This document shows positions 1 through 64,000 of a stretch of DNA of 64,000 nucleotides, one piece after another. How positions within the stretch are numbered: the first letter of the stretch is position 1; each line of letters opens with the position of its first letter. The translations under genes were made by a program, and so were the position numbers. A model generated the notes under the pieces. The model searched no databases and was not told the origin of the DNA. It saw nothing but the letters and a program-made list of their open reading frames with translations. This DNA comes from Membranipora membranacea. Lineage: Eukaryota > Bryozoa > Gymnolaemata > Cheilostomatida > Membraniporidae. The stretch covers positions 25,038,025 to 25,102,024 of the forward strand of contig OU612070.1 of assembly GCA_914767715.1 (NCBI GenBank), in the 5' to 3' direction.

Positions 1-632
1 GTAATGGGTGAGGCTGTGTGGCTAAGAGGTTAATTAACTAATTTTTTATTAAAAGGCGCACTGCACAAATGTCACTAAATTTACTCGATTCAACCAACAC
101 TTCCAATAAACCTGTGATTACTCATCTCAGTTGTGTTAGAATAGTGTCAACCTCTCAGTCGACATCACAGACCTCACAGTGTTGACCTGACAACCCTGCT
201 GGTATGATAAGCTCTTTTCAAGGCAACAGATTGTGTTGCCGATTATCGAAGTCCTCCAGATAACGACATCAAGGAGGCACTGATGGCACTTATCTACAGT
301 GATATATCCAGGTGTAATGGGTGGGGCTAAGAGGCTAATTAACTAACTTTTTATTAAAAGGCGCACTGCACAAATGTCACTAAATTTTCTCGATTCAACC
401 AACACTTCCCAAAAACTGCTGGATTACTCTCTCAGGCGACCTCTCAGTGATAACTGGGCTTCATTCCAAATACACTCACTATAGCAGTAACATAAATTAC
501 ATCCTGCTCAACTATTCCCCTGATAAGGGAGTAAATAACAATGAATAGTAAACTGCATGTTCAGGTAGAATCAACATGGATCCAGGACTCCCTCCTCTTA
601 AGTATTTATTTGAGCTTATATAGTCAGTATGT
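1..632 (+). repeat. Left edge of a duplicated-segment cluster with giant-gene fragments
   Basis: Sequence resembling the tail of the segment near 28.2 kb (ending in a 'gctaagagg' block) occurs at 1-30 and again near 300-335. Each is followed by the same spacer, 'attaaaaggcgcactgcac'. Diverged copies of that spacer recur at about 2,490 and 3,030. The array therefore appears to continue left of the window. No intact reading frame is present. Confidence 0.6.
190..330 (+). pseudogene. Truncated copy of the giant repeat gene, last-exon segment
   Basis: This stretch matches 28,085-28,230 in the last exon of the giant gene almost base for base, including 'aaggcaacagatt.tgttgccgatta' and 'cctccagataacgacatcaa'. 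The reading frame is lost by small indels and the match stops abruptly at both ends. It is a DNA-level partial duplicate. A second, longer copy of the same part lies at 2,550-3,030. Confidence 0.75.
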
Positions 633-757
633 TAACAATTAGTAACTGATCTTTTTACATTTTTTCTCACATTTTTATTGCTCTAACAAGACGAAATATT
701 TCTCAGACTTACGTTGGAGACATGAATAAACTATCTATCTATCTATCTAGAATACCT
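632..757. mobile_element. Small insertion ending in (CTAT)n, probable LINE 3' tail
   Basis: The related copy at about 3,380-3,405 reads straight through from 'agtatgtta' to 'aatacctag'. Here those two blocks are separated by about 120 bp that ends in 'aataaactatctatctatct'. A tetranucleotide-repeat tail is typical of CR1/L2-like LINE 3' ends. No coding sequence is visible, and the family assignment is inferred. Confidence 0.4.
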
Positions 758-989
758 AGATTATTCCATTTGATTGAGATGTCTTCTTTTTCGGTAAACG
801 CGTTGATTTTTACCAATTGTTTTGTGACATGTTCATCATAATTCTTTATCCAATGACATTCATAGGAGGAAAAATACGTCACTTATACTTAATTTTGTAA
901 TACATATGATACCTGAAACGATGGTTTTGGACCTGGAATGTCGGGAACTTCAGTGAAGTGATGAATTTCTTATCATGAACATAAATTTG

Positions 990-1336
990 AGCTTTATATA
1001 TTTTAAAATGGCATTTACTGCAGTCAAACAGACCGTCAAGAGTTTTGTCATGGGTGTTCTCTATGATAATTATTGCAGCAGTAGGAAGCGATCTCCTCAT
1101 CTACATAATGCAAGTATTGTTTTTGACGGGCTGATCATGAAGATGATCAGGTGGGCAGATTTTGGTGTCATGGAACCTGATAAAAACTCAAGTCCTTGGG
1201 CATATAAAAATCTGTCCTACCCAAAACAAACTACTGAATGATCACATAATGTTGTCTCCCTACGGGCCCTATGGCTCAACCTCTTAGTTCTAGTCTTGAA
1301 CAAAATAGGATGCCGGCAGCTACGCTATCGGTACAT
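990..1336. repeat. Dispersed duplicated segment (copies at 3.6-4.0 kb and 6.05-6.2 kb)
   Basis: The segment from 'tttaaaatggcatttac' to 'gatgatcag' recurs at about 3,650-3,790 and 3,870-4,025. The following part, containing 'ctacccaaaacaaactactg' and 'atggctcaacctcttagttc', recurs at 6,080-6,190. Short open frames here are interrupted differently in each copy, so I read this as non-coding repeat. Confidence 0.65.
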
Positions 1337-1774
1337 ATACCTTTTTATTTGTCACTTACTAATGACCTATGTACATCACTTGAAATTTTACCCCTTCCAA
1401 TACTGAGCAATTATTTTACTTGCATTACAGGATTTAAGGCTCTAAATAATTTATCACCTCCAAACATCTCTGATTTTTTTGTTACCACAACACACCGATT
1501 TCCAAGAAGAGATACACACTTACTTAAACCTCCATTAGACAACTTCAGCCACAAAATAGTGACAAACTTTAATATTTCACCCTCTACATTGAAAATATGT
1601 TTAAGAATATGTTTAAGAAAAGACTAATGCAACATTTTTTCAGTTTATTGGCATAGTCTTATTTTTTTTATTGAATCTTTGTTTGTATCATTTTTATTTT
1701 TTGCCATTTATGTCACATCATGATAAACATTTGTAATAATGAATTGTTGCAGACAATAAAAGTATATAGATAGA
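1337..1774 (+). mobile_element. LINE 3' fragment inserted in a duplicated segment
   Basis: Comparison with the related copy at 6,170-6,200 ('ctacgctatc..tacatgtcag') shows that this copy is interrupted by about 440 bp, flanked by 'tacat' on both sides. The inserted plus-strand frame (about 1,330-1,625) has the texture of the C-terminal end of non-LTR retrotransposon polyproteins: a 'FKALNNLSPPNISDFF'-type segment followed by an Arg-rich stretch. It then has an AT-rich 3' end with 'gacaataaaagtatatagatagata'-type sequence. It is a 5'-truncated, dead copy, probably CR1/L2-like. Confidence 0.6.
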
Positions 1775-2029
1775 TACATGTCAACAATGAGAGACAACTC
1801 AAGAACACCGACTGGGTAGCACACTTCTGTGAGATGTGGGTGGTTGGCTACTCAATACTTGGAGGCTTCCTGGATTGGCATAAATATTAAAGGTCAGAGT
1901 ATCGACAAGAAAATTTATGAATTTATGAAAACTCATATGATGGCCATGTATGCCAGCCACAGCATATTAGAGTTGGTCTTTCAGATAATGGTTAGAGAGT
2001 ATGGATTTTAAAATGAGTAAAACAAATGA

Positions 2030-2312
2030 GGCAACTTGCTGGCTTCATGTGGTCTGAAGCGCAGCACCAAAATCTCATGTCTTGTTTTATTAGTAATATG
2101 TATGATACATTTGTGAAAATATGATGCAGGTAGATATTAATAGTTCAATTTTGAAATAGATAGCGCAGAGTTGCCCTCACGCAAAGCTTTTTTACAGTTA
2201 TGAGTCATACTGTTCTGTTTAGTACACAGGGAGGTGAAGGCGAGGGCCGATGATAAACGTATACGAATCCGTCTACTATTATTACGACGGTACATCATCA
2301 GTGAAGATATCT
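2030..2312 (+). pseudogene. Deleted copy of the 5' part of the giant repeat gene (exon 1, intron 3, exon 4)
   Basis: Bases 2,030-2,075 match exon 1 of the giant gene (23,774-23,817, 'ctggcttcatgtggtctgaa'). Immediately afterwards the sequence matches the end of intron 3 (from about 25,470) and then exon 4 (2,219-2,312 versus 25,627-25,715). Exons 2 and 3 are missing, and the exon-4 copy carries a stop ('gatgataaacg' in place of 'gatgatgaggt'). Because intron sequence is retained, this is a genomic duplication and not a processed retrocopy. Confidence 0.8.
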
Positions 2313-2549
2313 AATATACATATTACATCAACCTTTTAATATCTATAAAATACTTTGTCATCGTGAAGAATCTAGGTGTGCTCACAAGGATGCAGCCTGC
2401 GCCGTTTTAGGAGCAGCATCATCTCAATTAAAAGCATCATGTAGATATAACCTTCATTACTTCAAAGTTTCTTATAATAACCCCAATATTTTTTAATTAA
2501 AAGGCTGCATTGCACAAATGTGACTACATTAACTCGATTCAACCAACAC

Positions 2550-3030
2550 TTCAGGAGCCGCAGTGACTGATGAACACTAAGCTGATTGACAGACTCACTA
2601 GTAAGATTAGGCTGGGATACTTCCCTATCAACATGGTGCCTCAACCAGCAAATCTGAACGTGAAAAGGCTTCTCGACCAATCTATCAGCATCGATGTTCA
2701 CCAAGACTCCGTGGACATGATGGACGAAGCCGTACTAAACGGTTTTCCCTACTTTTTTGACAAACCCCACCATTCCGATGGTAGCGATCTCACAGCCAGC
2801 CCTGACTGATCCAGATACAGAGGAAAGAGATCTGATGACAGAGCCACAGTGCTCTCCAGTCCCAATCACCAGGTCTACTACTGTATAATGTATAATGAAG
2901 AAGATGTTACAGCACTTCACACGTGCTATTTCCGGAAGCTGCACAACCCTGCCAGCATGACAAGCTCTCTCAAGGCAACAGATTGCAGACTACAGAAGTC
3001 CTCCGGACAACGACATCAAAGTGGCACTGA
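2550..3030 (+). pseudogene. Broken copy of the start of the giant gene's last exon
   Basis: Matches 27,648-28,180 over most of its length, for example 'ggagccgcagtgactgatgaacac' near the start and 'caccaagactccgtggacatgatgg' in the middle. A short deletion near the start, a TGA after the 'agccagccc' block and several indels destroy the frame. It follows the exon 1/exon 4 copy in the same order as the parent gene, so both belong to one decayed duplicate. Confidence 0.85.
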
Positions 3031-3136
3031 TGGATTCTTATTAAAAGGAAGCACTGCGCAAATGTTACTTTTTTATATTGATTCAACCACCACTTACAAT
3101 AAACCTCTGTATTGGTCTCTCATCTCAGTTGTGTCA

Positions 3137-3196
3137 GACGACCTCTCAGACGACCTCTCAGACGACCTCTGAGACGACCTTTTAGGCGACCTTCCA
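3137..3196. repeat. 12-bp minisatellite
   Basis: About five copies of 'gacgacctctca', the last ones diverged ('gacgaccttttag', 'gcgaccttccagt'). A related single unit ('ggcgacctctcagt') lies near 433 in the other duplicated segment, so the array arose inside the duplicated sequence. Confidence 0.8.
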
Positions 3197-3634
3197 GTCA
3201 AGCTCTCAGTGACGACTTAGCTTCATTTCATATACGCTGACTCTCGCTATTACTGTTGCATAAATTATATCCTGCTCAACTATTCTACTGATAAGGGAGT
3301 CAATAACCGTAATGGTAAACTGCATATTCCCATAGTAACAGCGTGGATCCAGGAAGCCCTCATCTTCACTATACTAGAGCTTCCATAGGAAGTATGTTAT
3401 AATACCTAGATTATAGATTATTCCCTTTGATTAAGAATGTTTCTTTTTCTGTATAACACAGTGATTTTTTACTATTTGTTTCATGACATGTTTATTTTAA
3501 TTTTTTATGCAGTGAAATTCACACAAGTGTTTTGCTTTGTAGGAGGAAAAAAGCGTCATTTATACTCAATTTTGTAATATTTATGATACCTGAAATGTTT
3601 GTCCAAGACCTGGATTGTTGGGAGTGGAACACCG

Positions 3635-4035
3635 ATCTTTATTCATTTCAAAATGGCATTTACAGCAATCAAAAAGCTGTTTTGTCAAGGGTTTTCTCTA
3701 TGATGATTATATCTGTAGTAGGAAGCGATCTCCTCATCTACCAAATGCAAGCATAGTATTAAGGGCTGATCATAAAGATGATCACGCCGAGAGCTTCAGT
3801 GAAGCGATAGATTTCTTAACATGAACAACATGCAATTTTGAATGTATAGGAAGATGGAGTTTTATATATTTTAAAATGGCATTTACAGCAATCAAACAGA
3901 CCTTCAAGAGTTTTGTCATGGGTTTTCTCTATGATAATTATAGCAGCAGTAGGAAGCGATCTCCTCATCTACATAATGCAAGTATTGTTTTTGACGGGCT
4001 GATCATGAATTAAGATGATCAGTTGGGAAGATTTT
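3635..4035. repeat. Tandem duplicate of a ~215-bp segment
   Basis: Two adjacent diverged copies, each containing 'aaaatggcatttacagcaat' and 'gtaggaagcgatctcctcat', start near 3,650 and 3,873. A third copy lies at 1,006-1,165. Reading frames differ among the copies, so no gene is called. Confidence 0.7.
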
Positions 4036-4434
4036 GGCGCCATGGAACCTTTACCTGTACTGGTTTGATTATCCCTTGACAAGTATTTTGGTGCTTTGGG
4101 GAAGGAAAAGAAGGTGAGAGAGGTGGATATGTCATCCGATTATCTTCCAATTAAAATATTATGATTGGTTTGAATTCAACGCATTGCTTCCTTGTCCATT
4201 TTAGGGGTAGAACAAGCATTCATAAACACATCGATGAGACTGAAATGATCTGAGCGTACACTGGAGCATTGGATACAAAAGAAGAAAAAGGTGAGACAAT
4301 GCATTTCCGATCATGCACGACTTATGTTTTCTAGTGAATTGGAGTTAAAACACCAACTGAAAATTGTGGTTTGTGTATTTTTAAATGTCATTTGAAGCAT
4401 TAAAAAACCTGACAATTGTTTCTCATTTATAACT

Positions 4435-4808
4435 GGGGCTCCCCCCCCCCCCCTATTTTACTGAAGATTGAAGATTGAGTGTTTTAAACTTGAAGAAAAG
4501 ATTTAGTCAGTTTAAATGAAAAATCAATAAAAGATTTTAGACTTCAATTCAGTACAACAATTTGGAGTTAGCCACTCAGATAAGGTGTTTTGGACAGACA
4601 ACTCCACGCAATAACAAACTGAAACTCATCAGCCTATCAAAACAAAACCAAAACTCAAGCACATGGGTCATTCTAAGCAGAAATGAGTAGATAACACCAC
4701 GGTCCAGTTGTTTTGAAGAATTTAAGTCTGAAGATAAGAGTTTTAAAATTGAAGATTGCTCTATTTTCTCTGAAGAAATTGAAGACAGCTTTGTGTGCAG
4801 GGAGCCCC
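4435..4808. mobile_element. 374-bp inverted-repeat element with 6-bp target duplication
   Basis: Left end GGGGCTCCC, right end GGGAGCCCC (its reverse complement), with 'ataact' immediately outside on both sides (4,429-4,434 and 4,809-4,814). A related copy of the flank at 5,520-5,570 runs from the left flank into 'gactatgacaacag' with nothing inserted and so serves as an empty site. A C-homopolymer follows the left terminus, and the interior is AT-rich with no coding sequence. It is a non-autonomous DNA transposon; the superfamily is not assigned. Confidence 0.75.
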
Positions 4809-4942
4809 ATAACTATGACAACAGCAGACATTTTTGTAACTACATAAACATGGTGTCTAACAACAGGAAATCATGGAGAAGCAAAAGAGGCAGGGATATC
4901 TCTCGGAGCCAGGTGTGCTCCACTTTGCAGAGGACCTGGAGG

Positions 4943-5356
4943 CAGGGGCGTATATTCTAAAAAATTTCACTCACTGACTTTTTAGAGATGAGCATAATGA
5001 TCGGGCACAGCCCGATCCACACGCCGTAGGCGTGGTGGGGAGGGTGTGGGAGGGGCGCTTAAGCGCCCTCCCACACGGAAATTTTTGCATATCGGTAGCA
5101 AAATAGTGCAAGCAGAGAGGTATTTCAATAGCTCACTGAGCTGTTGGGTACTTTCAGAAAACAACTCAATAGCAGTAGAAGATTACGGTAAAAATGCTCC
5201 AGTTATAAAGCATTAATTTGAAAAAGAACTGTCCTCGATGGGATTCGAACCCACAACAATCTTATTAACAGTGATTATAAGGCAGACGCTCTAAACACTG
5301 AGCTATTCAGCCACTCACGGATTTCCATGGGCCGTGAGTGCTAATATACGCCACTG
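4943..5356. mobile_element. hAT-type MITE with 8-bp target duplication
   Basis: The left terminus CAGGGGCGTATATTCTAA and the reverse complement of the right terminus, CAGTGGCGTATATTAGCA, match closely. The perfect 8-bp duplication 'cctggagg' lies at 4,935-4,942 and 5,357-5,364. CAGNGGCGTA termini with 8-bp duplications are characteristic of hAT elements. The interior includes nested palindromes around 5,010-5,075 and a tRNA-like unit, but no transposase. Non-autonomous element. Confidence 0.9.
5229..5313 (-). other. tRNA-like unit inside the hAT MITE (SINE-type or tRNA pseudogene)
   Basis: Read on the minus strand there is a box-A-like 'TAGCTCAGTGTTTAGAGC' and a perfect box-B 'GGTTCGAATCC' with a T-arm stem closing on both sides. 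The sequences that should form the acceptor stem and the anticodon stem do not pair. It is therefore not a functional tRNA but a tRNA-derived sequence retaining an internal pol III promoter, lying wholly within the 4,943-5,356 element. Confidence 0.65.
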
Positions 5357-5369
5357 CCTGGAGGGCCAG

Positions 5370-5660
5370 GTGTACACTGGTGAGGTGGATATAAATGAAG
5401 AAAAAAGTGAGGCAATGCATTTATTATCATGAACGACTTGTGTTTTTGAATAAATTGGAGTATAACAACAACCGGAAATAGAGGTGTGTATTTTTAAATG
5501 GCATTTGCAGCATTCAGATACCGGAAAATGGTTTCCCGTTGATGACTATGACAACAGTTAGATTTTTCTTATCTTCATGTATATTGTGTCTATCAATGGG
5601 TGATCATCAAGATGTCGAGGAGGCAGGTAATTTTCCAGGAGCCAAGTATTCAATTTTTTC
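5370..5660. repeat. Diverged copy of the segment at 4,230-4,930
   Basis: Shares 'gtgagRcaatgcattt..atcat', 'gtgtatttttaaatg' and 'ctatgacaacag' in the same order as 4,285-4,830, without the 374-bp insertion. Non-coding. Confidence 0.6.
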
Positions 5661-6049
5661 ATCTGCAGACCAGTAACATCTGACAAAGTTGATCAAGGAA
5701 AATTGTCAGCTTACTGGGAAAAAACACTGCTCGAACTGATAAAGTGATTTCTGCTCCCTATTTCGAAATAATAAATACTGGGTAAATCCTCGCTTATCAA
5801 TAGCGACCATACTAGTAAAAAAGTTATTATGTCATCTCTCAATGCAAGCCAAAAACAAATAATATAGTTGAAAAGGAGGTTGTCCGCCAATGGGAACAAA
5901 GTCAAATTTTGAAAAAAAAGTTCGAGCTGCAGATATGGGTAAGAAAAAGGGCTCAATAATAATACAAGTCATAATCCTTCTACTCGTCCCACAGTCAAAT
6001 GAGAAGAAAAACACGATATCATAATGACAATAGAAATATGACTGATAAA

Positions 6050-6430
6050 AACTCAAGGCCTTGGGTGTATAAAAATCTGCCCTACCCAAAACAAACTACT
6101 GAATTATCATGGGGCCCTATGGCTCAACCTCTTAGTTCTTGTCTTGAACAAAGTAGGATGTCTGCAATCCAGCAGCTACGCTATCAATACATGTCAGCAA
6201 TAAGAGACAGCTCAAGAACACCAACTTGGTAGCACACTTCTGTGAGATGAGGGTAGTTGGCTACTTAATACTTGGAGGTTTCCTGGATTGGCATTAATTT
6301 TAAAGGTCAGAGTATCGACCAGAAAATTTATGAATTTATGAAAAGTCCTATGATGGCCATGTATGCCAGCCACAGCATATCAGAGTTGGTCTCTCAGATA
6401 ATGGGAAGAGAGTAGGGATTTTCAAATGAG
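6050..6430. repeat. Copy of the 1,180-2,010 segment lacking the LINE insertion
   Basis: 'ctacccaaaacaaactactg', 'atggctcaacctcttagttc' and the 'ccaacttggtagcacacttctg' block recur in the order seen at 1,215-2,000 but uninterrupted. It acts as the empty site for the LINE fragment at 1,337-1,774. Confidence 0.7.
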
Positions 6431-9400
6431 TGTGCCAATTAAGTAGGGCAGATGGAACTACAGAGACCTGTCACTCTGAGGGAAAGCTAAGCTGAGCTGA
6501 GAATGTAAAGAACATGCCCACACAAAAATGTGTGACAAAGGGAGAGGAAAGAAGTTATTGACAGGGTTATAAAGCAGAGTGGCAAGGTTGTGGGCTGTGT
6601 TTATTGTGTTGATATTGCATTGATAATTGTTGATCATTGAAGAAAAGTTATGCAGGTAAGCCTCACCAGGAATATTGTGCTTCGGGTATTTCAACGCATA
6701 CAAATGCCAAATGGAGAGAGCTTCCGTAATCATCCCCACTAAAGAACAGTGACTGCCCAACCACACAAGCCAAAGATTAGAATGCGAAAAAGGTTTGAAT
6801 GAGCTATTGATGTCCACAGTCAACAGTCTAAAGCCATTGATCTAGAGAAAAAAAACTTCAACCACTGATGAGACACCCAACTAATAAGCATGGTCACATC
6901 ATAAAAAAAAAGCAACATGGCTATTCATATATATAGTATTGAACCAATGTACTCGTCAACATTTTCTGTCCCTATCAGAAAACTGCCAACAGAGACGAGA
7001 AAAAGGCCTAGTAGTCACAGCCTAGTGTGTCATCTCATTGAAAAAAACCATAAATGAATGATCAAAAGTTTTTAAAGGCCAGGGGTCCCTTGATAAATTC
7101 AACCATCAAAAAAGGACTCTCACCTGTATAACGGTATACCACATCATATCCTAACCAGCCAAGATAAGATCTTCCTTTCAAACCAACATGAATTTTAGAG
7201 AAGCCACTGGTGTATCAACCTGGTTTACTAATAAGCTTGAAAGTAGCCAGTGCAAGCCAAAGCATACTGCAATGTGTTGCAATCTGTAAAGCATAGCGTC
7301 TCGTAGCGCATAACATAACAGTGCTTCAATTGTATGGTGTTTTTTTTACATGAGGTTGTGTATGCCAGCCAATAAAATGCATTGTTTAGAAAGTGAATCA
7401 GGTCTTCCCATAGATTAAATTATAAATTATTATTGTGAAGTATAAGTCATTCAAACCTTTACATAGTTGTATCTATACTCAGTCACCCACCCAGTAATGG
7501 ATATGTTCCGTTCAATCAAGGAGTTAGACAGGAGATGCAACAGGGGGGTGGGGTCTTTAGAATGAATTAGAATGAGCGATGCTTTACTAAAAATTATCTT
7601 TGTCTTTCAATTAGACAAAAAAATCTCTCCCAAATCACTCTCTAGAAATGTATATAGTTCCATCATTGAGTGAGCGATGTATGAGTGACACCCCAGCAGG
7701 TCTCACTCACTCACTGAACGAGCAATCTGATATTTGCTGTTTCTAATTGAAAGACCACCAGTCTTATATTCACAAACTAACGTTGTCTTATTGATAAGGA
7801 GTTATCATTTCCTACCAACACAGGATTCCAGCCAACAATCAAGTTTTGAACTGGTTCAATGATTCAGTGCAGATGCGGACTTGGACATTATTACCGACAT
7901 AGACACCATTACCATCGCTTTAATTCCACCAATAGGCATGGTGCCATATTATCAGGCAAATCCATATTAAACAGCAAAACAGATCTTCTCAGCTACATAT
8001 GAATGCAATGATCTTTATTTTTTTGGAAAACCTGACACAAATGTTTATACCTTTTTCTTGCAATTTTCATCTCAATGTTGCATGTTCTCATCGGCATTAA
8101 GCACCAAACAGCTAATAAATTGTATAAAAAATACAGTTTATAACTCATATCAGGGATTTGTGAAACCACGCCCAGAAAGTTATGATAGATAGTAAATCAC
8201 CATAACTCTGGCTCAGAAAAAATGTTTGCAATACTTCATACATCAAAAGTAATCTTCTCACCATGTAGCAATCCTCTCTCATCCCAAAACTGCAATGATC
8301 TTCTATCTGGAGTATGGTTACATATGCCTCCAAACATCCCGATCTAAAAAAGTGTACAATTTTCAGGAGTGGAGTGTCGCTGATTTAAGACTTGTAATAT
8401 GATTTAAGAAATATAAGAAACAGTGTTTAAATTGTCATAGCTTTACCTTGAGAGTATTCTCAGAAGTGTTACTCATATTTAGACAAAGTTCAAAGCTCCT
8501 GTTTCAGAGGGTACTTACAAATGTGTCCATACTGTCTAATTCAATGTTATTTGACCTGAGTCTAGAGGTCATCAGAGCAGATATCAAGACCACAAGTTGA
8601 GTCTCCGCCAGTTAGCTGTATAAGTTAGATTTTCCCAGCAACTTGCCTTATACCATTCTGATCACAGATTGGTTCACATCAGCCTTTGCTGAATAAAAAA
8701 ACAATTTAGCACATGGTCAATAAGGCTTGAGTAACAGGTCGTACTAGATTATAATGACTATATAGAGGAGTCAACACAGATAGATTGGGTACACCAAGCC
8801 GTATCCGCTGTCTTTTGCGGCTTTAGTGACTTTTCATTATCTACTCAAGCTATAACATCCACTCAAAAAAGAAAGAAACATTTTAACTCAATCGTCAAAA
8901 TTTGATTTGTACGCAGCGAATGGATGGAAATACATCTTTGGCATCTAACATTTTTTCCTCCTACGCCGACAACTGATTGATAACAGCTCCCTTGAAACTG
9001 AAATCAATTGACATTTGAGTCCCAATTTGCCGTCTAAATCATCGTTAAGAAGTGAACTATAGCTTATCAAAGGACAACGACGGCGCATATTCTCGTTTAT
9101 ATCTGAAGACGAATTTTTACCTGTATATCTCTTTCGGAAGGATATCAGATGACTGTATCCCAACCTGATTAGACATATTTCTTACATTTGCTGACAAGTG
9201 CACTCTTCGGAAACGGCGGTGGAGGCTTTTCTCTTCTCTAGGACAATAATCACGCCTCTCACTCTCACCGTCTTGTATGGATTGAGGGAGATCTTGCTTA
9301 CTTTTTGGTTGACAAGACTTAGTAGTATAATACCTCATTTAATGGGTTGCACAGCATTCAGTCATGCTTATCAGCAATTTGACATCATTTAGTAAAAATA

Positions 9401-11631
9401 GCAACTGTTTACATGTCTAGAGACTGAGAGTTGTCCCTTTTGTGAAGGTCTCAAGTGCCAGCCGTTGTCAATATTTCCAAACCACATATTTAGCCATATG
9501 ACCGTTTCACTATAAGAGGTACAGGATATCGATCACTGGTCATTTTGTGTTCAATAAATATATCAGCCAAATGATCTTAACCATACTCATGATTCAGAGC
9601 TGATGTTATTTTTTGACATTGTATGCCCAAAGTTGCTTGCCCGATGCACTTTTCAATAATCTAATGCAATGAAATCACAAGGGAAGGCCAGCATTGGCAT
9701 GTTCGATTAATGAGTTGTTCAAATTTGGTGAATGAGTCTTATCCCCTAAGAATCATGCTATTGAAATCTCATTTTAAAACAAAACAGTCGGTGATGAGAG
9801 CAGACTATTGTTCTTGATAATGCCATCAGCTCAAATGAGGGGAGAATCTCGTTTCAACCGCAAGATGTGTTCTAAGCTACAATCATCAATATTAACTTGG
9901 ACCGAATCCTAGTCTGAGCCCCCCCCAAGATTTTTACCCCCACCCCGCCGGCCCAAATCCTAGAAAACCTTAAGTACAAATTTCAAATCTGAATAAGTTG
10001 AACCTCTTGTATTAAAGGATAATCGATGTCAGCTGAACAGAGGTTGTTGATTGATCACAATTGGGAACGGTCCTTACTTACATCACAGCACGATTACATT
10101 CCCGAGCAAGCCGCATGTAGCACTTTATCCATAAATTTCAGATCGAATCATATCACGAAAACACTTAATATACGGCTGACACAAGATCAAAGCGGTCATA
10201 CAGCTGCTTCATTGAATGATTTCGAGTTGAGTCGAGAGCGAAATCATGCTGATACTTCCACTAATAGCATAGTTATGTGCTTTTTTTCTTCGGCATAAGA
10301 CAGCCAAACGGGTATATCAATGATCCATCAAGACTGACACAGGGTACTGAACTGTCAGCAGGGTATGCAGTCTGAGTGTAATAGTTGATTTACAAATTAA
10401 TTTATATAATATATTTCCAAAAAATTAGCCCAGTAGTTATAGCAAAAAATGGCAACAGAAGTGATACTAAAAATGTAGCTGGGCAATACACACATTACGG
10501 AATGTGTTCAATCTTGCTAGCGTATAAAGAATTGAGAGTCTTGATAATCTGGTTGGCTCATGTTGGCGCGGTTGACATGATTTCCCAGATATTATTTACA
10601 GTGCAGCAACAATAGAGCTATATACATAACAATGGTCAGTTTACATGAAGATATTCGTATTAACTAAGTCATTATCACGACCTTCGACGGTCAACATGAC
10701 ATGCAATGGTCATGTCGTTAGCGAACATATCCAACATGTAGATTCCGTAGAGTGATCATCTATCTAGTAGCGATTATCGGACCTATATCGGGTTGGAGAA
10801 ACAACATATTAAGACAACAATGGCAAATGAACAAATTGAGTTATCACTTGATTCGAATACCGAATACTGAAGGAGTGTCATAATGGTTGAAGCTTGGACA
10901 TAATCCTCACTGGTGGAATAAAGCTACCAATTGATACGGAGATTTGAACCACTTTGTTGACAGTAGTCCATAATGATCAACAGCCAGTTTTCTGAGCATC
11001 AGACTTTATCATATATCGGTAGTGAAGCGTGCAAGTGTCTGACCACAGGCAATCACTTGGCAGTTTCTTTTCAATTCAACGTTCAAAATTACATTACATC
11101 CATTACACTATCCTGATCAACAACCGAATAACAACATTTTAAATTATCGATCAAATCAGCGTACTTAATATTGGCTGTCTTCACCCATGTCGACGTATCA
11201 AAATGACATGGACAAGAATCACAGAAATCTAGATCACGGTGAGATTTAGAAGTTCAAATGCTAAGTTAAGATGTGAAATTTCTATTCGGATGTGCCTCAA
11301 ATGTTGAGTTTCAGTTCTCAACCGATTGATGACAATGTAGGTATTACATATACTGGAGTGGTTTGGAGTGATGATACAAGTACTCGATCCAAGTATACAG
11401 TTGATCGACCTTTTTCGATTGCAACTTTTACATCTGCAGTCATACTGTATATACGCGAGGTATCACAGGCCGCCGGTAGTTATGTTTTTTTTTTGTAGAT
11501 GAGTTACGGCTGTTCACACTCACCCTATAGTAATGCTGAATGCCATACATTATAAATGAGAGGTACTGATTGATTAACGTAAACAACTGTAAACTTATAA
11601 ACACTCAAAATAGCCTATAGCTCAAAACAAC
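6431..11631. other. No supportable gene
   Basis: Five kilobases of AT-rich sequence. The longest open frame is a 121-codon minus-strand one at 6,458-6,823; others lie at 8,945-9,338 (minus) and 10,026-10,298 (plus). None shows a recognisable domain or convincing flanking splice sites. C-rich runs occur near 9,920, where 'gtctgagcccccc' resembles the dispersed sequence at 60,730 and 63,190. Regulatory or non-coding RNA content cannot be judged from sequence alone. Confidence 0.5.
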
Positions 11632-14600
11632 TCACCTTTGCCTTCCATTGTAAGCACCGCCGCTGCCTCCACCACCACTGCTTCCACCGCCTCCATATGA
11701 CCTGTGACGAGGAATATAAACAGGTTCAAATAGAACAAGTATTCTACCAGATTAATCACCTAAGGAAAAATATAAATAGAATAATTTCATGCACGAAATA
11801 ACTGACAAAAGACAACTTGTATTGTAGACCACTGTCACCAAACAAATTGTACATATGGGTAAAGAAGCTTATGATTTATAATCATGACGTAAAGTGAAAT
11901 TTCAGAGTGGTTATTTGACTAGATAGGAATCATTGGCACAAATCAATTCAAGTTGATCTGTGATACTAGAGCATAATATTCCCTTGGGGGTTACTACACA
12001 CATCTTTATTTATATGAATCACTGGACAAATTCCCATTTTCTGATGTTCCGGAGTTGTGTGATCATTTGCCATGTACAGACAACTCCAGGACAAACTGCA
12101 TTTAAGGCCAGATAAAAATTAAATCACAACCTGTTCTGACCCAAACATCAGGATCTTGTGATTCCCTCTCTACCCATTCTCACGTCTAAATCCAGCCTCG
12201 CTAAAAGGCTTTACGGTAAAATATTGACAAGCAACTTTCTTAAGTGAGGCTCCTCTATCAATTATACACATACCTTAGTTTAAGCACTTATACAGTGTCG
12301 CGATAGCTGGTAGTAGCATTTCATTATCAACCACTTTCCCAAAGTGGTTGATAATGAAATGCTTTTAACAGCTATCCTGACACCATTTAAGCGCTTAAAC
12401 TACACAAACCTGGTCCTCTTGTAATCACTATCTCGACCCCCTCCATCTCTGCTGCTAAAACCCCCCTCTCGTCCACTATCTCTGTATCCACCTGTCTCTC
12501 TACAATCAATCCGTATCACCCACATGTAACAACACAGGACTACATACTGGTCTATATGGTACAACTGATGTAAACTATCACATTCTGCAGAGTAACCATA
12601 AGAATAGGAAAAATTTAGTGTTCGGTATGGTGGGATCACTCAACAGCAAATTATGACCGTATTATTATGTTGCTAACTGCTGTTTTTTGTGAATGTACCT
12701 CTGTTGTCAAAACACGTGGTGAAATATGCTGGGGATGGGGGTGTTATTTCATGAAAAAAAACATAAAATACGAGCCGCAGCAACGAGTGTGAATAAAGGA
12801 ACTTGACTCACATCATACACAGAGTACGGTAGACTGTACACTGTGTGCTGTTGACTTACCTGAAGCTGCCTGAGTCTCTGAAGCCACCTCCTGATTCTCT
12901 GTATCCACTATCTCTGAATCCAGCATCTCTACCACCACCTCCAGCACCACCACTGAATCTACTGCTGCCTCCAGTCTCTCGGGAGGAATATCCACCGCTG
13001 CCTCCATCTCGACTTCCATAACCATTAAAGGAGTCACCGCCATATGCCCTGTAATTAGATAAACGTGTCATCAGAGTATTTTAATTTACTAGTTAGTATT
13101 TGTCCAGTATTATCTGGCCAGAGTAGTGCAAGTCAGGAATGAATATACCCAAATCCATTAGCCACATCCATAAAATCATTTGTAGTGTTTACACAGTTAT
13201 GGCGAGTACACTAGTATAGTCAAAGATTGTCTGAGGATCTAGCTCCAACATAAACAACTTAGGGACCTCCCAGGACCACTCCCCCCCCCCCAATAAACAA
13301 CACAAACAGTACACCATACTGTTATATTCTCATGGGCTTTGTCCATATTCATTAATTGTGACTACCTTCTGGATGGAGCCGAGTAGTCGTCTCGCCTGCT
13401 TAGAGGACTTCTTTCTCTCATATAGTGATCTCTACTACTATATGGGTCACTGCGCAGAGGAGAGAGACCATCACGTGATGAATAGTATGAGTCTCTGGGT
13501 ATATCACCTCCCCGTCGGTCATAATAATCATCTCTAAAATCATAAACAGATTTATATGTTTATCATTGTGGGCATATTTGTGGGTAACTATGTGGCATCT
13601 ATATCACTAGCCTGGTCTGGTGCACTTTGTGGCCAGTTAGGTGTAGGATAGTTATTGAGCAGTGAACTAAGCACCAGTAAAATTCTCACTCGACATTTAG
13701 AGCCTGTTAACTTACTTATAGTTTTCTTCCCCCTCCCTACTCACCCTCGAACAGATTCTGTCAAAATAGGTTCATCAGTCAGTTACATATGACATACATA
13801 TGACATATCATAAACACAACCACCCATCAACATGTAAAGAATAAGAGCCTCTCTCTCACCTGCCAGTTGGACGTCTATCATATTCTGATTGCCGAGAGTA
13901 CTGATCTCTACCACCACTAGAGAAGGGATCTCTACTAGGAGCACCAAACATATCTCCTCCCCGTCTACCATAGTAAGTATCTACCATATCCATTCTCTCT
14001 CTTTTATCCATTATATCAAAGAAGTCTCTCACATTACGATCACTGTGTGATATACATGCAGGTAAATAAGCGACACAATGTCAACTCTACCAACAGTGCA
14101 CGATGATAAATTTACCACTGCACCATTTATTGAATGTGGCATTTGATTGGGTGATATGCTCACAATACACGATACTTATGACATGTATTAACTCTGTCCT
14201 ACCACTAACCCTCATACTCACTAGCTCTCTCTAGCTGGTCCTCGATCACTCCTCTCTCTAAATCGATCCTCGTATCCTCCTCTGCCACCTCCCCTTCCTC
14301 CACCTCGACCCCCTCTACCTCCGCCCCTGCTTCCTCTATCTCCTCCACGGAAGCCTCCTCTGTCACCGCCTCCTCTGAATCCTCCTCTCCCTCCACCTCG
14401 GGAAAGCTTACCGTGCGACAGCTACAATAGATAGATATTGCTTATTATAAAATACACTTCAAACCTACCTCAGTTGACAATAGAGTTAGAAGACAACCAA
14501 AACTTTTGTGGTGACTCTGATCAGAACCTTGATAACAAGTAGGCAACAGCATTTCAATTCAGACTCCCTTTCACTTCATCAACCACTGAGTGACATTCAA

Positions 14601-14984
14601 CTTGTACGTAAAATACACACCAACCAAAGCTTCGACTATAGCCAATTTGAACTCACCTCTACTTTTATATTACCACCAGCAAAAAATGTGCCATCTAATC
14701 CTTTCACTGCTGCATATGCATCATCATCTTTATCCATATGCTGCAATCACAAAGGTATATTTTATACGGTGTCAAGACTATTCTCCTTCCTGTAACAACT
14801 TGTATGATGATACATTGAAATCAATGCTGCTGGAAATTCTACAACACATACAACCAGTACTTACCACAAAACCAAAGTTAGTCAGGATTGAACATTCCGA
14901 TACTGGTCCATATTTCTCAAACATGCCCTTCAGATCATCTTGGTTCCCGCCATCAGTGATATTTCCAATAAATATCTTGACCAT
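11632..14984 (-). CDS. RRM protein with RGG/SR-rich tail (RBM4/lark/RBM14-type RRM)
   Basis: Predicted nuclear RNA-binding protein of 367 residues. Exons, in minus-strand order: 14984-14865, 14740-14657, 14421-14222, 14042-13860, 13533-13366, 13048-12860, 12499-12410, 11701-11632. All introns are GT-AG and the phases chain without conflict. Residues 1-70 form one RRM: RNP2 reads KIFIGN, RNP1 reads NFGFVHM, and the MVKIFIGN start is typical of RBM4/lark and RBM14 proteins. Next comes an RGG block (about residues 75-125), then a low-complexity region rich in R, G, S, Y and D with repeated RDSG/RESG and SRDG motifs. The start ATG lies just inside the first coding exon, after a plausible acceptor, so a 5'UTR exon probably lies upstream. 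The last exon reads into TGA at 11,632-11,634, overlapping a good donor (CAAAG|GTGAGT), so another C-terminal exon is possible. Splicing or translation control is inferred from the family. The exact orthologue is uncertain. Confidence 0.85.
12276..12402. mobile_element. 127-bp fold-back element spanning a splice-donor duplication
   Basis: Two 62-nt arms (12,276-12,337 and 12,341-12,402) are imperfect inverted repeats around a CCC loop; the inner 23 nt ('agcatttcattatcaaccac' onward) pair perfectly. They are flanked by 'cacatacct' (12,267-12,275) and 'cacaaacct' (12,403-12,411), a 9-bp duplication with one difference. The right copy covers the exon/intron junction of exon 7 of the minus-strand RRM gene. 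A 9-bp duplication with long terminal inverted repeats is reminiscent of MULE-type elements; the family is not proven. Confidence 0.8.
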
Positions 14985-15000
14985 CTTTCTTGCACCACTA

Positions 15001-15630
15001 TAAATCAAAGTTGAGGTCATTACTTTATCAAAACTAAAATGGAGTTCATATGAAACACTTTCTAGAAAGAGTCTGTTCTCAACAAAGACAAGGTTGAGAT
15101 AATTTTACACACAACACAGTCATCACCATAATTACGTAATGTTATTCTAAACTGTAGTTATTCCAGTCATTATCTCCTCCAGCCAGTATCATAGCACACT
15201 ATTTAAGTTCCAACTTGGAAAAGTGGCTTGCAAACATTGGCAAAGCTCTGGGAACTGGTGCGTTCTGCACTACAAAATAAAGCACAGTTGTGCTGTATCC
15301 TTTACCAGCGGCCCCTACAGATTGTAACAGTGGATGGATTGTGTATACCCATAAATGAGTGTAGCTAAGGTGGAGAACTGTTGGCTACAGGGCAGCTATC
15401 AAACAGTTCCCCCAACCATCATCGCACACATCTAACACGTATTCAGACAAGCAAACTTTGCCTGCCATTGTACTCCTTTGTTCACCAAACAAAAGGTATT
15501 TTGTTATACAAGTCTCATAGGTGTCTATCCAACATACCACAGCACAACTGTGATTTATTTTGTAATGTGGGCTGTCGCTGACACTTAGTCGGAAAACCCT
15601 GACTGGCGTTCTGGAATGTCTGGTGGTATT
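15001..15630. repeat. Intergenic sequence with a long-arm inverted repeat
   Basis: The 25-nt arm at 15,272-15,296 ('acaaaataaagcacagttgt' then gctgt) is mirrored at 15,539-15,563 with one mismatch. They bracket about 240 bp without coding potential, as expected for a MITE. I could not identify a convincing target duplication. No gene is seen in the rest of the interval. Confidence 0.5.
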
Positions 15631-15822
15631 CCACTACTTATATTGAGCACACATACAGATGGTTGACAGGCCATTACCACTAACTAGCTCACTAAACTGA
15701 CCTAAACAAGGTTATTCACTCGCCTCTCATGGTACTCATATCGAGCTCATTCAGATGGTTTATAGGCCATTACTTTCCATCAGCTCAATCCATCTGACCT
15801 AACAAGGTTGCTTACTAATCAC
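15630..15822. repeat. Two tandem ~95-bp units
   Basis: Units start near 15,635 and 15,735. Each contains 'cagatggtt.a.aggccatta', then 'agctca', then 'ctgacctaa.caaggtt', at about 80% identity by eye. Function unknown. Confidence 0.65.
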
Positions 15823-15884
15823 ACACATTGTTGGTATTCATTCCAATCAAACCGGTATTCATTCCACATTACAACTGCAAAGGT

Positions 15885-16860
15885 ATGCTGAAGAACATAA
15901 GATCTTCTTCAGCAACCAACAAGGGTTTAGATAAAACCATGGCTGCAAGAGGCAACTATTGGAGATGGTAACATAAAAACATAAGAACTAGACAAAGGCA
16001 GAGAGACAGAAGTCTGCGTGTTAGACTTATCTAATGCGTTTGATTAAGTAAGTCATCAAAAGCTCCTGCAGTATGGAGTCAAATTTCAAGTTGTCTCATG
16101 GATTTCTTGGCTGGGAGAAAACAAAAGGCTGTGGTCGATGGTGTTGAGTCATCAATGGCAGATGTTACATAGGGGGTTCCCCAAGGATCAGTCGTAGGAC
16201 CTACTTGTTCCTGTACTATTTCAAAGATTTACCTGAAAACAACAAATCCACAGTACACATATTTGCTGATGTCACAATTGTATACGATACAACACAGAAC
16301 CACCAGGACCTTCAGGAAGATCTGCAAACTCTCTATCTGACTGGGAAGAAAGATTCAACATGCAGTTTCACCCAAACAAATATCAACATATAGGAAACGT
16401 CAGCCGCACTCTGAGCCACTGTCACTACATCATACAGAAATACCTAAAGCTCAAAGTGTTAATTACTTAGGAGTTGCCTTTGACAGGAAGTTATCACGGG
16501 AAACTCACATAAGCAACACCACTGCCAAAGCTAACAGCACACTCAGCTTTATAAAGCGCAACGTTCTGACCACCTCCCAATCTGTGTAAGAGACTGCATA
16601 CCACCAGCTAGTAAGACCGGTGCTGGAGTACACTTCGGTGGCATGGGACACTTTGAGTGATGGCTTGGCCAACAGGCTTGAAGCTGTGCAAAGGAGGGCT
16701 GCGCGCCTTATCAGCGGAATAAGACGGAATGACAGGAAAACAAGCACCACTGGTCTCTAATCAACAGAAATGACCAATAGGTTGCTTCAAGACAAACTCA
16801 CAGCTTGAGAGGCTGGAGTTTGGAACCTGCACTTGGAACCTGCACACATGCAGATAAACA
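15885..16860 (+). mobile_element. Decayed CR1/L2-like LINE, reverse-transcriptase region
   Basis: Translating in shifting plus frames gives, in order, the hallmarks of a non-LTR reverse transcriptase: an N-terminal 'FSNQQGF' block, a 'LSNAF'-like motif A near 16,030, the 'GVPQGS' block (near 16,170, frameshifted), a degenerate catalytic 'FADV' replacing FADD (16,261-16,272), and the C-terminal 'LEAVQRRAARLISG' segment at about 16,677-16,720. Multiple stops and frameshifts make it inactive. Similar debris on the opposite strand lies at 21,738-22,300. Confidence 0.8.
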
Positions 16861-17830
16861 TACTCGTACCTGGACATACTGACTGACAAACTCGGTATCT
16901 ATCTCTGTCTATGGTTATTATTATTATTTACTTACATCTGAACCTTATTATTGCATACTGATCTTAACCTAGCATTGGATTGGACTAAGTTTAAGTTGAA
17001 CCACCTTGTTCAGTCGTTTTTGCATTCATTCAATTACGTATCACAGTCACACCAATGAACTAGTTCATTGGATTGGTCACACACACAGAGAGACAGGTCC
17101 CAGACCAAGGCAGGGGCATGCACAGCAACCAACTGTATTCGCCCAAACCACAGAGGGCATGTGAATAATAGAATGATAAAGAAATATATCAATCATTATC
17201 GGTAGAGGTACTACTAAGAGGTGATAAAACAATCGTATGCATTGATTGAAGGAAGATGACCGATTCATTCAAGAAGCCTCGGATAGATTTGATTAGTTAG
17301 ATAGAAAGAAACTCAACAACTGGAAGAAGAAAACTGGCAATAAATGATGAACTTTGGATGGATGCTGCAACGAAGACACCTTCCACATATATGTATTTCT
17401 AATTGGTTTCATACAAGGAATTCTTAAGCTTACATTCAGTGTTCTTGCTCAAAGTCGTCAAATCAAAGCATTGATCAAAGTCAGCAAAAAAGGAGAACTA
17501 ACACCGAGTCCTTGAAGTTTCATTCAGAGCATTGTGCAAAAACTTTACCGTTTGGAGTCACAAATATGGGACTATAAATAACTACGATATTAACTTTTGC
17601 TCACATGGGAAATTAACTCCAATTACATTTCAAAATAAGGGTTGCATCAATAAAAATATGTCCTAAACTGCTGTAAGTTCTAATGGTGCTAATCAGATTT
17701 GGGGTTGTGATTCGGCTCGGGTTGCCCACGAGGCTTTAATAAATGCTGTTATATGCGATATATTCTAGGCTAAATGTCTAGTTATGTCATCTTACTTTCA
17801 AATGAAGCAGAGCAAACAGAAATTAGACCA
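16860..17830. other. Intergenic, no gene seen
   Basis: No open frame with domain or splice support. A perfect 20-bp palindrome, 'ccaatgaactagttcattgg', lies at 17,053-17,072, inside a slightly longer inverted repeat with 'gtcacac' and 'attggtcaca' on its sides. Confidence 0.45.
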
Positions 17831-17844
17831 GTTATTTCACGATA

Positions 17845-17960
17845 ACAACCTTTTATTGTGGATCAACATTGAGAAAACAATATAATATATATATATATAT
17901 GTACAATCGCAATGGTAATCTCCGTGGCAGGTTCTCTGGTCTTCTTGGTCCTCTTTAACT
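17845..17960 (-). other. Possible 3' terminal exon of an unidentified minus-strand transcript
   Basis: On the minus strand there is an acceptor-like 'ctcattttcag' followed by about 100 bp containing an (AT)n run and then 'cacaATAAAAGG', an AATAAA-type polyadenylation signal near 17,855. No coding sequence can be assigned with confidence. If real, the transcript would pass through the hairpin and U2-like repeats upstream of it (18.1-19.2 kb). Speculative. Confidence 0.25.
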
Positions 17961-18125
17961 GAAAATGAGAAGCAAACGCTTAATGTATAAATAGGATTCA
18001 ACTAGACATAGTGATTCCAATATATATCTAGCATTGGATCAAAGGAAGAGATAGCAATCTCACCTGCTTATATCCTAGAGTGACAACTCTGGCTAGCGTA
18101 GTGTGGGTCAATCCTCTATATAATT

Positions 18126-18734
18126 GATACTGGTGTATCATCCACTCATGAGGTGGTACAGATATTGAGAGCGTTGGGTGCAGATCTGCTACAAACAAAC
18201 CTGCTATTTAGGATGCAAAGGTATCAATATACAGCTTGCTTGGTGCTGAACTGCTTCTGGTAATCCTGCGAATATGGTACCGTAGTACCGTCCGACCCTG
18301 AGGTGGTATAGCGATTTCCTGATGCGGAACTGCGGTAAGCGAACCTGCTATGAAAGACACAGTGGTATCAATATAGAGGTTGCTTAGTGCTGTTCAGTGC
18401 TTCTGGTAATCCTGCTAATATGGTACCGTAGTACCGTCCGACCCTAAGGTGGTATAGCGATTTCCTAATGCAGAACTGCGGTAAGCGTATGATAACCTAG
18501 TATCCTCTCCTCCCGAAGGTGGAGTATAGCGAATGCTCGTTGCGGATCGACTGGTATATATCAATGTACTGATGGCAGCTGCTAAGCAACTATGAGATAC
18601 CGCAGTATCTGTCAGCTCGCAGGTGGTCTAATAGGGATTGCACTATGCGCATACTGTATGAATGTTTATACCATCCTTCAATTTCCATGTGCTGATGCAA
18701 GCTGTTTTCATCGACTATGTGATACCTTGGTACC
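18126..18734. repeat. Array of six related small hairpins with compensatory changes
   Basis: Hairpins of the form GRTAC-N4-GTAYC occur at 18,126 (GATACTGGTGTATC), 18,276 and 18,422 (GGTACCGTAGTACC), 18,491 (GATAACCTAGTATC, imperfect), 18,596 (GATACCGCAGTATC) and 18,721 (GATACCTTGGTACC). Paired bases change together (A-T versus G-C at the second pair). Five of the six are followed about 10-12 nt later by 'AGGTGG', usually then 'tatagcg'. The units starting near 18,195 and 18,340 are about 145 bp long and nearly identical; the others are shorter. No protein coding potential. Confidence 0.65.
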
Positions 18735-18763
18735 ATCTAAGAGGACTGAGCTGTCAGCATACC

Positions 18764-19219
18764 CCTGTTTATGACAAAACAGAGGGTGGGCTGCCCCTAA
18801 AGAGGGACGCAAGTTGCCCGGAGTCCTCGTACTGAGAGTGTGATACATCCTAGTAGATAGAATGCATCCTAGAGGTGAGGCCATGGTGGACCTCTTAATC
18901 GTGAGTGTGCAGCAAGCTGCCAGAAACTGAAACAGGCACTAATCAGCCATTGGCCATGACACTTTGATCTTAGCCAGAGAAGCATACCCTGTTTATGACA
19001 AAACAGAAGGTGGGCTGCCCCTAAAGAGAGATGCAAGTTGCCCGGAGTCCTCATACTGAGACTGTGATACATCCTAGCAAGCTAGAATGCATCCTAGAGG
19101 TGAGGCCATGGTGGACCTCCTAATCGTGAGTGCGCAGCAAGCTGCCAGAAACTGAAACAGGCACTAATCAGCCATTAGCCATGACACTTTGATCTTAGCC
19201 AATAGGCCAAGAAGCATAC
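18764..19219 (-). repeat. Two tandem ~230-bp repeats carrying the U2 snRNA 5' domain
   Basis: Copies span 18,764-18,987 and 18,988-19,219 and are about 95% identical. Read on the minus strand, the 19,219 end begins 'GCTTCTTGGCCTATTGGCTA' and continues AGATCAAAGTGT, matching metazoan U2 snRNA stem I at 29 of 31 positions. The branch-point-pairing GUAGUA that should follow is absent (CATGGC instead), and no Sm site or the rest of U2 is recognisable. The other copy has lost about 9 nt within stem I. It cannot be a working U2; a U2-derived SINE-like repeat or ncRNA is the likelier reading. Confidence 0.75.
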
Positions 19220-20960
19220 TGTATATATCTATATCAGGACCTAGTTAGGATAGGTGGCAGCAGGGACCTGCCCCAGGTACGATTGAGCCGGCATAGATGG
19301 CTAGGGCCATATGCATCGATATCTCTGTAATCGCACTCGACGAGCGTCTTTAATAAAATAATATATAATATGTCAGCGATACTGTATAGCTGATGATAAT
19401 TGCGTTAGTGTTCTCGGTTGAAGTCCCATGGCATAAATTGGTAGAGAAGATGAGATCAAGGGAAACGACTGCATGAAAACTGCTGTGTCACAGCATGAGT
19501 TCGTCATTAAAGCAGTCCAATTAGTCTAATTAGGCGTGAATTGACTTTTGGAATTGTGCTCCCTCTTCATGGGAGGGGACAACTCATTCTGTCTCACAAC
19601 AAACACAGACATTACATTAAATATCTATAATTTTTAACCAACGAACTCCCTCTCTGCGCTCAAACACAACTGTATAGCCTGAAAGCTGATGTAGATAACA
19701 GCAAATCGAAAGTGATCATTTTAGCACAGGCTACCAAACAGCGCTGCCAGGGATAAGCCTGTTCTCCTCTTTTTTAGCGCATTTGTTTCCCAAACTAACA
19801 CCTGATCAGTTAATTTTTTATTCTACTTTTTCGCTCGCCATATGTCAATGATTTTATGTTTAATACTGTCCTTATCAGAACTGTAAAAGATGATCATGTA
19901 TGTATATTGTACACAATATGCCGAACTGGCTGAGTATGATTAGGCTATAAGGCATGAGGCCAATGCATACCTGTCATCACTGAAAGGTGGAAAATATACA
20001 TTATTTATGTCATACCTACACAGAGCTTACAGAGACTTATGTACAAAACAGTTTTGAGAATGATGTGTAAATTTGTATGACTGGAAAATTTATCAGTTAG
20101 TCACAAGACATTGTAGGTATTCAAGCTCACAATACATTTGTTCTATTTCCATTTCACAGCAACAGCAACCTGTAAATTATATTGATGGAGCTCTGGCCAT
20201 AAACAACATTAGGAGAAGAGAACTCTCCGTTATATTTGAATAAGCTACTATACATTATTTTTATATTCAAAATTGTTTTTTGGTCCTATGAACTCGCAAT
20301 ACTTAATTTCATATAAAGGTCCACCTACCCACATTTCTAAAAAAAAATATAACATGTATGTATATTTACGACAGAGCCTTCAACCTGAGATCAAAAGTTC
20401 AGTGATCTGTTATATACCCTAGAAGGTAGTCTAAGTGCTCAGACTGCTGCATCAAGTTGGTGGCATCACATTATCTACCACTCAATTTCAAATAAAGCAA
20501 ATTCTGAAAAAAATTTATCAGTGTGTCTGATGATAAAATCTGTATGGCAAAGTATGTTTGTAACTACAGATGTCTATCCGTCATGCATCAACTATCCGAC
20601 CCACTAAGGGCCAAACACCTGGGCAGAACAGTCACTGCTCTGTTACCAGGGTGGGTGGGTTCATCAATTAATGATGCTTATGTTAAGTCTGTATGGAGTC
20701 ACCTCTTCCTGCCAAGGAAGTGGGCAACTTCATACATGTACAAGAAAATATCAAGTTAACCGAATGAATCAGTTCAGATTAAAAATGCACCGGCACTGCA
20801 CATAATTATCTACATATTACTATACTTATATTTATATTTGTGAGAAGAGGTGAAACGATGGAACCCTCTATATTTAGTATTTTGTTTTTTATACTGTTGA
20901 CAAGATCTGCCTCCACAAATGACAGCTGAAGATAATTAGTACAGGTGGTATAAGATACAT
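19220..20960. other. Intergenic, no gene seen
   Basis: No supported coding exon. A 19-bp sequence, 'tagtctaagtgctcagact' (20,427-20,445), is identical to the end of the fold-back element at 26,883. It may mark a solo or diverged member of that family, but I found no partner arm nearby. Confidence 0.4.
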
Positions 20961-20962
20961 AC

Positions 20963-21104
20963 CGTGTAGTACAAAGGCTGGTATGTGTCCGCTACTCACT
21001 ACAGTCTTGATGGGGTGTTGGATCTCTGGAAGCAGCTGTGGTGTTTGTAATTTCATGCCTATCCTAAGTACTATCTCATCTCTTATACACAATGGCATGG
21101 GGCT
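20963..21104 (-). other. Exon-like open segment, unidentified
   Basis: On the minus strand, an acceptor-like 'catacaaccag' is followed by 142 open nucleotides, beginning SPMPLCIRDEIVLRIG and ending SSGHIPAFVLH, then a good donor G|GTATGT. A second short exon-like piece lies at about 22,566-22,600 on the same strand (acceptor 'cttttcacag', then MIYEVHYLSQ, donor CAAG|GTAAGA), but the phases of the two do not join. They may belong to one or two undetected genes. No family is recognised. Confidence 0.3.
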
Positions 21105-21737
21105 CTGGTTGTATGGTATTGCGGCAGTGTCATCTCAGATCAATCCACCTTAAAAAAATACGAAAGATGCCAAAGCGAATGATGATAAGCGAATCGACAG
21201 CATTGTAGTAGTAATTATACTGTAAGCTCCATCTGTATATAGAAGAGGATACCAAGCTGATCATCAGAGCAGTTGTCAGTACAGCTGCGCTTCAACATTA
21301 TAATTTTTACTGCCAAATATTTAATGCATTGCCATTAATTAATTTAAAATATTAAAAAAAAAATTAATTAATTACCTAATGCGTAGTACAAGTATATGAC
21401 AGCAGAAAAGTAATCATTTGTATAAAAAATGGCTTTGGTAGCAAATATGAAAAATTGTAAAATAAGAAGATACATTAAATTTGGGTCATATATGTTAAAA
21501 TGGGAAGGAATCTATGAAGCTAAACTGCCAGTAGCTAACGAACTTGGTGTGGAAAAAAGGTGTATCCTTTTGCTAGCGAGTTTCGATTGGCAAAGAGTAG
21601 AAAAAGAATTGGTTTGTACCTTGTTGAGTCTAGTTTCCAGCGCCAGCGTCTGCTGTGACTTGAGAAACTGTTTTTCTCGTATGTCGTTTAACATTTCCGA
21701 TCAGCAAAAATTTTGATAATTTAACAGCTTTTGACAG

Positions 21738-22300
21738 TTATACACGCGGAGGGACAAGAGGTGTGCTCCCAGTGGGTAGGGCAATCCAATCCTTGGCAGT
21801 ACGGATGAAAAACGATCTCTGGTAGTAGAGGGTGTTTGATGTAGGTATTAAGTACTGCTCCGCATGTCTCCTAACTGATGATACGCTGGCTGTTTGGATG
21901 TAGTTGTTGATGAAGCCTTTTCTGGAGTGATGGTATTGACTAAAGACTCTGATACGTCTATCACTTCGCCTGTGTGAGAGGGGCTGGAGCGAGAGTTTCT
22001 GGAGCAATCCGGTTGTGCTGGTTTTCCTATCGGTGCGACGCTAACCGCATATGAACCAGGCTGCTCTTCTCTGCACAGCTTCAAGTCGGTTGGTAACAAA
22101 GTCAGCAGCCGAGTTCCAGACTGCGGAGACATATTATAGGACTGGCTGGACCAGCTGCTTGTACGCTGTGTTCTTGATTGTCTCGCAGCCTGTGAGTACA
22201 TTTCTACGGATGAATCAGAGAGTGGAGTTTCCCTTAGACACCACATTGTCAATATGGCGATTCCAGTTCCAGATTCCAGTTCCTTTAAAAATGAATGATT
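21738..22300 (-). mobile_element. Decayed LINE reverse-transcriptase C-terminal region
   Basis: Read on the minus strand in two shifting frames, this shows the C-terminal part of CR1/L2-type LINEs: a 'WNRHIDNVV'-like block near 22,250, 'NRLEAVQRRAA' at 22,070-22,102, and a tail with SSVRRHAEQY and a 'SFFIRTAKDWIALP'-type ending near 21,770. Frameshifts make it non-functional. The strand is opposite to that of the related remnant at 15.9-16.9 kb. Confidence 0.75.
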
Positions 22301-22599
22301 AAGTCCATATTTTGTGCACACAAATATTTGTAGAATAACCCCTGGTCCCAGCAATGTTTAAATCAACAGTGCTAACCTCTGAGTGTTTACAGGTTGTAGT
22401 TTTTGTATCTGGTGAGCTTTAGTGACTATTGGCAAATAATACAAGAACATCATATTTTGCTCTCGCCACATTGGTAGCGAGATCCCATAAGCTGCAGACA
22501 GCCAAACATGTAGAGGTGATGGCAGCAGGGAGGCAGCTGTCTTTTCACTTCTAAACATGAAGTTGTCTTACCTTGTGACAGATAGTGCACCTCATAGAT

Positions 22600-23770
22600 C
22601 ATGGCTGTGAAAAGACAACACAAGGATAGCTAACATTCAGACGGTTTTATTATTACGATGATGCTTTATAGCTTATTATTAAAATTATGAACAACACTTT
22701 TGGATAACACCCCAAGAGTTGCTCGGCCAAATCAAAGTTGATTATACATTTTATTTATTATCATTTTTTCTTACCTCAATGATTAACAAGATAGCTGGGG
22801 GTTCCCCTATAGGAGGGGGGCGACTAATACGCCATTTCCATTTAGAAAAGGCGGAAAATTTAGCACCAACCACACATGCACCCAAGTCACCTTTCACACA
22901 CTGAGAAATAGTAACATAAGGTAGTATTTTAGGGCGGGAGGGTGGTAATTGTGAAAAGACGACTTGTCTCTTCAGCTGTTTAGAATGAATGGGATGAGAA
23001 AAACCCGCGAACTGACGAGATAAGTAAATTTGCATAACTCGCTATAAGGTGCGCCGTGGTACAGGATAATGTTTAAGTTAAGATAAGATAACTATAAAAT
23101 ATGGGGCTCAAAGGCCAGGTTAGAGCTAATAAATTTTACCAGTTATAACACAGTACTGTGTTATTAAATAACTGAGCCTTGTCACATTGCTCAAGAAAAA
23201 ATGAGTCCTTTAGGTGAAAAAAATCCCTATTTTATGTATGTTTTATTCATTTATATACTGATACTTAGTTGTTAGTGTTATATTAAGCAGGTCATTATCA
23301 CAACATTAAACTCGTTTCGTTGAAATATCAAAATATTCAATTCATTTAGGGAGAATTTATTTGTTTGTCATATTAAACAAGGAAACGTCTGCTCAGGAAC
23401 AGCTGAAATGGAGTGAGCTGTCATTCAAATCCCAAAAATACAATACATCTCAAAACTTGAGCTTTTTTATGTAAAGAATGTTTGGAACTTGTCAGCTATA
23501 ATGAATATTGTCTCCCCTTTGATTCTAATGTTACAATAGAGTACATGAGATAAAAGCAGGGAAGCCATCGAGGTAACAATGGGCTGAATAGCTAAAATAG
23601 TTTCAATAACTCAGTTCAGTTCAGTAACTCATGAGGCAAGGTCATAAAGCTCACGAAAATATATAATATCGATCAATCCTGAATATGGATATCACCTGAG
23701 TATGGCAGGCACATATATGGAGCAAACAAGAAAACAAAAATAACGAACGTTTAAACGTCGAAGACCCAAT
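22600..23770. other. Intergenic, region upstream of the giant gene
   Basis: No coding exon identified. The giant-gene start ATG at 23,771 is preceded by about 60 bp of AT-rich leader. No TATA box or defined promoter element can be asserted. Confidence 0.4.
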
Positions 23771-26700
23771 ATGGGCAATTTGCTGGCTTCATGTGGTCTG
23801 AAGCGCAGCACCAAAATCGGTAGCACGACTGACTATCAATCGGATAGCAGTGACGATGCTACCGTACTACTAGGCAGAGGTAGTATAACAGCTCAGCAAT
23901 CTAGTCAACCACCAGTATCTGCAGGAGCTCGAGGTGAGTCAATCTATACAAAGAATAAGCTAACAAGAAAATAGTTCAGCCATTGCATTTTTTCACTTAG
24001 CACAACTGCTACATCTATCCAAAGGGTTTTTCAAGCTCATAGTAGTCAGCTGATAGTGAAAGCTGAAAAGCCGGTGTACTAGCATTGGGTTCATTGCCTT
24101 GATACCATCAAAAGATAATTAATGAGATGGCAGAACTGACTTAGATGTTCCTTTTACATTTGCCTTAGCCAGGCTAATACAATCAGACAGAGTTTACTGA
24201 TAGAAAATCATAATTTATGAAGCCTTTTAAACATTAGTCTGTATTTCTATTTATGTTATAATTTATTAATAGGGTATCATTTACTTTGACAGGAGGGCCG
24301 GTCTTCGGTACGGCCCACCCGATGCCGATGCAGATGACTATGATGAGCCCACCTACAAACATCGGTGGACTACCTGTGATCGCCCAGGACATCGATCACT
24401 TTCCTGATGCTCCAGCTAGCTATAGTGTAACACCGCTAGCATCAGGAACTGCCAGTAGCCGGCCTCCAGGTCAGCAGCAGCATGCCATGGGTTACCCCAT
24501 GGACTATCAGACTGCCTTCCTGACCCAGCATGATATGCAGTATGCGAACATGCTGGAGGCTGAAAATAAATCAGACGGACAACGGCGAAGACGACAAACC
24601 CGGTGTCGCCGCTCAACTCCGTCTCCTCCTCAACCCCATGGGTCGGAAGTGTCTCCCCAACCAATAAGGAGACCTTCAGAAGATGCTTTGGTAAGAAAAT
24701 CAAGACCATATAAATTTATTGAGACTTTGATCAACATTCATTTCTTATCCTACTATTTCGCCCCTTTGTGGTAGCAACTTCTTGGTGGCTAAATCAAAGC
24801 TCAATAAGTGAGTTTTAAGCGTGCAGATTTCATATTCGTGAGGCATCGCTGTGATCAAAACATATACCAGGCTTTGCCAATATCCTCAATCATATTTAAC
24901 TTGGTGATCTAGATGTTTTTAAACTTAGCTTGTAGTTCATGCTATCCTACTTGGACTTAGGAATCAAAGAGTGACATTGGGACAAGAGAGACAGCATTGT
25001 CTATAAAAGTCGTAAATTAGGAACATTTTGTGGTAGAGAAGAGTATGGCAAGGTCCCTAACTTGTGATCACTATTTTAATTGTAGTCATCGAGGAACTAC
25101 GAAGATACGCGCCGTCTTCCTGCACCTGAAAGTGTACTAAATGGTGAGCTTGCGGTTTTCATCCAGATTTATGCTGTCAATTACTCCTTGTTAGCTTTTC
25201 TCGTGACAAAAAAAAACAAGATGATCACAAACTGCATAATCCAAAGCTAGTTCTGATATTGCATCTTCAGCATTGCTTGTGTACAAATTCAATGACTTTA
25301 CAATAGCGAGCCTTCTTTCTTTTGTCTTATAAAGAAACAAAGAGAAGGTTATTACAATGCCTTGACAAAAATGTCCTAGGGTTGATAAGGATTTGAGTGA
25401 GCATGGCATTCTTGGGGCACAGTTTAGTTGAAAGTGAATTCAATTAATATTATTCTCATTTTATATGTCTTGTCTTATTTGTAATAGTGATGATATATTT
25501 GTGAAAATATGATGTAAGTAGATATTAGTGGATCAATTAAGAAATAGATAGCGCAGAGTTGCCCTCACGTAAAGATATTTTTTCAGTTATGAATCGTACT
25601 GTTTGTATTTCTCATTGTAGATAACAGTTTAGTACACAGGGAGGTGAAGGCGAGGGCCGATGATGAGGTTTACGAATCCGTCATATACTATTATGACGGA
25701 CCATCATCGGTGAGGATATCTTACTTGCCTTTCCGATTCAGGCCATTGAAACTCAAGCAGAAAGTTGGCATTTAATAACATTGATGCAATTCATATTCAG
25801 CACCCTAAAACTTCTACATCCCTTGCAAAAATCTTTCATTTCCCAACAGCGTATAACCGTCTTATAATAATTGATGATTTTTCCATGATACCGAAAGTGC
25901 AAAAGTGACTAAAGACTTTAAATGATGACCTTTCCTATCAATTTTGATATAATCTTTGTAACAAAATATTTTCTTTCAAACAGGCTAGCTTGCACCTGTG
26001 CTATCATGTTATCGTCATAAATAGCCCGCTAGATACATATTACACCAGCCTATAAACATCTATAAATATTGCTCACCATTATTATGTGAATATGATGACA
26101 ATTCTAATAATATGGTGACAGCTGGAATGTATACTTGTAAAATTCGAATTGCCTTCAATGTATTAACTATTAGAATATTATCTTCTGTACACAGGACCCT
26201 TCTAGACGCGTCAAGTTCCCTGAGGAGGAATTTACAGGTAAGACTGATAGTTATAGTTAACACTTTCAAGGAAAGTTCCTACAAACCTAGATTTCAAGTT
26301 GGTTAATATTAAGTATATATTCAGTGTATATTCAATCTATTAAGGATTATTCTAGTTAGGCTCGATCCTGCGGTGACCTAATTGATGCTCAACTTGTCAT
26401 GAGACAAAACTTATGGATCCATTTGAGGTGGTGTCACCAATTTTTTTACCTCCCCATTGTCACTTTAAACCGTCTGATAAGTCTGAATCCATAATACTCC
26501 GCTTGAGTTAAGTAGCCTGCATTGCTGCGATACCAAATCTTATACGATGGGAGCTGGGATTAGGTTGAGTGTGATTCACTGTAACTTTTGTTGTTCATGT
26601 TTACATTTTGCAACCTAATCAGTGTCACTCCCGTTTACTTACAGGTATTGATACTGAGAGGCAGACTCAGTATCAAGGCTCCATAAACCATGACGAGCAC

Positions 26701-29700
26701 CCGATGGGTGGGTACAGTGGAGCCGAATACCTGGTGGCTAATCCAGCATTCAGCTATTATCTACCAAGCAGTGCGGTAAGTTTATGCCTGTCAGTATGTG
26801 ATATAGTAGGACTTGATAGAGATGATTCCAACATGTCAATTGTTTCTCAAGTATTCCGGAGTTGTTTATATCAGGGTTTGGGTAGTCTAAGTGCTCAGAC
26901 TACAAGGCGCAGGGAGTTACCTGCGCCTTGTAGTCTTAGCACTTAGACTAGGGTTTGGGTTGTAATTTCAGCAGTAATACTAGAACAGTTTTTTTGAAAA
27001 TACCATTATTTTACATGATGTTCATTGATCTCAATGCCTTACCATACCAGTCGATAGTATTGTTTGACACAATAACAGTGATTGATAGACAAAAAAACAA
27101 CAATCAGTAATCAACGGCATTGTATTTTTGGACATACATATTATGATTCGCCAATTATTGGTTACATATTTGAGAAGTCATGTATCCATCTAAACATACC
27201 TGATACATCAGAGTCTAGCTAATGGTTATTCCTACACATTTGATCAACATGATGGATCCTAATATGATTATTATCATATTTTATGCTCCTGAGTAACCGC
27301 CCTTATATTACCACTGTAGTTGATAAATCATCTTAACCTGATTGTGACAATCCAGCGAAAGATCAACATTACTATGAACTAAATAATGCTGTTAAAAGGG
27401 CATCTAAGATAGTCATATTAATCTCGTACCATGATTGGTTTCATGCTCAGCCTAATACAACACACAGTGGTGCGCATGAATGAGTTGAGCACTGTTACTA
27501 GTTATGATTTTTTGCAGTTGTGCGTCCATATTACCCCATATAATTCTTCTTTGCATGTTTTCAGAGTAAGTTCCTACCCTCGACACTGGCTTGTCCAACA
27601 AAGCTGGAGCCACATCATGTCAAGCAGCTGCAGAAGACGGTGTTTGGAGCCGCAGTGACTGATGAACACCAAACGGTGTTCATCAACACTCAGCTAATTG
27701 ACAGGTTCACAAATAAGATTAGACAGGGATACTTTGCGATCAATATGGTGCCTCAACCATCTAATCTTAATGTGAAAAGGCTTCTGGACCAATCCATCAG
27801 CATCGATGTCCACCAAGACTCCGTGGACATGATGGAAGAAGCCGAGCTGAAGAGTTTTCGCTACTTCTTTGATAGACCCCACCATGTCAATATGGTAGCG
27901 ATATCTCAGCCAACCGGGACCGAGCCAGATACAGGAGAAAGAGACCTGATGACACAGGCGCTGAGTGCTCTTCAGCCCCAATCACCAGGTCTACTCCTGT
28001 ATGACAAAGAAGATGTCACAGCACACTTCAGATGGCTCGTGGAGGACCGAGAGAGGTTCATGTCGTGCTACTTCCAAAAGCTGCACAACCCTGCCGGCAT
28101 GACAGGACCTCTCAAGGCAACAGATTATGTTGCCGATTACAGAAGTCCTCCAGATAACGACATCAAAGAGGCACTGATGGAGTTATCTACAGTGATATAT
28201 CCTGGCGTGATGGGTGAAGCTAAGAGGCTCACCCATATCCAGCTGCAGCAGCTGGAGCCACGCCACAGTTTACCAACACCAGTAAATGTGATATATCACT
28301 GTCATACACCACAGTATGTACCTGACAGCAGAGTACGAGACAGGATCCTCACAGTACTATATGACTTATTGGCCAGGAACATCCCATACTTCCCTTGTAT
28401 CATCATAGTGACTGACAAGAATGACCAACCTGGTACGTTTAGTTTTCGTTACCTGCCTCAACATCCTCACCTTCCGAAAACTATTCTATCACCGCTGATA
28501 GACTGCCTTCCGCAAGATGCCAGTGTCATCACGTTAGCTTCTAGTTTTGAGATTAGTTGGGGCAATCTTGTTCCTGAATTCAGTACGCCTCAGATCATGA
28601 AACAAATGGTAGTACTGACCACAAGAGCTGTGGAGCTTGATGTCAAGATAAGACCACTTCCAATAGGACTGTTGGCCGACTTGGCATCCAGGGAGCTAGT
28701 AAGGCTGATTATCAACGTCAAGCAACCTAAGAGTGATAAATCTGCAGCAAAGCTTATGTGCTTTATGGTGGATCTGATTGAAAAGTCCTTTAAAGCATCA
28801 GCTGTAACAGATGACTCTCTACAGGCTTTAATGGCTATTGCAGAGTACAAACGACTTCAGAGGGGGCCCGGTGTTTTACTTGCCATACCCAAGAATCACA
28901 CTAGCTATACCTTCAACGACTTTCAGCTCTTTTATGTGAACGGGGAATCAGTTGCTATAAGTGATGTGGCCCTTCTCACGGAGCCTGATGACCATTTTGA
29001 TAACTTCAGACGCCGGCGAACAACATACCTCAAGTCTCTGTATGACAACTTTGATATCAATTATGCAGTTGCTCCAGAAACAACTGAACAGAGGTATCTG
29101 CTAGTGAGTAAAGGAATACAAATCGACACAGACACTGGGCACGGTATTGAGGAAATACACCAAATAGAGAGCCTGTATGAAGTATGCAAAACTCAGCCAT
29201 CAATAAGAGTTATCCTGAACTATGCAACCGGCGTCGCTCCACCAACCAGGAAAGACTGCAGGGTTCTGGAAGCTGCTATCTTAGCTGTGCTGTCAGTAAT
29301 GCATCCAGTCACTGCCGGTCAGCTTATTATTACTCCAATCACACAATGGCCGTCCACAATCTCAGACTTCAGGTTTGATTACACTGTGATGGGACGCCTG
29401 CTGCAGTCTTACAAATTTGGTGTTATTAAGCCTGGTATGGAGAAAGAAGTTATGCTTTTGGTGAGCAAGGCCTACCAGATAGATATGAAGAAATTGATAA
29501 TACCAGAAGGTTTAAAAGTGAGCAAGCTTTTCGAATCAACCATAAGGGTGCTAATAAATCGCCGAGTTGGTAATAAAACTGTGGAGGCAATGGCAGTAAC
29601 AGCAATACAGAGCATGCTCAACTCCCTGGACGAGATGACGGCATTTGATCCATATAAGCTTATGGCAAATGTGGTAAGAGAAGCCATGATGGCAATACAT

Positions 29701-32700
29701 CCTACTGTACCAGGTGTTATCATAGCAACTCCTAAAGAGTTCTGTGAGGCTGAAGACTACCCTGCAGACTTCTATCTACATTACATCAAAGGAGAACAAG
29801 TACAGAAATACGAGGATAATTTTCCTGACCTACTGGATCTACTGATTGAGAGCGACCAACCTCCGCTAATCCAAAAAGAACTGTATGTTGAGTATGACAT
29901 TCGTTATATTCCAGTGTTAGATCGTGCAAAGATGGTCACGCTTCTCGCACAATCAATTCTTCTGATATTGGATCATGATACTAAACTCAAGTTGGACACA
30001 TCTCATGCACAATCTTTGAAGCGAATCAATAGTCTACAAAGGCAAATCTCATATCTTGAAAAACCAATCATCAGAGTAGTTTTCAACCAACAGTTCCGTC
30101 ATACAGATCTATCAGCAACCATGGTGTCTGACATAGAAGATATGCTTCTAGAACTAATGCAGACTGTCAAACCAACCACACATGCTACAATCATCCTGAC
30201 ACCTAGAAAAACCCTTAGCACCGATCAAGCAACTTACTATTTAGATTACATTGTGCATGGAGATCTGGTGTATGAATATAGATCAGAGAGAATTCCATCT
30301 ACAGTTTTCGAAGCAGAGGAGCAGTCTGTCATGAGTAAAGTTATAGAGCCAGAACTGTCCGCTACAACTATTGGAGTCGACCAAATTGATAAAGAGGAAA
30401 CTGATAGTTGTAAAGTGAATATTGACAACACGTGTACGATATGTCTAAGACTGAAGGGTTTGAGAAACACCTCTAGCAGTGAGGAAGTAAGAAAGCAACA
30501 TATTGCGGAGGTTATCAACATCTTGGAGCCAGTCCTTTACACCCCTGATGTAGATGTTGTTAATAAAACGAACGGAGACCTCATACTGACACTGACACCA
30601 AAAAGTCAACTAAGGAATCCGCTTGCAATCGAATGTATCGAAACTCAAAGTCAGGAGAAATTTGACTATCTACTGAGCCAGTCACTAGATATGTCTAACG
30701 ATTATTATTCCAAAGAAATTCTACAAAATGAGCCAACAGATGGTCAAGAAGATGCAAGTAGAGTGATAAGAATCAATATTATGCTTGATACCACCGCCCA
30801 ACACAGAGTTTGTGATGTAGCTGAGGAGGCTCGCATGATGGAGACAATTATAAGGAAACTTCTCAAATGGGGACCGATACAGCATGGAACAGTGGTTGTT
30901 GCACCTTCAAACAGTGCGGACATAGAAGCAAAGCTGTTTTATATAGTTGACGAATCTTTGCTGGATTACGACATCAATCTAATGGAGAGGCCCCATCTAG
31001 AGTATATAAAATATATACAGAGAGATAGTATTGATATTCAAGGCGAAATCGACAGGGTGACCTTAGCTGAAGAAGAGTCCAAGTATGTCAGGGTTCAAAA
31101 CTGCTTTGAAAAAATTCCTATTGATCTTATAGTCAACAAGAACAAGAATGCGCCTCATGTGAACCTAGGTTCGGTGATTTCCCAATCCATTACATTGTTA
31201 TGGAAGGTCAAACCATCACAACCTGGCACCCTTGTTGTTACCTCTATAGACAGAAAGCAGTATACCTTCCAATTCAGATTTGATAACCCTCTAAGAGATT
31301 ACTCAATCAAGCTCCATCCTAAACCAGACCCTACCAAGCTTGGAGAGTTACTGGCCAATGCAGTGGAAGTGAAAAGTGGCGAGTATGGTAATGTTCACAC
31401 TACGGAGTCCCATAACGGAACGGGGATTGATATAATTAGACCTCCACTTCCTGTAGATGTGGTACTGATTGATGCATGTGATCCACAATCTAGATTGGTT
31501 CTGAGTCAAGAGCTGTCTGATGAGTTACAACAGATTCTCAAAACTACGAGACCAAAACAGCCTAGCACCATTATAGCTTCACTAACAGATACTCCACAAG
31601 GCTCCAGAATGAAGTTTATGTATGCCCCTGATTTCACGATGACTTCATACACCCAGCATGCGATTCCCAACAGTGAGGATCTTCAAAGCTCTCTGATGAG
31701 ATCAAGTAAACTAAGGACAGGTGACTATTCAATATGCGAAGTCATTCGCAAAGCAGAGCACGATTCTACTGTATCTACTTGGTCACCATATCACAGAGAA
31801 GTTTCCATATCAGTACTTGTTGATGGAGGAAGGGGCACAGACAATAAGCTTTGCCTACTAGCTGCACCCATTTTGAAGGCACTGAAAACCGTAGCTCCAT
31901 CTCAGCCTGGCATTTTGACCATAGACACAGTTGGAGATCCATTCAATCCCAAAATGAGGTATCTCGTCTCAGAACCAGAAGACAAATTTGTGCTGAATTC
32001 ACGGTGGGTAGACAAAGAAGAGGCACTTAACTTCATGGAGACAAGTTTTTCAATGAATGACCTAAGTCCTATGAGATACAATGAGCTAAAACAAGCAGAA
32101 GCTGAACAGCGGGACGTAACTCAGACTGGAGCTAGAGTACCCGTTAATCTTCTAGTTCATTCTGGTAAATCCCCCACACAGGCAATGTATGATATAGCGG
32201 TAAAAAACTCACTTCCTGTTCTAAGGGCTATTGATCCTAAAGTTCCTGGGTCCCTGCTGATAAAACGGTCGAGTAATACGGATGAAGGTGGAGCCCCCTA
32301 TGAGGCATTCTACAGTGTAAACCAAAAACCAACACTACATGCACTACTGAGGTTGTTTGATGCAAGTAATGTCAGAAACTTAGCCGATATACAATACAAA
32401 GCTCTGCCGGTGAGTTTTCTGGACTTGGAGTCACTAAAGGAAGCTCGTAGTTTGGTTGAGAGGCTTGCTATCTCGGCAACAACTAAGAAAAATCCTTTAG
32501 TGAGTGTCATTATGATGGATGGAATTGGCAGTCTACATGACAAGCTCTTACGAACTATTGAGGACTTGGTAGCTACAATTGATCCTAAAACACAGATATC
32601 TTTGGTAGTGGAACAGTTCAGAGGCTTTCCAGGTGTGAACAATGATATCCTGTTCTATCTGAGTGAGACCCCATCAGATTTCACTCGCCAGTACAGAGTT

Positions 32701-35700
32701 AAAGTCATTGAAGACTTTGAGAATTGTCTCAGAGCCCAGAACCAAACTATCCCTGTTGACATAGCTAACCCAGAGCAGTGCATTCCTTTGATCGACGGAA
32801 TGGAAAGAACTGTGAGATCAATAGTAGATATCTCAAAAGCAGTGGAGATGCAAATAGCCATTGAAAAAGAATTGATCCATGATACAACAAACATCACAGC
32901 ATTGATAAATTCGCTGTTGGTATCAATCAATCCTCAGAAGCCTGGCCTATGGTTCGTTTCTCAAGGAAACACGGGAGTCTACAGTATCGATTACGCAGTA
33001 AAGGAAGTGGGGTATGATTATAAAATGTCCTTTCTACCAAAGACTAATGTTGGCTGTGAGGTGGGGGCGATGTACCAAGTGAAATATGATATTAGAGATC
33101 GTCATGAAGCAGCTTTAAGGGAAGGCCTAATCTTAAACAGAGAAGATGGTGGCGCTGTATCAATAGATGTTCTGGTGATTGGAGGGTTTCCCGTCAACTC
33201 TGCAGGGCGTAAAGCTCTGTACTCGTCAGTAGATAGAGCATTAAACTCCTTACAACCAACAATATCAGCAAAGCTCTACCTCATGCCAGCAGCAAAGGAG
33301 AACTTTGATGTTCTTTATGATGTGACATCCAACGATGGCCTGAATGAAGACGAAGAGTCAATAATATATGAATCCCTAAACCCTCAATACAAGAGTTATA
33401 TCCCACAGAGTGAACGTGTTGTGGCTGCAGACAGAGGCTGGGACGAGGGCATGTTTAGCTCTCCTGTAGAGGATAACCGTGACACGGATGAAAGCGTATA
33501 CCAATACTATGACCAGATCCCGTCTGGCTCCAGGAGTCGGAGTCGTAAAAGGAGAAAATATAAATTAAGGTCCAGCCACTCAGTGAGCTCTGAGAGAGAT
33601 GATATTAAAGTGGCTACTGAGACGGAACTCTCACAGGCTGAAATAAAGTATGATACAGAACTCATAAAAGATGACACCAGTGATATAGAAAAGCTTCTGA
33701 TTAAAACCTACGGAGTTAGCTTGGATGATGACAACATTGAAATTCTCATCAAGGAGAGAGAGAAAGGAAGCTTATATACCACTAATCAGACTCCCAAAAT
33801 AGACATTATAGTACAAGAACAGGATAGAGTGATTGACATACATACGGATGCTGATGTACAAAAGTTATTGCGCAACGCTCACTTAACCAAACCAGGAATC
33901 GTCTATTTTGCTTTAGACGGGAGTAGAAAATACCTTCCTGTTGGATATACATCTATACCTGTTCTACTACCAAACGCAGCAGAAATATCTAAACTGAACA
34001 ATTCTTTGTCTGATGGCATTCCTGTGAAATGGGGAGAAAACATTGCTCATGAAAGTATAATGATTGAGGAGAAAAGATTCACAGAATCAAGCGAGTATAG
34101 TATTTCACCCAATGTCAGCATTGTTTTCAGAGATGCTTCTGGAAATCTCGTACCGCTTTCTGATGATATCAGGAACATATTTGGAAGAGAGCTCGCACAA
34201 GTAATTGAGATTGTGCACCCTGGGAGACCAGGATGCCTTGTTTTGGAACTGATTGACAACAATGGAGTAGAGCTGCCATCATACCACTATTCTGTCATTA
34301 AGAATTTCCAAGACTATACAGGTGCCAGCAATTTTGCCCCGGATTATTCGACAGCTGAGGATAATGCCGCTAATTATGAATACTATGAAGTGAGTTCTGT
34401 ACTCGAGTTGAAAAAGAAGAAAAGGAGGAAAGTGAGACGATCAAAAGTGATCAAACCAAACCTGGTATCACCAATTCACTTCAAATATTGTGACAACACA
34501 GAGCTACTAGCGCACCTGTGTAGAAAAGCCATGAATATAACAACACTGGAAGAAAACACAAAAGATACTATACAGGCTCGGAATTTGTATGATGTAAACA
34601 TTCAAGATCAGCTAGAGCCACCAAACATTATTCTAGGCTGGGCTCGACCTGACATACCTGCTGACAATGCAGGTCTATGTGAACTGCTTGATACTCTTTT
34701 GAGACGACTTGGAGTTAGCAAGTCTAACAGGCTGGAAGGTATAATCCTAGTATGTAGGGACTTGACGAGCTTTGATTCAATGAAGACATACCAGCTGTAC
34801 TTTATTGATGACCCGACAGCAGCACAGTATTTGGTTGATGTTGTACCAAACCCTCCTCCTTTACATCTCCAAGCCTGGATGGACAGATCGATCACAATAA
34901 ACAAAGCAAATGGAGAACTTATTTCCAGTTTACTCAAAGAAGCCGAATTTGAAACAGGAAAACAACCACATGCTCCACCGATCACTATTGATGTTGTTTT
35001 GAAAAACTGGCATCACGTCCATAACAGCGAACAGGTGCTCAAGAAAGTTCAGAAACTATTGCCTGTCATGGCACCTTCACTGCCAGGAACAATGATAGTG
35101 ACACCCATGCCTGGATCTGAAGACGGATATTCTTTCAATTACGTAGTCAACAACATCCGTGGAGATTATAAGATCAAGCACAGGGAGTTTGACGAGAAAG
35201 CCATAGCACGACTCATCAGTCAGAGTGTAAAAATAGGAGTGCATGATGCAGACCGTACCTATGAGAGGGTGAGAGAAATGGAACTTGATGCTGGGGAAGC
35301 TAGTTACCCAGTACCTATTGATGTAATAGTCGACTTTAAAGCAGCCACCTCTATCCCATACGACCCAGTTACCAGGTTTGTGGCTCCAGATACGCAGCAG
35401 TCCATTGCCGATGCAGCCTATGATCTTTTGAGTTGTTTCAAGCCAACAAAGTGTGGAACTCTCATTCTCACACCAAGATCAGTAGGGTTTGAGGCGTACT
35501 ACACAGTCAAAGTTCCAGATGTATACCAGATAATATTCGAAGCACCCAGAACAAAAGCTGAAATGGCGAAGCTGTTCAAACGAGCAATTGCAGTGCACCC
35601 AGATGATCCTGATACTCTGGAGAGAGTTATCACTACTGAGCGAGAATTTAACATCGATGCACACAGCGGGAGCTGCTACATACCTATTATTGTCATAATT

Positions 35701-38700
35701 AATACGGATGTTGATAGGCTGCCCACGGAAGATGAAGAAAAAGTGGCCTTAGAACAGATCAACGAAATATTGAGAGAGACAAAAACAAGTCTACCTGCAA
35801 CAATAGTTTTGACTCCGACACCAACCGCAACAGGAAGGAGCCAGAATTATGACTTTCAGTATGTCTTTGACTTTATGAACGATGACTATGAGCTGGAAGT
35901 TGTGGAAATGACCATGGATGACCAACTCAAACTTCTCGCAAAAGGTGAAAAAGTTTGTAGTAATTCTCCTGATTGGAGCATCTCTCGGAATATTCGCCAA
36001 AAGGAATTTCTTTATCCATTGGACAAGAACGATCAAGCAGTGATACAGGTGGTCTTTGGTGGGGAAAAACCGACCTCCGATGTATCTTACTTGAAAGTAA
36101 TGGAGAAAATACAGTCAGTTCTGAAACAATTGAAGCCAACACAGAGAGGCGTGCTTCTTGTGACACAGATCGACCCTGAAACATTTAACCTGAGCGGTGT
36201 CTATGTAGTAGAAAGCACATCAGCGTCTTATCAGTACCGTGCTGCTGAGGCAGACTACGAAACAGAGGTCTACAATCTGTTGCATGACCAATCAGCGAGG
36301 ATTAGTATTTCCAACATTACAGAAATCCAACAACTTATGCGCAACCAGCAACTTAATTACCTTGAAAAGAGAATTACAAAGAAAGTGAGTGTGAAACTCT
36401 TAATCAGTTATCAACACCACACTGAGGAGCAAATCAGAGAGGAACTTCAGGCAACGAGTAGAGTAATGAGAAACTCTGGGATCAAAGTTCCAGGTCTGAT
36501 GATAGTCGGTGGATATCTAGACGCAGAACGCAAATGGAAAAAGAAATATATATTCCAACCAGAAAAAATGCATATCAATACTGCTACAGATGTTGACCAT
36601 AGGCCGAATGGTCAACTCCCTGTAGGAGGACATGAGAATGCTAATATCATATATCTTCTGCGTACGTCACCTAGAAGAGATCTGAAGAAATTTTACACCC
36701 TAGACAAGGATAATCCTGCTGAGATGCGAAGCATAGCGAGAGCTATTCATGAGACTTATATTGAAACACAAATACCAGATCGGAGACAAACGCCGATAGA
36801 TATTGTGCGAAATGGCCCCGAGTCAAATTTATATAAGCAGGACAACGCTTATGGAGAACACTCTGATTGGATGGATGATATGTTGCACAGCAACATAATT
36901 GACAAAGTAACAGACATTGAAGTGAACTTTTCCATCATGCTACCAGAACATGAAACTATGACAGTTAACCAGAAGGAAGATGCAATCAAAGAAGTTAAAG
37001 ATTTCTTGAAAGATATCAAACTGAAAACTCCTGGCCATATCTTTGTTATGCCATCAGAAGGTCCGCTGGACTATCAGACAAAAATGATTTATAAATTTGT
37101 GCCAGCAAGGCAAACAGTGAATGTCGAGGACATTCAACAGGTCAGGGCGAAATCCCCGGAGACCAGTGATTATCAAGTGATTCTGAGAGATGATATCTCC
37201 AAACATCAATTTGAAGATATGCTTGGAAAGGCGATTTCACTCGAGAAAAGTGACGATCACATTTACCAGAAAATCAAAGATATCAACATGAGTCACACAT
37301 ACATCAGCCAAGCTGTCAATGAAGAGCTATCAGTCAAAAGTCATACAGGATCCCAGAAGCTAGGATCACACAAACGCCGTCGTAAAAGGAAGAAAAAACC
37401 AGTGACAACTGAGTTGCCTGTGAAAGCGTTAGCCACAGAGATGAAGAAAATAAGGCTGTCTAGCCCAACTCATCTTTTGCATCCTCCAAAATTGGACCAA
37501 CGCTTTCTGCAGCCAGATCGTGATGCTACAAACTACACTGTTTTAACAAACAGTCTAACACAATTACAGGAGGGTCTCACAACTGCAATGAAAGAGATAA
37601 CAGTCGAACTCCTAGACAAAGTAAGAATTGACCAACCAGGTAATTATGTTGTCAAACCAGAGTTCAGTATTGGGAAACAGCGGATAATGAGGCTCGATAT
37701 ATTCCAGACTGGAAGTGGAGAACTGCCAGGTGAATCTGGCTCAACACCAGCGGGCTTTAAGCCACAAATCATTGTACAAAGTCCAGACACCATGACCAAA
37801 CAAATAAGATTTGAATCAGCCAATGGCCTTTCCCAAGAAATGTATGAGCCCCCTAAAGGAGAACATCAAAATAATATGACTCCTGAAGTCAATGTCAGGC
37901 TTTCAGTTGTCATTAGTGAGTTAGTCTCACCCGAACATCAAAACAACATAAAAGATGACGTTGTGCGTCAACTTAGCAGGGCCAAACTACCAGAGTCAGG
38001 TCATTACCTGGTTATGCCTGAAATAGCAGGAACACAAACACAAAATGAAAGACCGCGGATTAACCTGAGCTTCTATAAAGCAGATGATGTTGATCTTGAT
38101 GACTATGTTTGTGTACAGGAACCTAAGTGGAACTCCAACGATCTGACAATCGTTGATGGTGGGAGTTCAATGATCAAAGAGATCCAGTTCAATACTATGT
38201 ACCAGCAGGATATCAAACTGGCATTGTCTATGGCTACTCCAGTCTCAATGGACTCTAGCCCCCGAACAGTAACACAGAACATTGCAAAGCGTGAACTTCA
38301 TGCCAGGCAAACGATGGAAAACATTGTAACACCTTCAACAACTGCCAAGTACATTCTGATGCATGTAGATGAAGAGATGATTGCGCCAGGAATGGAGGAT
38401 TACATAAAAGAGCAAACTATAAATCTCATTAAAAACCTGGATCAGCAACCCGGGCATTATCTGGTCAGACGAGACGTGAAACTTAGTGAGTCATCCCGAA
38501 ATCCGATTGTTACTCTTGTATTATCGACTGCCAATCAGGAGAAACGTCATCCGTCTTCACAGGGTAACATCAATATGACAAAACCAACTCAGGTTGCTTC
38601 AGAAAAGATCCTTGAGTTCAGCCAGATGGGTCCAACGGATATCCTTAAAAACTTAGCTAACTCAACACCAGTGTCAATAATGACAAATGAATTTAGTCAA

Positions 38701-41700
38701 ATAGCGGATAGCTCCTCAAATACTGATGTGCAACACCCTATAGAAGCACAAAACAATGCCACCTCGGTGAGAGCTGAAAACAATGCGCCAATATATTCAT
38801 CAGACACATTTGAAAAGGTGATAACCAAGCGGCCATCAGTCAAGAAGAGGATCAAGAGAATCAAGAGGGCCAAGACTAAAAGTCAGGTTTCTAAATTCAC
38901 CATCTTGCATGGAGCAGCGGAGACATTAGATCCTCAAAGTGAAGAGTTATGCCGTAATTTAATAGCAAAGAGGATTCAACAGGACGAATTCAAGCCTGGA
39001 GAATATCTTGTCAAGCCAGAAATTATTTCTTCAATGAAAGGACAAAAACCAGAAATAAAACTGCAATACTTCTTGGCGGACGCTGAAGATGCTGCAACTG
39101 CATTACCAGCTGATAAACCTGCATTCAGCGCAAAGAAGCTCATAGAGTTTGCGGAAAAGAATGACTCTACTGTTCAGCACCAACTGTCATCTTCTAAACC
39201 TGTAGATTTCATTCAGATTCACGTGACTGAGGTCCAGCGACAGAGAGCATCCTATATACTAGATGCTATGAACACCACAACAACAATCGAATCCTTATCT
39301 CATGATACTCAAAAGAGAGCACGATTCCTGCATGATCTTATGATAAGAATGGCGTTGAGTTTGCCGACCCCAACGTCTGATATCAAAGTTATTGTCAGGC
39401 AACCTACCAATGAAGCTAAACTACCTATAGATAACGCAGACATGAGAGCAAAAATACATAGCCTTCTCGCAGGCTTACAAATCAGGACACCTGGGACAGT
39501 TGTAGTCCAGGGAGCACAGTACTTCTTTCTGCCGGAGGATTTAACTGTGAATCCAGGAGTTCAGAAGCAAATTTACTCTGAAATGGAGGACACTGACTAC
39601 TCACTGAAAGATTACAGCATCGAGTTTGAAGATGCTGGTACAGATACAGACATGGTTCTTAAACATGGCTATATTTTAAACAGTGCAGATGCAGCAATCG
39701 CACAAGAAACATCTAGGGAAATCCATAGGAAGTACGTCAAAGTTGAGAATGCTTCAGATCTGTCTGCACCATTGGCCAGCTTATTACCAGAGGATCAGAT
39801 GAACATCGATATGCTGAATGCAATAATTGATGCAATGCCGGTGAAAGAAATCAAACTAAATATAGCCTGGAACGAGAAGCTGTGCCACTTAAGCCAACAT
39901 CTAATACAAACTTTAGCCATCAGGTGCATAGAGGATTATCCTCCCAAGGTACCAGGGACTATAGTTGTAAGTCAATCCGGGGCAACCAGTCCTGAACTGC
40001 ACTTCATAGCTCACGATGACACATTTCCAATGGGCTCCCAACAGAACTACTTCACAACTGGATCGCGCTTCACAACACAGCTACAACCAATGGACTCAGA
40101 TGCTTTCCAGACTCTACTATCAAAGGGTAAACCTTTATATACACAGGAGAGCCCTAACATTGAAGAGAATGTAGCCAGGATCCACAGAGAGTCATTTCAT
40201 GTGAAGCTCACAGATCTTGAGATAACTGACCAGCTGATAAGCTCATTGAGTCAGGAGTCCACAAAGGATAAAATTGCTCAGCTGGATCCCAGCTCTGCAC
40301 TTGAAACAGAACTCTCGATACAAGCTATAAATGAGTTATTCTCACGAGCCATAGAGAGCACTAAAAGGCCGAAGATTACTCGTGAAGAGTCTGAGATACA
40401 GAGAGAAATTAAATCTATTGTGGATAGAATTCAGCCTGTGACAGGAGGTACGCTCATTGTGAATGAAAACGAGGATGGTGAGACAACCTATGAATTTTCC
40501 ACTCTAACAAAATCAGATTTTGGTCTCAGAAAACCGTACCAGCGACATATCATTAGTGATACAGCCACCGAAGTGATGCACAGATTACAATCAGTATCTT
40601 TACCAGTGAAACCTGGTGACTACATTTCGAAGCAGATAGTCAGTGATCTTGAATCAATCGCGGAGGGAAAATGGAGACACCCCAAAGATGTGATTTTATC
40701 CGTGGTGTTGCCAGAAATGAAAGGTACATCCAAAGAAAAGGCGTTAGCTGCAGCAAAACAGTTATTAGACTCAATAGACCCGCAGTATCCTGCATTGCTA
40801 GTCCTACACCATACAGATACCAATGACAGCCATTTCAAGTTTGGCTATATGCTTGATGATGGTTTGGGGAATTACAAATTGACAGTAACCATCTCTAAGC
40901 ACGCTGAGCTAACTCAGCTTCTTGAGGAGTCAATTTATAATCAGGAAGAAATACTGCTGAATGACAACCAAGTCTACGGATTAAAATACCCACAAGTCAT
41001 GATTGCTGTGACTGTGATGATAGACGATCAAATAAAACTGAGCGGAGCGAGCATAGAAAGAGCATACAAACATGCCATCACTTCTTACCACCCATACAGA
41101 AGCGGAGTTCTCATTATGCTCGAGAGCACAGAAAAGGGAAATGATGCATTCCCTTACATTTCATTCAGATATATCTCTAAACCAGGATTGTCATACAGCA
41201 TAAGAGGGGTACCACAGCCTCCCGATGACTTGCTGAAGGTGATGATGAAGTTTTCACTACCTGTGTGCCTCGATGATCACTTCACCCAAAAGCGCATCAG
41301 GCAGATAGAAGACTCAATAGATTGTCCCGCGGAAAAACTGGAACTTATACCAATGTCAGTTTTGAACATGGGTACAGTAATTTTGTCCCCACAACAGTTG
41401 GCGACAGTTGAGAATGAAATCAGGGCAATTCTTACAGGCATGCAGCCTACAAGGCCCGCCACTATCATGGTGATGAATGATGGCAGCTACAGATATTCAT
41501 TGGATTGCACATTTGTTGACTTCGCAAACAGGAAGTCATATGCATCCACCTTACCCATCCTCAACAAAATGGCAAAGGATTTCAGACAAATGCTCAGTCT
41601 CACTGGAGGTGAAAATGACATCAAGAGAAGGTCAATAGAGTTTCAACAAGAACTGAAACAGCAAGAACTTATGAGCACGGTGATAAATAAGATGATGGAG

Positions 41701-44700
41701 ATAAAACAGGCAAAGAAACATTCACAGGTTTCAGTTGGGAGAATTTTGAAGGACTTCTCCAAGAGACTGAAAGCAGAAAAAAGAAAGTCAGTGGTTAGCA
41801 AATCTGAAAAGGAGGAGCCATTGAAAATAACCAAGTCCATATCTCAACAACCTGGCGGTGAGCACACAGCACAGAGTAAACCACAAAGGAAAGCTCATAA
41901 CTATCACATTGAGGCCCTACAAACTCCGATGCACACTAAAGTCAGAGAACTAATGGATAAAGCTATTGATGTGACGGATATCCAAAATGGATCTAACAAA
42001 GTAAGAGCAAGGCAACTAAACTTCACTTTTGAACCATTCCCGACGATAAAAGTGATCAGGAATATACCAGCTGCCGTGTTTTTATCTGCGATGGATACCA
42101 AAACAATGGAGAGGGACATTCTTAGAATACTAACAAAGATAGATCCAGCATCTTCAGCTACATTTATAGTGCATAAATCTCAGGCAGGCTTCACATATCA
42201 TTATCACATTGAGGGATCGAGCAAAAAAACTAAGATGGATTTGCAGTGTGCCGAACAGTTGACCAAGTTCAATAGGAAAGAAGAAATCATGATAGATCCC
42301 AACGAACTTCTACTGTCTGCTAAAACCATCTTCAGTGAACAGCTGAAAGAAATCATGGATCATTATGCTATTGATCCAACCATTGATGTGGTTTATGACA
42401 GTATTGACCCTACTATGAGACAGCAGGCTGCTCGAAAGAAGGCTCTGGAATTCCTAACTCACTCCAATATTAGAGTCTCCGGTGTGCTTTTCCTCACATT
42501 CAACGATAACGAACCCTGCATTTTCAGCTTTGCTGCAACCAATACCAGAATTAAGATATCAAACACCATGCAAGAAAGTCAGACAAAGGCTTTGCGATAT
42601 ACTCTAAATACAGTGCTTCATATGACTGCATATAAAGACCATTGGAGACAGGCCAGGGCTGTTACATTAGATCCAGAGAGCGGTGATTTTAAAGTACAAA
42701 TTGATGAAATGCACATGAGGAGCATAGCCATAGAGAGATTACCGTCAATCACTATACCAGTCAGTTTCGTAGACGAAGAAGAAGATGAGCAGAGCAAAGG
42801 TTTGTTCAATGACATGAAACCCTCTCTGAAGAAGATGATGGAAATGATTGATCCTCTTATGCCAGGGACATTGATAGTGTCCAAACATCCGATATTCTCG
42901 TACCAGTTTGTACCGTATAAAATCACCCAAGAAGCAGGACGGGAGAGAGTGAACTACCAGACAAACATTATCCCAGACAAGTCAGTGGGGGAAACTATGA
43001 ATGCAGTCAGTCACTGCATAGCTTTGAACCCTTATGTGCTGGAGCCTTTCCAAGCAAGGATAAACTTGAAGGAGATGGCTAAATTTGAACATAGTAATGT
43101 GATGGCCAATCAGCGATGTCAAGTTCTAATTCCGCACCACTCAGCTACAGCTGAGAGATTAGCACATGGCAGACATCAGGAGATATTGGAAAATATGTTC
43201 CAGTTATCCATTCCATATCATTGGTATGATGTATTAGTAACAAAGCCAATTGGCAGTTCGGATGCCACGCAAAGAATCAACTACCACACTTTACCATCAC
43301 TTACAACAGAGGCTAACTTCACGCCAAACTCTGTTTTACATGAGCAGTATGATGTGCAGTACCACCCGCCACCAAACCAGTGGATCATGATGGATATGGT
43401 GATTGGAGCGCATAAAGTTAATCCAGCATTGTGTAGTAGACTCGCCAAACAACATAGACCACAGCGACCAAGGTTATGCATCATTCTCAATCACTTACTA
43501 TCTGATGGGCCGCCTAATGATGATGAAAAGATAAAATTGGAGGAGGATATCTTAGCAATAGCAAATGCCAAATGCACTTCAGACTTTTGTATTATTATTG
43601 CAACTCCATACCATGACTCAAAGAGCGAGTCAGAGTACATCTACCATATAGCCGATCCGGTGAATACAGATTCGATAGATACAGATATTGCCTTATTCAA
43701 ATTTCATTCAAACAATGAGATTAAGTTCACACCAGTACCTAGTACGGCAGCCATGTTGAAACTAGTGTCATGTGGTGTTGAGGTGTCTGAGGTTGCAGAA
43801 CATTCTCGAATCACTGATTCATTTCACAAGACCCAAAATTCTCGGTGGAGAGGTACACGTGTGATTGTCAACCACAGAGGACCACACCTCAAGTCACAAG
43901 AGAAAACGATCATTGCAATGGCAGTGACCAACATCCTGAGACGGCTCGATCCACCAACAGATGGATATCTGATAGTTACTACAGCGGACCCACAGCAACA
44001 ACTTGGACCAACCACTCCAGCCTTTATCTACACACCTATGATATCACAAGATGTGACCAGTCTTAATGATATGATCCCTGACGTTTCTAAGAACATCATA
44101 ATCTCTGTTATACCCAAACTTTCCGATAGTGACATCCTGCTAGCAGCCATACAGTCAGTGAGGATTGAGTATCCAGTCACTGAACAGTCAGTGCAGGTCA
44201 TACACGAGTCGGAGAAGCTGATTACAAAGTCTAAGGATCGATATGTAGTCGTGAAAGTGATGCTTAACGAAGCATCCATTCTCAAAGGACAAGTGACCCA
44301 TGACTTCAAACAGATGTTTTCAAGGATTTGCAGCATCATTTCCAGTATCAAACCAACTAGAAGTGCTTTCCTCATCATCACACCATCAGAGTTTGTTGAC
44401 CAAAACAATTATGAGTATCACTACCTAGTAGCGGAACCTACAAGTGGTTATACCATCACACCAGCCAGCACCACATTAGCGGTGTCAGATCCAAAGGTGG
44501 TGTTTCATCCAAGGTTAGATAAAGTACGTGTTCTAGCGTGTGTTCGTCGAGGCGTACGAATAAACAAGCAGACTCAAGCAGCATATACCAAGATCAAGGC
44601 TCAAGAAGTTGAGTATGTGAAAAATCATCCTCGATCTAAAAACTACCAGACAGTCATCATTGACGTACCTCACAATACCAAGCGTCCCAGCCCACGTGAT

Positions 44701-46254
44701 ATTGAGACCATCAAGATAGCTTCAGACCGTATGATAGGATGGTTAGAACCAATTTGCAGCGGAGTACTAGTTTTAACCCCGCAGATTACTGATCAACAAC
44801 CAAAGTATGAGTATATGAATATCAGCTACACAGTTGGCTTAAACAATCACCATCTGCCAAAACTCAGTAAGCAACTAGACTTACTTTTGAAATCACGTGT
44901 CTCGAAAAGAAACAAGCCAGATGTGTCTCAATATCGCAGTTACAACCCTTACAATATTAAAGCATCACTGCTGCCAAATGCCCATGACATGATGCAACTG
45001 GTCACAAAGGCCAAATTGGTGAATGAGGTAACCCCATCAGTCCTCACAGAAGTACAACGTAGAGAGGTCATTGGGAACACACTATCCTCAGCCCAACCTA
45101 TAACTAACGACCGTCACAACCCAGTTGATATACGAGTCATTCTCAACACGCCTAAAAATGATAGAAGACTGTCTACAGGTAAATTGGAAAAGGTTGCTGA
45201 AGAAATTACAACCATCATACACTCATTAAAACCTGCTGTCCCTGGATCGCTTATTGTAACACCAACACATGGAGCAGGTCAGAGGGACTACCACTACTGT
45301 CCTGATGATCCTTTCTCTCTACATGTAGAGTCCACTTTGACTTTTGCAACAGCATTTTCGCAGGCTGAGAGAAAGGCGCCAGTTCAGGATCAAAGAGATG
45401 CAGACTATGAGTATCTGGTCAAACAAAATATCACATACAGACCCATACCGAGCGCACATGAGATGTGTCAGCTTGCTGTCACCTCTATACCTATGCAGGA
45501 CTCAGCTGAGATGATGAAGGTAACAGAAGATTTCATAAGCAGATATGGTGAACCAAAGAACCTTTCCGAAGACAACATACCATTACAGGTCATCTTCAAC
45601 CATTCAAACACAGAAGCAACTGAGAGTCATTTCAAAGAGGCTCACCTTCAAATGATGCAGCTCATTGTAAGAATAAAGACTCTCGGCCAAGGAACCCTTA
45701 TATGCACACCAAAACTGAACATATTCGCAGTCGAGGAGACACAACTGCTCTATGACTACCATTTCTCACCAGGATACTTGTTAGAAGATAGAACAAACAA
45801 GTCACAGACAAAAACAACAATAGCTGTACCTGGAAGGAGATATGATGTCGTCTACTCACCAAAACCAGCTGAACAGGACTTTAAATATGTCCTAAAAAAC
45901 AGCTGTCTCCTTGCCACTGATCCTAACAAAGCCTTTGAGAACCAAGAAAAAGTCACCAAACAAGAGAAATATGCAGCACATATATTCCAGTTTGGTGACA
46001 GCATCAATGTCAAGGTGTACTTTAATATTAGCAGCTCACAACCAATCCTGTCAGACAAGGAAATCAATGACATTCTATCAAATATCACAGGACTGCTGCA
46101 GTCAACCAAACCAACAAAGCAGTGTATTATTATAGTATCTAAGACTGCAGATGACCTGATCGAATATTACTTTCTTACCAACCCAACCACATTTATCCCG
46201 CCGCCTACCTCACCACCAGTATTTACACCGGTCCAGTTTGGAAGTCAACAATAG
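23771..46254 (+). CDS. Giant repeat protein, ~6,523 residues, N-terminally acylated type
   Basis: Exons: 23771-23933, 24293-24690, 25086-25143, 25621-25709, 26195-26237, 26645-26775, 27565-46254. Every junction is GT-AG and the phases chain cleanly to a single stop (TAG, 46,252-46,254). The protein begins MGNLLASCG: Gly2 with Ser at the sixth position after Met removal fits N-myristoylation, and the nearby Cys8 could be palmitoylated. Residues about 55-290 are low complexity (P, Q, M, S-rich) with a tyrosine cluster, EVYESVIYYYD. The rest comes from one 18.7-kb exon of about 45 diverged units. No transmembrane segment is seen. I recognise no homologous family. A membrane-anchored scaffold is a reasonable guess from architecture only. 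Partial copies lie on both sides. Confidence 0.9.
26883..26950. mobile_element. 68-bp fold-back insertion in intron 6 of the giant gene
   Basis: Arms at 26,883-26,913 and 26,920-26,950 (31 nt each, one mismatch, 6-nt loop 'gagtta') start with 'tagtctaagtgctcagacta' or its near twin. They are flanked by an exact 9-bp direct repeat 'gggtttggg' at 26,874-26,882 and 26,951-26,959. There is no coding capacity. It is a minimal inverted-repeat transposon or fold-back; the mobilising family is unknown. Confidence 0.85.
27565..46254 (+). other. Single 18.7-kb exon encoding ~45 alpha/beta-type repeat units
   Basis: Acceptor 'catgttttcag' at 27,554-27,564, then 6,229 codons with no stop. The recurring core is a hydrophobic strand of PIDVIV type, a helix of LxxIxxLLxxLxP type, the signature PxxPGTLIVTP, a YxFxYxV strand and a DYxI turn, followed by a linker with SVxI. 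Clear examples of the signature are at about 31,210 (PSQPGTLVVTS), 35,072 (PSLPGTMIVTP), 42,856 (PLMPGTLIVSK) and 45,234 (PAVPGSLIVTP). Between 34,980 and 36,390 successive units are 112-122 residues long; the overall average is near 138 because of insertions, notably at 37-39.5 kb. Four strongly basic clusters interrupt the array: about 33,530-33,570 (SRSRSRKRRKYK), 34,408-34,450 (KKKKRRKVRRSK), 37,368-37,400 (HKRRRKRKKK) and 38,836-38,880 (KKRIKRIKRAK). Two of them follow Tyr-rich motifs (VYQYYD, YEYYE). Confidence 0.85.
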
Positions 46255-46658
46255 ACAACCTCAACATCCTACCCAACAATACTGGTATGCTCGACTATTT
46301 CAGTTTGATTCCATGCTAATAGGTCATATCAATGTGTATCCCACAATGCAATTCTCTGACATTCCCAGTGAGATCAGGTTACAATAATAAATGTGACCTC
46401 AGCCTGATCTACCTGGTAACTCTAGGTTAAATTGCATTGTGGGGATTGCCGTACCAATACATAATAAATCACCCTGATTGATAGGCCTCTATGTAAAGAC
46501 GAATTAGTTCATCTTAATTGGCTACAAACACCATTTACTCGGTTTCAGGGAACTTCATAATGTAAAGTTTAGTACTTGGCTCCTTCAGCAACTACACAAT
46601 GAAGCCCGCCAAAATGGATGAGCTGGAGTTGAACCAATAATTATGTTTGTAGATAATT
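46255..46658 (+). other. 3' untranslated region of the giant gene
   Basis: Contains AATAAA at 46,386-46,391 and again at 46,463-46,468 as candidate polyadenylation signals. Segment 46,340-46,443 is a fold-back (CCCACAATGCAATT ... AATTGCATTGTGGG, with a second inner pair, agatcagg ... cctgatct). The whole region recurs after the two pseudogene copies at 47,615-48,017 and 48,170-48,572. Confidence 0.7.
46340..46443. repeat. 104-bp fold-back in the 3'UTR, present in three copies
   Basis: Terminal 14-nt perfect inverted repeat plus inner pairing. Equivalent copies lie at 47,700-47,803 (right arm mutated to ATTGCATGGCGGG) and 48,258-48,361. In RNA it would form a long hairpin surrounding the AATAAA at 46,386. 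A MITE origin is possible, but I see no clear target duplication. Confidence 0.7.
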
Positions 46659-46670
46659 TGGCTGTCTTGG

Positions 46671-48017
46671 TGATCCTTTCTCTCTACACTTTGACTCTTG
46701 CAACAGCATTTTCGCGGGCTAAGAGAAAGGCGCCAGATCAGGATCAAAACGGTGCATAATATGAGTATCTGGTCAAACAAAATATCACATACAGACCCAT
46801 ACCGAGCGCACATGAGATGTGTCAGCTTGCTGTCACCTCTATACCTATGCAGGACTCAGCTGAGATGATGAAGGTAACAGAAGATTTCATAAGCAGATAT
46901 GGTGAACCAAAGAACCTTTCCGAAGACAACATACATTTACAAGTGATCTTCAACCATTCAATCACAGACCCAGAAGCAACTGAGAGTCATTTCAAAGAGG
47001 CTCACCTTCAAATGATGCAGCTTATTGTAAGAATGAAGACTCTCGGCCAAGGAACCCTTATATGCACACCAAAACTGAACATATTTACAGTCGAAGAGGC
47101 ACAACTGCTCTATGACTACCATTTCTCACCAGGATACTTGTTAGAAGATTGAACAAACAAGTCACTGTCAAAAACAACAATATCTGTACCTGGAGGGAGA
47201 TATGAGGTGGTCTTCTCACCAAAACCAGCTGAACAGGACTTAAAATATGTCCTAAAAAACAGCTGTCTCCTTGCCACTGATCCTAACAAAGCCTCTGAGA
47301 ACCAAGAAAAAGTCACCAAACAAGAGAAAGATGCAGCACAAATATTCCAGTTTGGTGACAGTGTCAATGTCAAGATATACTTCAATATAAGAGGCTCACA
47401 ACCAATCCTGTCAGACAAGGAAATCAATGACATACTATCAAACATCACAGAACTGCTGCAGTCTACCAAACCAACAAAACAGTGTATTATCACAGTATCT
47501 AAGACTTCAGATGAATCAATTGAATATTACTTTCTTACCAACCCAACCAATTTACTCTCGCCGTCTACCTCACCGCCAATATCTACACCAGTCCAGTTTG
47601 GGAGTCAACAATAGACAACCTCAACATCCTACCCAACAATACTGGTATGCTCTACTATTTCAGTTTGATTCCATGCTTATAAGTCATATCAATGTGTATC
47701 CCACAATGCAATTCTCTGACATTCCCAGTGAGATCAGGTTACATTAATAAATGTGACCTTAGCCTGATCTACCTGGTAACTCTAGGTTAAATTGCATGGC
47801 GGGCATTGTCTACCAATACATAATCCATCACCCTGATTGATAGGCCTCTATGTACAGGCCAATTAGTACATCTTAATTGGCTACAAACACCATTTACTCA
47901 GTTTCAGGGAGCTTCATAATGTAAAGTTTAGTCCTTGGCTCCTTCAGCAACTACACAATGAAGCCCGCCAAAAATGGATGAGCTGGAGTTGAACCAGTAA
48001 TTATGTTTGTAGATAAT
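46671..48017 (+). pseudogene. Tandem duplicate B of the giant gene's 3' end
   Basis: Matches 45,305-46,658 closely, by eye in the mid-90% range, including the 3'UTR. It starts inside the last exon with no acceptor or start of its own. An 11-bp deletion near 46,695, an in-frame TAA ('ggtgcataatatgag', about 46,753) and a TGA at 47,150 (where the parent has AGA) break the frame into pieces. The open stretches 46,817-47,152 and 47,207-47,614 are relics, not genes. Confidence 0.9.
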
Positions 48018-48572
48018 GATAGAAGAGTGCCTACAGGTAAATTGGAAAAAGCTGCTGAAAACATTAAGACCATCATACACACATTAAACCTACTGTCCCT
48101 GGATCGCTCATCTTAACACCAAGACACGGAGCAGCAATATTTACACCGGGCCAGTTTGGAAGTATTCATTAGACAACCTCAACAACCTACCAAACAATAC
48201 TGGTATGCTCTTCTATTTCAGTTTGATTCCATGCTTATAAGTCATATTAATGCGTATCCCACAATGCAATTCTCTGACATTCCCAGTGAGATCAGGTTAC
48301 CATAATAAATGTGACCTTAGCCTGATCTACCTGGTAACTCTAGGTTAAATTGCATTGTGGGCATTGTCGTACCAATACATAATCCATCACCCTGATTGAT
48401 AGGCCTCTATGTACAGGCCAATTAGTACATCTTAATTGGCCACAAACACCATTAACTCAGTTTCAGGGAGCTTCATAATGTAAGATTTAGTCCTTGGCTC
48501 CTTCAGCAACTACACTATAGAGCCCGCCAAAAATGGATGAGCTGGAGATAAACCAATAATTATGTTTGTAGA
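48018..48572 (+). pseudogene. Tandem duplicate C of the giant gene's 3' end, internally deleted
   Basis: Begins with a match to 45,160 ('gatagaaga.tg.ctacagg'). After about 120 bp it jumps to the equivalent of 46,220 ('tatttacaccgg.ccagttt'), so about 950 bp is deleted. It ends with a third copy of the 3'UTR. The junctions of copies A/B and B/C both lie just after 'atgtttgtagataat'. Confidence 0.85.
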
Positions 48573-51500
48573 AAGTTTTGTCAAATTAAATTCACCCATG
48601 GTTCACCTCATTGGTATCAAAAACAACTTTCAGAACAAAGTATATCATCAAGTTTGCTAAATGCAGTTATTATTAACAATATTATTGAGCTTTCTACTGT
48701 TTTGAGTACCAATCATGGCATTTTGTGTAAGGATTTTCAGGGGATAATTTGAGGTATAATCGGTGTTCGGCATTTCTCAAGGCTTCCAGAGGTGTCCAGA
48801 ATTTGAGCAAAATATTACAAATAGGTTTTGTTCTTTTCATATACTATGGTGATGACAATGGTGTATGGTGAAGAACCTATACATCAACACTTTTGTCAAG
48901 ACGTATCAGCATCGTAGTATATGCATCTTTCAAACATCACTTTTATCAATTACTCTGCATACATACATACTCTTACTGGCAGATAAATAGCAGAGTATTA
49001 ATAAAAGTGATGGTGATACAGGCGGAATAATATCTAATACATCAATGTATATATGCAGTGGCCATTGTTGGAGAAAATATTCACCAAATTGGTGATTTTA
49101 TACTCAAACAATGATTGTTCCATTTGTAGGAAGTTAAGCTCACAACTCAGTTCCTAACACCCTACTGATCTTATGCTTTATAACATTGCTTCCATTATTA
49201 TACACAAGTTAAATTCATTTTTAGAGAGTAAACCGTAGACATAATATACATAGTATATATTATAGTGTATTAAGTCTATGGGGTAAACTAATCTTGGATT
49301 TTGTATGGATTCAATTCCTCACAGCAACCATAGGTTATGCCCTCCAAGACTACTCTAGGTGGAGTCAATTCTGAGTAGTAATACAATGTTCCTCTTGTTA
49401 ATTGAGATTAACTGGGACAATGAAGAAGACATAAGATCACTAGGGTGTGTGGTGAGATGTTGCCTTGTCACTTGGCCTGCTGATGTTTTGCTTTCTTTGT
49501 GGAAAAAAACAGATCACCATTGGGCTGTGTGACAAGGCTAGGCGAGTTCATATATTACCCCTGAATAAGTGTATATACGGCCGTATCCTTTAGCAGATAC
49601 ACCCACCTACATCCCAGTAAATATGTTGTTTTAGACATCTTGTTAAATCACGTAACCCGAACACTAAGATTATATAAAGCAGCTGTCCAGGTTCTTCTAG
49701 GTTCACAGGTAATTGGGTTAGGTAGAAGGAAACGAATCTCAAATGAGTAGGTAAAACTTTCAAGAATCACTAAAGGCAATTATGAATTTTTTATAATATT
49801 GTGACATCAACCCTCAAGATCGTGACATATCATATGTGGAAATCAATAATCAAGAAAACTAACCTGCTGTCTGCTAGCATTGTCATGTGGCTACGTTTTT
49901 TATTTTGGAGACCCCAAAATAAAAAAAGTAACCACGGGACATGACAAGCTTCCTGCTACCTGACTCCTAACCTGAACAACTTAGAGGAACGAACTGTAGA
50001 GTTACTTGATATTCGTGTCAGTTTAACGTGACTTAAAAGGTGCCTTTTATCTTGTATGTTCACCGATTCCGGGATGGTTTCAATCAGAATATGGAAAAAC
50101 TCAACATAACTGACATATATCCACAATTTAGCCGTACTACACTCAATATATATAGCCTGGCTAAATTTCTGATTGAAATCATCCCTGGTATTTTGGTGTA
50201 TCTTAATAAGTATACCACTATGTTATATTGTAGAGCATACCAGAGGCAGAAAGGGGAGGGAGCAGAACAAGTCTCTGGATTACTAAATATTACATTAAGT
50301 TGATTATAGTTTAAGCTAATTTTATTAAGTTGATTATATTATATTATACATAGGGATGTAATAACCTGACCAATGAATATTATTTTTACGTGAGTTCTCT
50401 CAATATACATTCCCTTTTTTGAATAAAAACTCACCATCAAACGTATCACGTTGTGTCTTTGCCTTTGTTCACATCGATTCCAAAATAGGCCCATTGGCAG
50501 TCATAAATTCCAGCATGAAGCGTTGGTACCATTGAATCCCTCAAAAAAATTCAAGCAAATACATGATTACGTCAACCAATGGAGGGAAAGTAACACAATA
50601 GGTTTGGGAAATCCCATAGACTTAATAATATTATTATTATAATTGTGAAGTCTATGGGAAACCCTTATTACAGGCTTACTCACACGGACATGGGGGTAAA
50701 AATAAAGCAGCCTGTCAGCATCAGGATTGATACACTGAGAATATGCAAGGCTTGGCACAAACAATTATAGTTAGTCACATGTGTGTAGTTAGGTCACACC
50801 AAACGTGTCTTGACAAGCTTTGTTGTTAGGGTTGTTGTTGGGTTCTTCCCCCCCCCCCCTTCATCAACATGACTTGTCAAGACAGGCAAGTCACACCGAA
50901 CAGATCACAAAATGTCCATCTCAACTATGCTAGGGAAAACTTTGTGATATGCAATATGAGTTGCGCATCATACGAGACCATGTCTATGTCAACTACAACT
51001 CCACCTACAAAAGAGAACAAAGCTTGTATATAGGATTAAACATGTTTCTTAAATGTAGTTAAATTGGACGAGCTAGTAGTACTTAATTTGTTATTGGTAA
51101 GGGATTGATTCTGAAGGGCTGACAGATCTGAGGGTATATTGATAAGTCTCCTTAATCTAGATGTAAAGCTCTGATTCTAGTGTAGGGCCAGATTTTGCCA
51201 CACTTTTGAACTTATCTCCTTGATTCTTTGGGCTTTTCACTCTGCAGGTTTTACATTAGGTTAAGTACATGCGATTCATCACAGTATACATGATTCCAAT
51301 TCAAGGTGTCTATGGATACAATGCAGTTACTTAATAACATACAATAATACTGATCTCAAAACACAACCTACGAAAACTGGCACAAACTCCTCAGCTCCTT
51401 CTCCCATTCTAAGTGGAATTCTGTACAAAGCACAACTTGCCTGCATCCAGTTTAATGTTCTCATGAGAAATTTTTGAGGAAACTGAGTGAGAGTTGTTCT

Positions 51501-53175
51501 CTCAACATCAATGAGAACTTAACTCCTGAGTTTACATTTGGTCATTTACAAGGAACTGAGTACGAGTTGTTCCCTCAACATCAATGAGAACATAACTCTC
51601 ACCATTTCTACCTACTTTTAATCAAGCTTGCTGCTGACAGATTAATCGGGGAGTCGTTAGTTTAATCAGGAATTAATTAGTCAGGGAGAGTGGTAAGATC
51701 TGTTGTATAGTGTTATTGGGAGTAAAGTACAGACAAGGCAATAAAAGAAGATCCCCCTAGTGACATATTTGTACTTGAGCACAACGTGTATGTTCCTATG
51801 GCAAGATCAAATGGAATTCTCATTCACCTGGTTTCATACAGAATTGTTTTATGACATTTATGAACTGTTTGTTCAGTCTTTGGTATCTCATCATGTCTTC
51901 TCAAGCTTGCCTTTGTTCATGTGGTAGGTTCAGAGCTCTCATTCATCAGTGCGTCACTAGGGATAGGATTGACATTGGTGTTAGTAGGCCCGTGACTCAA
52001 CTAACAAACAGCAGTATTAAATGAAAAACACTAAGGAATGTTCTGCGGCACACATTGGTAAGGAGAGAGTTACGCGGACGATATGTTGAGAGTACTCCGC
52101 CCATAAATGATATTGGTTACCTTTCTTAAGTCATCTTATGTTAATTAGGAGCGTTTCAATTCCTGACATGAAATGCAAAAAATTTTTGTTGAACTTAATT
52201 CTTTTCCTCTTTAAAAGTCCTAGCCATATATATTACCGTTGACACCTTATCCCTTTTTGGTGGATGGGACTCACCCTATCATATCGTCTGTAGATGAGTT
52301 ATTTTTAGATCCATTGCAAGAATACTGTTTGACACCATAATACCTCTCATCTCCAAATAGGGCCAAACAAAATATTGGAAATTACTTATGTTCTTGGTCG
52401 TGTTGGTCCTTGCCCATGTATTGTTCAATATGCCCATACACTCATAGGAACAATGTGACATATCTTCATCTCTCTTAGTCGTGCTGTAGATGCATACTGA
52501 ATCTCCCAATTGGAAAGCCTGCAAACAGGTGAACATTGATTTAACTGTCAGTAACCATGAGCACTCAGTTCATCTGCTATCATCCTAATTATCACGTAAA
52601 CAATACAATTGTACAAAACAAGTCTATTCTACCATACACGAGCACAAAGTGAAAATGGTTTAAGCTAATCCATCATCGCGTGACAACACTTGTTCTCGGT
52701 TTCAATGACGGTGACGGAAAAATGAGGAAGAAAGTTCAGTAGACAAGACAAGACATGCAACAATAAAGTGGGCTTGTACTCGGTTGGTTTTAATGGAAGT
52801 TCAATCATTTTAATGGTATCATCATAAGCTCAGCTATAAATGAATGGCAGATAATCAGAACCAGGAGACACTATCTTCACGCATGGTTTGTTACTCAACA
52901 GAGCAGCGGTTTGTAATTGTCGGTTTTAGACGAAGGCTGTGGCGAAGTTGGGTTCTCATCAAGATGGCAGGATATAAGGCAGTCCACTCACCATGAAAGT
53001 CAGTAGACAAGTGCCCATGTGAAGTCTCTTCAAGGTCACGGTCAAGTCAGTCTCTGTCATATATAGGTCAGGGTAGGATGGTACTCCTAAGTAGTATGAA
53101 CAGAGAAGACAACTCCAAGATACATGTACAAAGTACATGTATGACAACATGACAACAAACCTTATGATAAGACTA
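48573..53175. other. Intergenic with short repeats, no gene supported
   Basis: Features seen: inverted repeats near 49,229-49,283 and 50,605-50,661 that both carry 'catagacttaata'; arms at 50,071-50,090 and 50,166-50,185 ('gggatggtttcaatcagaa') bracketing about 75 bp; a direct duplication at 51,478-51,600 ('gagttgttc.ctcaacatca'). A minus-strand open stretch at 52,279-52,513 has an acceptor- and donor-like border, but its frame stops just before the donor. A C-homopolymer lies near 50,850. Confidence 0.5.
49881..49946. repeat. 66-bp fold-back
   Basis: 'TGTCATGTGGCTACG' plus a T-run and TTTTGG faces CCAAAATA, an A-run and 'GTAACCACGGGACATGACA' around a short loop. The size is close to the 64- and 68-bp palindromic insertions at 55,324 and 26,883, but the sequence is unrelated and I see no convincing flanking duplication. 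Confidence 0.6.
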
Positions 53176-53177
53176 TT

Positions 53178-53308
53178 CCACATGCCCTTACTATTATAAG
53201 GGTTTTTTGACACATACTCTGTAACCCTAACAGGGTTAAGAGACTTCACATGCCCTTTCTTTGAGAAAGGGATGTTTACTCATACTCTGTGGCCCACCAT
53301 CAGGGTTA
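53178..53308. repeat. Tandem ~65-bp duplication with internal hairpins
   Basis: Two units start at 53,178 and 53,247, each with 'cacatgccctt', a small hairpin (cccttac..ataaggg and ccctttc..gaaaggg), 'catactctgt' and 'cagggtta'. The hairpin loops differ while the stems are kept. Confidence 0.65.
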
Positions 53309-53559
53309 GCACACAACAACAGGAACCACCAACAAATGTCAGCAATCACACAAGCAGCAACGAAAAAACAGATAGGATGTCAACTTTGAAATAAGTACGT
53401 TTCCATACAAGGTGAAACCAGCTCTTCAATAGGATAGAATTTACAGAGGGAAGTTATCACCGCCAATTACTATCACTACTACCTGAGCTCTGCCTAGGTG
53501 GAGAGCGGTCATCACATAACTTTCTTTTAGTTCGCTCTTTGTACCTTTGGTCTGAGCTC

Positions 53560-54660
53560 CCATTTACTCTACAAACGCAATCTCGGGCTGAGACGCCTTA
53601 ACGCAAACAAAACCTACATATATAAACATTAGTACAATCCTGCTGGTGATGTGACATCTTTTGATATCTGAAACACCGGCCTTCAGGACAGTAACGCGCA
53701 ATATGATCATTTTTATGACATATATAACAGCCAGAATATTGACTACTACTATGACTTTACATACCTCCTTTCACGGTCAGGTAATCATCATGATCACCCC
53801 CACCATCACCATTATAACGATGGTTGTCACTACAAAATCTCTTGCTGTGAGAACCTCGATTAGAATGGTTATAAACATCATGATAAGTATTACTTACACT
53901 ACTCTCATCACTTCTCTCCCGGTGAGGACAACACTTCACTTCACCAACATGCGCCTGTATAACAGTAACATTTGGTACAGCATTGATTGGATCACAGACT
54001 ACACTCGACTCAGTGTGTACTTCATCACTTACGGGTATTTTAGCTGGGACCTGTTTACTCTTTGATAGAGCATAAGTCGGGTCTGATCTATTTAAGGCAT
54101 TCAAAGACTCTTGCCCGGCTAGTCTTGCGTTCAATACTTTATTGATTATGACCCAGTTCAACTCCTCATCAGCGATCATCTCAAACTTCAATTTTGAGTT
54201 GTGCAAACCTCTTACTGCGATTAACAATGCAAATCTCTCTCCGACATTGCCACCAGAGAAATCATATTGCCTACTCAGTCCTTCGACACGCAGAAGATAA
54301 GGGCGTTCATCTTCATTGTCAAGTTGTTGACAGGTAACAAACTTGTCCAACTTAACATACTCAGACTTGTCTTGCTCAAAGTGTTCTCTCAACAAGTCCC
54401 ACACATCTAAGAACTCCAAAGATGTGGAAAACAATCCATGACAGCACTTCACGAGCATCACTGCCCATACACCAGAGCAAAGACGCCAGCTTTGCATCTT
54501 CACCGAAGCGAGGCACCCTCACTTTTTCGGTAACTCTAGAACCACCAGTGCCAGTAGTCACTTCTTCGATGTCATAGCCAAGTTCAATCGACTTCCATTC
54601 TTAAAGCCAGATTAAACTCAACAGACCACCGCTTAAATGACCCATGGACATTGGATGAGT
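53560..54660 (-). pseudogene. Frameshifted gag-like retrotransposon remnant
   Basis: The main frame (minus strand, 54,503-53,757) has the texture of a Ty3/gypsy-type or related gag, with LLREHFEQDKSEY, PYLLRVEGLSRQYDFS and ERFALLIAVRGL. An N-terminal piece in another frame lies at about 54,585-54,420. Continuing past 53,757 in a different frame is a CCHC zinc knuckle, CYICHKNDHIARYC, followed by a second, damaged one (CFRYQKMSHHQQDC, with the second Cys replaced by Tyr). No protease, reverse transcriptase or LTR was found nearby. Several frameshifts make it non-functional as it stands. Confidence 0.75.
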
Positions 54661-54929
54661 CTACAACAAACACAGGTAGACTAGCAAAGATACTAGCCAT
54701 GGCACCAGTGTACCAACCTATATAATAGTTAGCTAAGCTAGGGTATACTCAAGCGACTCAAGTTCAAATTGTATTCAAGACCACAAGACATGTCCTGCCA
54801 CATGTCTCACGACCCCTGTCGCCTGCGACAGTTTTTAGTGCCCGTTCAGAACTGCATTTTTGTAATGGCAGATGCAGATCAGTCTCAAAAGTAAACATCT
54901 TTCCAACATAGTTTAGATTCAGATGGGAG

Positions 54930-55064
54930 ACTTTCTGTAATATGGAAATTACGGGCTGCTGTATGTAAGAATTAAGCCAGATACCTCATTACCGTAATGA
55001 GGTATTTGGCCGTATTCAAAATTAGAACCTCACAAAATTTCCAAATTACAGAAGCAGAGGTAGT
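54930..55064. repeat. Nested inverted repeats
   Basis: Outer arms are 'ctttctgtaatatggaaatt' (54,931-54,950) and 'aaatttccaaattacagaag' (55,036-55,055). Inside sits a 35-bp palindrome, GCCAGATACCTCATTA-CCG-TAATGAGGTATTTGGC, at 54,976-55,010. It looks like a short MITE with a second palindrome inside it. Confidence 0.6.
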
Positions 55065-55315
55065 TGTGTATAACCTTTGAGATAGGAAAGGCCTCGATCA
55101 CTATTATTATAAGGCACTCAACCACTCACAGTCACGCAGACACTAGTCTAACATTCACTAGTAGCTTGTCAAGACATGCTTATTCATATCTACGTATCTA
55201 TCAACACAACTGAGCTGCAGCACAAGAAGGCCTGCATTGCTGCTGCACTCATCAGTCAGGGAGAATAGTAAGTATGTATTATGTATGTATAGGCAGGGGA
55301 GAATGGTTGAATGGT

Positions 55316-55395
55316 ATCTGGACCATAGGACTGCCGCAGTTCCTGATTTTGGGCTTGCCCAAAATCAGGAACTGCGGCAGTCCTATGATCTGGAC
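55316..55395. mobile_element. 64-bp perfect palindromic insertion with 8-bp target duplication
   Basis: Arms at 55,324-55,354 and 55,357-55,387 are perfect 31-nt inverted repeats (CATAGGACTGCCGCAGTTCC, then TGATTTTGGGC) around a 2-nt loop. An exact 8-bp direct repeat 'atctggac' lies at 55,316-55,323 and 55,388-55,395. The perfection of the arms argues for a recent origin. Confidence 0.9.
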
Positions 55396-56780
55396 TAGTT
55401 GAAAGTATGCTCATGTCAATCATGTGTCAAGTTTACTTCCTTGCTGCTGATATTAACTTTATTTATAACTTATATATGTACTGTACACTGTACTGTAACA
55501 TGTACCTGTGCCGGATTGGCGAGAATGTGTGACTGAAATCGACTTTCTTGCTCCTTTGCCAAAAAAACATCTGCAGTAAGAAAATTCTACTTCTCATTGG
55601 TTTGATTCACTACTAAGCTTATGTACCAGGCTGGTTTTAGTCTTTAGAACAGGGTGGGAGGCATGGCTGTCCAATAGAGAACCAGAAAATCAAAAGCCTC
55701 CTGATTGGTCTATTATTTTGTAAAAGCAAATGGGAGTTACTTACCTTCTAATTGGGATGGGATAACCCAGACCACCTACTGCAGAGTCGACATATTGACC
55801 TCTCCAGATATTTAGAAAACAAAGTTTTCTCAAACAAGCTAGGAGTAACAACATACAAACCGGTCATACTCATACTAAACAAAATCTTTTTTGATTCTTA
55901 ATTCAGAAGGGAATGTTTCTTTTTCCGCATGACAAGCCTTATCACAGCGTTCTAGCATACTATACTACTTTTATTGTCATCAACAACTAATCATTCTCAA
56001 AGTTGTTCATGTGTTATTGCAACACCTCCACCGTGTAGGTGATAAAATTAAATCAATCAGTGTGACAAAAACACAAATGGCAAAAAAAAGGAGTAAAACA
56101 GAATGTCAGCAGAATGTTGGACGATCGCCAATGAATTAAATAAATGTTGCAATAGTCTCATCTTAAAAAGTAATATGTAAATGTAATGCAATGCAGCAGG
56201 AAGGTTATTGAATTTAGAGTCAAAATGGTTGATTTTGTAACTGTTAATTCACACAAAAATGATTAGCGCTTTCCGCTATCACTCTAGCGGTTCTGTTCAC
56301 ATAAATCATTAGGCTTTGGCAGCAATGTTTTATTCGTAAAATTAGCCAATAAAATTATCGAATTAAAGTATTATGGTTGGTTGACATTTTATATTAATAT
56401 CATCATAACTAAAAGACCTAGGCTCCCAGCTTTTTATATGCCTCGGACAAAATCAGACCACAGGGCAAGTGTGATATGATTAACAACTGGCTTTCATTGG
56501 TAAAAGTAAATGCACATTTTATAAAACTATCTACATTTGATTGACTGCCGTAATCATTTCGAGAAATTAGGATTCAAAAACATAAAAAGAAAATAAAAGA
56601 GATAATTGTAGGTTGTGAAAAACAAATTCAATTAAATGTGTATGTATAATATTAAATGTGTATGTATAATATTAAATGTGTATGTATAATATTAAATGTG
56701 TATTACACAGAACATCTTTGGCAGTATTCAATCCGCTTCATTCTCGTCAGTGGAACAATAAGAATTTTGAAACTGGATGA
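55396..56780. other. Intergenic between the gag remnant and the transporter gene
   Basis: No coding sequence supported. AT-rich, with one tandem array (56,631-56,703). Confidence 0.5.
56631..56703. repeat. 20-bp tandem repeat, 3.65 copies
   Basis: Unit 'attaaatgtgtatgtataat', copies identical to each other. There are no spacers, so this is a minisatellite and not a CRISPR array. Confidence 0.95.
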
Positions 56781-56783
56781 GGT

Positions 56784-56789
56784 TTTATT
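56784..56789 (-). terminator. Candidate polyadenylation signal of the SLC18B1-like gene
   Basis: AATAAA on the minus strand, about 210 bp beyond the stop codon at 56,997-56,999. If used, the 3'UTR would contain the two ultra-short palindromes at 56,885-56,959. Confidence 0.45.
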
Positions 56790-56884
56790 TGGCACATTTA
56801 GGTTATTTCCCTGAGTTTGAAGTTGCTTCCCCTCCTAGAAGTGGATTCCGACATTAGAAAAGAGACTTGCAGCCCAGAGGCAAC

Positions 56885-56911
56885 CAGGGAGTTTGGGATG
56901 TAAACTCCCTG
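56885..56911. mobile_element. 27-bp palindromic insertion with 7-bp target duplication
   Basis: Arms CAGGGAGTTT and AAACTCCCTG flank a 7-nt loop. 'aggcaac' is directly repeated at 56,878-56,884 and 56,912-56,918. Termini of the CARGG type recall hAT ends, but the element is too small to carry more than its tips. Confidence 0.7.
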
Positions 56912-56938
56912 AGGCAACTAAGATAACAGTTGTTATAG

Positions 56939-56959
56939 CAAGGAGTAACTTACTCCTTG
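56939..56959. mobile_element. 21-bp palindromic insertion with imperfect 7-bp duplication
   Basis: CAAGGAGTAA-C-TTACTCCTTG flanked by 'gttatag' (56,932-56,938) and 'gttataa' (56,960-56,966). The same arm sequence, CAAGGAGTAAC, forms the palindrome at 63,204. Confidence 0.65.
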
Positions 56960-56996
56960 GTTATAATAAGGCTCGAGAAACTATAAAAATAAGTGA

Positions 56997-59900
56997 TTAA
57001 TATATGCCCTTGTCCATATCTTTGTATTCAGAATCGGTCTCCGAGTTTGGTGCTAACTTCAATCCTTTCATGCTCCGTATGGCAGCATATACAGCTACTG
57101 GCGTGCTCTAAAAGAAGCACAATCATTATATCAATAAACTGCTCCGGGGTAATACTGTTTCCTATACTGATACTATGATTTATTTCACCTACACATACAC
57201 TAAGAACTTTCTTATCAACTTGCAAGGAAAACTAATACAACTAATTAATCATTATCTGTCATGAGAAAAGTTTTGTCTTGGTTAGAACCAATTTGCCTAG
57301 ATGCCCCAAAGTAATGGGACAGCACCACTAGACCGCATGACAGCGGACTAAGCAAATAAAATTTCACTAAGCTTCACTAAGGTGGGGTTATAGGGTCATC
57401 CGGTCTCATAGGGTTATCAGTTCGAACACCTGGTGTTACCCTACCAAATAGCTGATAAGCAGTGAGGATAAGCTAGATCAAGTTTAATCCAATTGCCTGC
57501 ATTCCGGTTGCTTCCTTGCACTGGTCACGCCGCAGACCAGTGGATCAGGAGCAACTCCAAATGCAGACAAATGGACCAAACATGGTCTAGGATAAACTGA
57601 CTTACTGTAACTAAAACAATGAGTGCACATGTAGTGAGACTCCAGGCAAATCCTATTTGTGTTTCAAAATATCCGGCTATAACCGGCCCAGCCAGTGCTC
57701 CGAGTGAGTTAGAAGAAGCTATAAGACCTGAGATCATACCATACACTCTTGTATCCATCGTGTACCCATTAACACTGAGGAAAAAGAAAATAAACTATTA
57801 TAACAAAGTAACTAGCAAAATTGTATTAGTGTTGATGCTAGGAATAGATTGATTGATTGAGAGATTGCGAGTAAATCGGTCAACGTTAGAATCATAATCT
57901 TTATTCTAGCCTATGAAACGAACAGAGAGCAGAGCTAGACCCTTTATTACAAAGTGAGAGGGTGATTGTAAAAAGTTCTTCGGTCATAGTTCTCTCCACA
58001 CCTTTGATTCCATTTATGCTGGCTGGTTGATGTTGTTGGCAGACCCTCGATATTTGAGTATGTCGACCGAAAGCATTATTTTATTTTCAAAGGTGTTTCT
58101 TATTTACAGTGGCGAATGAGCTACCAAGCCTCACAACCACCCTTCAGTCACAGCCAGTTATGAGATCAGCTTATACCCAGGGCTAGCTTATCTATTGGCA
58201 AGAACGCTAACCCCTTGGCCATATTGACTGACTGCTGGTCAAGAGGTGGAATTTGAGTTATTATAAAAGATATAAAAATAACAAACTAACTCACATTACT
58301 AGATTAACAGCAGCAACATAAGCAGGTAAGAAGGTAGCTGTGTTGGCTAGTCCAGCAAGTCCACAGGCTACACAGGCCACCCACAGCTTACTGTAAACAA
58401 CAACAATAAATATAATAATGTTAGTGTGTCAATATTTGTTTGATTTTGTGAAGCAGTTGTCTGCTCACTAACTATTTATGTTTTTACTCGGTTTGTACAA
58501 GTTTGATCCAGTTATGTCTGGGTTTGTACAAGTTTGATCCAGGTCAGGTCTGGGTTTGAGCGTTTCACTGAATTTACTCATTTTGCTGTTTACCAGGCCT
58601 AGCAATCCACATGGAATGGCTGAAGATTTAGTGTTTACTCTGCTGACTTGACTGCTGCTTGAGACTGTCTGTTCACAAGCCGACTTCAGTCAGGAACACG
58701 TAGTGAGTTGGTGGGTGACCTTTTTTATTTTTAGCAAAAGGCCACATTTTATGCAGGCTCCACACAAAAGGCCTCAACAAATCTCTCACGCATAAATTTG
58801 GAATGTGAGGTGTATTTTGGCTGTGTATATTTTGTACAAACTAAATCAGGATATGTGTCAATCAAAACTGTGGTATGTTGCCAAAAACCTTGACTCCCAT
58901 AAGCTTAAACGAAATTCTTAAATGTTTATTTAATCTTATGAGAAAATAATTTGCACAAAATAATCTTGAGAATCAGGTATGAAAATATTCTTTGCCAAAA
59001 TGTTTTACTCAAACTATTCTTACTCAAAATGATGACCTGTTACTGGAATGTGTAATACAAATTTATACATGAATCAAATGATGAAGTTGCAGCCCGTTGA
59101 TTGATTTTGCAGCAATAATTGATATGAGAAAAAAAATAATTTGCACAAACTGATCTTCAGATTCAGGTATGAAATTAATGCACTAGCTGATGACGTGATT
59201 ATCTTAAACTAGTGCGACGTGATTATCTTAAACTAGTGCGACGGCAATGGCATCACTATGCTAGATAATTAATATCATGCTCTGATTTTAACGACCAGTT
59301 TGTTTGCCCATTAGGTGACATAGCTGAGATTGCAGCATCATATCATTAGTTTCATTAGCTATACTTTTTTCGATAAGCACACATTTGCCGCGTGGCAGCT
59401 AGCTAGGCTGTCAGGGTTGGGCGGGTGTGTGGATGTCCCCCCACCCACCCCTGAAGGCCTGCCCAGGCTACTTGACAGCAGTGGTTTAAATATTATTATC
59501 TTATCTTCTGAAGTCTTTTGACATTAAGTTACAGTTACAATTAATCTAAGTTTCAAGTGTTTGAGCAAAGCAAAATGAAATGTTTCATATAAACTTCTCA
59601 AAGGAGAAGCACTCTGCAAAATTTAAGCCAAAATCCTGCGGCACTTGTAACATGACAACCTTTTGTTACAAATCTGCCTTTCTTGATCAAAATGTAAGTT
59701 TTGCAAAAAGAATAATAACAACTTTAATTTTCTAGAGCGTTGTTATTTCAACATCCAAAAGTTAGGAAAGGATATTTTGGTTCCCTTGATATGCTAACAT
59801 AAAGTGTGAGAACCTAGCTACATGCACAATGCAGAATGGCCAATTTTATGAAATCCAAGCGATGTATATTGTTTTAACATCACTGACTGGCTTGTATGTG

Positions 59901-62900
59901 TATTTTTATCACTCTTTAACCTTTGATACTCCATACAATAGCATGCAGGTAAAACATGATCTTATTTGCCTTCGGATGCTGATCAGCTTAGTGTTAATAA
60001 AGTTAATAATATAAATATATACATATATATATATATATATACATAAATATATATATATATATATGGATTGCGCTAACAGAAAGGTATGCATTAGTTTTGT
60101 CACACCACTCTTTTTTAAAGTAGCGGCATGACAAGGCTGGCTATGCATGCTTTGACATAGAAAAAAATTAATGTGTAATAATTTTTACAGACATAAGGCC
60201 ACAAAAATTACCCTTTAGGCCGTATTGGCAAAATTGACAGAGGTTGCCCACAGCTGATGTAGTGTAACATGGACCCATGACAAAAAGACACTTAAAGGAC
60301 AAGTTTATTTAATGAGTCTTACTTTGGAATCAAGCTTTTCAATAGAGGAGATGGTCCGAGAAGTAGAAACGATACACACTGTAATAATCCACCAGCAAAC
60401 ATGACGCTGTACACATAACCCTGAAATCAGAACAGAGAAACTTTAGTAATAAAGGAATAGTCAGGGATTGAAAATTGCATCCCGAAATGAAGGGCTCTGT
60501 GGAGACTCCCTCCCCACGAGACCGATGTGGAAGACCCAAAGGTAGTTCTAGTACTGTCAGATTGGCATCTCAACTGCTTTTCCTCTACATATACCTACCT
60601 ATATACATATAACATTGACGACACAGGCCTGCATCCTGAGGACTAAAGTTTAATTATCTAGCAATGAATTTGTAAAACCTAGCCCTATAATAACGGCCCC
60701 ATCTTTGTTGTTGTTCTTTGGGGCTGCTGTAGTCTGAGCCCCCCAGACTTTTGCCCCCCTTCCGTCCGACGGCTGCTGTGATAAGGCTAGTGTAACCTTG
60801 TAGGCTTATATTTCAAAACAGCTACCTAATGAAAATATTGTCATAATAAAATTAGAATGGATATAAATAATACAAACCTTGTCGGTGAGTTTACCGATGA
60901 CAGGTGATAGAAGAGTATAGACAGCAGACCAGATAAAAAACACCAAACCTACAACCGTCACGCTGATCGAAAACTGTCAAAATAGATATAACAGTAATCA
61001 CATGGTGTTCTATTATAGATATAACACTAATCACATGGTGTTCTATTATAAAGCACATCTTTAAAATTTTGGCACTCGAGAGTAAATGTAAAACAAAGAT
61101 GACATCAATATGTTTTAAATTTAAAATGGTAGAATGAATTTAATGAAACCATGTAGACTGCTGATTTCAGTTTCAGTCTTCAAGCTGTCAGCACTCAGAA
61201 TAAAAATAATGTGGCAGTCAGTCATCAGACAATTTAAACATTTCGGAAGGTTTGACTAGCTAACAATTACTGAACCCCATCACTTTCATAATGGAGAGTA
61301 AAATTTTGTGCTAGCTAACATTAAATCATCACAGAACTAGCTAAATAAGATTTACTACTCTGACAATATTCAGCATCATACATATACAGCTCCAATGTTT
61401 GAAAGCTGACAGATTGCGTAACGTGATGAAATGGAGTTTTGAACACATATATACTCACAGTATCCTGTAACCACTGGCTCATAATAGGATCGAGATATGT
61501 CATACTGAGGCTAGCTCCGACATAATGTACACATATCAGAGCTATTCCTATATTACTCAATAAAGTATAAAACTTCAGAGATGATTTCTCTCCTGCAAGA
61601 AAAACAAAATATTGTGTTTTGGTGTTTTTTTCCTAATTTTGAGCTATAAGCTATCAACAATTAAACATCCTAGAGGAGCCAATTAATTTGTTGAATATTG
61701 CCTCTTCCTCTGTCCTCTTACTAAAACATTTATGAAATTCCTCAATTTAGTGTCACCAGGAATTGAACATCCTGTTCCTTCTAACACAGATGGAAATTAG
61801 AGGCAGAGTGAAATATAATACAGATTTAATTAATTGTTGGACATCATTAAAATTGTTGGTCCTGTTCCCAAATTATTTGTGGAGAAAATTCTGTGATATG
61901 TACGTTTTTTTCCAAAAACTGGCAAGACATCGGATCAAGTTTAATCCAATTGCCTGCATTCTAGTTGCTCCCTTCCACAGGTTACTGTGGCGTGAGTCGG
62001 GAGCAACTCTGAATGCAAGCAAATGGACAAAACTTGGTCTAGCAAGACACAGACAAGTGAAATGTAATTCAGCTGAATCTTACCATCACCCTTGATGACG
62101 GGTTCAACGAATGCAGCAATAGAAGTGATGAGAGAAAAACCTCCAACAACAGCGAACGGCATGCTGAAGCCACCACTCTAAAACAAAAGAAAAACGAGAT
62201 GAAAACCACAAAATTATAATAATTATCCTGTTGTATTCATGAAATGGTTTATTCTTACAGCAAAAGTTTGAAAATAGATCCCTACTTGACAATGAATCAC
62301 TTGAATCAAGTACACACACACACACACATATAAAACTTTGTTGTCTCAAAATTTGATTTGGGTAGATCGAGTTTGCTGTATCATCCATTTTTGAATACAA
62401 TTTTTTTTCATATCAGGGAAAATGCGTAGATGAAACTGATTGCAAATTGCAGATTGGGGATATGCTAATAACCTGATCATAATCTGATAATAAATATAGC
62501 ATATGCTATTGCTAGCCTATAACTATATAACTATTAAGTAGCTAATTGTTTAAAATAAGTAACAACAGGATTTGTTCTTGTAGCTTATCGGAATTTTGAT
62601 TGATTGATTGACTGATGGATCTGTTACATGGTTATCATAATACCAGCAATAATTTTGAGAGAAGTTTAATAAGAAACTATAGTTTTTTGGTATTGAAGAT
62701 ATTCCGGGTAGCCAAATAAAAAATGATCATTATTCAGCAATAACATTGGTGCATCGGTCAACCATATAATAATAGTCATTATTAGCAATAAAAAAAGGTC
62801 AATTTGCCTGTTTGCGTACTATTATCCAGAATGCTCCTGTCCCCCTGTTTCCAGTTCTTACAAGAATTTGATACCAGCAAGGACCAGGGACTATTAAAGG

Positions 62901-64000
62901 GAAAGACGCTCATCCGCCACATGAATGGTTATTAGGATTAATGATAAAGGTTCCTTCGGTTAGCTTTATCAGTATCTTAAAATAAACTGTAAGTTATGCT
63001 GACATGTGTCAGATATTGTACTTACATCATAGATCAAACCACCGATGACCGGTCCAAGTGTGAAACCAAGTCCTACAAGCATCTCAGCTATCGTCTATAA
63101 CAAGAAGACATAGATATCAATATAAATACATAAAATATATAATATGTTCAATAAGATTTTGATCAATAATTTGTGTTCTCATTTCAATCGGGGCTAGTCT
63201 GAGCAAGGAGTAACAGTTACTCCTTGGTCTGAGGCGCCAGACTCTTGCCCCGTCCGGAGGCCCCTGGAGAATAACATCCTATACATTTGGAAACGATCGC
63301 ACACAAGTGGAAATTTTACAATAAAATAGTTCGATATTACTCACATTCACAACAGCTATATGATCAGGGAATGCTATAGACAGGATAGCGTAGTTACTGA
63401 CGACAGCCATTGCTGCTCCGAGAGCATTTATAATTCTAATAATAAAACACATGGAGATGAACGGCACACCATCGGGACACCACACAAGAAATCTGCAAGA
63501 ATAGAAAGTTTAGCAATAAGGATCCTATGATACGAATGTAGAACATCTCCGCTGGCAGCTCTCTCTCTCTCCCTCTCTCATAATAAGCTGATAAACAGCT
63601 GTGTTTATATGGCAGCACCTTTATAATGTTACATAATCTTTTCAAAAATCATACTTTGCTCCAAGTTTTACAAAATTTAAAATTTTTGATTCCAGTAACT
63701 AAACTGTCTAGGCATCCAGCAACAAAATAGCTCATAGTTTCAAAGAAGAAGTGCTGATGTGTAGTTATGCGATTTAACTCAACACCAGTGGTACCACGAC
63801 AATCAGCGTGGAAAGATTGTCATGCCTTGAATTAAAATACTATGCCTTGATGTTGAAAGATATGAAGCAACAAAACTGTATTTCGCTTAATTGATCTGAT
63901 CAAGAGACGTAAAACCGATTGTTAAAGAGCTGAGACGTCTCGGGAAATGTTAATCAACCCTTACAATTTTTTAGTACATGTTGCTCCTACTGCTCCACGC
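56997..64000 (-). CDS. SLC18B1-like MFS transporter, 5' end outside the window
   Basis: Minus-strand exons: (63698-63655, probable), 63492-63345, 63094-63026, 62177-62084, 61592-61459, 60973-60878, 60420-60323, 58390-58295, 57774-57606, 57107-56997 (stop TAA). From 63,492 onward every phase chains and all junctions are GT-AG. The product is a multi-pass major-facilitator carrier, with segments such as LGFTLGPVIGGLIYD (MFS motif C type), a central loop, SPVIGKLTDK (second-half motif A type), GLASSN-like and GPVIAGYF helices, and a short acidic cytosolic tail ending DMDKGIY. The order and spacing match SLC18B1 (vesicular polyamine carrier family), so amine/H+ antiport is inferred. The probable exon at 63,655 ends KLGAK. 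Compared with relatives, a helix between it and the FLVWCPDG exon seems missing or unfound. A trace at 63,979-64,000 may be a further exon. Confidence 0.85.
57474..57589. mobile_element. 116-bp MITE, copy 1, in the last intron of the transporter gene
   Basis: Ends TAGATCAAGTTTAATCCA... and, reverse complemented, TAGACCATGTTTGGTCCA. Flanked by 'ggataagc' (57,466-57,473) and 'ggataaac' (57,590-57,597), an 8-bp duplication with one mismatch. A sister copy lies in another intron of the same gene at 61,930. Confidence 0.75.
59192..59239. repeat. Two tandem 24-bp units
   Basis: Exact duplication of 'gacgtgattatcttaaacta' plus gtgc, within an intron of the transporter gene. Confidence 0.9.
60009..60063. 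repeat. (AT)n microsatellite
   Basis: Interrupted AT dinucleotide run in an intron of the transporter gene. Confidence 0.9.
60984..61049. repeat. Two tandem 33-bp units
   Basis: 'agatataacastaatcacat' plus ggtgttctattat occurs twice with one difference. The first copy starts about 10 bp upstream of the acceptor of the exon ending at 60,973 (minus-strand intron side). Confidence 0.9.
61930..62041. mobile_element. 112-bp MITE, copy 2, with exact 8-bp target duplication
   Basis: Same family as 57,474-57,589 ('gatcaagtttaatccaattg', 'cctgcatt' and the 'agcaactc' block shared). Flanked by an exact 'gcaagaca' at 61,922-61,929 and 62,042-62,049. The 8-bp duplications are compatible with hAT-type mobilisation. 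Confidence 0.85.
63204..63226. mobile_element. 23-bp palindromic insertion with exact 7-bp target duplication
   Basis: CAAGGAGTAAC-A-GTTACTCCTTG flanked by 'gtctgag' at 63,197-63,203 and 63,227-63,233. Related sequence at 60,730-60,760 ('gtctgag' followed directly by C-rich 'ccagacttttgcccc') looks like the unoccupied version of the same dispersed sequence, supporting insertion. Confidence 0.75.

Follow-up and report, generated by a model that had tools for sequence, protein, structure and literature searches.

The gene described here spans positions 23771-46254 on the forward strand of the analysed window, a stretch of 64,000 nucleotides from chromosome 6 of Membranipora membranacea, a colonial bryozoan or sea mat (C6:25,038,025-25,102,024). 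It is shown to code for a protein and belongs, with two other intact genes, to a family on this chromosome. Its product of 6,523 residues (~737 kDa) has a short N-terminal head followed by an array of dozens of strongly diverged repeat units encoded in a single giant exon. The layout is of the AHNAK kind, and the unit has no convincing match in the libraries searched. The gene is termed copy A below, and its two intact paralogs copies B and C.

Gene structure and open reading frame

The seven exons of copy A join in a single frame without a stop, which extends over 6,523 codons and a terminal stop, and each internal exon is preceded by AG and followed by GT. All of the exons lie on the forward strand. 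Exon 1 (23771-23933) provides the start codon and the N-terminal sequence MGNLLASCG; it is open, is followed by a GTGAGT donor and is conserved in copies B and C. Exon 2 (24293-24690) encodes an N-terminal region which appears by eye to be rich in proline, glutamine and methionine. Exons 3 (25086-25143), 4 (25621-25709), 5 (26195-26237) and 6 (26645-26775) are placed by exon joining and by comparison with copies B and C. Exon 7 (27565-46254) measures 18,690 bp and carries the repeat array in 6,229 open codons, with its stop at 46252-46254. An earlier note on this DNA had proposed seven phase-consistent exons at 23,771-46,254, a last exon of 18.7 kb with 6,229 open codons and a protein of ~6,500 residues; the first two descriptions proved exact, and the codon count agrees with the third. 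The C-terminus of copy A is less certain, since B and C read 44 residues past the position of its stop, and the protein may be longer or spliced at this end.

The stop-to-stop open frame that holds exon 7 extends from 27,544 to 46,254, and the longest open runs in the other five frames of the exon are 79-134 codons. Fifty base shuffles of exon 7 gave no more than 171 open codons in the forward frames, and the chance of 6,229 open codons at its base composition is ~10^-170. Exon 7 is among the longest coding exons that we can name, those of titin, AHNAK and MUC16 having giant exons of ~17-22 kb as its peers.

Intact paralogs and selection on the protein

Copy B (C6:28,295,807-28,314,670, forward strand) has an open frame of 6,288 codons and with its 5' exons encodes 6,569 residues, and copy C (C6:28,500,610-28,519,470, reverse strand) has 6,287 codons and encodes 6,548 residues. 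Both exhibit the splice pattern of copy A, except that its intron 2 is absent, exons 2 and 3 being continuous. The idea that the full copies are retrocopies was rejected, since B and C have introns. The three proteins are colinear, with identities of 81.3% (A-B), 81.5% (A-C) and 96.0% (B-C). The low dS between B and C (0.049) points to a later duplication of this pair, copy A having diverged earlier (dS 0.29).

The dN/dS of exon 7 is 0.34 for A-B (95% bootstrap 0.31-0.37), 0.33 for A-C (0.30-0.36) and 0.37 for B-C (0.31-0.45), and the A-B value lies between 0.21 and 0.57 in all 13 blocks of the exon (500 alignment columns each, the last one shorter). When end gaps and the last 200 columns are omitted, every indel in exon 7 is a multiple of three (30/30 in A-B, 29/29 in A-C and 1/1 in B-C); in the upstream introns, short exons and flank, 18 of the 67 A-B indels are multiples of three and 49 are not. 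The A-B substitutions in exon 7 number 623, 527 and 1146 at codon positions 1, 2 and 3, respectively, an excess at the third position. The dN/dS values, the third-position excess, the in-frame indels and the open paralogs thus indicate a maintained protein and not a chance frame, which bears out the earlier assertion that a frame of this length requires selection on protein. The note had recommended dN/dS between related species; the values here are between paralogs on the same chromosome. Exons 1-6 show a weaker constraint, with dN/dS of 0.52-0.71 on 266-284 codons and a dS below that of exon 7.

Partial and decayed copies

The three intact genes are accompanied by numerous incomplete relatives. 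DNA of exons 1-2 matches at least 34 places, all on chromosome 6, of which at least 31 are partial copies besides A, B and C, and DNA from the beginning of exon 7 has at least 35 matches, again all on chromosome 6, with at least 32 partial copies besides the three. With DNA from the central part of the exon, the only matches are the three copies A, B and C. Protein searches with three pieces of exon 7 return the same three copies and one repeat-to-repeat match within B, as well as a broken 3'-end copy beside A and four short fragments. At 27.77-27.79 Mb of the chromosome there are several repeats of exons 1 and 2, some of which carry stops or frame breaks, and downstream of these arrays the repeat region leaves no more than a weak trace (E 0.013).

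Such copies also lie in the window. On the forward strand, a tandem partial copy of the 3' end (from 45297-46657) occupies 46662-48017 and is 92.5% identical, with a broken frame that contains one TGA and one TAA; a second, shorter 3'-end copy (from 46214-46659) lies at 48132-48578 and is 91% identical; and part of the beginning of exon 7 (from 27682-28181) is copied at 2570-3034, with 77.5% identity. Pieces of the 5' end of the gene lie near 0.2-3.0 kb of the window. Genes of this family evidently decay with ease, since there are many partial relatives and several of them contain stops. With three intact and many decayed copies, the family could be used to study how so long a frame (6,229 codons) is maintained, and whether giant-exon scaffolds can evolve by convergence.

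The repeat array

A unit profile of 112 positions, seeded from 15 hand-picked segments and iterated, detects 36 units of ~114 residues in exon 7, each scoring at least 13.6 bits. Against 81 controls (80 shuffles and the reversed protein) the same profile gave nine matches, the best at 5.4 bits. Since the profile had been trained on the same protein, a profile of one half of the array was also run against the other half, whereby 30 of the 36 units were recovered above every control match: 16 of the 17 units of the second half and 14 of the 19 of the first exceeded all control matches of the same half-profile (control bests 4.1 and 4.7 bits), with a mild leak in that the half-profiles keep the column alignment built from all units. 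Four further first-half units were matched below the control-exceeding level, and one second-half match (3.9 bits) fell outside the 36 units. The units of one half are recognisable from the other, as in a repeat array of a single family. One stretch comprises four successive high-scoring units of 59-74 bits each at 34939-36333 on the forward strand (exon-frame residues 2466-2930), with core spacings of 123, 114 and 117 residues.

The spacing of unit cores is mostly 113-118 residues, and several gaps are about twice that or more. Of the ~45 units estimated earlier, 36 are found by the profile. An original number of ~45 is plausible from the spacing, though unproven, since in a profile-profile comparison of 13 inter-unit gaps only three gave a trace of a unit, each of them weak (probabilities of 14.5, 20.9 and 31.1%, compared with 1.7% or less for shuffles).

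Identity between units averages 16% and reaches at most 32% over the 552 pairs that have 50 or more columns in common, compared with 6% when residues are shuffled within rows. It amounts to 17% at lag 1 and 15-17% at lags 2-12, so that neighbours are barely more alike than distant units and there is no sign of recent expansion or homogenisation. The mutual divergence of the units, together with the colinearity and ~81% identity of the paralogs, agrees with the earlier description of the array as old and maintained. Between A and B, identical cells amount to 589 of 674 in 20 core unit columns that we chose from the profile, 1,789 of 2,210 in the other well-filled unit columns and 2,281 of 2,856 outside the units, so that conservation is highest in the core columns. 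The variability of a column within the array is correlated with its A-B identity at -0.37 over 96 columns (p 0.0002).

Composition of the unit

The column composition of the unit, read by averaged residue propensities and hydrophobic pattern as distinct from structure prediction, exhibits a strand in which hydrophobic residues alternate (columns 15-21), then an amphipathic helix (34-49), a KP..PGTLIVTP turn and strand (50-61), an F.Y.V strand (69-75), a DY.I strand (81-87) and a second helix (93-104). The unit may thus be inferred to form a small alpha/beta domain with these elements in the order strand, amphipathic helix, PGTLIVTP strand, F.Y.V strand, DY.I strand and helix. Its best-conserved columns are mostly hydrophobic, proline, glycine or tyrosine, which suggests that the unit serves as a structural or binding domain and not in catalysis. 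The only other residues that reach half of the occupied rows are glutamate in columns 1 (7/12) and 3 (15/20) and serine in column 105 (8/16). These three columns sit near the thinly covered ends of the unit.

Searches for known relatives

Pfam-A at E<=10 lists no family in the exon 7 frame (6,236 residues), and for the N-terminal 361 residues at the same threshold it lists only DUF3123, at E=0.21 and under its cut-off. When 32 of the 36 units were scanned singly against Pfam, 19 families appeared (best E 0.0028), none of them Ig or FN3; each came from one of the 32 units only, and they were taken as chance. NCBIfam gave no match, and a single PHROGs match at 0.039 was likewise discounted as chance. 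No PDB sequence was found by sequence search at E<=1, and the profile matches to PDB (seven distinct sequences: EcoRI, colicin Ia, OmpA; E 0.45-1.9) were attributed to chance. A 467-residue piece found no relative in virus and prokaryote collections, and Rfam at its gathering thresholds returned nothing.

A set of 5.8 billion proteins was searched as well. The query with exon-frame residues 1-5000 returned nothing at E<=1e-3, under length limits that admit copies B and C, and the queries with the 32-unit alignment and with the three-paralog alignment, for which short proteins only were searchable, returned nothing at E<=1. The set appears to lack Membranipora membranacea proteins, since B and C were not returned, and the empty result therefore does not show that the family is absent from other animals. 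The earlier impression that the unit resembles no nameable family is upheld by the lack of a convincing match in Pfam, NCBIfam, PHROGs, PDB and the 5.8-billion-protein set; a strong match to a known domain family, which that note had named as refuting its proposal, was looked for in Pfam and PDB, and none was convincing. Among the matches listed from the open-access literature, the titles and abstract openings mention no such bryozoan protein, which leaves its absence from print unproven. The unit is a candidate for a new Pfam entry, and the gene sits in a phylum with few gene studies.

N-terminus and basic patches

All three copies begin with MGNLLASCG, which we take by eye, against the pattern of a Met-Gly start and a permissive sequence, to fit N-myristoylation, and a cysteine lies nearby. 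No signal peptide is apparent by eye, and a secreted adhesin was rejected for this reason. Over windows of 19 residues, the hydropathy of copy A peaks at a mean of 1.82, above the value of 1.6 that is often used for membrane spans. The peak was rejected as a span because it coincides with the helix-turn-strand core of one unit and includes histidine and proline, and copy A shows no convincing transmembrane segment. Of the earlier proposal of a membrane-proximal, adhesion-plaque-type protein, the first part finds its only support in the myristoylation-like N-terminus of the three copies, and the second finds no specific support.

Basic windows, defined as at least 8 K/R in 12 residues, number 21 in the protein and at most 6 in 300 shuffles. 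Four basic patches on the forward strand fall between units, as judged by their midpoints: 33529-33573 (exon-frame residues 1996-2010); 34402-34455 (2287-2304), whose first residues touch a unit end; 37357-37410 (3272-3289); and 38839-38880 (3766-3779). Copies B and C clearly retain the first three and only part of the fourth.

Discussion

The closest counterpart in layout is the AHNAK family. As described in PMC10682155, AHNAK2 has at least 7 exons, six small and one of ~17,559 bp, and encodes 5,795 aa, which include 24 repeats of 165 aa, and the AHNAK repeats measure ~128 residues. Copy A, with six small exons and one of 18,690 bp, 6,523 aa and ~114-residue units, is strikingly alike in plan, which does not amount to proven descent: as in this description of the family, a single giant coding exon follows several small ones at the 5' side. 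A difference is that the units here are only ~16% identical to each other. The N-terminal PDZ of the AHNAK family is not found by Pfam at E<=10 in exon 7 or in the first 361 residues, and copy A is therefore not filed as AHNAK.

The reading that we favour, with a probability of about 0.45, is that the protein would be a cytoplasmic, membrane-tethered giant scaffold or tether made of non-equivalent domains and AHNAK-like in its working. It would stay in the cytoplasm, where N-myristoylation, together with the neighbouring cysteine, would tether it to the membrane; the non-equivalent domains, in places separated by basic patches, would together form a long scaffold or tether, and each unit position may have its own binding role. 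Pfam shows no interaction domain in exon 7, in the N-terminal 361 residues or in the 32 units scanned singly. The units are unlike their neighbours yet are held in position in the paralogs, which argues for position-specific roles as opposed to a bulk spring. Such a mode of working would resemble that of the giant-exon scaffolds AHNAK and AHNAK2 and implies no shared ancestry. A further proposal, possible but doubtful, is that the domain family, and perhaps its fold, is restricted to bryozoans, and that its dozens of copies in one exon form a 737-kDa membrane-anchored scaffold. If true, the giant-exon plan of the AHNAK type would have been invented independently in this phylum, on whose cell biology there has been little work.

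A rival to the favoured reading is that the unit belongs to a known domain superfamily which has diverged past sequence recognition, in a giant protein of many lophotrochozoans that is missing from the databases searched. We consider this somewhat unlikely: the 5.8-billion-protein set appears to lack the proteins of this animal and two of its queries reached short proteins only, which leaves room for such relatives, but Pfam-A, PDB, NCBIfam and PHROGs hold no convincing match. Titin (connectin) and other tandem-domain giants are very long strings of small domains in fixed order, as is copy A, and a mechanical or length-ruler protein of muscle or of another contractile or elastic structure, whose small-domain rod bears or measures load, would account for the fixed, non-homogenised order and for the near-constant spacing of 113-118 residues inside sub-arrays. 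This explanation is nevertheless unlikely, since Pfam at E<=10 lists no Ig, FN3, kinase or other muscle domain and no spectrin domain, the N-terminal DUF3123 trace being its only entry, and a myristoylated start would be unusual for a sarcomere ruler.

The abundance of partial copies on chromosome 6, with the decayed 5' arrays at 27.77-27.79 Mb, is what would be left behind by a family that turns over fast and serves in self-recognition, in immunity or in some other kind of conflict. All 13 blocks of exon 7, however, are under constraint between A and B and none shows positive selection, and Pfam finds no recognition domain, which makes such a function distinctly unlikely. That the partial copies of the family are dead could also suggest that copy A is non-functional, either an open frame that arose by chance or a recently dead copy, but the selection tests contradict this, given the dN/dS values, A-B indels that are in frame throughout and three open copies, and it is very improbable. 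The proposed membrane-tethered scaffold may also be set beside two other groups of giant proteins. Those of the spectrin and plakin type carry spectrin or plakin repeats and actin-binding CH domains, none of which Pfam lists for copy A. Bassoon-type scaffolds are giant and have a myristoylated N-terminus; copy A differs from them in its repeat array and in having no domain named by Pfam, and it resembles them in its size and its myristoylation-like start.

Introns and partial copies of the giant gene

The giant gene of the window (copy A, plus strand) differs in its intron content from its two full-length paralogs on the same chromosome, copies B and C. Comparison of the paralogs places intron 2 (window 24691-25085) in copy A, whereas copies B and C carry no intron at this position and their exons 2 and 3 are uninterrupted. 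This difference reflects either a gain in copy A or else a loss in the ancestor of copies B and C. Intron 6 of copy A holds an inverted repeat of 68 bases (91% complementary, window 26883-26950), which may be a small mobile element; the stretch containing it is gapped in copies B and C. Elsewhere on chromosome 6 (C6:27765001-27788500, minus strand), exons 1-2 of the giant gene occur in repeated, decayed copies, some with stops, and downstream of these the repeat region is a weak trace at most.

Other features of the window

Three further features lie on the minus strand: an RRM-domain exon (14781-15104; Pfam E 1.8e-7), which we take to resemble lark/RBM4, an exon similar to a Major Facilitator transporter (57528-57794; Pfam E 2.7e-4, under Pfam's cut-off), and an open frame of 253 codons from stop to stop (53757-54518) for which no Pfam match was found at E<=0.01. 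Two adjoining direct repeats of ~221 bases each (18756-19201; 94.6% identity) sit in the 2-kb bin of highest GC in the window, the giant exon excepted.
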